Of a stretch of 64,000 nt of DNA, positions 1-64,000 are shown piece by piece. How positions within the stretch are numbered: position 1 is the first letter of the stretch; every line of letters begins with the position of its first letter. Origin of the DNA: Malus domestica (lineage: Eukaryota; Streptophyta; Magnoliopsida; Rosales; Rosaceae); assembly GCF_042453785.1 (NCBI RefSeq), contig NC_091667.1:36820001-36884000 (forward strand). Direction: 5' to 3'. The notes under the pieces are model-generated. The model was not told the origin of the DNA and made no database searches. It worked only from the letters and a program-made list of their open reading frames with translations. The position numbers and the translations under genes are program-made.

Positions 1-482
1 AACCGAGGAGCTTCTCTCACTCGGAAACTTAGAGGAGCACTGTTTGTACCATACTTGACCAATCCCGAAACTACTGAACACCGATCAACGTTATACCGTC
101 AAAGACCCATAAGAGTTTCCCTCCAACCAGGAGGCCAATCACAGCGCGACACGTGTCGACATCAGAAGCCAATCATAGCGCGACACGTGTCAACATCAGG
201 AACCAATCACAACACGACATATGTCAATGTCAGAATGAAACTAGAAACTCTCTTCTATAAATAGAGATCATTCTCTCACAATATTTCCTAATGTCATTTG
301 TACTAAATCATTCACTAGTACTCACTAAAGGAAAGCTTGAACCTATGTACTTGTGTAAAACCCTTCACAATTAATGAGAACTCCTCTACTCTGTGGACGT
401 AGCCAATCTGGGTGAACCACGTACATCTTGTGTTTGCTTCCCTGTCCCTATCCATTTACATACTTATTCACACTAGTGACCA
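1..482 (+). repeat. LTR fragment (3' part), plus orientation
   Basis: This stretch reads as the promoter and 3' part of an LTR. It has a TATA box (256-263) followed about 30 bp later by a probable transcription start region, then a block that recurs in reverse complement at 12569-12791. The shared text covers the segment from the TATA-downstream region to a CACACTARTGACC end. The 5' end lies outside the window, so the element is partial. No gag-pol follows, so it is probably a solo or truncated LTR. That it is an LTR rather than another promoter-bearing repeat is an inference. Confidence 0.6.
135..263 (+). promoter_or_regulatory. Three 34-bp CCAAT/G-box repeats upstream of a TATA box
   Basis: CCAAT occurs at 135, 169 and 203 with an exact 34-bp period. 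Each unit carries a hexamer 15 bp further on: CACGTG at 150-155 and 184-189, and the decayed CATATG at 218-223. TATAAATA follows at 256-263. The layout (distal boxes, then TATA) is that of an enhancer-core promoter inside an LTR. G-boxes bind bZIP/bHLH factors and CCAAT binds NF-Y. Use of these sites here is inferred. Confidence 0.6.
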
Positions 483-658
483 AATCAAATGAAGAGCCTA
501 AGAGCATATTTAATGGCCTAGGCAAATTGATCATCTTGACTCAAAATTGAATTAACAACTTTTAGCCCAACAAACTTTGCCTAGTCAAATTGAGCTTAGG
601 CACCTTGAGACACCAAACCAGTCCCAGCCCAAGCCTTGGGCAACATGGAACTCACTTA

Positions 659-2060
659 GGTCATCTCCAACTAAAGGAGGGCCAGATGACTCGTTTTAGC
701 CCTATAGGCGTCCAAGAAATTAATATTGTAATGAACAGTGTGATGCCATATTTCTTACCATCCCAACTAAGGGGCTAAATGACCATAGGCCAAACATAGT
801 CCTATGATAAAAAACCATCTCCAACCGAGGGGGCCAAAAGGCCATAGGCCAAACATAATTTATTATTTTAATTGAATTAATATGGTTACTTAAATTAAAC
901 TACCTCAATAATTTTTCGAGATGTAATCTCAATAATTTTTTAGATAAAATTTCGAGTGACATGTGTCGATAGGGTCATTAGATTGCATGCATTGGCAGTA
1001 GAAGTGGAAGTGGAAGTGGAAGAACTGTCCCACTGGATGGCAATGTGGCTTTAGCGGAAGGTTGAGAAAGACAACTATTGTGTTAGAGACGGTTGCCTTG
1101 TTTGACACATGAATCTGACATGTTTTCTTTGGAGTCCTTGGATTCCAAAATCACATTACAGTTCTTGGGTGTTCACCCCTCTTCAATAACCTGCCAGAGG
1201 GTAAATCACCTCAACTTGACTACTATATCAACAATCATCAATATAATATGGGGTATGACTTGACATATGACATTTACCCAAAGTGGGCGACACTTGTTCA
1301 AGCAATTCCAAACCCTGTGGATGACGCCTAAAAGTGGTTTACCTTACACCAAGAGGCATACCGGAAATATTTTGAGAGAGCTTTCGGTATTCTATAAGCA
1401 CGGTGGAAGATCATCAAGGAACTGGCAAGAGGGTGGAGTCAAGGTAAATTGAACTCCATCATAGTGTCGTGCATCATATTACACAACATGATTGTGGAGG
1501 ATGAGCGCGATGGCTATATTGATGGAGAATCTAATGACGACCAAGATGATCCAAATAGGTCAAAGAGGGCTCGTGCAAAAATATACGATGAGCCTGATTT
1601 ACCTTTAGATCCAAGAATTGGTAATATCTCGTTAAACGAGTACATGAGGCGTGTTCGCATGCCACAAACAAGTACCTACAATAGGATCTTGTTGCACATC
1701 TTCGGGCCCAAAAAAGCATGGAGTAGAAATTTAAGTTTTATATTGTTAAATGTTTTTTTAATGTTGTTTAATGGCTAAGGTAGTTATAGGAATAAAAAAT
1801 AGATTTTTTATTTTAAAAAAATTTGTAAAAAAAATTTGAATCCAACGGCTAGCTGGCATTAGCTAGTAGCTGTTGGGCTTCAAATTTTTGGACCGGCCTA
1901 GGCTGGCTGGTTTGGGCCAGCCGGTTGGCCAAATTCTGGAATTGTGGCCCGGTGGGGCTTACGAGCCTTTTGGCCTAACTTTTGGTTGGAGACGATTTTC
2001 GTGTCATCTCGGGCTATTTTTAGTCTTATAGCTCTCTGGACGAATCGGTTGGAGATGACC
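659..2060. mobile_element. Inner PIF/Harbinger element with transposase remnant
   Basis: The termini are GGTCATCTCCAAC at 659 and GTTGGAGATGACC ending at 2060. Both are flanked by TTA (656-658 and 2061-2063), the usual Harbinger target duplication. The element is about 1.4 kb and contains a decayed HARBI1-like transposase (separate entry). It sits wholly inside the element at 502-2187, so it inserted later. Stops and frameshifts in the transposase mean it is no longer autonomous. Confidence 0.8.
1120..1720 (+). pseudogene. Decayed HARBI1-like (DDE_Tnp_4) transposase
   Basis: Piecewise translation in several plus-strand frames gives the C-terminal half of a plant Harbinger transposase. Visible pieces are a PKWATLVQAIPNP-like stretch near 1275-1310, an ERAFGIL block near 1375-1395 (its Glu aligns with the third catalytic acidic residue of the family), and an intact 109-codon frame at 1449-1778 with the diagnostic ILHNMIVEDE motif. 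At least two frame changes and several stops separate the pieces, and the N-terminal half with the first two catalytic Asp residues is missing or unreadable. No enzyme activity is expected. Confidence 0.8.
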
Positions 2061-2287
2061 TTAGAATCCTAGTCTTTAGATCTTCACCACTAAAACAAAA
2101 AATATATATTAATAGGTTAGATTATCATATTGAAAGGCTAGATTTTACCTCTAGCCTTCGACCCTTTCCTGCACATTAAATATGCTCTAAGTAACATATG
2201 TGGGTGCAGAGGGAGGGATTACCCACGTTAAGCTTACTTTTGAATCAAAATCTTGTACGCGAAAGGATGCATCTTTTCTTTCTAAGG

Positions 2288-2765
2288 TAATTGTAGAAAT
2301 GATCTCTCAATTTTAACCCAATCGGAGTAATGGTCTCTCAATTGAAAATTCATGATCAATTAGTCTCTTAACTCATCAAAACATGCATCTATGATTCTTT
2401 TTGTAACTCCGTTATAACTTCTATCAAAATGAGTCACATGCCACGCACCTGAGGATGAATCAATGGGCAAATATGAAAAACCCAAATGAGAAAAATTGTA
2501 ACAACGGTCCCTTAACTTTAACTCAATTGGAGAAAATGATCCCTCAACTTTAATGCAATTGGAGCAATGGTCCCTCAACTTTAACTCAAGTGTAGTAATG
2601 GTCCTTCAAACTTGACTCATTTTATGAAATTGATAAAAAAAAAAAAAAAAAAAAAAAGACTACAGCTGCACGTTTTGATGAGTTTAGGATCAATGGTCAT
2701 AAAATTTAGTTCAGGGACCATTGCTCCAATTGAGTTAAAGTTGAGAGACCATTATTACTATTTTT
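2288..2765. repeat. MITE-like inverted repeat
   Basis: The left arm (from about 2288) and right arm (to about 2765) are inverted copies built on an AATGGTCTCTCAA...CAATTGGAGCAATGG theme. Additional copies of the same motif lie inside, and a run of about 23 A is at 2636-2657. No open frame of interest is present. The family resembles non-autonomous Mutator-type repeats, but I could not fix a target duplication. Confidence 0.5.
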
Positions 2766-4076
2766 CTCTTCTTTTTTAATAGTCATATTTTACCTTCTTT
2801 TTTTTTTAAGTCATATTTATATCAATTAAAATTTATTTTTATTCAGTTGGTTTTTTTTTTAAATTTTGTAGTCAATTACTTTAATGTCAGATAATTTAGA
2901 GCTCATATGATATTCTTCAAAACAATTTTTAAGGAAAATTGTTTGGTATGGAAGTTTATTAAATTCTTCAAAACAATTTTTAAGGAAAATTGAAATTAGA
3001 TAGAAACAAAGCTGATCTGTTATAAGAAAACTGAAATTAGATAACAACCAATACGTCTGAATCTAGTGATTTGTGCATCACCAACATCAATTTGAATTAA
3101 ACAGGGTTATTTTGGTGGCCGATGAGAGAAAAGCGAAAGGGAGGAGAGAGAGAGGACAGAGAGATGGTGAAGAGAGCGGAGATCAGTGAGGATGCAGCGA
3201 TCCCTGCGAAGCCTTGTTTCCGGCGTTGGCCACACCAACCTTTCCCAGTTGGTGACCTTTGCCTCTTCACTCTTCTTCGACCGCTTGGACTCGACGCCAA
3301 TTTCAAATCGCAAAGTCACAGCGAAGAAGAGATCGGGAATCAGGACTAAGGAAAACAAAACAAAACAACGAAAACGAAATAAATATGGGACTAAATTCAA
3401 CGCGTGGGAAGAATTCGAGCTTTGAGAGGAAAAAATAGAGAATCTGCTCATGGCAATGATGGCATTATGGCAAAAAATATGACAAACAAACAATATGGAG
3501 GAGAACCTCGTTCATTTCCTTCCTCCTTCCCAGTCTCAGCATACAATACAACGCAGCGCTGCAGCCCTTCAGCCCGTTCTGTGTAAAACCATCCCCGCCA
3601 TCAACATGACAAGATCATCAATCAGTACACGTGCAAGAAAAAAAAATATTCTAAAAATTTGGCCGACCGTTGTTGGATGTAATACATTCGGATTCCTCAT
3701 CTTTGGTTGATCATGTAAGAAGCGTTAGCTCCAACATACCATTTAGCACCTGCTGTAATGCAAATAATACAAGAAAACCTATCATATCATTAGAAAACTT
3801 TAATAAATTAAATATAAAATTATACTTGTCCACCTAGGTTACAAATTACTTCATAGAAAAATTAGACTGAGTGCATATCAGATAACTAGATGAATTATTT
3901 TTGAAATAACTATTATGCAATCGGTCATTTAAAACCCATAGTTTTCTTCTTTTTCTTCTTATTAAAATCTTGGCATATAAGATAGCAAAAATCTAAACAA
4001 ACAATTTAATCTTTCAATTTGATCCAATTCTTATTCTTTTTGGAATTCAAAAGGTAAATTTGTTACATACTTGCCA
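2766..4076. other. Spacer downstream of the GTG gene; one unassigned short ORF
   Basis: This is mostly AT-rich spacer, with an imperfect direct repeat at 2915-2990. A plus-strand ORF starting at the ATG at 3192 has an N-terminus rich in Arg, Ser and Leu, like a mitochondrial presequence, then runs into low-complexity Lys-rich sequence and stops at 3425. I do not recognise it and see no following exon. It may be an orphan first exon or chance. The segment 3426-4076 shows nothing beyond AT-rich sequence that could include the 3' UTR of the GTG gene. Confidence 0.3.
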
Positions 4077-8704
<4,628 letters not shown>

Positions 8705-9264
8705 CTATTCTCTCTCTTGTGGGAATGAATTCGATTCTTGATCCTCCTCCTCACTATTGAGTATTGAGTATTGACTATCCTGATTGAATTCGTAATGGCA
8801 TCCTCCTAACTTTTCATACAAACCATAATTCAATTCAATTTCGAGACGTTAACCCACTGGCATATTTTGTTCCAAAAATAAAAATAAAAAATCACTGGCA
8901 AGTGGGAACTGAGAACGATTTCTCCTGTTTCTATTTTTTTTTTTTTTATCTGGGGGAAACTTTTTTTCGATTTTCTCGGCGAATGAGAGAACGAAATTTT
9001 GTTGCGGGGAAAATTAAGTTACGTTTGTTTACAATTGTTTTTTTTTTTCGGGTGTTTTAATGAAAATGATTTGGGTGAAGTTTACTTTGACAAAAAATCG
9101 TCCTATAATTTTATTTATTGAAAATAATTTTGTGTTAAAAAACAAAAAAGAAAAGAGCTTCAATTTTAATAAAAATGCTTATATTTTAATAAAAATGACA
9201 AAAGTTTATTATAACAAAAAATAAAATAGAGAACGGACAGGTGCGCGTCTATTACACACACATG
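8705..9264. other. Upstream region of the GTG gene
   Basis: About 560 bp upstream of the GTG start codon. It includes pyrimidine-rich and AT-rich tracts (for example a T run near 8937-8948 and another near 9039-9048). No convincing TATA box, ORF or transposon end was found. It presumably holds the 5' UTR and promoter. Confidence 0.4.
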
Positions 9265-9488
9265 ATTTCTGAAACTGAACGTACCTATAATATCTCTGAA
9301 ACTGAACCATACTACATTGTTTCTGAAAATGAACACAATTTTTGAAATTAAACGGTACTACAATATTTCTAAAATTGAACATTATTTTTGGAAATCGAAC
9401 ACTAATTATTTTTTAAGCTAAATACGAATACTACACTATTTCTGAAATTGAACACAATTACTACACTATTTCTGAAACTGAACACATA
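9265..9488. repeat. Imperfect tandem repeat of a TTTCTGAAACTGAAC motif
   Basis: At least seven degenerate copies of TTTCTGAAACTGAAC occur, separated by short variable linkers with ACTACACTA-like words. Two of the last copies are the best preserved. Nothing suggests coding. The origin is unknown. Confidence 0.6.
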
Positions 9489-10016
9489 AGATTCGAATCT
9501 CATATGTTCTTAGCATTGGCACTTACTCTATTTGGATAGAAGAATATGGGGAAGAATAAAGGTCTATAGGAGGGTTTGACTGTCCATGGAAGGTCAGAAG
9601 CAAATGGTAGGATATTTGAAATGGAAAAAATGTCATTTCTTGAGAGCCTTTTCGATCACCTTGTTTATTACGTGAACAAAAAAAAATTAGAATCAAGCCC
9701 ATACTTCAAACAGATGAGCATGCAACTCCTTGCCTTTCCGACCATCTGAAGATTCTGAACACGTAAAAATTTTTGATCAAAGTGACATCAAATCTACTTC
9801 TCACTAACATTTATGTCGAATAAAAACATAACTTAAGAACGATTTGGTCATCTAATCATTCATCTTTAGAAAGAATCTGCAAAACCCACTATCTCAAATT
9901 CAAGAACCGAATCTTCTTCTCATTCTAGTTCTAGTAGCTATTTCAGAGTGATGTAAAAAACATTCTAACAGTGAATAGCCTTCCCAAATAATTATTCTAT
10001 ACACGAGAATGTTGTC
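9489..10016. other. Intergenic, nothing recognised
   Basis: AT-rich sequence without a convincing ORF, repeat end or RNA gene. Confidence 0.4.
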
Positions 10017-10845
10017 AAAAGTGTTATGATGGTTGCTTCTCTTTTTTTGTGAGAGTTCTCCTCCTTGGTGTGGGTTTCCATCTCTATTCTTCTCCTTGCT
10101 GCCATCGATCCTAGCCATGGCTAGGATTGGTGGTAGCCCCTTGCTCCTCTTGTTTTCCTTTTCTTTACTTTTGTTTCTGCTTGTTTTTTCCTTTACCTTT
10201 TTGTTGGTTCAACCTTCTCCTCTTCTCTCTAGTGCCTCTGGTTTCACTTCACCAACTCCCCCTTCTTCATTTACTTTTCCCTCCACCTCCTTTATTTTCA
10301 ACGCTCCACACCTTACCCTTTCCACTTGGCTCACTCCTCACACTCTAGATCGAGTTCCACTAATCACCACCGTGAACGCGAATCTTCACAATTCCCGTTT
10401 AGGAGGAAGATGTGTAGAGCTTTGGATTTTATCGATGCTCATGTGTTCTCACCACCTTCTTGCCTCAACTTGGCCTTGTTGCCTCTGTCGTTCGTGGATT
10501 GTTTCCTACGAGCTTCCTTCGATTTGTGGTGCCGACCTTCGATGTGCTCTTTGGAGGTTGTTGAAGTTTTCTTTTTATTCATTTTGGGGGCTTGATTTGG
10601 CTTGTTTTCAGACCACTGTTTCGAGTTTGGTGGTCCTTCTGATGGCAGCAGCAGCAGAGGATGCATCAGTAGATGATGCAGGCTCTTAGGTTTTTTTCTT
10701 TTTCTGTTGGGCTTGGTTTTGTTGTACATGGAGGTCCACACTTTGTTGTTGTGTTTATTTTGTATGTAGACCTCTTGTAAATGTGTGTTGTTGATAATAA
10801 AACAAGCAGTCCTATGTCCAAAAAAAAAAGAAAAGTATTATGATG
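10017..10845 (+). mobile_element. Poly(A)-tailed retroposed insertion with 15-bp target duplication
   Basis: AAAAGTGTTATGATG at 10017-10031 recurs with one mismatch at 10831-10845. The enclosed 799 bp ends with an AATAAAA signal near 10796 and a run of A (10820-10829). This is the signature of LINE-type reverse transcription: a 5'-truncated non-LTR element, or a retrocopied mRNA. A 218-codon frame at 10033-10689 starts next to the left junction and reads like a hydrophobic signal peptide followed by Ser/Pro-rich sequence. It resembles no protein I know, so I do not call it a gene. Confidence 0.75.
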
Positions 10846-11290
10846 ATCGAATCTCTTCAGGAAGTGTCATCCCAAGCAATTAGTCATTTTAGGAAAGACA
10901 AGAGTCTACTCCATTCTCACAAAACTTCAAATGGGAAATCTTGAGTTATGATTATCATGGGAGATATTTTGTTACATTTTCGTTGAAAATGGTCATAGAA
11001 AAATGAGTACCAGAATTTAGATGCACAAACAAATTTCACCGGATAGCAAACAAGACACAGGTTACATCCGAAAGTGAAATACAAACGATCCCAATCCCAA
11101 CAAGTAACAACGGGTAAACATAGAAAGACAAAAAACAAACATTTACAGGGACCTCGGATGTTATAAGTTGCAGCGGCTAAGGGTCAAATAGAAAATAGTA
11201 CAGAAGACGGTTTTGGTATATGAATGAGCGTATAGGAAAGATTCCCTTAGCATCCGATATAGACCTGCAATACACAAATCAGGCTAATTT

Positions 11291-14200
11291 CTAAATGCGG
11301 CCATCCCACAAACACTCAGAGCGAACTTTGCCACCTTTCAAAAGACTCTCCACTTCTTTAGGAGGGTTCAAACCTAGACTGCAAGCCCTCTCCAACCGTG
11401 CAAGTCTGGTCATCCCAATGCATGGTCCGTATGCCAGGTTCATATCAAATTTCCTCAGTAGCTCTTCTTGCTCGTCATAATCATCTATCAATTAGGGAAA
11501 AACATTTAGCCCATAAAAAATAGAAAATCTGCATGGAAAAATCTACTCAAAATGTGGTTACTGGTTTCCTTAACCCTTGTTGACGGTAGAGAAACTTAAG
11601 AATACATAGAAAAACATATTATTGAAAAACAATGATAAAAGACATCCTAATAAGATGCATTAGTTAAAAAAAATAAATGAAAATTAAGCTCCTATGTTCC
11701 TAAAAGAAATAATGAGGACTCTAATATATGAAGCTACTTTGGAAGTTTAAGTTTCAAAATTTCAAGGGTTAAGAGTAAGGGGCAATTGGATCCTAATACC
11801 AAAAAATTTAGGATGCCTTCAGATATCAATCTTAAGCCCACTTCCCTTTAATTTTTTTAGCTATGTATGATTCATTACTTACTTGTGCCTATTTTTTCCC
11901 CTTGCTCTCAAGTTTTACACATTCTTTGCTCTATTTTGAATATCTACAACAACAACAACAACAAAGCCTTTTCCCACTAAGTGGGGTCGGCTATATGAAT
12001 CCTAGAACGCCATTGCGCTCGGTTTTGTGTCATGCCCTCCGTTAGATCCAAGTACTCTAAGTCTTTTCTTAGAGTCTCTTCCAAAGTTTTCCTAGGTCTT
12101 CCTCTACCCCTTCGGCCCTGAACCTCTGTCCCGTAGTCACATCTTCGAACCAGAGCGTCAGTCGGCCTTCTTTGCACATGTCCAAATCACCAGAGCCGAT
12201 TTTCTCTCATCTTTCCTACAATTTCGGCTACTCCTACTTTACCTCGGATATCCTCATTCCCAATCTTATCCTTTCTCGTGTGCCCACACATCCCACGAAG
12301 CATCCTCATCTCCGCTACACCCATTTTGTGTACGTGTTGATGCTTCACCACCCAACATTCTCTGCCATACAACATCGCTGGCCTTATTGCCGTCCTATAA
12401 AATTTTCCCTTGAGCTTCAGTGGCCTACGACGGTCACACAACACGCCGGATGCACTCTTTCCATCCAGCTCGTATTCTATGGTTGAGATCTCCATCTAAT
12501 TCTCCGTTCTCTTGCAAGATAGATCCTAGGTAACGAAAACGGTCGCTTTTTGTGATCTTCGCTAGATTGCTCCGGTCATTAGTGTGGATAAGTATATAAA
12601 TGGATAGAGATAGGAAAGCAAACACAAGATGTACGTGGTTCACCCAGATTGGCTACGTCCACGGAATAGAAGAGTTCTCATTAATTGTGAAGGGTTTACA
12701 CAAGTACATAGGTTCAAGCTCTCCTTTAGTGAGTACGAGTGAGTGATTTAGTACAAATGACATTAGGAAATATTGTGGGAGAATGATCTCGTAATCACGA
12801 AACTTCTAAGTATCGGAGTGTGGTGTCGTCTTGACTTGCCTTATCTGTCTCATAGGTAGATGTGGCATCTTCTCTGGAAGTACTCTTCCTCCATCCAGGG
12901 GTGGTATCTTTAACTGGTGGAGATGCACAAGGTAATGTATCAATTTCACTTGAAGCTTACTTGTAGTTTCAGGCTTGGTCAAGCGCGATACAAACCATGT
13001 AGTAGGAGTCCCCCAAGTCGCCGAGCTAGGGGGTCTGCTGAAAGAGGTGACAGACAAGGTAAGCAATCAGAGCTCCGACTGATTGTTCACCTTCTCCCCA
13101 TCTTGCAGCAGCATGAAGGATAAAGAGAAGAAAAATGAGAAGAGATGATATGAGATACTTTTGCTTTTGAAGAAGTAACTTTCCACAGGCTTATTCTTGA
13201 ACTGAGCTGGAGGGTTTTCTGGTTTCCTCCAGAGTATAAGGCCGACTGAAGAATTTGAGGGTCAAAACAAGTCCATCAAATCTAGAGTACGTTCCACCCT
13301 GCTGATATGGGATACTTTTGCTTTTGACAGAGTAATGGATGTATCGGCACGTGTGCTGTTACGCTTGTCTCCACATGCTTCCTTGTATCCTTTGCACTTG
13401 CCCTATCTGTTCCTCAAGCAGATGCGGAATCTTCCCTGGAAACATAAGATGATGAAGATGAGTACTCGAGAGCAATGCCAGGTAAGTAATCAGGTAAGGG
13501 GTTCCAGGCAGTCAGTTCCTGGCTGGAAGCTTGATTCCAAGTGCTGACTGATTGCTCTCTTTCTCCTTGTCTTGCAGGTAAAAACAAGGCCAAAAGAAAA
13601 AACAGGGAAAAAGCATGATATGGGATACTCTTGCTTTTAACCCTGATGATATGAGATATTCTTGCTCTAGTATAGCTTGTTTGCAGATGTATTATCGGGG
13701 GGAAAGAAAGCTGAATATTTCGAAAGGCTTTGTTGGGAGTGCCCTCTCAGATATGATGAAGGGTTGAGCATTTTTGCAGGTCTGCCTGTCCGTTGGGGAT
13801 GGAGGTCGACATATATAGGAGTCTCCCTAACAACAAGTAGTAATGCTATTCCTTTACCCTGCTTGGTCATAGCACGGTAGTGGGAGCTGCCAGTTTCACA
13901 TGTTTTAACTCTGTCAGAGCACTTTGAAAAAGTGGTCTGTGGTATCTGGCTCTCGAGATTCGGAGAACGATGCCTCTTCGATTTTTGAGAAAGCAATCAT
14001 GCTGGGGGTCTGACTCTCGAGATTCGGAGAGCAGTGTCTCTTCGATTTTTGAGGAAGTAATCATGTTGGGAGTCTGGCTCTCGAGATTCGGAAGGCGGTG
14101 CCTCTTCGATTTTGGAGCAAGCAATCTTGTTGGGAGTGTTGTCTCGAATGTGAGTAAAGGTTGGACATGTTTGCTAGTCTACCTTGCCACGAAGCACAAA

Positions 14201-17200
14201 GGTTGACACACAGGGACTTTCCAATTATCCAGCAATGGTACTGTTCCTTTACCTTCTCTTCGATTTTGAGAAAGTAGTCATGTTGGGAGTCTGGCTCTCG
14301 AGATTCGGAGGAAGGTGCCTCTTCGATTTTGGAGCAAGCAATCTTGTTGGGACTGTTTTCTCGAATGTGAGTAAAGGTTGGGCATGTTTGCTAGTCTACC
14401 TTGCCACGAAGCACAGAGGTTGACACACAGGGACTTTCCAATTATCCAGCAGTGGTACTGTTCCTTTACCCTTGTGGGTAATAATATGGTAGCTAGACCT
14501 TCAAAATTTATGTGTCTAAACTTTGTTAGTGCTGTTTCTTTGCTATTCTTTTACCTTTCTTGGTCAGAGCGATGTAGTGGGAGCTGCAAGCTTCACGTGC
14601 TCAACTTTGGCAGAGAACTTTGGCAAAGTGATCTGTGGTACCCATGAGTTATTGTTGCGTGTGGGAAGTGGGTGATTGAACAGTAAGATTCATGTGCTTT
14701 CTACTTCACCAGAAGTCTTCGACAGAATGCCCATAATTTCTGCAAAGCTGAGTGTGCGTGTGACAGGTGCTGACAAGGCTAGAAAAGTAGGTGCCTCTTC
14801 GATTTCTGAGATCGGCCCTCGTGGTCTCTGAGCAGCCCAGCTTTTGAGAAAGCGAGCGCCTCTTCGATTGATTCGGAGAACGGTGCCTCACCGATTTTTT
14901 AGAAAGCAATCATGCTGGGGGTCTGGCTCTCGAGATTCGGGGAGCAGTGTCTCTTCGATTTTTGAGAAAGTAATCATGTTGGGAGAATGGCTCTCGAGAT
15001 TCGGAGGGCGGTGCCTCTTCGATTTTGGAGCAAGCAATCTTGTTGGGAGTGTTTTCTCGAATGTGAGTAAAGGTTGGGCATGTTTGCTAGTCTACCTTGC
15101 CACGAAGCACAGAGGTTGACACACAGGGACTTTCCAATTATCCAGCAATGGTACTGTTCCTTTACCCTCTCTTCGATTTTTAAGAAAGTAGTCATGTTGG
15201 GAGTCTGGCTCTTTAGATTCGGAGGACGGTGCCTCTTCGATTTTGGTGCAAGCAATCTTATTGGGAGTGTTTTCTCGAATGTGAGTAAAGGTTGGGCATG
15301 TTTGCTAGTCTACCTTGCCACGAAGCACAGAGGTTGACATACATGGACTTTCCAATTATCCAGCAGTGGTACTGTTCCTTTACCCTTGTGGGTAATAATA
15401 TGGTAGCTAGACCTTCAAAATTTATGGGTCTAAACTTTGTTAGTGCTGTTTCTTTGCTATTCTTTTACCCTTCTTGGTCAGAGCGATGTAGTGGGAGCTG
15501 CAAGCTTCACGTGCTCAACTTTGGCAGAGAACTTTGGCAAAGTTATCTGTGGTACCCATGAGCTATTATTGCGTGTGGGAAGTGGGTGATTGAACAGTAA
15601 GATTCATGTGTTTTCTACTTCCCCAGAAGTCTTTGACAGAATGCCCATAATTTCCGCAAAGCTGAGTGTGCGTGTGACAGGTGCTGACAAGGCTGGAAAA
15701 GTAGGTGCCTCTTCGATTTCTGAGATCGGCCCTCGTGGTCTCTAGGGAGCCCAGCTTTTGAGAAAGCGAGCGCCTCTTCGATTTCTGAGATCGGCCTTCG
15801 TGGTCTTTGAGCAGCCCAACTTTTGAGAAAGCAAACGGCTCTTCGATTTCTGAGATCAACCCTCGTGATCTCTAAGCAGCCCAACTTTTGAGAAAGCAAA
15901 CGCCTCTTCGATTTCTGAGCAGGCGCCTCTTTGATTTCTGAAGCTCCGTCGAGTGCAGATTTTTATAGAGGCTGGCATTAAGTTCCAAAGAACACTTGAA
16001 TCTCCACCAGTAGAAGCTTCATTCTTGCACTTCTAAGATCTTGATTTGTCCGACCTCTTCTCTCTTCAACACCTTTGAAAATGTCTGGCCCCTCCGACCG
16101 TCGTTTTGACTTGAACCTTGTTGAAGAGGCAGCCCCGCCTTCTCCAGACAACATATGGCGCCCATCCTTCGTCTCCCCTACTGGTCCTCTTACCGTTGGG
16201 GATTCCGTGATGAAGAATGATATGACCGCTGCGGTGGTGGCCAGGAACCTTCTCACTCCCAAAGATAACAGACTACTTTCCAAACGGTCTGATGAGTTAG
16301 CTGTTAAGGATTCGCTGGCTCTCAGTGTTCAGTGTGCAGGTTCTGTGTCTAATATGGCCCAACGCCTATTTGCTCGAACCCGCCAAGTTGAATCATTGGC
16401 GGCTGAAGTGATGAGTCTCAAACAGGAGATTAGAGGGCTCAAGCATGAGAATAAACAGTTGCACCGGCTCGCACATGACTATGCTACAAACATGAAGAGG
16501 AAGCTTGACCAGATGAAGGAAACTGATGGTCAGGTTTTACTTGATCATCAGAGATTTGTGGGTTTGTTCCAAAGGCATTTATTGCCTTCGTCTTCTGGGG
16601 CTGTACCGCGTAATGAAGCTCCAAATGATCAACCTCTGATGCCTCCTCCTTCTAGGGTTCTGTCCAGTACTGAGGCTCCAAATGATCCCCCTCCGGTGCC
16701 TTCTCTTTCTGGGGCTCTACCGACTGCTGAGACTTCTCCTAAGCAACCTTTGTGAAGGCTCCCTCTTGTGTGTTTATTTTGACTCATGTATATGTACATA
16801 TTTGTAGCTTATCGGGGATATCAATAAATAAGCTTTCCTTCATTTCAACGTATTGTGTTAAATATCTAGAAGAAGAAAAATATACAAGTTTCCAGGTATC
16901 AAATAAACTGTCTTATGGCCACATTTGGTGCCTAGAAATCAATGTATGTTGGAAGAAGGAATCAATGAAGGTTGAAAGAAGAAATTTTGTCCAAGTGGAG
17001 TTGGACATGGTCCCAACCAATCGCCACAAAATGATAGGATACTTCTTACTAATTCATCTCATTCCTTCAATTTCATTTCTTACTTCAACATGCCTTGAAT
17101 CTAGAGAATTAATTTATATAGTCCAGTCCTAGTGGTCAAGCGTGACTCATGCATATTCATCATTGGCAGGTATATAATCATATAACAACTACATAATGAT

Positions 17201-17911
17201 TTACAAACAGCAAGAAATTACACCTTCCCCTCATGTAAGCTGACTCTCTTGAATGAATACACTCGAATCAAATCCCACCTAGTGTTATATTATATCACAC
17301 CCGAAATTCTACCTTTGTATTAAGTTTATAATTATAAACCCCTTCAGTTAATACACCTACAGTATACCCTTCGCTAGTATATAACAAAAACAGTTAAAAA
17401 AACAACAGCAATAACAGTTGATGCGAGTTAGCATCTGAGAACAAAAACAACACTGTAGTTGTACTGGAATTGAATGCAACTAATAAAATCTCGTTACGAT
17501 CTAAATTTGGGGTTTCAACACTAATGTAATCACAGAATAAGATGCGAATTAAACCAACAAAAACATACATTTTGGATCTATATCAAATTTTATGTAAATT
17601 TTAATGATAATCTAATTCCGCTATATTATTGTTTTTGTCCTCGGATGCAAACCCTAAACGCAAATATTCACACAAAAAGAATATAATCTATGAAAAACAT
17701 AGTAAAACGGACCTTTGAGGTCTGGAGAACCGTGTGAAATAAGGGCGGTGGGTTGAGTGACATCCGAGCCGAAAGAGGCAGCGGCAGCAGCTTTTGGGTG
17801 AGCGGGCGATCGGGATTTTTTCTTCTTAGAGATACCCCCGCCGATGCTACTGTTGCTTTTCCTTTGCCTGTAGAAGCCCTTCATATTCTCTGCTTTTGAT
17901 CCTGATGCCAT
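11291..17911 (-). CDS. POLD4: DNA polymerase delta subunit 4 (POLD4, p12 homologue)
   Basis: Two exons, 17713-17911 (199 bp) and 11291-11484 (194 bp), join in phase 1 to give 130 aa. Exon 1 encodes the start MASGSKAENMKGFYRQ (the MKGFYRQ part matches the PIP-like N-terminus of plant homologues), a basic Ser/Lys stretch, and the VTQPTALISHGSPDL segment. Exon 2 begins with the acidic DDYDEQEELLRKFD block and carries the family core FDMNLAYGPCIGMTRLARLE and GLNPPKEVESLL before a short C-terminus. POLD4 stabilises the replicative polymerase delta holoenzyme in the nucleus. The Trp usually seen after the MTR-x-x-R motif is Leu here. An in-frame upstream ATG at 17986 exists, but the chosen start at 17911 fits homologues. 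The 6228-bp intron (11485-17712) contains the RTE, LTR and large repeat elements listed separately. Intron sequence at 11485-11945 and 16871-17712 shows no other feature. Confidence 0.9.
11946..12568 (-). mobile_element. RTE-type LINE, 3' end fragment
   Basis: Three minus-strand frames together give the C-terminus of a plant RTE reverse transcriptase ORF. They contain FRYLGSILQENGELDGD (near 12540-12500), MRMLRGMCGHTRKDKI (near 12320-12270) and VQGRRGRGRPRKTLEETL (near 12125-12070), ending IHIADPT at 11977. Downstream on the minus strand come a short 3' UTR and a (TTG)n tail (plus-strand CAA repeats at 11947-11964), the usual 3' end of these elements. Frameshifts make it dead. The 5' side stops where the LTR fragment at 12569 begins. 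Confidence 0.9.
12569..12791 (-). repeat. Partial LTR, inverted copy of the 1-482 repeat
   Basis: This is a near-identical reverse complement of the segment at about 268-482, including the block around GGTTCACCCAGATTGGCTAC. The match stops at about 12791, just before the TATA box would be expected, where unrelated sequence of the large internal element begins. The TATA and G-box part is missing, so the LTR is truncated or joined to an internal region. Confidence 0.8.
13957..15782 (+). repeat. Tandem duplication of a 913-bp block
   Basis: Corresponding landmarks recur with an offset of 913-914 bp: GATTCGGAGAACG at 13957 and 14870, GCAGTGTCTC at 14031 and 14944, CTTGTGGGTA at 14471 and 15385, AGCGAGCGCC at 14851 and 15765. 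Inside each unit a roughly 215-bp subunit, containing a CTTCGATTTTGGAGCAAGC word and a TTGCCACGAAGCACA word, is itself repeated, giving four copies in all. Confidence 0.85.
15705..15925 (+). repeat. Short tandem repeats of about 65 bp
   Basis: Three to four imperfect units each read GCCTCTTCGATTTCTGAGAT, then a TGGTCTCT word, then CAGCCCAGCTTTTGAGAAAGC. They begin near 15706, 15771, 15833 and 15901. They lie directly upstream of the coiled-coil ORF and could form its 5' leader or promoter region. Confidence 0.75.
16081..16755 (+). CDS. Uncharacterised coiled-coil protein of a repeat element
   Basis: An intact 224-codon frame with ATG at 16081 in a good context (AAAATGTC). The N-terminus (1-60) is acidic/Pro-rich with a SPDNIWRPSFVSP motif. 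Residues about 60-105 are basic, and residues about 105-145 have heptad-like Leu/Met spacing (VESLAAEVMSLKQEIRGL onward), predicting a coiled coil. The C-terminus (175-224) is made of imperfect Pro/Ala/Ser-rich repeats containing EAPND. No catalytic motif, membrane segment or zinc finger is seen. It is embedded in a large repeat, so it is probably element-encoded rather than a POLD4-intron host gene, and I recall similar predicted proteins as multicopy in apple. Function is unknown. An AATAAA-type signal follows about 70 bp after the stop. Confidence 0.6.
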   Translation: MSGPSDRRFDLNLVEEAAPPSPDNIWRPSFVSPTGPLTVGDSVMKNDMTAAVVARNLLTPKDNRLLSKRSDELAVKDSLALSVQCAGSVSNMAQRLFARTRQVESLAAEVMSLKQEIRGLKHENKQLHRLAHDYATNMKRKLDQMKETDGQVLLDHQRFVGLFQRHLLPSSSGAVPRNEAPNDQPLMPPPSRVLSSTEAPNDPPPVPSLSGALPTAETSPKQPL

Positions 17912-18080
17912 CCCCACCCCCTCCCTCCAAACTTTCGAATTTTGAATTCCTTTCTTCTTTAGAGAAAATTGATATAATTTGAACAAAAAAGAACAAGAGA
18001 AAATTGAGATAAGCCCATTACGTATCCTTAAAGTCCTTTCATAAATAATATTTTTGCCTGGCCCCGTTGGATACTGTCAA

Positions 18081-18303
18081 AAATTCAAATCGCTTTTTTA
18101 CTAAAATGATTATTGAGATTTGCATAACAATTTATTTTGATTCTTAAAATTTAAAATTCAAATCACTTTTTTACCAAAATGATTATTGAGATTTGCATAA
18201 CAATTTATTTTGATTCTTAAAATTTAAAATTCAAATCACTTTTTTACCAAAATGATTATTGAAATTTGCATAACAATTTATTTTGATTCTTAAAATTTAA
18301 AAT
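18081..18303. repeat. 73-bp tandem repeat, three copies
   Basis: AAATTCAAAT starts units at 18081, 18154 and 18227, giving a 73-bp period with very few differences. The unit is one arm segment of the inverted-repeat element at 18090-18603. Similarity between units suggests recent amplification. Confidence 0.9.
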
Positions 18304-18603
18304 CAATAGAAATGTTTACCGAGTTTGTCCACCGTCAATCATTTTGGTCTTTCTTTGAAAAATCTCCATTAAATAAAAATAAAATGATAAAAATTCCCTC
18401 AATTTTTATCAAATCATTTTGACCTATTGTTTATTAAATTGAGGGTAATTTTGTCATTTGTTTCTTATTTAACATAATTTTTCAAGGAATGACCAAAATG
18501 ATTAATGGTGAACAAACTCAGGGACCACTTCTATTGATTTCAAATCTCAATGACCAAAGTGATGAACTATACAAATCTCAAGAACCATTTTGACTAAAAA
18601 GCC
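18090..18603. mobile_element. MITE-like inverted-repeat element with an expanded left arm
   Basis: The left arm (one 73-bp unit plus 18304-18352) is matched in reverse by the right arm (18490-18603). The right end GACTAAAAAGCC pairs with the CGCTTTTTTACT word near 18090. The central part is AT-rich. No ORF is present. A relative with the same right end lies at 19229-19503. No clear target duplication was found. Confidence 0.6.
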
Positions 18604-19228
18604 AATTCAAAATCATAGAGATTTTTTTCTACTCATGTACTTGCCACCGAACTACTAATTTATAGAAGATTCACTTAATGAACTAAGGTTTTATAATCAA
18701 AATAATTTTTAGGGTGAAGTTCATGAGCTATCACTTCCTTGAAAATTAGGTTGTTGAATTATTTTTTGGGTAAAATAAGTCCGTAAATTCATTAAAAATT
18801 GCTAATTTCATCACTATTATCATATTCAAAGCTATTTTATCCAATTTTTCATCAACTTAAGTCATTTGACACATTTTAAAGTGTAATACCGTCATTTTCT
18901 CACCTATAAGCCCTTAACATTTCATATAGGTTGTGAATCTAACCTCTAATTTACCTCACAAAATTAACTCCATACACTATTTCTTTATGAAAAATTACCA
19001 ATCTACCCTCCAGTGTGTATCACATGCAAATAATGTAACTTAAATTGACAAAAAATTAAATATGGTAGTTTCAAATATAATATTAGAAATGTGTAATTGG
19101 CAGATTTTTATAATTTAAGGACTGATTTTTCTGAAAAAAAAAATTGTTTAACGACCTAATTTTCACTCGTGATAATTCAGAGGCTAAATTGGCAGTTCAC
19201 TTTAATTTTTATTATTAGCATGACTACG
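18604..19228. other. AT-rich spacer, nothing recognised
   Basis: Long AT-rich stretch with words such as CTAATTTTCACT and ACCTAATTTTC that hint at an old, decayed repeat. No ORF or RNA gene is visible. Confidence 0.35.
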
Positions 19229-19503
19229 CACTTTGGTCACCGAGCTTCAAAATCAATAAAACTGTCCTTGTGTTTGTTCACCATCAATCATGTTAGTCAT
19301 TATGTTGTTAAATCATTTTAGTCTATTGTTTAGTAAATTAAGATTAATTTTTGTCACTTTGGTCCTTATTTAGCATAAATTTTTCACAAAATGAACAAAA
19401 TGATTGATGATGAGCAAACACAAGACCAATTCTATCAATTTTAAGTCACAGAGATCAAAGTGAGGAGTTATATAAATTATAAGATTCTTTTGGCTAAAAA
19501 GCC
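19229..19503. mobile_element. Second, diverged copy of the 18.1-kb MITE family
   Basis: Its arms share the CACCATCAATCAT word near 19280 with an inverted partner near 19395-19415, and the right end TTTTGGCTAAAAAGCC (to 19503) matches the end of the element at 18603. It is about 275 bp and lacks the 73-bp amplification. Confidence 0.5.
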
Positions 19504-19731
19504 ATGAACCAAGTATTATTGTTGTTTGTATAATAAATAAATAAATCTCTTTACAGTACAGATACTAATCATACTAGAAGCCAAAAATTTCAGTCGTACA
19601 TTAATACGGGGACAGTAAAATTTAAAAAGAAAACATACTCAAATATTTGCTTTTGGTTTACTTGGGGTGCAAATTCCAATCCAAGCAGGAGGGGACTCAA
19701 AGAAGCAGTAGAGTAGCATATTTCATTTCGG

Positions 19732-22568
19732 CTATTCCTCCTTCTGACGGGATTTTGATTTTACATCATCAGGGATACACGATGACCAATATAGTGGCAA
19801 CACTGTGAGCAGTGCTTGTATTAGTAGGGCAAGTGGAAACCCTGAAAAGTCATTTCCCGTGACCCCAACATACGATGCAAGCACAACACCCAGATATCCA
19901 CTTACTATGAATGCAACCGCTATTGCAGACATCGCAAACGCCATTAGAGATCCCTCGCATCCTCGTGGGCAGAGTTTGGCTATAAGAATGCTGAAGGGCA
20001 AAATCTTCATAAACAAGAGAACCTCCGAAATGCCAGAAAACACCACGACGTAGAAATTGTCTGGCACCCCCATGTAATTTTGATAAATCCTATTTACAAA
20101 CAACGCATCAGAAATCATAAATATAGCCATTGTAACCTGAATGGCAGAAACTAGTTTCCTAGGTCTGACTGACTTCAAGTGACGATTATAAATGACACTC
20201 CATAGAAGCATTGCCACTTGGCCAAACACCTTTGAGATTCCCAACAGAGATGAGTCAATATTCAAGTACTGTGCCTGGTAAAAGAACATGGTGCCTGTCA
20301 ATGCTGGAATAATGGCATAAGATGCCGCAAACCATGATATTGAGTAAGTGATCTCAGGTTCTCTTAAAGCAACCAAGAGCTCAAAAAGTTTCTCTCGAAT
20401 CCCAACATTGGCTGTTCCTTCGGTATGGTTCAAAGAGCTTTCCTGGACAAAAATGCTTATCAAAAAGTGGACAGTGAGGAGAAGGCCATAGAACAGGAAC
20501 ATCTTTTGGGGAGATAATCTGTCAATGGCAAGACCACCTAGGAGACATCCAAGGACTCCACCCATAGCTGAAGCCATCGAAGAAAATGATTGAAGCTCGC
20601 CTGAGGATGACGGTTGGGAATTTTTTGGGGAAGTAGACTGTTTTCCTGCCTCTGCAACAATGGCATCATTGGCTACCTCAGCAATTGAAGCACCGAGATT
20701 ACTGAGGAGGAGATATAGTGTTATGGTTCCAATTGAGATGCCTGATTCAGAGAGCATTGCTATTGCTAGCCATGACACTGCTTGTAAGACCGCTGAAATA
20801 ACAGATGAGACAAAGAATAAAAGTTAAAAGTAAAAAAAAAAAAGAGGTTAGAAATGGACTTCCGACTAAAGAAAAGAATAATAAGAAGTTAGAAATGAAC
20901 TAGAACTAAAAGTATGTTGGTGGATTTAAAAACCATATTTAGGCCTAGGAAATGGAAACTTTAAATTCACATTTTTTTTTCAAGAGAAACTATTATAAAT
21001 TTATTATGTATCATGTGAACAAAAGCAGTGTATAACAAATTACAGTTGCTTGTAACGAACTAATGACAGATTTTGAAATTTACAAAAATGATATTTTCAA
21101 TGTTTAAACCTACATTTAAACATCTTTGAAACTTTGTCATGTGATGGCACACCGTGTATTAGGAGAAATTACTTACCCAACAACTTCTGTAATCACGATG
21201 AAGGTTCAAATTAGATGGGGAAAGAAGAGATGCAAACTGAATTTAAATAGCTGTGGAGAAGCATCTACAAATCTGCTACTTAAGCTTTTGCTATTTCGCT
21301 CCTCCGGAATCTTAGAGCAAAGCAAGGAAACCAGAGAAAATCAACATTGAGCTTCTGAATTATACAAATTTCCCGCCCATATCATGGCACACCGTGTATT
21401 AGGAGAAATTACTTACCCAACAACTTCTGTAATCACAATGAAGGTGCATCTTTATTCAAATTAGATGGGGAAAGAAGAGATGCAAACTGAATTTAAATAG
21501 CTGTGGAGAAGCATCTACAAATCTGCTACTTAAGCTTTTGCTATTTCGCTCCTCCGGAAACTTAGAGCAAAGCAAGGAAACCAGAGAAAATCAACATTGA
21601 GCTTCTGAATTATACAAATTTTTATCCAACTCCGTGTTGTATTCAGCACTCCTTTGAAGTAGTGGAGGCAAATAGCCCCAAAGAAACTGATTCCTTGGAT
21701 CAAATGATTATTTTAGACTATAACCCGTTTGACAGCCATTTTCGTTTATAGTTTATAGTTTTTATTTTTGTGCTAGAGATAAAGTATATGGGAGAAATGG
21801 TTTAGGGAGGAAAGAGAAAAGTGAAAACAATGTTAATATCAGTTTTTTGTTTTAGTTTTCATTCTGTGTTTCATTTTCTATACACATTCCTTTCAAACTT
21901 GTTCCACCATAATTCCTTTCCTTGGCCCTTTTTCATTACTCCTTCCTCCCGTGTATTGATTTATTGATTGCCTTTAGATGAGATACAAATCTCGAAATTT
22001 AAACTCATCTATCAGCCGCTATCAATGTAACCCTTTTACTCTTATCTATAGTATAGCACAAAGAAAAGAGTGAACACTAAAGAATCCTACGGGTAACAAA
22101 GAACAGTACTCATATGTACCAAAGCCAGTACTAGCCAAAAAGAAAAGCCCAATCCTGTAATAACCAATCCTATTATCCTAACCAAGTTCAAAATTATTGA
22201 CAGCCAGGAGTTCCAAAAGACGAAGCAATTCAGCAAAGATAGGCCAAAAAATACAGAGCAAACGGAAATTAAATGGGCGTAGACGTAGTAGTTACTAGTT
22301 AGGTACCTCCAAGGGCAATATAGGGAATACGGTGCTGGCCAGCAATGTAGACGGCGTCTGAAACGACACCGTAAAGGGGCTTGGCGACCATGGGGAGGTT
22401 GGCGGAGTTCTGCAGGAGCTGGAGAGTGGAGGGGTCCACGTGGAGGCCGTCCTTGAGGAAGAAGTTGACGGCCATCCATGGGAAGCACCTGAAGCCCTGC
22501 ACCCAGTACCCCAACCCCACCAACTTCCGGATCTTGTCCGCGTCACCCTCCGACGATGGCTCTAGCAT
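19732..22568 (-). CDS. FBT7: Folate-biopterin transporter family protein (BT1/FBT, major facilitator superfamily)
   Basis: Two exons, 22307-22568 (262 bp) and 19732-20792 (1061 bp), join in phase 1 to a 440-aa protein. Exon 1 holds the family signature GYWVQGFRCFPWMAVNFFLKDGL and a PSTLQLLQ...ANLPMVAKPLYGVVSD segment. Exon 2 starts ...VLQAVSWLAIA and has LLLSNLGASIAEVANDAIVAE, the hallmark ANDAIVAE motif, then ten or so further hydrophobic segments. The family moves folates or pterins across membranes; some plant members act in the plastid envelope. No obvious transit peptide is present, so location is uncertain. The protein is closest in memory to At1g64890 (FBT7). The start is the ATG at 22568; the longer frame from 22577 begins with GTG. 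The 1514-bp intron contains a 240-bp direct duplication. Confidence 0.93.
21145..21620. repeat. Direct duplication of about 235 bp inside the FBT intron
   Basis: TGGCACACCGTGTATTAGG occurs at 21145 and 21385 (offset 240 bp), and the copies stay nearly identical to the TGAATTATACAAATTT end. The second copy has a roughly 11-bp insertion near 21447 and few substitutions, so the duplication is recent. Confidence 0.9.
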
Positions 22569-22610
22569 TTTCCACACTCACACAAGCCACCGCACAACTT
22601 TTATTATGAT

Positions 22611-22617
22611 TTATATA
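22611..22617 (-). promoter_or_regulatory. Candidate TATA box of the FBT gene
   Basis: The minus strand reads TATATAA about 45 bp upstream of the ATG at 22568. If used, the 5' UTR would be very short, so another upstream start remains possible. No other TATA-like motif is better placed before the transposon cluster that begins at 22887. Confidence 0.35.
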
Positions 22618-22886
22618 CCGATAAAGAAAAAAGTGTTAGGCTTTTATAACAGGGTTCAAGTGGGAATGCTGGGTGAATCTTTTTTAACATGGAACTTTAA
22701 CAAAAAGTTCCTGGTACTGTTCATTTTAACGAAAAATCACATTTTTATATTAAAAAGTCAATCCTGATACTATTCATTTTATCCTTTATTTTGTCCTTAT
22801 CATTAAAACTCACAGTTTTCAAGTCCTTTTCATTAGTTTTCCTTTTTTAATATCCAAATTACTTGTCTCCTATAATAGGGTCCAAC

Positions 22887-24241
22887 CAAGGAAGAAAATA
22901 TCGGTAATATCAGAAATATCGGTAGTCCGAAAACATGAAAATATCGATGGAAATATCGGGATAATATCGATATCGATAAAAATTACATGGAAACCACGGA
23001 AATTGTAAGAAAAACTTGGAAATTTTTATTGAAACTTTGCAGGATGTTTATTTAGTCAATTATCTATTAGTTTATCATAAAAAATTGGAAGGAAATGCAT
23101 TGCATGATGGATTTAACATTATCAAGTTGATTATATAGCGAGCTGGCAAACATTGTGAGTGTAGAAAATATGTAGTAATTAATGAAAAAAATTTAAACAC
23201 ACCATAATCATTTATATATAATGAATTAGTACAATATTTTACACTTTATACATTGTACCATTCCTAAAAGATGTAAAAGTTGAATTATTTACCATGCTTT
23301 TCTTTTCTCACACCGTCACACACCACCTACACACACACGCCACCGACACACACACACACGCACACACAGGGATCACACACGCCACCACACACGCACACAC
23401 GACTTGTCTCTAGATCCTTCTCTCTTCTCCCTCTCCCTTCTCCCACAAACACACACAGAGATCGACAGATCTCTCGAATTCTCGATCCTTCTCTCTTCTC
23501 CCTTCTCCCATACACACGCACAGAGACCTTTCTCGATCCTTCTTCCACATGGCATTCTCCTCCTCCCTCGCCTTCCTCCTCGTTCGCGTATTCCGCCTCG
23601 TCAGCGAACCCATGAACTCTGAGTTCTCTTGATCCTTCTCCGCCTTCCTCACCGATCCCACCGATAACAACCCCACCTCTGTCGTTGACTCCAGCGACGA
23701 CCACCACGACCCCCAATCGCCCCCAAACCCCAACCTCAACCTCCACAACAACCACCCATTCTCCTCCTCCCCTCGGAGACTGCCCCGCCGGCGCCGCGCT
23801 CGCCTCCGTCTCTGTTCCACGTCTGCTTCAACCCAAGACCACGCCTGCTTCGCCGTGGGGACAAACCACGAGTTGTGGATCTACAACTGCGAGCTCGATC
23901 CGTTCTGGAGTTGTGGATCTACGCCTGCTTCAACCTAAGAGCTGCGTCAATCCGTTCTGCGAGCTCTTTCGCCGCGACTTCGACAACGGCGGGGGAATCG
24001 GCGTCGTTGAGGCGCAGATCTTGGGTTTGAGCATGGATTGCAGAGAGATCTGGGCAGCTGGGGGGACGACGCAGCCGAGGCTGCCTTTCCGACGACGGAT
24101 CCACGACGACTTTTTCGATAATATCGAAAATATCGCGATATTTTGACGATAATGAGACGGATATGTGGGAAAATATCGGAGCCTCTGAAAAACGATAATA
24201 TCGGCAAAATATCGCCGATATTATCGATATTTAATACCATG
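22887..24241. mobile_element. Non-autonomous hAT-like element, copy 1
   Basis: GGTCCAAC at 22879-22886 is repeated exactly at 24242-24249, an 8-bp target duplication as made by hAT transposases. The termini CAAGG and (reverse) CATGG fit the hAT CA-N-N-G pattern. Both ends carry clusters of ATATCG/CGATAT words, a palindromic subterminal repeat. The interior has a CA-rich microsatellite block (23325-23400) and a C/T-rich stretch with overlapping frames but no transposase. It shares its ends and the 22980-23260 interior with the copy at 44079-45240. Confidence 0.85.
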
Positions 24242-24307
24242 GGTCCAACTAATTAGGACTATTATTATTTTTTTAAATATATTTTAATAAAAAAGAAAAA
24301 AGTGTTA

Positions 24308-24661
24308 GGGGTGATTTGGGAGTGAGGTGCCTAAAAAAAAACACCTATGAAAAAAAGCTATAAGGGTTTTAGATGTTTGGTAAACTGAAAAAAAAGGGCT
24401 TATTTTGGAAGCTGTTGTGAGAATAAGCTAAAATCAAAGGAAAAAGCTGAAGCTGCTATTTGCAGCTTTGGAAAACTGGTTTTTTTCAAAGAACACAGAG
24501 GTACAGTGCTCATTTAATGAAAAGACCCACTATCAGACTGTTTTTTTTTTTTCCAAAAGCACTTTTACAAAAAAGTTTACCAAACACTCTGCTGATTTAT
24601 TTCACAGCCACTTATTCTCACAGCAGTTTTTTTTCAAAGCACAGCAATACCAAACCAGCCC
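24308..24661. mobile_element. Tourist-like MITE (PIF/Harbinger type)
   Basis: The left end GGGGTGATTTGGGAG and the reverse complement of the right end GGGCTGGTTTGGTATTGC are imperfect inverted repeats. They are flanked by TTA at 24305-24307 and 24662-24664. The 354-bp element has poly-T/poly-A rich arms and no ORF. Confidence 0.8.
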
Positions 24662-24677
24662 TTAAGCTGTTATAATA

Positions 24678-24901
24678 GAGAAAGGATCCTCTCCATATCC
24701 TTTTTGTGAGGATCTCGAGAATCTTCTAATCACATTCGTTCATTATACATCATGTGATCAATTTTTATTAGGTATTATTTATATTTAATTTTAAATAAAA
24801 AAAATTTACAATAATTTCTGACTGCACGATGTATGATGAACGGATGTGATTGGAGGATTCCCAAAATCCTTACAAAGAGGATCCAGCGAGGATCCTCTCT
24901 C
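24678..24901. mobile_element. Short Mutator-like MITE with 9-bp target duplication
   Basis: GTTATAATA at 24669-24677 recurs exactly at 24902-24910, the 9-bp duplication expected of Mutator-like elements. The termini GAGAAAGGATCCTCTCC and GGATCCTCTCTC form inverted repeats that extend further inside (CACATTCGTTCATTATACATC against its partner near 24830). It is 224 bp and non-coding. Confidence 0.88.
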
Positions 24902-24910
24902 GTTATAATA

Positions 24911-25469
24911 GGGTTCAACTTCAAGTGGGAAATTTGGGTCTTTCTTAATACCAAAATGATGAGTTTGATTTATCTGAAAAACTCTTTGTGATACAAACTT
25001 TTTTTATAATGAATTTACAAATAGAGATTTAAAAGAATAAATATATTATCAACATTTTTATCGAAAAAGGTGTAAAAATACGACAATCGGTAAGTTTAGT
25101 AGCACTTTTTTCTTTTTTGAGAAACCTCAATCTTACTAGAGATATTTTATTGATAATGGAAAAAATATTACACTTATTCGTAGACAGACTTTATCCTTCA
25201 TAACACAAAGACAATAAAAAGCAACACTCATTATTATAACTTGATAAAGATTTTACCAATTGGATTCTTGGGGGATACATTCTTGGGGTTTTGGGACCGC
25301 TTCAGACTGTATCACATTCACTGGTGTTATTACAAACAGGTAAACCCATATCTTATATATTTCCGTAAGAGGCAGGAGATTAACAATCATTTTGGAATTT
25401 GGAGGATAGTGGATTTCTGCATCTCATAAGAAACGGAAATAAACACGAGTAAGTGAGAGAAAACAAAAT
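24911..25469. other. Intergenic, nothing recognised
   Basis: AT-rich sequence between the MITE cluster and the Tat element. No ORF above background and no repeat ends were found. Confidence 0.4.
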
Positions 25470-25474
25470 ATGTG

Positions 25475-26380
25475 TGTTGACCCTAAAAACTACAAAGCCT
25501 ACGTGGCGCGCAGGCCGAGTAATTAATGAGCTAACTACGTCCTTCGGTGAATGCGGGGCGTGCCAACTCGTCGGCCGAGCTCGGCCGAGGAGTAAATTTG
25601 TTGATGTTGCGTTGAGTCACGCTATTGACTTCTGCGTCTTGCAATTGCGGCCGAGAAAGGAACACGTCTCGGCCTCTTGGGCTCTCGAACCTGAAGACAA
25701 GGTTACTATTCTTACGAAGTTCAATATCAAATTCGGCTTTCAATGTGCCGAATGTAATAACTGTAACACCTCACTTCGCCGAGAAGGCTGATGAGATGAC
25801 CTCGACCAAGACTTGGATAGGTAATCAACCGTTCTCGCCGCAGTGCTGTTGATGCCAACGGAAGATACTGCAAGACCGATCGATTCTACGGTGACAGAGC
25901 TATCTATGCCGACTTAAGATATCACCGGTTGCTTCCACAGTGCTGTTGATGCCAACGGAAGATGTGTCAGCGAAAAAGGAAAAAGAAAAATCACAAGTTG
26001 TGAGAGTTTGCGCAGGGCAATTTTGTATTGATTTTGCAGGGGCTTGAATGATGTGCAACCTCTTCTATTTATAGCAATGGCTCCCCCCAAGGTCGAGTTA
26101 AAAACCTACTCGGACTAGGTTTTCTTTCCTTGATCAGCATCAACTCGACCAGTCCTACCTTCACTAGGACTGTGAACCTAGTCCTTTACCTGAGCCGGAT
26201 TCGCTTCCGGGTCCTGCCGAGACTCCTTATTGCACTAGGATTCGACCTCTTGTGTTATGACCTAGCCGACCTAGGTTTGGAGGCCCACGTACTGAACGAT
26301 CCGTGGTATTCTTGTCGCAAGGCCTCCCGGGCCGAGAATGACCCTACACTCGGCCCAAACTGTTATTTTGGGCCCAAACA
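25475..26380 (-). repeat. 3' LTR of the Tat element
   Basis: 906 bp, TG...CA ends. The minus strand carries a CTATAAATAG TATA box (plus-strand 26065-26074), matching 38611-38620 in the other LTR. Relative to the 5' LTR it has a 10-bp duplication near 25575 and lacks about 30 bp near 25808. Confidence 0.95.
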
Positions 26381-26396
26381 TTGCCCCCTCGCTTCT
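26381..26396 (-). other. Polypurine tract of the Tat element
   Basis: The minus strand reads AGAAGCGAGGGGGCAA directly before the 3' LTR. This is the position and composition of the plus-strand primer of LTR retrotransposons. Confidence 0.7.
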
Positions 26397-26850
26397 GAGG
26401 TCCTCGGCCTGACTTCTTTGGTCGAGTTTCGGCCTTGAAGAAGCGAATCTGCCACTCAGAACCCTAATGCCTGAGTTCCAAGGCGCATTTATTGAACATG
26501 ATTGCACGATCTTGATCCTGTTAACCGAACCCGCCACGTGGTGTCCTCTAACACGACCAATCCCAATAATGACGTCCAAGGCGTGCGGCTGCCTGAACCG
26601 TCGACATTATGACCACTATCTCAATCCGCGAGCCACTTTCTCAGTTCGTGAGCCCACTTGTCATCGTGCAGGCGTCGAAACGTCTTCCGCCATTAATTTC
26701 GCCATCACACGCAATCGTGCGCCCCCAACATCTGAAACCTTCAGTCTTCTCAACTGCATTTCCCAAATGTTCATCATGATTAACGATTCTTTCGGTCGAT
26801 TTTGCCCCTTTGTTTTGAATTTCAAACGATTACCCTTCCTGCCAAAAGCC

Positions 26851-26858
26851 TATAAATA
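26851..26858 (+). promoter_or_regulatory. TATA box of the antisense PMD gene
   Basis: TATAAATA lies 152 bp upstream of the PMD ATG, in a CCTATAAATACTG context, followed by a C/T-rich leader. It faces opposite to the LTR promoters, suggesting that the antisense gene has its own transcription unit. Confidence 0.6.
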
Positions 26859-27002
26859 CTGAAAATCTCTCATTCGCACTTTACGCTCCCAAAACTTTCT
26901 GAAAAACTCTCGCTCTTATTCTCCAGCACCTTTCTTTTTCAAATCTTCGTCTTCAAATCTCCCTACCCAGAAAACCCTTTTACACCGTGCTTCCTTCTTA
27001 CA

Positions 27003-28562
27003 ATGGCGTCCTTCATCTCCAAGCTTTCCAAGGAATGTGACCAGCATCAGAAGATTCTTGATCGGAGCTCGATCAAGACTATACGGTTTGAAAGTGACAT
27101 GAGCACCGTCCACCAAATCTTGGGCCCTCTATTCAAAGCAACCGTACCATCAACTATCACCGAACTTCTCCAGGAACACTGCTTGTCACCCTTGTTCCAA
27201 GGGTTTGAATGGTCAAGATGGGAGGCAGCGAAACCCCAAGGCTCCTGGCCTTCGACCACTACAACCTGGGCAGCCTGGGTCGTTCGAATGGAGAAGCTCT
27301 TCGGCGAGCAATGGAAAGTCCTCGGCATTTACGACGTCATCCTTCTTTCGTCTATGGACATCGTTCTCGACAAGGAGCTTCTCCTAGCCGCCTTATGCTT
27401 CTGGTGTTCGGCCACCAACACCATGGTTCTCCCCCTTGGTCCTATCGGCCCCACCATTCTTGATGTCACTGCCATCTTGGGGACTTCAGCAACTGGAATC
27501 CCCATCGATGCTGCCCTTTCCGGATATCGGTCGAATCTCGACCTGAAGACGCTATTCGACCGACGAGCTTTTGAGACGTTGAGCCGTGAGGGTCATATCC
27601 CCTCAAAAGAAGACGTTCAGAAACTCCACAAGAACTTCTTCAACTACAACACCCTCTATCTCCATTTCGTTGGCCGAGGAGAAGAGGCCCTGCGGGAAGG
27701 GGAACATGAAGCTTTCCTTTTCTACTGGTACAACAAGTACATTTGTTGTACCAAATCGAACAAATGCCTGGTCGAGAATATGCCAGTGGCCGAGGCCCTG
27801 GCTAGCGGTCATGTCCTGGTACTTGGCCCCAACATCTTGGCCCATCTCTTCCGTTGCCTGGCTGAGACGACCCTGCACAAAATTGACCCATACCAGAATG
27901 GACCTCTCTGGGTCTTCCAACTCTGGCTCCAAGTGTATTTCGCCTCCCTTCGGCCAGCAATCGTCGATTTCTCACCCACAGAGGCGCTTGGACCTCAGCT
28001 GGCCTCTCGACCAATACCCCCTCACCGAGCCGAAGAAATATTTAAATTCTTTTTCGCCCTCGACGATCTCTCCAACGATGAGTTCCTGATATGTCGTCGT
28101 CGGGCATATCCTTCCTCGGTCATGCTACCTATATCGGCGTGGAGCGCAGATGAAGACGCCGACCTTCGTCAGTCCTGGGGGTCATTCGTGCTTGCTTGCG
28201 ACCTCCCCCTCGGCTGCGATGGAAAACGAGCGGGTTGGGAAGTGTATCATCCCAACTTCCTTGCTCGGCAGCTTGGCTACCTCCAAGGTTGCCCAGTCCC
28301 CCTTCTCTCCTCTCGGTCCGTCCTAAGTCGCGGACGCGAACCTGGCTCCTCAGAGAAGGAGTGCGCCGACGCCAAGAAGGAGTTCCAGGAACGGTGCCAA
28401 AAATTTCGCCTTTGACCGGCCACTCCAGAAACCCTTTGCACCGACACCTTCGGTGATTGGTGGGACAGTTATACCCAACGGTTTTTTGGGGTCTCGGTCG
28501 ATACCATTGTGGACACACTTTTTGGTGGTCGACCTAAAAAGTCTTCTGCCCCCCAACCCCAA
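27003..28562 (+). pseudogene. Plant mobile domain (PMD, aminotransferase-like) ORF, antisense within the Tat element
   Basis: An ATG in good context (ACAATGGCG) opens a 470-codon frame ending at TGA 28413-28415. The same frame then continues for 49 more codons (with DTFGDWWDSYTQRFFGV) to a GTAGTT donor-like site at 28563. The stop sits where CGA would fit, so a C-to-T change is likely. The PMD core is visible: a WKVLGIYDVILLSS block (about residues 110-125), the LAALCFWCSATNTMVLPLGP block with a downstream PTILDVTAILG motif (about 140-175), and a long helical C-terminal half. PMD proteins (MAIN/MAIL1 in Arabidopsis) are host silencing and genome-stability factors; retrotransposon-carried PMDs are known in plants. 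The likely role here is element-related and unproven. The ORF lies opposite to gag-pol. Confidence 0.8.
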
Positions 28563-28642
28563 GTAGTTGCTTTATTTCTCCTTTTTTTTTTCTTCAACCT
28601 TGCATATTGATTTGCCTCACTGAATTGTTTTTATCCTTTTAG

Positions 28643-30393
28643 GTAGTCGGCCTTTGAGAAAAACGGAGGCTGTTGCCGCGGCCACGGTCGAGAAAAAATC
28701 AGCCGTGGTTAAAAGGGATAAAGCTGCTGGTCGGGCCGTGCTGACCAAACGACCTCGCCCAGAGGCCGATCCGGTCATCGGGAACCTCCGCCGCCTGCCA
28801 AGCGGGTAAAACAGCTGGCAAAGAAGGGCGCACGGGAGATCCACGTAATCTCCAGTCAAACTACAGGGGCGACGACTCCCAGTGTTTCCCCTCCTCCTGC
28901 CGTTGTTCAACCCTCAGTCGAAAAACAGCCCGCCCCGGCCGCAGCGACAGTTCGAACGCGGCCTATCTCTGGAACTGGTACACCAGTTGTGCCTCCCTCC
29001 ATCGAGGAAGCATTCGCTCCAAAAAAAGGTGGTTTCTACGACCGAGGGAACAACCCTTGAGAATCCAAAACCCCCGGTCTTCATTCTGGAAGAGAGTGAG
29101 GGGAGCGACGAGGTCCTGCTGGCAGACCGTCCTCACTCTCGTCGGCAACCTCTCCCAAGGTCCGAGATGGTGGTTCAAGCCGGCCCCTCCACGGCTGATC
29201 GTGGCAAGCGCCCGGTCGAGGAACCGACGGCGGTAGCCGAACCCCTCACTCCTTCTCAGGACCAGGATGTCCCTGCCTCCTCCGAAACGGCTGTTCCAGT
29301 CGGCCCATCTGCAGCCGACCGGGGCAAACGCCCGCTCGAGGAACCCGAGGCAACGGCGGACTCGCCCGTTCATCCTCAAGACCAGGGCTTCCATATTCCT
29401 CCACAAGAGGTTACCTCGCCCTTCGTAAGTACCTTCGACCATCTTTCCTTGATTGTTTTTTTTTGCTTTAGAATTCTAAACGAGGAAAATAATAAATGTC
29501 AGGTGCCTGTACATTCTTTTCACCGACAATTCTATGCGCCGAAGGGCGTTATCTATATTTCTTGGCCGCCTCAGTGGCCATCAAACGTAGATAACCTCCA
29601 TCGACCGCGTGAACTGAGAAGCAACCTAAGACACTGGGCTCGGCCATTGAGTTCTTTAGGTTCGAACAACGACCCTGGAGACATGGCCGAGGTCTCCTCT
29701 CGGCAGGTTAAAAAAACGAAACCTTCTTGCTATTCTTGTCGTGACTTCCTTTAAGCCTAAACTGATTTGTACGCGCAGGCTTCGTGGGAGGTCGAATTCA
29801 AAGCCCTCCTCTCCAGCACAACTGCCGAGTCCGGCCCTTCGGCTGCTCCGACTGAGGCTGCCGATCCAACCGCTCTAACCCAGCTGCGAGAAGTTCTGTC
29901 GCTTTCAGCGCCGCAAGTACTCGAGCGCAACGATCTTGATATGCTTGGCGTGTGTCTGAACGATCTTGGGGCTGACGGTCGCCTGAGCGGAAATGCCATC
30001 ATTTAGGCATCGTCTGCCTTGGAGCAGGTTCGGGAGACATTTAATGTCTTCCAGACCGCTCTAAAGGCCGAACAGGACTTGCAAGCTGCCACGGCCGTTC
30101 AAGACACTCTCCGTCCGAAAATCGACGCTCTAAGGGCAAAAGGAGAAATATTAGCCGAGCTCGATCGTCAGATGGCCGAGTTGGCAAAACGTCGGTCGAC
30201 CGTCGCGTCCGAGCTTGCTAAAGACTTCGAGTCGGGCGGAAAGGATCGCCTGACTGAGTACGCGGCGACAACAAAGCGGGTTGAGCGGTTGAAGCTGGAC
30301 AAGAAGAATCGACAAGCTGAAGTTATCATGGCCGAGGTGCGGTGGTTGGAATTAAAGGCCCTTCTTAGCACCCTCCTACCTTCTTCCCCTTGA
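28643..30393 (+). pseudogene. Downstream exons of the antisense PMD gene (disordered and coiled-coil part)
   Basis: After a short intron (28563-28642, ending TTTTAG) coding-like sequence resumes. First comes a Lys/Ala-rich basic segment. Then an acidic/Pro-rich region contains two imperfect repeats built on GPS-TADRGKRPVEEP (near 29190-29230 and 29305-29350), ending at a GTAAGT donor-like site near 29426. After another intron come the segments 29779-30003 and 30007-30393, which encode a long coiled coil (LEQVRETFNVFQTALKAEQ onward). At least one frameshift (near 28800) and one in-frame TAG (30004-30006) break it. It ends 72 bp short of the integrase stop on the other strand, so the two genes are tail to tail. 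Exon edges are approximate. Confidence 0.6.
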
Positions 30394-30465
30394 ATGTACT
30401 TAGTTTTGACCTGACTGACTTACTTAGCTTGTACATGCTCATCAATCTTAATGAAATAATTTTGT

Positions 30466-31798
30466 TTATTCCCGCATTTCCCATGTGACCGGATAGTATT
30501 TCTTTAAAAACTTCCCATTGATCGATAATCTGTGCACTACACCGGTTCGGTCTTTAAGATGATACGCCCATTTTCCGTATACTTTATGCACAATGAACGG
30601 CCCTTCCCAATTCGGCGACCACTTGCCGAACCTAGGATCTTTTAGCCCTACGGGCAACACCGTTTACCACACTAATTCATCCTCGCCGAATGTTTTCTGT
30701 CGCACCTTTTGATTATAGGCCCGCTCGGCAATCTGTTTTTGTGCCACCAACAAGTTGTAAGCGTCAAGCCGCGCTTCTTCCAAATCTTCTAGTTCCTGTC
30801 TCATGGACTGATTATATTCGGCGCTAAACAAACTACTTTGTTCAATTAATCGAAACGAATTTATGCTCAACTCGACTGGTAACATTGCATCGTGTCCGTA
30901 GGTTAATGCGTATGGGGTTGTCGCGGTCGCCGACCGGGGCGTCGTTCGGTATGCCCATAATGCCTCGTTCAACTTCAAATGCCACATGCCAGGCCTTTCT
31001 TTTATTATTTTTTTGAGGATGCCGATCAACACTTTATTACTTGCCTCGGCCTGCCCATTCGCCTGTGGATAATACGGTGTGGACTGTTCCAGCCGAATTT
31101 TCAAATTTGCCGTGTATTCTTTAAACCTTTCGGCTGTGAAGATTGTTCCATTGTCGGTTATGATCGTTTCTGGTACACCGAACCGGGTCACAATGTGTTC
31201 CTCCACGAAGTCGCAAACCTCTTTAGATGTTAACTCGGCATATGATTTTGCTTCGACCCATTTAGTAAAGTAATCAGTTGCGACTATTATCCATGCATGC
31301 TTAGCAGCTCCAGAAGTCGGCGTGATTTTGCCGATTACGTCCATGGCCCATCCTCTAAACGGCCATGGCTTAATGACCGAATGTAGTGACTCGGCCGGGA
31401 CCCTTTGTATAGGCCCATGGATTTGGCACTGTATGCATCCTCGTGCAAACTCGATAATCTTTCAGTATTCTCGGCCAAAAATAGCCGTGTCGTCGGAGTA
31501 GCCATCGCATTTTCCGTCCGGATTGATGAGCTCCGCATACCCCTTCATGAACCTCTGCGATCGCCCGAGCATTCTCTTGGGGGCCGAGGCATAGTAATAA
31601 CAAACCATCTTCACCCTTTCGGTATAACTCGTTCTGGTACGTGACATAGTTCGTGGCGTGAACCCGTGTCCTACGACTATGTTTCCCGTTAGGATTGTCA
31701 AGGTACTGCATAATGGGTGTTCTCCAATCATCCGGTATCACCTCAGTCGTGCAAATCTCGACAGAGTCCTGCCGATCTACCAACGAAGGTAAGGACAT
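30466..31798 (-). pseudogene. Tat element integrase
   Basis: Read from 31798 leftward: an HHCC-type zinc region (HEGVCGAHQSGRKM... and HGYFWPR), broken by frameshift near 31440. The catalytic core follows with AMDVIGKI (first Asp), TDNGTIF (second Asp) and the NGQAEASNKV stretch holding the Glu. A C-terminal DNA-binding part has LVW and VLPVGLKDPRFGKWSP...WEGPF. A TAA replaces the codon after Trp near 30661-30663. All three catalytic acidic residues are present, but the frame breaks make it inactive. Confidence 0.9.
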
Positions 31799-31923
31799 AA
31801 CCTGGTGCGTATCACGTCGTCCCGTCGGAGGATTTGCTGGTTAACCAAGGCTGGGTATAACTGCCGTATCACTGGTATCTCTTGGCCTAGTTTGCCCCCC
31901 AGGAGTTGTGCGCCGGAGGCAAT

Positions 31924-32577
31924 TTAAGCCAATTCATCCGCGTCGGTATTATGACACCGGGAAATATGTTGAAATGTAATACCGTCGAAGGATTCGGCCA
32001 AATAGCTGGCAACCATATGGTAAGGTGCCAGGGTACAACTCATGCACCGAAAGGAACCATTAAGTTGGTTAATCACAAGCTCGGAGTCACCGAGGACGAG
32101 GGCGCGGGTTGCCCGCAGGTCATGGAGAATTCCAAGGCCGATGATTAGGGCTTCATATTCGGCCTGATTGTTGGTGCAGTCGAAGTCCAACTTAAGCGAA
32201 AAGAACCAACGATCGTGATTCGGGGATTGAATGACAATTCCCACGCCCGCCGACGACGACGTACTAGAGCCGTTAAAATACATCGTCCAGTGGTTGTCGC
32301 GCGTCTGAACCATGCCGATGTCAACGTCGTTGCCCCCAAAACCATATGGGGAGGGATGTTGAGCAAGGAAGTCAGCCAATGCTTGGCCCTTGACAGCTTT
32401 CTGAGCTACATATTGCAAGCTAAACTCGGACAGTGCCATGGTCCATTTCCCAATGCGGCCTTTTACGATCGGTCGAGTGAGCATGTAGCGGATGACGTCG
32501 GTCTGCGCAATAACCTGGGTAACCGATGGGAGCATATAATGCCGAAGCTTGGAGGCGGCGAAAAAACAGCTAGGCAC
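31924..32577 (-). pseudogene. Tat element second (archaeal-like) RNase H domain
   Basis: This frame holds the end of the first RNase H connection region (GKWTMALSEFSLQYVAQKAV) and then a separate RNase H: MYFNGSS, NNQAEYEALIIGLG, LGDSELVINQLNG and a terminal DADELA. A second RNase H after the RT-linked one is the feature that marks Tat-lineage elements. The first catalytic Asp (usually FDGSS or similar) is Asn here, while the other acidic positions are kept. Confidence 0.85.
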
Positions 32578-34035
32578 AGCTTCTCGACAGCTGGATAATT
32601 GATCTCTGGTTGACTGAGATTACGGCTGAGATAAAAAATAGCCTGTTCCCGTCCGGCGTCGTTATCTTGTGCGAGGAGGCAGCCGATGGACTCTTCGGCC
32701 GCCGAGATATAGAGCTTAAGAGGCTTACCGCGCCGGGGAGGAACCAAGACAAGTGGGTTCGTGAGGGAGACTTTGATTTGCGTAAACGCCGCCTGATGCT
32801 CGTCGTTCCACACAAATTTATCTGAGTCCTTGAGTTTTAAGAGTGGAAAACGCTTTCATTTTTCCTGCAAAGTTGGCAATAAATCGGCGGAGGAAATTGA
32901 TCTGTCCGAGTAAAGACTGGAGTTGTTTCTTCGTCGTTGGGGGTGGGGCAGTGATGATTGCACGTGCCTTATTCTCATCGACTTCAATCCCACGATGATG
33001 TACGAGGAAACCAAGAAAATTCCCGACCGATACACCGAAGGCACACTTGGCAGGATTCATCTTGAGATTGTGCTGACGCATGCGGAGGAAAGCCTGTTGG
33101 AGATCGTCCAGAGGTGTCTGTCGGCGTTTAGATTTGACGACAACATCGTCGATGTAAACTTCGACGATGGTGCCAATTAAATCATGGAAGATGGTGTTCA
33201 TCGCCCGTTGGTACGTGGCGCCGGCATTCTTGAGGCCAAATGGCATGACAACCCATTCGTAAGTGCCGAGTGCCCCTGGGCAACGGAAAGCAGTTTTGTG
33301 CACATCGGCTTCGGCAATAAATATTTGGTTGTACCCGGCATGTCCATCCATAAAGGATAAGATCGCATGATTCGCCGCGGCGTCGATTAACAGATCTGAA
33401 ATCGGCATTGTATACTCATCTTTGGGAGTTGCCAGATTCAGATTTCGAAAATCGGTGCAAATGCGAAGTGCACCATTTTTCTTTAATACAGGAACGATAT
33501 TTGCCAACCATTCGACATATCGAGCTGTCCGAATGAATCCGGCTTTCAAAAGCCGAACTAGTTCGTCCTTGACACTGAGTTGTACTTCGGTCGAGAATCG
33601 ACGAGGTGGTTGACGGAAGGGTTTAAATCCGGGCTTAATACGTAATTCATGCTCGACCAGAGTACGATCTAAGCCGGGCATTTCATGATAACTCCAAGCA
33701 AAACAATCTTTGAATTCCGTAAGCAAGGTACGAAACTCGTCTTTCATTCGTTGGGGAAGTAAAGCACTAATAAACAAAAGCCGTGGGTCATCGGCCGTCC
33801 CAACATTAATCTCTTCTAAAGGGTCCTTGACTAGGGGCCGACGATTTTCGAGCTCGGCCGGGGCGGCTCGAATTTTATCAAAAGATAATACAGGCCCATT
33901 ATCTCCCTCAGCAAGGACCTCGACGAGGTTGACGCCCGAATTGGGTTGCTTAGATATCGTATACCAATGGGCCAGCAGTTGTTCCATAGTAGATGAAACC
34001 GCGGCCCTGCGTGTTTCCCGATCGGTGTCAAACAT
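32463..34035 (-). pseudogene. Tat element reverse transcriptase with linked RNase H
   Basis: The RT domain spans about 33600-32830: entry motif KPFRQPPRRFS, the LKKNGALRICTDFRNLN block, FMDGHAGYNQI, MPFGLKNAGATYQR and the catalytic VEVYIDDVVVKS, followed by LGFLVHHRGIEV. A frameshift near 32820 leads into the RNase H piece (AAFTQIKVSL... and IFYLSRNLSQPEINYPAVEK), itself shifted again near 32570. The YIDD box is intact. It is ordinary Ty3/gypsy polymerase apart from the breaks. Confidence 0.93.
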
Positions 34036-36037
34036 CGGCTTCGGGGAGGAAGTTGGCTAATCCGAGTCTCGCCGAATCCTGCTGGACAGTCTCGGCGCCA
34101 ACCTTGATAGCTTTCTGAACGGAAATCCGAGTCGGCTGTCCCTCTTCATTGAAGCCTTGCAAAGTAATGTAGCCGACGTGATCGTCATAATACCGTGCTT
34201 GGATCATGTTAGTTTCGAAGGGCTGGCTATCGGCCGGATGAACAGTGACCGATTTGTCGTCCCAAAAGACAAGCACTTGGTACAATGAGGAAGGAATACA
34301 ACTGGTTTGATGAATCCAATCTCGGCCGAGCAGTGCATTATACTCGGTTTTGGAATCAACCACGAAAAAGGCGGTCATGTGGGTGCGACCGGCAATATTT
34401 ACAGTTAACGGAAGTACACCTTTGGTGTGGGATTTGTCACCGACAAAACTACTCATTGTGATTCCTGACGGAATCAGTTCGTCATTTGAACGGCGTAAGG
34501 CCTTCATGATGTTCAGAGGCATGATATTGACGGTAGCTCCACAGTCGACAAAAACTTTAGAAACTAGATATCCCTCAATGTGGGCCGTCACATACAGTGG
34601 CTTTAAATGGTGAAGCTTGGCCAACGATGAACGAGGGAACAATTCGGCCAAAGCGGCCTTTAGACTATCATCTTTTGCTGTTGACTCGCCTTCAGCAATC
34701 GATACAAAATCAACATGGCCGGGTTCCTCGGCAACCACATCTCCATCAAGGAAATTTGGTTGAGCCGTGCTTGATTGAAAATCGGCAGGTAACACATGGA
34801 CCATACTGATTTCCATATTATCCAGGACTGACGGGCCCATCTGGTCAAGACCCTCCTCGTTCGGTTGGTCGGCGACTACGGACTCAGTTGTCGTCAAAGT
34901 CGGACAACGAGATTCTTCTGTCCCTTCTTCAATGTCGTCACTCGGCGGAGCTGCTTCGGCCACTTGTTAGTTCTGCATGACCGCCTCAGGTAAGGTTGAG
35001 ATTGACAATGAAATTGGGGTTAGGACCTGAACCCGCTCCTGGTAGTGTAGCCGAGCATCCCTAGTGTCGAGATACGCATCCAGACGGGCAATACGTGTGA
35101 TTTCATCGGTCGTAAGGCCGAAGAGAGAAACCGTCGAAAATACTTCAAAGTGATATCGTAAATACTGAAGGTCCTCCAGCGAGAAAGGAAGGTCAGCTAC
35201 ATCGATATCGGTGTACGGGTCGACTTCAAATCCAAAGACACGAGCTTCTCGTATGTGCTGGAACCTTGCTTTCAATCCTGGATCTGAGGTCTTCTGGATA
35301 ATCCGCTCAGCATCTGGACAAGTCAGGACAAGATCATTGGTGTCCTGGCATGCCTTCGGCAAACCATACAGATCGTTGGCCGAATGTTTCTTATGAAATT
35401 CTCGCATATATTCCAAAGACTCCACAAGGAACGGGGGATGCAAATTCCGTCGAATTTTGACCAAAGGTTCTTGTATAGCCGGCGAGGATAATTTGCTTTC
35501 GGCCTCTTGCCTGAAATGTTCAAGGCGTGCCTTCATCTCCCCTGGTCGAATGAGAAGTTTGATCCGTTTATCAGCTTCTTCAAACGTGGTCTCGACATCT
35601 TGATCGACCAGCCGTTTCCCCTGAACCAACTCTGTCATAATTGCTGGAGGTGGTCGCTCATCATCAGTGGCAGCTGTGTCCTTCGGCCGCCACTTAGGGG
35701 CCGAAGTTTCTTGGGCTGCTCGTCGGCGAGCCATGCAATCTATCCGTTGATGCCGGCGTTTCTGAGATTTGGACAACGCGGTGTAGACGCCCTTCGAAGA
35801 ATGATATGTGTACCAACGTTGATCTCTAGGCTCGGGAGGCTTGAAGGTCTTTTGGCTCCGCGATGATTCTGAACTGCTAGAATTACGCTTATGGTAATCA
35901 TCGTCATAGAATGAAGCATCAAAATCGAGGCGCCGCCTGACCGGGGGTGTCTCTTCCATCCGTACTTTAGGACCGAGCCTCTCAAAAACCCCGTGATGTT
36001 GGCCTTCATTGGCTACCTTTTGCCAAGTTGCGGCCAC
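34028..36037 (-). pseudogene. Tat element gag-pol linker and aspartic protease
   Basis: One frame runs from 36037 to 34028 with an in-frame TAA at 34967-34969. The first part (about 355 aa) is charged and resembles the linker seen in large Tat elements. The second part contains the retropepsin: HIEGYLVSKVFVDCGATVNI (active-site DCGA in place of DTGA/DSGA) and NALLGRDWIHQ. A frameshift near 34030 separates it from RT. Confidence 0.85.
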
Positions 36038-36199
36038 AGGTTACGAAGAGGGCTTCTCCTCTGGTTCACTGTCGACCTTCGCTTTACATTTCCTGCACAA
36101 AACCGCCGTCCCACTGTCTTCATCGGTGCTATAATCCATCATAGGTTTGACAATAGCTGGCCTCGTTAAAGCCGTAGGTGGTTTGTTTGAACGAAAATC

Positions 36200-37959
36200 G
36201 GCCATGAACCGTGGCCGAAAATTCTGATTCCGCGGGCGTTACGTCTCAACCACTTCGGCCTTGCCTTTCCCTTTGTCCTTGGGTAGGTACGCGTCGACCA
36301 TATTTACTGTTGCCGTGGGGAACGGATCAGTATCAACACTCATCCTCTTCTCGGGAAACTTCAGTTTGCCATTATCAATCCAGCTTTGGACGTTATCGCG
36401 AAATACAACGCAATTGTTTGTCGTATGTTTGCTCGAATTGTGGTATTTGCAATACACCTTTCCTTTAAGCTCTTCGGCCTTAGGAATGTTATGACCAGGC
36501 CGAAGCTTGATAACAGTTGGTCAAAAATTGCGTCAGCCTTGGTAATATCAAAAGTATAAACCTTTGACGATTTCAATGTTCCTTCAGTGGCCGAGCGACT
36601 TTTGGCTTCTCTAGAATCAACATGAGTCAATGCCTTGCAAACGTATGGCTTATCTATCACTATCTCAGCCGCATCCACACTAACGCATTCATCCTCGGTT
36701 GACGCATAATTGACAGTAGGGTTCTTGTAAATCGTTCCCCGAGTTGGAGTTTTCGAAGTCTTTTCCTCGCGGAGCAAATAATCATACTGCTCGACATGTT
36801 GGGCTAATTCGTACATATCCCGAAAGTTTGCCCCCAAGAATTTCTTTTTGTATTCAACGTCGAGGCCGTTCAAAGCAAGCCTGACAAATTCAACCTCGGG
36901 TAAAGGCACTCGGCACCAATTCCTAGCTGATTTGAACCTGGTAAGATAATCCATTGGTGACTCGTCACATGCTTGAGCCATCCGTGCTAATGAAGAGACT
37001 GACATCTCCATCCCCGGCCGATAAAACTGCTCGTGGAATTTCTCGACCAACTCCTCCCAGTTTTGGACGGAATTAGGAGGAAGATTGATGTACCAGGCAA
37101 ATGCCGAGCCGATCAATGAAAAGTTGAACAGCCGTAACTTATGGAAATCACTATTTACATCTCCGCATTGCGCGGTGAAACGAGCCACGTGTTCCAACGA
37201 AGACAGGGACGATTCACCGGCAAAAAGACTAAAATCTGGGATCTTGAAACCCTTCGGGTATCCAAACGTTTCCACGTAAGCTGGGTACGGATGAATAAAC
37301 TTGGGAAACTTCGGCCCTTTCTTCATGGCCGAGTCGATCATCCGCTGAACTTCGGTCATATCAACAGGTGTTGCTTCGATCCTCTGGTCGGTTCCGTCTG
37401 ACCTACTATTCGACCCTCCTCCTTTTTCCAAGTTAATTGGTTTGAGCGGAGCAGGAATAGGCTCGGCCGGTACAATCGGTACCGGGTTATTTCCTGGTGG
37501 ACAATGTTGAAGAAGATCGAAAGGCCTGCTGCCACCAACTTTACTAACCAGCATTTAGAGCAGCCTGGTTTGTCGATCATTGGAACTGAGTATCGCGTCA
37601 TGCAGCTTGTCAATGCCTCGACTGAACGTCTGCTCGACTGACCGAGACTGCTCGTCTAGTCGCTTTCGGAGAAACGACCTCGTTGGTGGGTCAGATCCTT
37701 CACCACCATCCTCGTCACACTCCTCTACTATCCCTTCATTGAGAACGCATGTGTTTCTGTTAGGGATTTCTAAACCACGGAGTTGACCGCCGAGATTAAC
37801 TTCTCTCTCTCGGCGAGTCGCGCTCGTGGACTCAGGTGTCACAGCGCTAAGGGGATTCTGCGCCTGCGGCACACTTTGTCCCAGGCTTTGATTCGGCAAA
37901 TCGGCTGTCGACTTTCCCATAGTTGTTTTCTTTTTTACCGATCGTGTTTCAATTGGCAT
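36200..37959 (-). pseudogene. Tat element gag
   Basis: Two co-linear frames (37959-37555 and 37554-36361) are separated only by a TAA at 37555-37557. They encode a Ser/Arg-rich N-terminus and the Ty3/gypsy gag core (KLRLFNFSLIGSAFAWYINL, WEELVEKFHEQFY, MDYLTRFKSARNWC). A frameshift near 36500 leads to a Cys/His region (CKYHNSSKHTTNNC) and, further on, a CRKCKAK motif near 36090. The capsid core is well preserved. Confidence 0.9.
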
Positions 37960-37981
37960 GAACTTCGTAGTTTAGCACTGG

Positions 37982-37999
37982 GTCCCACTGGGCGTGCCA
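37982..37999 (-). other. Primer-binding site of the Tat element
   Basis: The minus strand reads TTTTGGCACGCCCAGTGGGAC immediately after the 5' LTR. TGG at this spot is the normal start of a tRNA-complementary primer site. I could not assign the tRNA with certainty. Confidence 0.6.
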
Positions 38000-38002
38000 A
38001 AA

Positions 38003-38926
38003 TGTTGACCCTAAAAACTACAAAGCCTACGTGGCGCGCAGGCCGAGTAATTAATGAGCTAACTACGTCCTTCGGTGAATGCGGGGCGTGCCAACTCGTC
38101 GGCCGAGGAGTAAATTTGTTGATGTTGCGTTGAGTCGCGCTACTGATTTCTGCGTCTTGCGATTGCGGCCGAGAAAGGAACACGTCTCGGCCTCTTGGGC
38201 TCTCGAACCTGAAGACAAGGTTACTATTCTTACGAAGTTCAATATCAAATTCGGCTTTCAATGTGCCGAATGTAATAACTGTAACACCTCACTTCGCCGA
38301 GAAGGCTGATGAGATGACCTCGACCAATAAGGGTTTCTGAACCCTTCTCGACCGAGACTTGGATAGGTAATCAACCGTTCTCGCCGCAGTGCTGTTGATG
38401 CCAACGGAAGATACTGCAAGACCGATCGATTCTACGGTGACAGAGCTATCTATGCCGACTTAAGATATCACCAGTTGCTTCCACAGTGCTGTTGATGCCA
38501 ACGGAAGATGTGTCAGCGAAAAAGGAAAAAGAAAAATCACAAGTTGTGAGAGTTTGCGCAGGGCAATTTTGTATTGATTTTGCAGGGGCTTGAATGATGT
38601 GCAACCTCTTCTATTTATAGCAATGGCTCCCCCCAAGGTCGAGTTAAAAACCTACTCGGACTAGGTTTTCTTTCCTTGATCAGCATCAACTCGACCAGTC
38701 CTACCTTCACTAGGACTGTGAACCTAGTCCTTTACCTGAGCCGGATTCGCTTCCGGGTCCTGCCGAGACTCCTTATTGCACTAGGATTCGTCCTCTTGCG
38801 TTATGACCTAGCCGACCTAGGTTTGGAGGCCCACGTACTGAACGATCCGTGGTATTCTTGTCGCAAGGCCTCCCGAGCCGAGAATGACCCTACACTCGGC
38901 CCAAACTGTGATTTTGGGCCCAAACA
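38003..38926 (-). repeat. 5' LTR of the Tat element
   Basis: 924 bp, TG...CA ends, same TATA box on the minus strand (plus-strand 38611-38620). Differs from the 3' LTR by a small number of substitutions, mostly C/T or A/G, and two indels. Confidence 0.95.
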
Positions 38927-38931
38927 ATGTG

Positions 38932-39554
38932 ATAATCATTTTTCACATTTATAACTTTTTTCATCGAAGACGAATCAACAAACAATAGGTAAAGTGTTCC
39001 TTTGTGGGTCTTAAACAGACAAGTGACCCTTAAAAGAACCACTGAAGTTCCTTTTCTAAAAGATTTACCAAGTAACCTATCATTAAGTTTCATGACATAT
39101 AGTGTACAAACTTTTATCTACAAATTTAAGCTCCCTAACATTACTCTATCAATAATGTGAAAGAAGAAACGAAAAGGGTGCAAAACTTTGAGACTGCCTA
39201 AAGAATTATTCCATAAAGCACCCAAGGGAAAGCAAGGAAGAAAAAACCGCAGTGTATTCGACATCTTTGTCCATTGATTCTACTTTGATTTATCCAAACC
39301 GAATGTCTTTCTCTTTTCCTTTGTTTTCCATATGAGCCAAACTAAAATAATTAAGGCAACTAGATGAGTTACTAATCTCCTTCCAAGTCAGTCCACTCTT
39401 ATTGTACATCATCATTGTTCCTAAATATGAGAGTGGAGGAGGCAGAACATAACAGAACATATAAATAAATTCTCATTTTTATCAACTTGTCTGAAAAGGG
39501 AATGCATAACAAAACCACAAGTATTCTGCAAACAGGCAACATTAAGCACATCTG
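38932..39554. other. Spacer downstream of uS5m
   Basis: AT-rich sequence between the Tat element and the uS5m stop codon. It presumably includes the uS5m 3' UTR. No other feature was seen. Confidence 0.4.
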
Positions 39555-42500
39555 TCACAGAAGGTACTTCTCAACAACAGTGCGGCCAAACTTATCTTGA
39601 ACATCCTTTCGAGTTTCAATCTGAAAATTCACATATAGAGACACAGATTAAACTCAATGAATTTAAGAAAATCCAACACACCGGTTAAAGTGACTATTGA
39701 CCGCATTAAGGGATTTGAAGAGAGCCTTGACTGTGTTATAAGGATTCCTTGAGCCTAAAACCTGACAAGTGTGGAGGTTAGAGCAACAAACCAAATTGCA
39801 GGAACCACCCCTCTTAAAATGGATTTCTTTCAAAGTCAATACCTTAGACTTAACATTTTTGAAACCAGCTAAGTTTAGAATGGTTTCAACAGTTCTTCCT
39901 GCTTTCATACCCGTCCTAGTGGGTGCAGGCCAGAGATACACCTGATACGAATTACAGGTTAAACGTAGGCTCTATATCAAGGGGAAATAACAAGAAAAAC
40001 AAGAATAACACAAGAATGAAAGAATGCTAATATAAGGACAAAAAATCAGTACACCACAATGAGCCAATCACCTTTGTTTTTTTATCACTTGTTTGTATTG
40101 CATGCGCAATTGTATGCTCCTTGTGTCGTTCAATGTAGTGGAGATTCTGAAAGGACTTCTCATATGCCTGATTGTTGTAATATCATCAGTACATAAACAA
40201 GAAAAGAAAACAAAAGAAAAAGAAGAATAAATTGATAAACTTGTTCAAGTCTATGCTCAATAGTGGAAACAATTGAGACACCCTTAATTATTTCAATCAA
40301 AAGAAAACGAACCATGGTCATATGTTTCACAAAGACAATAACCGGTACAGAGAAAAAATGGATAAACTTGTTCAAGTCTATGCTCAATGGGAAAAACACA
40401 TAAAGCACCCTTAATAACTTACTTCAGAATAAAAGGAAATCTCTTTACAGTAAGTTCATAATCCAGACATGTGAGGCAAAGAACTTAGCTCAATTGGTAC
40501 TGTTCAAAAATTTTCAGTCCATAATTTTACAATCATTCTGGAAGAACGCAACAAAAGTGAAAATCGTCAACAATCTAACAAGGATAGTTATTGCTACACA
40601 TGTCGTCCTAGTAACAGAAAACCTGGTCATACTTCCTCAGTTGTTTTATTAAACAACACATCTTAATTTAAAAGATGGCCATTTTCATGGGGGTGCATTT
40701 TCATAATAGAGATGAAAACCAACAAAAATTGGGTGTGCTTAACCAAAATAGGAATGGAAGACATATATGTTGCATGGATATAGATTCAAGAATCAAGATG
40801 TATAATATGATACAATACAATACAATGACATGACAGCACATCAGAAACTAGAATGTGATCATCGTGCCCTTCACATTGTAAACTACCACTAGATCTATTT
40901 TATTCCAAAAACAGTTTCCATCACTGTTTAAAATCACTTATAAGCATTTTTAGGGTAGTATTCAACAAGGCAATAAGCACGTATTAGGGTGGTATCGGTC
41001 TCGAATATGGTTTTAGAGTATCTGTGACCCTTGGACAACAAGGGTGAGAAACACCACTGCCAGTTGTTGTCAACTGCCCACATTTATATCTTCAATGTGT
41101 ATTATCTGTTATTTATAGTCTTTTCACCAATAAATGCATTTTTATTCTATTATCTGTGACCATTAAGACATAAAGTTGTAAGAGTTTAACTTTACTAAGC
41201 CTATCTTGTATAAAAATAATAATAACAATAATAATGATAATCATAGTAATAATAGTAAGAGGTCGCACTTGGTGAAGAGGTCGCACTTGGTGCGATGGCA
41301 AGTGCCTTCGCCCATGAGCGGTAGGTCTCGGGTTCAAGACTTGGGAGCAGCCTCTCCATAAATGGGGGTAAGGCTAGCCGACATTCACCTCTCCCAGACC
41401 CTGCGTAAAACGGGAACCTTGTGCACTGGGTACGACCTTTTTATAGTAATAATAGTAAGATAGCAATGTCCGACTATACCAAGATATATCCAAAAACAAC
41501 CATTGAACTTATCCACATGAGATCCATCTAAAATAACCAGTTTGATGGATATTACTTTGATCACAACGGTCACGTCTAATATACTCAAACTTTAAAAAAG
41601 TAACACAGCAATTACGCATAGATGTGCAAACTGGATCATGATGAATAAACATATAAAAAATATATGTTTAACACTGTGCAAGACATTGGAACTCTGCAAT
41701 GTTCATAGACCACACATACCTTCTAAAGAGCGACAGGGACTGCTGGGCCTTTTGCTTTAGCATAACCAACAACACCATGATAATTGCCACAAGCTAATAT
41801 GGCAGTGTACTTGACCACTTGCCCCCCCTATAGAGCATAAACAGAAATGTAAAAGCATTGACCTCTGTTAAGAGTCTTGAAGAGAAATCAAAGCAAAAGT
41901 TATGTACACAGAAAATAAACCGCAAGGTGGAGTGCCTTTGTTACTTTACAGGTTCGGTTCACATTGATTAATATAACATCAAACCCCTGCCAACATGTAA
42001 TGAATAAAATGGTCAAAAACATTGGTGTTTGCACACCAAAAACAAGAATATGTTATATGTCTGCATGGGAAGCTGCACTGAAGTTCAAAACAAATAACAT
42101 AAAGCTCCTCAAAGGACAAATTTTAGTAAGAATGATTAGAAAATATGGAAAAACAAAATTGTGAAGACTTGACTCAAACTTCGAAGTATAACAAGGCTAA
42201 CCATATACCAAGTAAATAACTCATACTCTTTCTACAAACATCATACGTAGCAGATGATATGTTATACCAAAAGTGAACAGATTAGCTAACAACAACAAAG
42301 GGGAAAAAAAAAAGGCAAGCACACGAAAGATGCACAGATATTTTTAAATACTACAGCAAGCATAAAAACATGGGAAAGAAAAAGGGAAAGTTGCATCAAA
42401 ACTAACCCAGAACAATTGTTCAACTTATAAATACTTATGACAATTATTTTGTCAGTTGTCGCTGAATTCTGAACTATAAACATTAAAAAGTCAACTTGAT

Positions 42501-43758
42501 GACACATGCACTTACTTTCCTGTAGAGAGGTCTCCTCTTCTTCTCTATCAAATCATTTCTTTCCTCTGCTAGGTCTCTGATCTCTTCCTCTAGAACCTTA
42601 CCCTTCTTCCCGAATGTATGATCTAACTCTGCTAGCTTCTCTTCGAGTTTTTTGTCAATGGCATTAAGCTTCTCTAACAGTATGTCATTGAATTCTTCCC
42701 CGTCGTCGTCATCAACTCCTTGTATAATTTGCTTTTCTTTTTCAAACCCAGCATGTTCCAATAAATCAACTGAGGGCTCCACTTGTTCATGTTGGATGAC
42801 TCCATAATTGGCAGGATTGTTGGGATCGTAGGCTTCCTTCCACTGCACCAATCTCATAGCCCTGTTTAGTTTCTGCTGGAGGATGAATTTGTCATTTCCC
42901 TCGACTACTTTGAGACGGTTCATCAACTCACCAATGACCCTATATTCGGGGCGAAGGCGGAAATGTTTTTGCTCAAACTTGTCAATTTTATTCATCCATT
43001 TATAAGCATCATCAAGTGTCTCTGTCATGTCATGTCAGAGAATGCAAATGCAACGTAAGTAAACAAATAACATATCATGGACTAGACTAGTACACAAATA
43101 CATACAAAAACCATCATTATGTAATGTTTTAGGGTACCTGGAGTCGAAAATTTTCACCCACAATTTCTATTTTTTCTATTTCAAAAGCAATTGGAATAAT
43201 TAATACCAAAGAAAAAAAAAGCACATAGTCGAAAAAGCAGGGAAATGGGCAAATTACCAGCCTCGATGAAGTTGTTGAGCAACTCCTCGTGGCGCGTGAA
43301 CTTCCTCTGAAACTCATCAAACCTCTTCTTGACGGCATCGGGAGTGAACCTTTCATCGTCTTCGTCGCTATCGGAATCGGTGGGCTCCTCGTACAAGTTC
43401 AAGTCTCCGATGTCCTTGAGCTTCTCCTGCTCGAGCTTCTCAATCAATGGCATAACGCCCATGTAGTCCTCCTTATCTTCTCGGTCAATGTCTTTGGTGT
43501 CCAGGCCCGCCCTCTTCCTCTGCTCTCGTTCTCTCTGCTTTTCTCTCTCCACCTCACCAGAAGGTCTTGCGCCGCTCTGGATGACACTGTTGAATAAGGG
43601 ATCTTGCTGGAAAACGACCATTTGGGTGGCTGAGGGGTGGCGGGAAAGTGTGGTCGAGTGGAGATTTTTTGGGACAATGGAAGTGGGGCTTTGCTGGGTT
43701 TCTTGATGCCTTGTTTCACAATGAGACGTGACCACGAGAAACCTTGTGATTTGCTCAT
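39555..43758 (-). CDS. Mitochondrial-type small ribosomal subunit protein uS5 (apparent nonsense allele)
   Basis: Eight exons: 43258-43735 or 43758 (start unsure), 42516-43021, 41936-41986, 41720-41827, 40072-40167, 39843-39941, 39702-39761, 39555-39620; phases agree throughout. The long N-terminal extension has EDYMGVMPLIEKLEQEKL, an acidic run, KRFDEFQRKFTRHEELLNNF and a Glu/Lys coiled coil. The S5 core follows: GFDVILINVNRTCKVTKGGQ, YTAILACGNYHGVVGYAKAK and C-terminal TVETILNLAGFKN, ending VVEKYLL. uS5 helps form the mRNA entry channel and decoding fidelity region of the small subunit. Exon 4 ends VAL-TAG-AAG (TAG at 41723-41725) where homologues, as I recall, have Gln, which would remove about 107 residues. 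Exon 3 needs a GC donor (41935-41934), or a GT donor 9 bp upstream that drops three residues. The likely orthologue is At1g64880. Confidence 0.9.
41243..41459 (+). mobile_element. tRNA-derived SINE (Au-like) with 17-bp target duplication
   Basis: ATAGTAATAATAGTAAG at 41243-41259 is repeated exactly at 41443-41459. The 183-bp body has a tRNA-like head with an A-box region (GGTGCGATGGCA, 41290-41301) and a B box (GGTTCAAGACT, 41331-41341). It ends in a TTGTGCACTGGGTACGACC segment and a short T tail, as I recall for Au SINEs. The 5' end contains a tandem repeat of GGTCGCACTTGGTG. It sits in uS5m intron 4, opposite to the gene. Confidence 0.92.
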
Positions 43759-44078
43759 TGCTGCTGCTGCTTGTTCATTTGAATTTTATTTTGAATGATG
43801 AAATGGGAGAATTCCCTTCCGAAAATATCTGATTCGATGGAAACCAGACCAGACAACCAAAGGGAGAAAATGAGAGAAATCTGCAATTAGGGTTTTGGCG
43901 TTGCAAATTTACTCTAGTGCCGCGTGTTTAAATACACATTTAAATAGAATTGTTAATAAAAATAAATAAAGTAAATTGTAGCTATAGTTACTTGTATCTA
44001 TAATCTCGTAACTAAAAATTTATTAGATATAATCCTTGAACTTAATAAAATGTGGAGCATTTGTTCTTATGTTCTAAC

Positions 44079-45240
44079 CAAGGTATTAAATATCGATAAT
44101 ATCGAAAATATCGGTAGTTCAAAAACACGGAAATATCGGGATATTATCGATATCGATAAAAATTGAATAAAAACTACGGAAATTGTAAGAAAAAATTGGA
44201 AATTTTTATTGAAACTTTGCATAATGTTTATTTAGTCAATTATCTATTAGTTTATCACAAAAAAATTGGAAGGAAATGCATTGCATGATGGATTTAATTG
44301 ATTTAAGTTGATTATATAGCGAGCTGGCAAACATTGTGAGTGTAGAAAATATGTAGTAATTAATGAAAGAAGTTTAAACACACCAAAATCATTTATATAT
44401 AATGAATTAGTACAACATTTTACACTTTATACATTGCATGATAAGATATATGAGTGACTTAGTACCACATAGAGTTCTTGAGTTTTTTTGGTTCTTCTGA
44501 GCAAAGTCACTTCTAATTCTTTCATACAAAACCATGTGCCCCACACACACACACACACACACCCTCAATGTTTTTTTTTCTCTCGGATAACACAACCATA
44601 TGGTTTCATACAAAACCGTGTGCCCCACACACACACACACACACACACTCAATGTTTTTTTTTTCTCTTGGATAACACAAAACCGTGTAGTTTCATACAA
44701 AACCGTGTGCCACACACACACACACACCCTCAATGTTTTTTTTTCTCTCGGATAACACACACACACACACACACACCCTCAATCTCTCGATCCTTCTCCC
44801 TCATTCCACACACACACACACACACACACCTTCCCTCTCCTTGTTTCTTCTCCGGTTCTCCCCCCCCCATCTCTTCTCTGCAACTCTCCTTCCCAGAGCA
44901 GACACACACACACACACACACACCCCACTTCCCCGTGTTTCCCCTTTCCCCAATCCCTCGAACCTTCTCCCTCATTCCTCTCCTTGTTTCTTCTCCCCCC
45001 ATCTCTGCAACTCTCCTTCCCGGAGCACAGACACACCACACCCACAGATCTTGGCAGCTGCGACGACGGAGCCTCGGCTGCAGTTTTCCGACGATGGAGC
45101 CTTGGCGATTTTGTCGATAATATCGATAATATCGCGATATATTGACGATAATTATGTGTATATGTGTGAAAATATCGCCATGTGAAAAAACCGATATTAT
45201 CGGCGATATTTCGCCGATAATATCGATATTTTAGACTGTG
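44079..45240. mobile_element. Non-autonomous hAT-like element, copy 2
   Basis: GTTCTAAC at 44071-44078 is repeated exactly at 45241-45248 (8-bp duplication). The termini CAAGG and (reverse) CACAG fit the hAT pattern. The ends carry many ATATCG/CGATAT words, and 44160-44400 matches the copy at 22980-23250 closely. The middle (44520-44930) is a set of CA microsatellites within larger repeats. No transposase is present. It lies about 320 bp upstream of the uS5m start. Confidence 0.88.
44523..44780. repeat. Compound microsatellite: repeated (CA)n modules
   Basis: Three or so units of about 85-95 bp each consist of CATACAAAACCGTGTG, a (CA)n run, CTCAATGTTTTTTTT and CTCTCGGATAACACA. They form the core of hAT copy 2 and would be hypervariable. 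Frames across them encode only Thr/His or Val/Cys runs and are not genes. Confidence 0.8.
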
Positions 45241-45539
45241 GTTCTAACACCGTCAAATTTTCCGTTTGAGGTGCTTATGGTAGCTGATGGGACCCACAAG
45301 TACATTAATAGGAATTTAACTCCGCCTATGTCTTACATGGCCGGTCCCAAGCCCGGATAAAGGAGGAGGGGGAGGGCGTCAGGTAGTCGACAGCCGGCAC
45401 TCCATGATCACGTCGAATCCTTATGAAAATGAATCTAAATTGTGGGGACCTCACTTCCTAAATGTTTATCATACCCATGAGGCCATAAATCATTTAGAAA
45501 TTTTTTATTTAAAATTAAACACAAATAGTACCTAACGAA

Positions 45540-45756
45540 AACTAATGCCACGATGAATGACCATGATGTGAGGATTTTTAGGATCCCAACAAAGATGATC
45601 CTGAGAGTATCCTCATCCCAATAATAAGGAATAGTATTTGAAAACCTTAAAACTATAGTACGATGAACAGTCATAATGTGAGCATTTTGGAATTCCAACA
45701 AAGAGAATTCGAAAAAGATCCTCATCCCATTAATAAGGAATAGTATTTGAAAACCC
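45540..45756. repeat. Two imperfect 108-bp direct repeats
   Basis: AATAAGGAATAGTATTTGAAAACC recurs with an offset of 108 bp (GGAATAG at 45629 and 45737), with matching ACGATGAA..TCATAATGTGAG text in each. Non-coding. Confidence 0.7.
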
Positions 45757-45759
45757 TAA

Positions 45760-46706
45760 GGGGGCATTTGTTTGCCCTCACTAAAGTGTACTGGACTGGA
45801 CTGGACTAAGGGTTAGTCCAGTCCCATGTTTGTTCCTGACAGGGACTAGGTTTAATGAGACTAAATCTCACTCGCCTAGACTAAATCAGGGACTAGCTGG
45901 TCTTAGTAAGACCCTTTGAAAACTATGGGACTAGCTAAGATTATCCCCCCTCCTCCTCGTCTTGTTCCTTGACCACTCACCCTCGAAAACCATTGGACTA
46001 GATGTTTTTCACAACCAATTTTCTTATAAAATACCAAATTGGAGATGGGAATGAGGCGATTACGATTCTACATGAATCGAAACCAAAAAGGTGGTCGAAA
46101 GTGGCCGAAAAATGGCCTGGAAGTCTCAGCCAGTTTGGGTTTTATCGAATCCATGACAGATTCGAGCATGCAAAGCTCGAATCTGGGACCAGAGATGGGG
46201 AATAGTTTGTTAGTGGTGCAAACCTAATATAATCCAACGAGGTTTAGTTGGAAAACTCGTCGTGAAACCTGCAACTCATCGAAAAAAATGGAGCCGTGAG
46301 GGTTCCATTCGACTAACGCAAAGCTAGAGTGAGATAAAAGGATGAGAGATGGAGATACAAACTGAAATCAAGAAACAGGGATGAGAGAGAGAGAGGCTGG
46401 AATCGAGAGGTTTAATCTGGGGAGGAAGAGATTGGAACAGAAAAGGGAGAAAAAGAGGGACAAAATGGGACGGTAAGGGAGGAATAGAAGGATAAAAAAA
46501 TAGGATAAAAATAAAATATTAATAATTATGGATTAAATAATATAATATTAGAGTTAATATTAGAGTTCGTTAATTATCCTGTTTGTTAGTCCGACACTGC
46601 ACCAAACGCTTTACTAAGCTAATTCAGCTTAGTCTAGTCTAAGCCAATCTAACTTAGTCCCTGAGGCTAGTCCAGTCCGAGACAGTCCGGTGCAACAAAT
46701 ACACAC
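45760..46706. mobile_element. PIF/Harbinger-like non-autonomous element
   Basis: The left end GGGGGCATTTGTTTGCC and the reverse complement of the right end GTGTGTATTTGTTGC form imperfect inverted repeats. They are flanked by TAA (45757-45759 and 46707-46709). Subterminal GGACTGGACTGGACTA and TAGTCCAGTCC words also face each other. It is about 947 bp with only short frames. The terminal mismatch makes it an old copy. Confidence 0.65.
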
Positions 46707-46709
46707 TAA

Positions 46710-47231
46710 AAACATAGTTCTATGTACAACAGCAAAAATGCTACAATTACCACTAATTGACTCCATCTCTCTCAATTTTGCTTCGCCCACCTCCTCTCAA
46801 ACCCTTTTGAAATAAACCCCATTAATTTGCCTTGTCGCATATGATTTTTAAAACCCAAACAAACCCAAATCGGAGATGAATGAAGCAGCACTACCGTAAT
46901 TTCGAGGTCCTGTCTACCCGAATAATGAAGATTGAAGGTGGTTTACTCTTGGAGTGGGGTAGGGATGGAGATTATGGAATGGGGAGGATGAAAGATCAGG
47001 TTAGGAGGGGGCAAACATAATTTTTGTTTATTTTTGGTAAAATATTTATAACAAAATCTAACTTATATGCCTAATTTTTTATTCCATTCGGCACCCATAT
47101 TAACATAATTATGGGTCACATTGTACTGCCACACAAGCACATTAACGGTAAATATAAAGGAAAGACAAATGCTTCATAGCTTGACAAATTGAAGGACCAT
47201 ATCTAATAAATTTTTAATTGAGAACTCAAAT
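46710..47231. other. Intergenic, nothing recognised
   Basis: AT-rich spacer between two repeat elements. No convincing ORF or repeat end. Confidence 0.4.
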
Positions 47232-47419
47232 GACACGTCCCAACCCCGATATTCCCAGAAATTTCAGGATAGGCACGTGCTGGCTGACACCCGAGGGTGA
47301 CGAAAGCCATTTATTGAGTGCAAATGCTGGGAACAATGAATGACTTTCGTCACCCTCGGGTGTCGGCCAACACGTGCCTATCCTGGAATTTCAGGGAATA
47401 TCGGGGTTGGAGCGTGTCA
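47232..47419. repeat. Foldback (hairpin) element
   Basis: The left arm begins TGACACGTCCCAACCCCGA at 47232, and its near-perfect reverse complement ends GTGTCA at 47419. Stems of about 78 bp enclose a loop of about 30 bp. The stem includes CACCCGAGGGTGACGAAAG. Ends TGACAC...GTGTCA resemble the terminal words of the long repeat at 51425-53763. No clean target duplication was found. Confidence 0.85.
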
Positions 47420-47661
47420 CCAAAGCTACAATTGATTTAAAGTTAAAAAATTATAACTACTTTTTACTCTTATGAAAAATATAATTTACGTTATAGTCAC
47501 ATCCAAAAACCCAAATTGCAAACCCGATATAATTCAATTCATTTACTTTCTCCTCATTCTTTTCTTTCTTCATCCCAGCATATCTCTCGTTGCAAGCACC
47601 TTTCCTCAGTTGGACCACCTTTCCGCTTAGATCATGTGCAATGGCGTGATTTAAAACTTAA

Positions 47662-49561
47662 GGGTCTGTTTGGTACTCTATTTAAATCCAACTTTTTAAA
47701 CTCAAAAACAATTTTCAAGTTTTAGGTCTTAAAAACTTGTTTGGTATGACTTTTTTTTTTTAAACTGAAATCAAGACTAACTCAAAAATATAGTATATTC
47801 TCTAAAAACATAAAAAAATGAGTTTTTAAATTTAAACTCACTCATTTCTTTTTTTTCTCTCTCTCCTCCCCTCTCACTCTAAATCTATCCATCTCTCTTC
47901 TTTTTTCTCTCTCATCTTTTTCTTTTCTTTTTTTACCTTTTTCGTCTCTTCTCCAATCAGCTATTTGCATTTTCTCGGTTCTTTCTCTCACTCATCTTCT
48001 TCTCTATCTTGTCCAATCCTCTCTCTTCTTTCTCTTTCCTTCAATCATCTCTACTTTCTTTCCTCCTTTCTTCAATCATCTCTACTTTCTTTCCTCATCT
48101 CTGCTATTTCTCCCTCTTATGCAACCCCATCTTTTTAGATCTCTTTGTCTAGTTTAAGTCGTAAGATTTAAAATTTTTAAATTGCAAACCAATTAAGTTT
48201 TTGAGTCTTAAAGAAAAAAAATTTCAATAAATGTTTTGAGAAATGATAAAAAATTTCAAGAGTAAATTACATAATACCCCTGTAGATTTGAGATCTATTA
48301 CAACCCCATACAACATATTTAAAACATTTCACTTTCGTACCTCACCTACTATTTTATTTCAATATAGTACATTCGTTATATTTTTCATTCATTGATTCGT
48401 TAAAAGCTGACGTGATGCTGCCACATTTGTACCATGTGGCTGCCACCTATGTGCCACATGGCAAAAAAAATTTATTTTTTAAAAAACTTGAATCTTCTCA
48501 GCAGTAAAATAAAATAAATAAATAAACCCCATCTTCATCCCCTTGCCTTTCCCTTTCCTTGCAATCCAAACACCCCATCCCCCTACCCAAAACCAACCCG
48601 TCTCCTACCTCATCACCCCAAACCAGAACTACTCCCCCACTACCGTCCTCTCCTCCTCCATCTTCGATTCGAGCTATATTTTAAAAAATTCCTCCCCGAA
48701 TTGACCCAAACAACCACAAAAGCACCCGCAATAAAGGTTATAAAACCTCAGATCCTATGCCAGAACGAGATTCGGGAGATGATGGAGGAGGTCCGGCAGA
48801 GCATGCTGTTCGTCTCGTTGAAGGAGAAGAAGGTGTGTACGGACGAGCGGAATGAGGACAATGCGGGGTTGTCGGAAGAGATGGAGTCACCGAGGTTGGT
48901 GGGGCGATAGCAGAGGATGACGACAAAAGAAGGGTACGTGTTGCATAACCAGGTCTCGACCATAACCTTGCCAAGAATGTGGCGAACAACATCATCGAGA
49001 CAAGGATTGAAATTGTAGAGGTGAATCCGACACCGTTTCAACCGTACACTGAGGTTTGGGCTGCAGAGGTTCAAGGAGTCAGAGTTGATACACGGGAGGT
49101 GAGCCATGCTGGGAGCGATTGGTGCTCTTGCTGTTGAGGGACTCACTGGGAAGAAGATGGGGGAGTGGTTTTGGGTGATGAGGTAGGAGACGGGTTGGTT
49201 TTGGGTGGGGATGGGGTGTTTGGATTGCAGGGAAGAGGACGGGCACGAGGAAGAAGATGTGGTTTTATTTTTATTATTATTTTTAATTTAATTTAATTAT
49301 TTTATTTATTTTCGGTTGAGAAGATTCAGGTTTTTTTTAAATAAAACAAAATTGCCACATGGTACAAATGTGGCAGCCACGTCAACTCTTAAAAGATCAA
49401 TGGATGGAAAATGTAACGGAGGTATTATATTGAAACAAAATAGTAGGTGAGGTATGAAAGGGAAATGTTTTAAAGATGTTGTATGAGGTTGTAATAGACC
49501 TCAAACCTGAGGGAGTATTATGTAATTTACCCAATTTTCAAATAAAATACCAAACAGACCC
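47662..49561. mobile_element. Tourist-like element split by a later insertion
   Basis: The left end GGGTCTGTTTGGTA (47662) and right end TACCAAACAGACCC (to 49561) are perfect inverted repeats flanked by TAA (47659-47661 and 49562-49564). The Mutator-like element at 48260-49532 interrupts it near its right end, so the original element was about 620 bp. The interior is T/C-rich and non-coding. Confidence 0.85.
48260..49532. mobile_element. Long-TIR Mutator-like element nested in the Tourist element
   Basis: The left GAGTAAATTACATAATACCC and right GGGAGTATTATGTAATTTACCC ends begin inverted repeats that can be followed for roughly 380 bp (for example CATCACCCCAAACCAG near 48611 against its partner near 49170). 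The flanks AAATTTCAA (48251-48259) and AATTTTCAA (49533-49541) are a 9-bp duplication with one mismatch. The unique centre (about 48650-49140) has no transposase. Minus-strand frames there look mildly coding, so it could be a captured gene piece, but I cannot name it. Confidence 0.8.
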
Positions 49562-49564
49562 TAA

Positions 49565-50189
49565 ATTTTTAGTTCAAAAAATTTAGGCCCCATTTGATAT
49601 TCAACTCAATTCTAATTTTTTTTTAACTCAATAACATGTTTTTGAGTGTCATGTAAAAAATTCTTGTTTGGTTTATTTATTCTCAAGAAGACAACTCAAA
49701 ATCATAGCCTACTTCCAGAAAACTAGCTCTTTTGCTTTCTGAGTCCAATTCTTCTGCACCCAAAATTCTTTGTGGCATCTAGTGGCCTGCCTTATTACTT
49801 GACATCTGTCCACAAACCTAACCCGTCTAACTCTGTCAACTATTGATTAAAAATAAAATACAGAGTAAAAATGAACCTTAGTCACCAACACACCCAACCC
49901 CTCGTCGTAAACCAAATTGTAGGCCTCTAATCCAGTCCTAGTCTTCGAATTTCTATGAACATCGGAGCTTTGTTCTTAAATTTCTAAAAAAAAACAATAA
50001 TGGGTCCAAATGCCGATGATGAGGGCGACACAGTGAGAGAGATAATGGGCCGTGGGTTCGAAAACAGAGATGTCATCATCTTCGAATTTGATTTCTCATG
50101 GTGGAGCCTGGACATTAGTTTCAGGTCAAGAACCAAAGCCCCGAGATCATTTGAGTCCTAGAACGATACCGCATTGAATCGTAGCCGAA
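49565..50189. other. Intergenic with a further Tourist-like end
   Basis: A CCCCATTTGATATTC start near 49592 and T-rich text resemble another decayed Tourist-type repeat. The rest (49780-50120) is unassigned. Confidence 0.3.
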
Positions 50190-51022
50190 AGAACTCAAAG
50201 CTCTAGGTGGGCCCCCTTTGACCCCGTGTAAACGAGTGAGCCCTGACTTGGCTGGACGTAGGCCAAGAGATGCCACGTGAATAGGTGGGTCTCTATTGGC
50301 CCCGCGTGAAAAGGTGAGCCCCAACTTGGCTCCACGTGGTCGCTGATGTGTGGAACTCCAAGTGTGACCTATAAAATGAGGTCTCACATGCGGGGGAGTG
50401 TTAGAATTCCTATGTCCCACATTGGCCAGAAGGCTTGAGAACAAGCCCTTTATATAGAATTACCTCACTTTAACTAACACCAAGACCTTTTGTATTAAAT
50501 CCCCACACTTGATGGATTGAGCAGGTAGCTAAGTGGGGACAATATCGGTGTTGTTGAAGTGGGCTCATGACCCGTCTATTTGAAATTTAAGATGGTATCA
50601 GAGCCAAGGAACGGGCCTGTACATCCATGTGAACTGGTGGGTCCCATTTGAACCCGTGCAAATGGGTGAGCCCCGACTTGGCTCCACGTAGGCCAAGGGA
50701 TGCCACGTGAATGGGTGGGTCCCCATTAATCCTGCGTGAACGGGTGAGTCCCGGCTTGGCTCCACGTGGTTGCTGATGTGTGGAACTTCACGTGTGACCT
50801 ATAAAATGAGGTCTCACGTGCGGGGAAGTGTTAGAATTCATCTGTCCCACATCGCCCAGAAGGCTTGAGAACAAGCTCTTTAAATAAAATTATCTCACTC
50901 TAACTAATATCGAGACATTTTGTATTAAAACCTCATACCTGACAGATTGAGCAGATGGCCAAGTAAGGACAATATCGGTGTTGTTGGAGTGAGTCCATGA
51001 CCCATCTACCTGAAAGTTAAGA
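50190..51022 (+). mobile_element. Tandem TRIM (terminal-repeat retrotransposon in miniature)
   Basis: The order is internal region, LTR, internal region, LTR. The LTR copies start TGTTAGAATTC at 50399 and 50829 (430-bp period) and share CCCAGAAGGCTTGAGAACAAG-type text and ACAATATCGGTGTTGTTG. Directly after the first LTR comes TGGTATCAGAGCC (50593-50605), the initiator tRNA-Met primer-binding site. No protein is encoded. The internal copies carry GGTGGGTCCC, GACTTGGCTCCACGT and a CCTATAAAATGAGG TATA-like word just before each LTR. The LTR 3' ends (AAGA) are not canonical CA. Confidence 0.75.
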
Positions 51023-51424
51023 GATGGGTTCTCTGTTTTTGAATTTCTCTATCATTTTTCTTCACGATGAAGTTCAATGTTTTCAATTCCGGTATTTAAA
51101 TGGTGAGAGAGAGGAGGAGGAGGAGAGGGATGGTTGAGCATGGTGGTGGTCTGGGTTTTCACATTTCATTTTTTAGTTAATAGTGTTTAATGTATGGCTT
51201 GTGATGGACAAGTGTCAACCTCTTAGATCGACCATAAATAGGTTGTAGAGGGTTTTAGGTGTAGAAGATTTTCTTTTTGAAAATGTGTCAACCTCTTTGA
51301 TAGGCCACAAAGGGATTGCAGAGGATTTTAGGTGCAGAAAATTTGATCTCTTGCCTTTAGTTGCTTCTTCCCTTTGTCCTCCCTCTCTCTTTCTTTTTCA
51401 TATTCTTTCTGTGTCCTTACTCTC
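51023..51424. other. Intergenic, nothing recognised
   Basis: Two short similar phrases (TGTCAACCTCTTAGAT near 51213 and TGTCAACCTCTTTGAT near 51286) suggest a small duplication. Otherwise featureless. Confidence 0.35.
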
Positions 51425-53763
51425 TGTCACAGCCTGTCCTAGAAAATAATTCTTGTTGACGTGAAAAGACGGGAATACCCTCGGACATTGAATGATATGT
51501 GTATGATATGTTTTGGTGTAAGTATTTGGGATTGGTGACCCAATTAGAACTAAGATTTTTCTTAGTTTTGGTTGGTGGCTTTTGGACCACACACACACCC
51601 ACCTACCCAGTCTCTCTCTCTCTCTCCTTCCCGTGCGCTCTCTCTCTCAGACTCACTCTCTCTATTCTCTCTTGTACGGACACAACCAGAAGCCCTTGCA
51701 AACATGGCAAATAGAAGAAGAAAATGGTACCATTGTGTTCCTATGGTCCTCACGAGTTCAAAGGTACCAAATATAGGTAAGATTACCTTCGATTTCACGT
51801 CGAATCACAAAACCCGATTTGAGGTACTATTCATGCTCACGTAAAATGTTGATTTTTAGGGAATTTAAAGGACATAGGGAGCTTAAGGAGGTCCTTACGA
51901 AGCTCAGAGTACTTCGTTTGAAGATTTTGGACATCGGAATAATGAGAACGGAGAGTTTCAAATCTGGCCGGAATTATCGAGGCTTTTTCCATCCAATTTC
52001 CGACAAGTCGAAGGTCAAGCTAGGTACGGTTGTGTTCATCTTTGTGAGATCTTCATTTTGGTAAAAAGTACGTAGAAAATGGTGAAAAAATGAAGAAGAA
52101 ACCATAGTTAGAAATTTTTCCAGTTTTTCGGCGCCGGCGATGGTCGCCGGAGTTCTGAAGAAGGAGACGACGGAATATTCCGTGAAGTCTGATGGAATAT
52201 TTTGACGCCGTAAGTTATTTGGATGGATTATGTTAGGACTTAACGGAATATTCCTGACGGCGTTAACTAATGCCGTCAGTGTGCCTGGCATATGGCCGCG
52301 CGTGGGGGGCGCGTCTGGCCGTGCCATTGTTGACGCGTGGGGGCGCGTGAGGCTTCCAAAAATTTATCTAAAAATTTAGGGATGATCCTGAGGTTGTGTA
52401 GGTCACGGTGTTATATTCATATACCCAATTTGAGCAATATATGAGAAGTTATTACCTATTGTTGGTTATGTGCGTTAAATAACGTTTATTCGATTATTAT
52501 GCCTATAGGTGAGGTCTATTCTCGGGACGAGCGTAATCAATCGAGGCTCGGGGGCTACGACCCATTGACATCTCAGTGAGTGGGCATTTATTTTCAATAT
52601 ATATATATATATATACTTGACGTTTTTCCCAGAAAACGTATTTAAAGGAAATGCAATTTAAATGCCATGCCATAAATGCCATGCATATACAATTATGTTT
52701 CGTACATGAATTGATGTGTAATACCTTATATATATATAAATGTGGTGCTGTGGAGGCACGGTAAGTTCAGGTAAGTTGTGTTTGGTTATGTAAATCATCG
52801 ATGATGCGATATGTGATTGAGAAGCGTTAGCTCATAAACTTGCTCCAGGGTGATTGCGATTTAGCTAGAGAGAGTTGGCACATGCCTGTATATTATGTCA
52901 CCTCCCGCACCATATGCTCACATTGGATCCAATTAGGTGCACAATCTTGTCGTACAGACCACTATAAGTGGTTCCAACTCGTAGGTGACTAACGTATTAT
53001 CGCACAGCTAGCATTGAGAGAGTAGAATTGAGCATAATTATATTACACCCAACCTTGTCGTACATACTCTTTTCAGTGGTTCCGACTTATGTGCAGTATA
53101 TTGCCGTATAGGTCATTATAGTGACTCCGGCTAAATTGACTATTGAGCTATAAACTTAGCCGTACATACCACTTCAGGGGTTCCGGCTAACATATCATAT
53201 TTCTATGAAACTATTCTTACCTGAATTGTGTACTTTGTTATATATTGGCATGGCATGCATATGTTTATGAATGTGTAAAGCATGAATTGAATTGAAATGA
53301 TATATTTATATATTTAATTATGTATTCTAATTTCTAGGAAAATAATCATATACTTGTTTTACGGCGAGGGGTTAGTATATTCAAAGGAAAATAAGGTTTT
53401 CGTGTAAATGTGTTTTACTGACCCACTTAACTTTGTGTTTTTGCCCCTCTAGGTCTTAGATAGCAGAGTTTGGTGGCCACGAGGAATCCAACGGTGTTCT
53501 GACAAAATCCGAAAATGTAGGATTCACCTTCGGGTGTTGTATTTAGCAATCGGCCGCTTGACTGCAACTAGACTATCTTCTTGCTCTGAAAGTGTATATA
53601 TACACTTAAATCCTCACTAGCATCCTTTCTTATTGGGATTGTTAGTTGATTGGTTTTAAATTGTTAGTATTTCTCTTACTTTTTATCACTTCCGCCTTGT
53701 GCTCATGGCTACGTCACTCTCACGTGACGGCCAGCACGTCTCGACTTCGGTCGGGGTGTGTCA
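51425..53763. mobile_element. Probable solo LTR (2.3 kb)
   Basis: The segment begins TGTCACAGCCTGTCC and ends GGGGTGTGTCA, with CTCTC on both sides (51420-51424, 53764-53768). TG...CA ends and a 5-bp duplication fit an LTR. The right flank is a CT microsatellite, which weakens the duplication evidence. No gag-pol is present. Inside are an AT run near 52599-52614 and four imperfect copies of a TCGTACA...AGTGGTTCC motif between 52950 and 53195. Chance ORFs near the left end (51499-51844) are not convincing. Confidence 0.55.
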
Positions 53764-53768
53764 CTCTC

Positions 53769-54629
53769 TCTCTCTCCTCTTCAATCTCTTCTCTCACTCC
53801 TATCTCTTATAATTCCAAATAAAATTGAGAAACCCAAAGAAATCGAGCAGTCTTCGATGCGATTGTCATTTAATTCCAATAATTTTTATTTTCTTTTATA
53901 GCTTCATGTATCTAGTATAACTACCCAGCTTTGTTCCAACGAACCCACCACAGAGCGGTTTTCTCCGCGGTTCTCTGGTTTGAGATGAATTTCATACTCA
54001 TATTTCATACATCACCACATCTTGAGTTTGATTCCTGTCGCTGGTGAATCATATGATAATGATCAGGAAGAGGTTGAACTGCCTTTGTAAATCTTTTCAC
54101 TTCCAAAATGGTGAACTACCGTGATTAAGCCAATTACACCTGAATTTCACCAAAATATTGGTTCATTAATAAGAACTAGAATAGAATACGAGGTTTTTCC
54201 TCTTATCAGAGACCAATAAATGTATCTGCCGAAAACAGCCCACTAGCTTGATCAAACTAAGCACAACAAATTTAGAGCTACCAACCCTCCCATAGAAAGA
54301 CTACAAATTTTCCCCACAAACTCGTATTGAAGAACTCCGACAGCAATGATGTTAGCGGATGCAATTGGTGTACATATCCTGGTTAAAACTACCGTTTAGG
54401 ATCGTTCAAATGTAAATCCCACCTGACATCGCCACAACTACCGTAGATTAATTACTAAGCAGGTCACTGTAAAGACAGGACCTGGACTTTCAATGTATAT
54501 TAATTAGTTATTGGAATTATATTACATATTTAATCGTAAGATATTATAACACGTCTTATTCCCTTGCGAGAACTGTTGCCAACTGCATTGAGGCTTCTTG
54601 ACATTATCACCTCGACCGGATTCTCGAAG
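53769..54629. other. Spacer downstream of MEX1
   Basis: A CT-rich start, then ordinary AT-rich sequence that should include the MEX1 3' UTR. No other gene was seen. Confidence 0.4.
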
Positions 54630-57331
54630 TTACAATCCAGAAACCAACTCTTTCAAAGATGTGAAAGGTGAGTCGTATTCGTTGACAACAGCATCTCTCC
54701 ATACAGCCATTCCTGTTGGGAGAAAAATATCAGACAGAGCTCTTTATGTTCAACGAGTAAGCAACCTAAGCATATTTTAAATTTCATTATTTTTTTCTTT
54801 GTAAATACATTTATTTAGGGCGGGGATGCTGTATAAATTGATAGTACTACACTGAAGGGACAAAGAAACAAACCTATCCACAAAAACAAACCAGTTGTCG
54901 CTGCTAAGAAAAATTCCTTGCTGATACTGTTGAACCTGAAATTAAACACAAATAACCCAACGTTACTTAGTAGAGATCAAAATTCCCACCAAAATGAACA
55001 TTAGAAAATCCAGTTGAAGAAGACGAACCAAAAATCAGAAACCATTACCAATACAAGCACACAATATTCCCATATCCATAAAAGAAAGAAGCCCAAGTAG
55101 AACCAGTGAACCTGCAGTCATTGTTGATAGTTATTCTTACTAAAACTCACGCGAGTGTGTGTGTATATATATATATATCAATTATCAAATCAACAAATAT
55201 TTAGTTCAACCGTCAAAGATGTCTTGCAGCAGTTTAAGAAGGTCACTGAGATAGATAATTACCAAATTGACCAAAAAAAAAATAAAGAAAGATAATTACC
55301 ACATCAAATCACGAATAAAAAGTGCGCGTGGGATCATAAGTCCATTTCCAATCATTGCAAGCAACATCGAGGAAGCTGATAAACCTTTGATATTGTCAGG
55401 ATTTAGGAAATTTGTCCACTGAACAGGAGGCATTAATGGTGGTCAGATTAATGAAAAAAATTACCAACAGAAATTCTAAAATAGTACCATTTGTGAAACC
55501 GGCATCCACATGAAGAGAAGTGTAGCTGTCCATCCAGATATTGCTCCAACAAATTTTATGCCACCTTCAGAGAGTTTCCCCATTCGAGCCTGCAAATATT
55601 AGCAGCTCCATGTCTAAAAAGATGCAAAAAAGAATGACTTTGCATTTCTATCTTCATTTTGCAAAGAAGAAAAAGTTTTAAAGGAAAAAAAAGTAGTTCT
55701 CATTTCAGATGATAAATACAGAACAACTCATTCTAAAGACAAGAGGTTAACTTTAAAACAGTTTCCCATTAACCTTAATGGATTATGTGAAGATTCAAGT
55801 AATAGAATAAAGGTTTTTTTGAGAGTAAACAAAACTTACCATAACAATTTCAACCAAAAAATAAAAAAAAATCTTACCATAACAACAGCCACCACAGCTA
55901 CAACAAAAGCCAATGCCCCAGGCAAGATACTGTTGGGTAGATATGGAACAAACGTAGACCACATAATCTATAATCATAATTGTTGACAAAAGATTAGTAA
56001 AATTGAGCAACTTTTCAGCGCCCTGCTTACCAATATGGAAAAAGACATGACTTTTAAGAGAGAGGGAGAGAGAGAGAGATCACTTGAGGAAGAACCGATA
56101 GCCCGCCAACAGTAATAAAGTCCTCCCAGAAGCGCCAGAGTCCAGCATTAAGCCAACCAAAGTAATTCAAGAAATTCAAAACAAGACCAGTTACGACAAC
56201 AATGGAGGTAATGACAAAGTAAGGTAGAGGCATCGCATCTGCCATGGAAAGCTGTGCAAAAACCACATATAAGGAAATTACACCCAGTGTCTGAACCACA
56301 ATGGCCTCATTCTCCCTCTTCTTCGCAAAATATGAAAGCAGGGAAAGGTTTCCAAGCAAACCGGTAAACATTCCCTGCATTTACAACATTCCTCCCTTGC
56401 TTAGGCTACTATGGTTGATTATTTTCTAATATAACCAGAAAATATTCATGTTCTAAGCAATAAGAAGCCTCCTCAATCCTCAATCGTCATTAATAAACTT
56501 ATAAGGGGGTGGCAAATTAGCAATAGTGTGTTACCAACTTACCATCCATGGGACTGCCAAAAGGGCAGCTTTATTTCCTGCCAGAAGATTTTGGGCATTG
56601 AGGTAGATTTGAGGCATTTGCAGTAACAGAAATGGGAGATTTGATGCGCCGGAGAATTTTGCTGTCCACGAATTCCATTGCTCGAAACTAGTTTTGCTGC
56701 TCGAGGATTTCACTGATCCCTTTTCCCGAGAATGGGGAAAACAATTTGTTAATTTCAATTTTGAGCAATCAGAATGTATGTTAATGTTTGAGTTTGAGTT
56801 TGACCCAAATCAAGGGGCTGACAGTCACACAGTATATGATATTTATCAATTAAGACCAAATAACCAATGATAAACTAATTATTGGAGTTTCAAATCTATG
56901 AACATCATGTCATGTCAGAGAGAGAATCAAACAGTTATACATACAACGGGTAGATTGTTATCATAATATATGCATCGCATCGCTTAAGTTACAGATGAGG
57001 AGATGAACAGAGAGAGAGAAGATAGCACAAATAGTAGTACCTGGTGAAGAGGGTGAGGGACGTCGGAGTCAAGAGCGCTGAGAGTTGAGCGGCGCTGCAA
57101 AGGCAAACGCAAAGGGAGGGGATGGTAAGATTTGAACAAGAAGCATTGGCCTTGGCCCGCGGACGAAGAGACGGAGAGAGTGTTGCTGTTGGTGTTGTGT
57201 TGGATCGACGAGGAGGAGGAGGAGGAAGAGGCGGGAAAGGATTTCAGAAGATGATGTTGTTGCAGTCGAGGATGAGGAGGACGACCAGGTGTATACGAGG
57301 AGTACGGCACCACCATTAGACTCTCGGCCAT
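54630..57331 (-). CDS. MEX1: Maltose excess protein 1-like, chloroplast envelope maltose transporter
   Basis: Nine exons join in phase to 425 aa: 57041-57331, 56543-56719, 56084-56374, 55878-55967, 55488-55589, 55300-55418, 55049-55111, 54874-54935, 54630-54712. All introns are GT-AG. The first 95 or so residues are Ser/Leu/Pro-rich, with a long Ser run, as in a chloroplast transit peptide. The mature part opens with WNSWTAKFSGASNLPFLLLQ and continues with LAVPWMGMFTGLLGNLSLL, YFAKKRENEAIVVQTLGVIS, WTNFLNPDNIKGLSA and IPRALFIRDLMWF, ending AVWRDAV...SLKELVSG. MEX1 exports maltose made by night-time starch breakdown from the plastid to the cytosol. The order of hydrophobic segments and the length (about 415 aa in Arabidopsis, from memory) match. 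No frame breaks are seen, so the gene looks intact. Confidence 0.96.
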
Positions 57332-58039
57332 TGATATTTGATTTGATTTGATTTACACTTTCCAGCACTCACTCACTGGATCTTGGGGAATTTGGGAAAT
57401 TTGGAAAAATTGGAAATGGAAGCTTATTAACTTGCAGCGTCGAGATTGGGCATTTGTGCGTATCTCCAGATGACACGTGGAAAGTTGTATTTGCTTGCTC
57501 AACCTCATAAACTCATGAAACTCATGATATTGTCCAATCCAATCCAATCCAATCCAGTCCAACGTCCATGTGATATTTCCATGTGCGTGGAGAGCAAGCG
57601 CAAAACGCAAGTTTTAAGCAGGCAAGAGGAGCTAGATCACATAAACTTTTGCAGATCCAAAATTTCTGAATTAGTAATCATCTGAACAATTTTATCTCAA
57701 ATTTCAAGATTCTGAAATACTTAAAATAGATTAGAGGTAGCCGTGTAAGGTATCCCGCATTAATTTTGTTAGGAATGACACTTCACTACCTCAAATATGT
57801 CATTATGACATTTAGCATCTAATTTCTGAATTAAACTTTTGTTTGTCACAAAATACCACTTACCATGAAGTCGTTCAAATTACCAAACCAAGTTAGAGAG
57901 ATGCAGAGAGTGTATAGAGTTCAATATGTAAATTACAAAACCATATCGAAGTAGAAAGTTATTTCGAATTTCAAACTTGTCATTTGATCACTCATATATT
58001 TCATGTATTTATACCATCAATTTCTAAAGTCTTTGTGAT
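57332..58039. other. Upstream region of MEX1
   Basis: Contains a short tandem CCAATCCAATCCAATCC near 57535-57555 (clustered CCAAT motifs about 200 bp upstream of the start codon). The rest is AT-rich. No ORF is supported. Confidence 0.4.
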
Positions 58040-59421
58040 GTTTTTGTGTTAAAATGGTTACATTTTACCTTATCTTGTGTTAGTGTGCAGTTAAATTTGC
58101 TTTAGGATCAATTTCACGCAAAAAGGAGAAAATGAAATAATAAAAACAAACAAAAGAATTGGAAGTCGAGCTTGTCTCCACGGGTGGTGTTTGAAAAAGA
58201 AATCAGAAAGCAAAGTGGGGGAGTGAGGATTAAGTGGAGCACTAGGAAGTGGGATGAGTTGGCCTTCCACTTGTAGCCTTGGTGCTTTGAAAAATCATTG
58301 CCTTATTGTTTAAGGCAACAGACGGCAAGATAGAAGAAGAAAAGGCAGATGGCACACGGAAGAAACATATAGAGGGAGAGCAGAGAAAAAAAAGAAGAAA
58401 GGGCACACGAACAGAACATAGCAGAGAAGATGAAGGGGAACGAACAGAGAATCAGAGAGGAACATAGCAGAAAAATAAGGGAGCCGCAGCTCCACATGGA
58501 AGGAGGATCGTAGAGCATCAGGAGATAACCTTCTTGTAAAAAAGGGTTGTCTCTTTCTTTGATTCTTCATGGATAATTTCTTATGTATTCAAATAATTAT
58601 GTGTAACTAATTTCTTTTCGCTAGAGTGAAGCCATGAGCCGCAACATGATTACGTAGATTTCTCTTTCAATTGCTTAAGTGTTGTTACATGCTTGCTTTG
58701 ATATTTTCAATCTCTAAATAAAACTATCTATGTGTCTTGATGATTGATCACCATTATGATGCTTAGAAAAGTCATTGGATGCAATTTTGAACGAATGTCA
58801 CGTTAAAATTGGTTATGCTTCTTGTGATTGAGGATTGTAATTTCTTCTAAGGTAAATATCATACTCTTAGGGATTACATGGTTTGACAAAGGGATTTTCA
58901 TCAAGATTAATGAATCATTATGTTTATATTTAATCCAAATGTCATGGATAAATTGCATGTAGTGGTATGCGTTTTAACTTGAATGTCACAAGTAAAACAT
59001 ACACAAGGAAAACCCAACCTTCAAAGCATATGTGTTTTCGATTACTTAAGCAATTGGAAGAGCTACGTAGGAGTGCTGTTGGTAAATGTTGAACTCTAGC
59101 ATATTGTCAATCTATTTTTCTTCAATCATTTATTTTATCTTGAATTTTCTCATTTACTTGTTTTGTTTAGTTGAATCATTATTTCTATAAGCCATTTTTT
59201 TTAAATGTTTGTTTAAGTCACGTACAATAGTATTTAGTTTTGTTGAATTAGAGTAGTTCTTAGAGTTAACTAAGTTAAATACACAAAAGCTTATAAATTG
59301 TTTATACCAGTCCCTGAGGAGATCGACCTTGCTTGAGCCATTCTATACTACAACACTTGTTCTCTTGCAAGAATTTTCTATGGTTTAACCCTTTGTTTTA
59401 CAAGTGGTAAAATCGCTATCA
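58040..59421 (+). repeat. Probable 5' LTR of an Athila-type element
   Basis: The segment before the primer-binding-like site lacks ORFs and reads like an LTR, ending CTATCA. Its left edge is uncertain because the second LTR lies outside the window, so the start given is a guess. Confidence 0.35.
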
Positions 59422-59448
59422 AGAAATTGGTTGTCGGGGACTGTGCCA
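59422..59448 (+). other. Degenerate primer-binding site of the Athila-type element
   Basis: TTGGTTGTCGGGGACTG resembles the tRNA-Asp-type site of Athila elements (TGGCGCCGTTGCCGGGGA in intact copies) with a short deletion. It lies directly after the presumed LTR end. Confidence 0.4.
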
Positions 59449-59765
59449 ATAGTTCCCGAGCTTTTGTGTTTATTTTTCTTATGCTTATGTTTATGTCTTA
59501 CTTTTATTAATCATTAAAAAAACAGCAATTAATTTAGTTGAGTTTCGATCTTTGATTAAGTACAATGGATGTGTGGTGTGAGATTTTTGTCTTTGTTTAA
59601 CTAACTAGTGGTTGCCAATTTGCATAAACTGTGTTTTTTATTCATCTAGGTTTACTTACTTTCTTTTCCTTTTTGTTGTTTAGTTAGTTTCTGTTAAGTT
59701 TTATTTTATTTTACTTTTATTTTTATTGTGGCTTAATATTTCTGTTGTTTGTTCAGGTGTAGTAT

Positions 59766-60963
59766 ATGGTGGTTGGAACAAGGTCCAAGAATCAAGTGCT
59801 TATTCCTTACGATCCTGAGAAATGCAAGGAAGTTAGCTAGAGAAAAATATTTAGCACAAGATTCCAACCTTGGTGATACTTTTCTTAAGGATTTGTTCCG
59901 TGATCCTAAGAACAGCACATCTATTTTCCAACCTTTGGCACCAGTTGCACACATGGCCCTAGCCTTACCTACAACAGGTCAACCTTTAAGGAATTCATTA
60001 GCAGCGAGAGTCAATGCAGTGCCAAGGTGCATTATATATCCAGATGTGGAAGATGGGACAACCTTTGAAATCAAACCTCACATCCTCAACATATTGCCAT
60101 CCTTTCATGGGTTGCCAAACAGTGATCCCAACATGCATTTGGTTGATTTTATTGAGGCATGTGACAACACCATAATCAGAGGTTTCTCTTATGAAGCTAT
60201 CAAGTTACACTTGTTCCCGTTCTCTTTGAAGGACAAAGCCAATGCGTGGCTGCATTCTCTGCCTGCCAATAACATTACAACATGGATAGAATTGCAATAA
60301 AAATTTCTCAATAAGTTTTTTCCTTCTTCCAAGACTCTTGCACTCAAGAAAGAGATATTGGCTTTCGCTCAAAAGCCAAACGAGTCTTTCCATGAAGCTT
60401 GGGAACGGTATAATGAGATGTACACAAAATGTCCTCATGCTAGGTTTGATTCTAACATTCAAATGAACATATTTTATGATGGTCTCAATGCCACCACCAA
60501 GAGTCAAGTGAATGCATCTGCTGGAGGGTCACTAATGTCAAAATCAGTAAGGGAAGCATTTGAGTTATTTGATATGATGGCTTCTGAATCCCAACAATGG
60601 ACAGAAGAACAAACACAAAAGAAGGGAGTTTTTAAGATTTCTCAGAGTTCTCCTAATGTTTCTGCTCAAATTGCTAAAATGGAGAAGAATTTTAATGCCA
60701 AGTTTGCTGCCTTAATGTAGGTCTCTTCCATGCCCAATGCCCAAGAAGCTTGCATCATTTGTAGTGAGACAACTCATGACATCACTCAATACCCCAACAA
60801 GGATAGCTACCCTGAGTTTGTGCAAGAGCATGTGAATATGGTGAATAATTTCATTAGACCCAGAAGTGACCCTTATTCCAATACATATAATCCTGGGTGG
60901 AAGAACCATCCCAATCTTAGTTGAGGTGGCAACCAACAGCCACGTCAATACCAACAGTCTTAC
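59766..60963 (+). pseudogene. Athila-type gag
   Basis: An ATG at 59766 opens a short MVVGTRSKNQVLIPYDPE frame that stops at 59838. Coding resumes in the 59749-60300 frame with FEIKPHILNILPSFHGLPN and LVDFIEACDNTIIRG, the capsid core. A TAA at 60298-60300 interrupts ELQ-KFLNKFFP, and the frame continues to 60720. After another stop comes a CCHC-like knuckle (CIICSETTHDITQYP) whose last Cys is Tyr. The gag is therefore dead. Confidence 0.85.
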
Positions 60964-61383
60964 CAATCAACTAGTGAGACTAAGAAACCATATCTTGAAG
61001 ATCAAATGTCACAGATAGCTCAACATATGTCCGCTCTCTCTAATAGCACCAACAATTTTGTCCAATCCACACAAACTAGCATTTAGAATCTCACGGCATC
61101 AGTGGGAAATTTGGAGACTCAAGTTGGACAGCTTGCTACCATGTTCAATGAAAGAGAGAAAGGAAAGTTCCCGAGCCAATATGAGCAAAATCCAAGAGGG
61201 ATAGAGCATTGCAAAGTAATACAGACATTGAGAAGTGGCAAGAGCTATGACAACAAAGAAGTGGTGCACCACGAAGCCAAAGTGGAAGAAGAAGAGCTTA
61301 CTGAAAGTGCACTGTTAGTTGCAAAGTCTCGATTATAGGCTATTTCTGCAGCAGGTATTTCAGATCCTAGTGCAAGTGACAAA

Positions 61384-62007
61384 GTGCAATCTCGACCCAA
61401 CTTTGATGTAAACAAGGAAAAAGGTCTTGGTAGTTTATTTGCACCTTATGACAAGCCACCATACAAGCCACCTTTGCCATTTCCACAACGACAGCAACAA
61501 CGTTCCAAGGATCAACAATGCATTGAATTCATGAAGACGTTGGCTAAGGTTCAAATTAATTTGCCTCTATTAGATGCTATTAAACAGATCCCATCATATG
61601 CCAAATTTCTGAAGGAGCTATGTTCTAAAAAGAAAAAGTTCTTGGAATACGAGAAGGTGATTTTAACTGAGCAATGCAGTGTTGTCCTTTTACATAAGCT
61701 ACCACCCAAGAAGAAAGATTCGGGGAGTTTCACTATCTCTTGTACTATTGGTAATCTTTATTTTCATAAAGTATTGATTGATTTAGGAGCAAGTGTTAAC
61801 CTTATGCCTTATTCTGTTTTTCAAAAATTAGGTGAAGGAGAACTCAAGCCCACATCTGTGAGTCTTCAATTGGCAGATAGGTCTGTGACTTATCCTTTGG
61901 GTATTCTGGAAGATGTGATAATTAAAGTGGATAAATTCTATCTCCCAGCTGATTTCATTGTACTTGACATGGAGGAAGACAAGGAAGTGCCTCTCATTTT
62001 AGGCTGA
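61384..62007 (+). pseudogene. Athila-type aspartic protease region
   Basis: Contains FHKVLIDLGASVNLMPYSVF (active-site DLGAS), a PLGILEDVIIKV segment and FIVLDMEEDKEVPLILG. The frame stops with TGA at 62005-62007 where the family has Arg (CGA), a likely C-to-T change. The upstream stretch at 61100-61340 is linker sequence with its own stop. Confidence 0.85.
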
Positions 62008-62013
62008 TCGTTC

Positions 62014-63903
62014 ATGGCCACCGCCCGGACACTTATTGATGTGGAAGCAGGTACTTTAACCTTAAGAGTGCAAGGAGAGTCTGTTGTATTCAAACTTTTT
62101 GAAGCTATCAAGCGTCCTCTCGAACTTGAAGAGTGTTTTCATGTTGATATTTTGGATGGGATTGTGCATGCAAACTTTGCCTCACGATCATCTAATGATG
62201 AGCTGTTAACTTGCCTCACCAACCATGATGCTACTTTATCTATGGAAGAAAATGTGGTGGACGTCATTGCTGCATTGGATAGTGCACCAATTCATAATCC
62301 AAAGTGGCGACATGTTTATGAAAGCCTTGGAGTGCCTAAGCAGCCCACTATTCCTTCAAATGAGCAAGCTCCGAAGTTAGAGCTCAAGCTACTACCGAGC
62401 CACCTCAAGTATGCTCATCTCGGGGTGAACGAAACCTTGCCTGTTATTATTGCTGCTGATCTTAATGACACGGAGGAAGACAAATTACTAAGAGTTCTTC
62501 GCAAGTATCAAGATGCTCTGGGGTGGACACTTGCTGACATAAAGGGCATTAGTCCAGCTTTGTGCATGCATAGGATTTTTATGGAGGCTAGGACTAAACC
62601 AATTGTTGAAGCTCAAAGACGTCTAAATCTGATCATGAAGGAAATTGTAAGAGTTGAGGTGATGAAGTTACTCGATGCAGGTATCATTTATCCAATCTTG
62701 GATAGCAAATGGGTGAGCCCGACTCAGGTGGTTCCAAAGAAAACTGGTATTACTGTGGTGAAGAATGATAACAACGAGCTTGTGCCTACAAGGATGACCA
62801 CCGGATGGCGAATGTGTGTTAACTATAGAAAGCCCAATAACAGCACTAGAAATGATCATTTTCCGCTGCCATTCATTGATCAGATGCTCGAGAGACTAGC
62901 TGGTCATTCTTTCTATTGTTTCTTAGATGGTTATTCAGGGTACAACCAAATTCCAATTGCCCCTGAGGATCAAGAGAAGACAACGTTTACATGCCCTTTT
63001 GGTATATTTGTATACAGACGAATGCCATTTGGATTGTGCAACGCTCTTGCCACTTTCCAACGTTGCATGATGAGTATTTTTTCTGGAATGGTTGAAAATA
63101 TTGTCGAGGTTTTTATGGATGACTTTTCTGTTTTTGGTAATTCTTTCGATATATGTTTGGATAACTTGCCTTTGGTTTTGGAAAGATGCAGGGAGACTAA
63201 TCTTGTGTTAAATTGGGAGAAATGCCATTTTATGGTTAAGCATGGCATTGTGCTAGGACATCTAATTTCAAGCAAAGGAATAGAGGTCGACAAGGCAAAG
63301 ATTGAGGTGATCGTCAAATTACCACCACCAACGTCTGTGAATAATGTGAGATCTTTCTTGGGACATGTTGGTTTTTATCGAAGATTCATCAAGGATTTTT
63401 CCAAAATTAGTCGTCCTCTTTGTAATTTACTTGCTAAAGATGCTTGTTTTGATTTTAATGCAGATTGTCTTGATGCTTTCAACAAATTGAAGGATATTCT
63501 CACATCAGCCCCAATTATAACAGCTCTAAATTGGACCCTTCCTTTTGAGCTCATGTGCGATGCTTCCGATTACGCTGTGGGTGCTGTCCTTGGTCAGCGA
63601 CGTGACAAGCTCCCCCATGTTATATATTATGTCAGCCGCACTTTGAATGATGCTCAGCTGCATTATGCCACTACGGAAAAAGAATTACTTGCAGTGGTAT
63701 TTGCTCTTGAAAAGTTTCGATCGTACTTAATTGGTGCTAAAGTCATTGTGTATTTTGATCATTCTTTTCTCAAGTACTTATTGTCTAAAAAAGAGGCAAA
63801 ACCACGATTGATTCGATGGGTCCTTCTCTTGCAAGAGTTTGATTTGGAGATCTTAGATAAAAAATGACATGAGAATGTTGTGGTGGATTATCTCTCAAGA
63901 TAA
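62014..63903 (+). pseudogene. Athila-type reverse transcriptase and RNase H
   Basis: A 617-codon frame runs to TGA at 63865-63867, then a few more coding-like codons (ENVVVDYLSR) end at TAA 63901. RT motifs are in order: [54 protein letters not shown], catalytic [12 protein letters not shown] and [18 protein letters not shown]. RNase H follows with [19 protein letters not shown] and [25 protein letters not shown] is typical of the Athila lineage. Integrase would lie past the window end. Polymerase motifs look intact, but flanking stops make the element defective. Confidence 0.93.
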
Positions 63904-64000
63904 GTAAATGCAAGCACTGATGAAGCAGATTCATTGCCCCTGCAAGAGAGCTTTCCAGACGAGCAACTTCTAGCAGTTACTCATCAAGTACCATGGTATA

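What the first reader, a model, noticed from the sequence alone, without database searches (positions are those of the whole stretch)
26851..30393. Antisense, intron-containing plant-mobile-domain gene inside a Tat retrotransposon
Between integrase and the 3' LTR, opposite to gag-pol, lies a TATA box, a 520-codon PMD frame broken by one stop, splice-like junctions, a repeat-rich linker and a long coiled coil ending tail to tail with integrase. Extra or antisense ORFs in Tat-lineage elements, and PMDs in plant retroelements, are known in outline. The full multi-exon architecture with its own promoter is the notable part. Host PMDs act in silencing, so an element-borne version might counter or mimic host control; that role is speculation.
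Basis: partly seen in the sequence, partly recalled or inferred. Interest (0 to 1): 0.75.

Follow-up and report, generated by a model that had tools for sequence, protein, structure and literature searches.

The report
Hidden reverse-strand gene in apple retrotransposon
An apple jumping element carries, on the opposite strand to its copying genes, a four-exon gene for a plant mobile domain protein that selection has kept; the gene type is known in outline, but its split structure and a possible structural resemblance to a known anti-silencing protein are worth testing.

The parts
25475..26380 (-). 3' LTR of the host element (TG..CA)
   Evidence: aligned with 38003-38926: 896 columns, 7 transitions, 2 transversions, gaps of 10 and 28, K2P 0.0101; target duplication ATGTG on both sides
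26381..26400 (-). polypurine-tract-like stretch next to the 3' LTR
   Evidence: read directly from sequence; not tested
26851..26858 (+). TATA box of the antisense gene
   Evidence: TATAWAW at -151 to -174 in 29 of 30 loci
27003..28562 (+). exon 1: start codon and plant mobile domain; stop at 28413-28415 in this copy
   Evidence: PF10536 E 2.6e-34; dN/dS 0.34 to 0.12 by dS bin; ATG in 27 of 30 loci
28563..28642 (+). intron 1 (GT..AG); first donor altered in this copy
   Evidence: GT present in 30 of 30, in the usual AAGGT context in 28; acceptor AG 30 of 30; 18 indel runs per pair per kb against 0.25 in exon 1
28643..29424 (+). exon 2: linker with basic NLS-like block KRVKxLAKKGxREIHV and repeated ADRGKRP-like motif; frame-broken in this copy
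   Evidence: dN/dS 0.66 to 0.23; block conserved in the apple and pear models aligned; NLS label is my reading
29425..29502 (+). intron 2 (GTAAGT..CAG), acceptor 72 nt upstream of the one in deposited models
   Evidence: donor GT 28 of 30, upstream acceptor AG 30 of 30, deposited acceptor AG 28 of 30
29503..29706 (+). exon 3, 68 codons, phase 0 at both ends; first 24 codons absent from the seven full-length deposited models
   Evidence: extension dN/dS 0.32, stops in 2 of 30; deposited part 0.61 to 0.07; models
29540..29603 (+). inverted repeat (28-nt arms, 8-nt loop) inside exon 3
   Evidence: no compensatory changes; no Rfam match there
29707..29778 (+). intron 3
   Evidence: GT 30 of 30, AG 28 of 30
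29779..30393 (+). exon 4: charged C-terminus to stop TGA; stop at 30004-30006 in this copy
   Evidence: dN/dS 0.46 to 0.15; heptad test not significant
30466..31840 (-). integrase (H2C2, rve, C-terminus), in two frames and with a stop in this copy
   Evidence: PF00665 E 1.9e-13, H2C2 below cut-off, C-terminal reading
31924..32619 (-). second (archaeal-type) RNase H
   Evidence: RVT_3 E 3.8e-16
32463..32855 (-). RNase H of the polymerase
   Evidence: RT_RNaseH_2 E 2.9e-20
32818..34056 (-). reverse transcriptase
   Evidence: RVT_1 E 5.1e-24
34028..34966 (-). protease region
   Evidence: gag-asp_proteas E 4.5e-05, below cut-off
34967..36040 (-). gag-like frame
   Evidence: position only; no Pfam match over cut-off
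37982..37999 (-). primer binding site, tRNA type not identified
   Evidence: read directly; tRNA search did not complete
38003..38926 (-). 5' LTR of the host element

Best explanation
The feature is an accessory gene of a Tat-type LTR retrotransposon, encoded on the strand opposite gag-pol behind a TATA box of its own. Its three introns can be removed only from the antisense mRNA, not from the genomic RNA, so they survive retrotransposition. The mRNA encodes a protein of about 1,050 residues: a plant mobile domain, a basic NLS-like, repeat-bearing linker, a small exon that can be skipped in frame, and a charged C-terminal tail. Selection has kept it in the lineages that made copies; copies, this one included, then decayed. 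Inferred, not shown: transcription, splicing, nuclear entry, and action on the element's own chromatin as an anti-silencing factor, in the way VANC proteins act for VANDAL transposons. Gene and selection about 0.93; anti-silencing action about 0.4.
Against: No RNA evidence at all. Other deposited models of the family differ: P0009 enters exon 4 elsewhere, and P0063, P0064, P0070-P0072 and P0089 skip or join other parts, so annotation is not uniform. The splice-site argument alone is modest: intron columns average 0.88-0.95 for the commonest base. The wobble-matched reverse frame also gives a low ratio (0.26), though the three reverse frames of exon 1 hold 10.8-18.9 stops per copy. None of 30 loci is clean in all four exons. 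VANC21 match: model pLDDT only 58.5, pTM 0.55; the other model (pLDDT 45) did not list VANC21; Foldseek alone had nothing at E<=0.001; no PMD profile reached VANC21 by sequence; PMD against apple DUF1985 by hhalign prob 0.1-0.5%, though the apple DUF1985 profile did not reach VANC21 either. No VANC-like motif arrays were found in this element.
Confidence: 0.55

Rival explanations
1. The protein mimics or poisons the host PMD complex (MAIN, MAIL1 and PP7L) by its PMD, rather than binding element DNA.
For: Host PMD proteins act in TE silencing and MAIN/MAIL1 bind PP7L (PMC7156037 passages); counter-silencing by TE-borne PMDs already proposed (PMC8616336 passages).
Against: Where they match, the element PMD is only 24-27% identical to the host-like PMD loci L001-L003; no interaction data.
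Confidence: 0.2
2. The protein helps the element's own cycle, such as nuclear entry, RNA handling or target choice, with no role in silencing.
For: Grande gene23, an antisense accessory gene, makes a nuclear protein and is transcribed from its own promoter (PMC7264820); NLS-like block.
Against: Nothing here separates it from a chromatin role.
Confidence: 0.25
3. The RNA matters, not the protein: antisense transcription or the exon 3 hairpin regulates the element.
For: Exon 3 varies least of the exons (0.054 against 0.117-0.140); the exon 3 stretch folds at z -5.1 on the plus strand; PMD genes yield phasiRNAs in tea (PMC10673657 passages).
Against: dN/dS and rare exon indels show protein-level constraint; another window folds equally well, z -5.2; no compensatory changes.
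Confidence: 0.07
4. A captured host gene fragment without function, decaying.
For: This copy is broken; 0 of 30 loci are clean in all four exons.
Against: 435 of 435 pairs dN<dS, the ratio falling with divergence; seven deposited models are unbroken, their clusters list 110 member sequences, which I did not inspect.
Confidence: 0.03

Closest known systems
PMD-carrying Ogre/Gypsy elements (PMD-A clades)
   Same: Ty3/gypsy element with a PMD extra ORF; PMD reported in 57% of Ogre elements (PMC6317226 passages), PMD-A clades exclusively Gypsy-encoded (PMC5418596 passages), most frequent atypical domain in a screen of plant LTR elements (PMC9289625 passages)
   Different: I saw no description there of a multi-exon antisense gene or selection test; only passages were read, no supplements
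Retand antisense ORFs (Transposase_28)
   Different: no Transposase_28 here; PMD not among the domains listed in the parts read; ORF-based survey, no introns described in those parts
maize Grande gene23
   Same: antisense accessory gene with its own promoter, nuclear product (PMC7264820, parts 1-2 of 3)
   Different: no clear similarity to other proteins reported there; introns not mentioned in what I read
VANC proteins of VANDAL transposons
   Same: possible fold match; conserved domain plus tandem-peptide variable region; TE-borne
   Different: DNA transposons; DUF1985 and DUF287 in VANC, only PMD here; no sequence link found
HTLV-1 HBZ (named in PMC11963269)
   Same: antisense gene of a retroelement
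   Different: no homology claimed; splicing of HBZ recalled, from no call

Membership tests
Plant mobile domain (PF10536) | profile match over the curated cut-off | tested here: met
   119.4 bits against 34.9
Tat lineage, angiosperm type (Ogre or Retand) | second RNase H (aRH) between RH and integrase | tested here: met
   RT_RNaseH_2, then RVT_3, then integrase
Retand | antisense ORF with Transposase_28 (97% of clusters in PMC11963269; 23% of Retand in PMC6317226) | tested here: not met
   no PF04195 in the window pieces or in full-length P0084
Ogre | PMD extra ORF (57% of Ogre) | tested here: met
   a frequent trait, not a definition
Ogre | reverse transcriptase phylogeny with named elements | not tested
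   no named reference sequences at hand
Ogre | primer binding site for tRNA-Arg | not tested
   search sent, never answered
PMD-A clade | tree position with published PMD-A | not tested
   reference set not at hand
VANC | DUF1985 domain | tested here: not met
   PF09331 not among the 13 families matched by 46 PMD proteins up to E 10
VANC | VANC fold | tested here: inconclusive
VANC | sequence-specific loss of DNA methylation | not testable with these tools
   no methylation data at hand
Spliced nuclear gene | plus-strand spliced RNA | not testable with these tools
   no RNA data; deposited models only

The most novel reading that the evidence does not exclude
Plant mobile domain proteins of Tat retrotransposons and VANC proteins of VANDAL DNA transposons share one fold and one job: TE-encoded, sequence-specific anti-silencing factors. 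The retrotransposon hides its factor as a spliced gene on the antisense strand, where introns survive retrotransposition, and host MAIN/MAIL1 silencing proteins are domesticated relatives of such anti-silencers.
Probability: 0.22. Interest if true: 0.88.

Novelty: new variant of a known kind. Interest (0 to 1): 0.6.

Why it matters
PMD was the most frequent atypical domain in one screen of plant LTR elements (PMC9289625 passages), and host relatives silence transposons, yet what a PMD does is unknown. Showing that an element keeps a large antisense, intron-bearing PMD gene under purifying selection says the protein pays its way. If the VANC21 resemblance is real, retrotransposons and DNA transposons would share one anti-silencing protein class, and the open question whether PMDs began in elements or in hosts becomes testable by structure and DNA binding. 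ORF-only surveys cut such genes at introns and may miss parts of them.

Tried and rejected
Exon 3 hairpin as a structured RNA: pairs form in 98.2% of cells in 33 copies, but no pair has changes on both sides and the shuffled columns do as well; fold z -5.1 plus and -3.3 minus, but among 44 window/strand folds along the gene another plus-strand window reached -5.2. Rfam over 25400-39000 gave one match up to E 1, speF at 25731-25858, E 0.65, far under its cut-off, taken as chance. Left as noticed.

VANC-like target motifs: one tandem array at score 40 or more, 2.3 copies of 20 bp at 26613; CTCGGCC 12 times in 3,618 noncoding and 11 in 8,505 coding heptamers, a top pick among all heptamers and so not significant. 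Only this copy was looked at.

Coiled coil: heptad power not significant. Retand: Transposase_28 absent. Unfiltered codons give the same dN/dS trend, 0.45 to 0.18; 412 of 30,681 codons were dropped by the local-identity filter.

Limits: genome searches score only the best candidates (40 of 985; 117 of 1,706). The 30 loci analysed are those handed over of 42 matches listed, the window's own among them, biased to close and complete ones. Pairs of copies are not independent. Three further loci (L039, L043, L044) were used only.

Full report
What the window holds. The window lies in a 651-Mb genome of 19 contigs; the nearest named proteins are mostly Malus domestica, so I take it as apple (inferred). 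Window 25475-38926 is an LTR retrotransposon on the minus strand: LTRs of 906 and 924 bp, 896 aligned columns, 9 substitutions, K2P 0.0101, target duplication ATGTG. With a rate of about 1.3e-8 per site and year (recalled) this is roughly 0.4 million years. Order: gag-like frame, protease, RT, RNase H, second RNase H (RVT_3), integrase. A second RNase H between RNase H and integrase is the mark of angiosperm Tat elements, Ogre or Retand (PMC6317226 passages). Which of the two is not settled: Transposase_28 is absent, PMD is present; tree and primer site were not tested.

The gene. On the plus strand, between 3' LTR and integrase, are a TATA box at 26851, ATG at 27003 and a PMD frame (PF10536, 119.4 bits). 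I mapped codons of 30 genomic loci (the window's own included) to the deposited apple protein P0084 exon by exon. Exon borders come from where deposited models join and where copies keep GT and AG: donor 1 GT in 30 of 30 (28 in the usual context), acceptor 1 30, donor 2 28, donor 3 30, acceptor 3 28 of 30. Of the seven full-length models, six start the third exon at the base corresponding to 29575 and one skips it; but 72 nt upstream lies another AG kept in 30 of 30, followed by 24 in-frame codons with pooled dN/dS 0.32 and stops in only 2 of 30. I therefore place exon 3 at 29503-29706, 68 codons, phase 0 at both ends, so it can be skipped without a frame shift. The whole gene would code about 1,049 residues. 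It ends 72 bp from the end of the integrase frame. Other deposited models differ: P0009 enters exon 4 elsewhere, and P0063, P0064, P0070-P0072 and P0089 skip or join other parts.

Is it selected? Nei-Gojobori counts over 435 pairs of 30 loci: dN/dS of means 0.42, 0.27, 0.20 and 0.17 for dS 0-0.1, 0.1-0.25, 0.25-0.4 and above (30, 78, 119, 208 pairs), that is, constraint in the lineages that multiply and decay after insertion. By exon, lowest to highest dS bin, the range is 0.34 to 0.12, 0.66 to 0.23, 0.61 to 0.07 (three bins) and 0.46 to 0.15. Without the filter: 0.45 to 0.18, dN<dS in 435 of 435. Wrong frames give 1.1 to 1.9, except the reverse frame that shares third positions (0.26); the three reverse frames of exon 1 hold 10.8 to 18.9 stops per copy on average. 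Integrase of the same copies gives 0.29 to 0.08 (406 pairs of 29 loci). Indel runs per pair per kb: exon 1 0.25, exon 2 1.03, exon 3 1.5, exon 4 0.65; introns 18, 4.6, 13.7; upstream 12.4 (borders as deposited, so the 4.6 for intron 2 includes 72 nt of exon 3). Where exon indels occur, about half (exon 1) and most (exon 2) are not multiples of 3, as decay would give. No locus of 30 is free of stops and shifts in all four exons; per exon 5, 12, 28 and 14 of 30 are clean. Unbroken deposited models exist (P0082-P0088; their clusters list 110 member sequences, not inspected). This copy has stops at 28413 and 30004, frame breaks in exon 2 and an altered first donor; its integrase is broken too.

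Spread. Integrase lies on the opposite strand in 29 of 30 loci (the miss, L032, has a match cut short) and in 3 of 3 extra family copies. Pear proteins P0004 and P0013 keep PMD, linker and NLS-like block and end in sequence reading VS.. after ..SSAF/SSAY, as a read-through GT donor would give. A more distant Tat-like family of the same genome (L041, integrase 42% identical) carries a 941-aa antisense PMD frame with a long charged C-terminus in a single open frame, so the architecture seems to occur with and without introns. Rosa proteins P0098 and P0100 have PMDs about 37-39% identical; P0098 ends in a similar C-terminal motif by eye.

What is known. PMDs in Gypsy elements (PMC5418596, PMC9289625), in 57% of Ogre (PMC6317226), antisense ORFs in Retand (PMC11963269), own antisense promoter of Grande gene23 (PMC7264820), and the counter-silencing idea (PMC8616336) are in print; I saw passages or named parts of these, not whole texts. 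Searches touching spliced or intron-bearing antisense genes in retrotransposons (15 of 10,517 listed, 3 papers, none on plant LTR elements by title), gene23 (1 paper), apple with PMD (7 papers), PMD with VANC (2 papers, seen as passages, no link by structure drawn) and PMD with DUF1985 (none) showed no paper on such a gene or that link; these were listings, and the library lacks most subscription journals and preprints. The 2011 Genetica survey that the later papers cite for such ORFs is not held.

Verdict. A real, selected, four-exon antisense PMD gene: a new variant of a known kind. The exon structure with the missed part of exon 3 and the selection test are the solid additions; the VANC link is the bold lead.

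Noticed in passing
29540-29603 and 29639-29691: Inverted repeats inside exon 3; exon 3 varies less at third positions (0.094 against 0.20-0.22 in the other exons), hinting at constraint beyond the protein.
   Followed up: partly
29948-30178: Plus-strand RNA fold z -5.2, as strong as the exon 3 stretch; not examined further.
   Followed up: no
L041:2422-5247 and 3-1151: Second Tat-like family with a 941-aa antisense PMD frame, its end about 1.3 kb from integrase.
   Followed up: partly
L040:1628-5070: 583-aa PMD frame followed by separate charged frames, no match to this element's integrase in the 5.5 kb held; host gene or element unclear.
   Followed up: no
13945-15919: Nested direct repeats, spacings of about 64 and 217 bp, beside the element.
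   Followed up: no
22949-23255 and 44129-44436: A sequence of about 0.3 kb present twice, 21.2 kb apart, one copy on each side of the element.
   Followed up: no
19732-20823, minus strand: 363-aa frame reading like a membrane transporter, perhaps a host gene; not searched.
   Followed up: no
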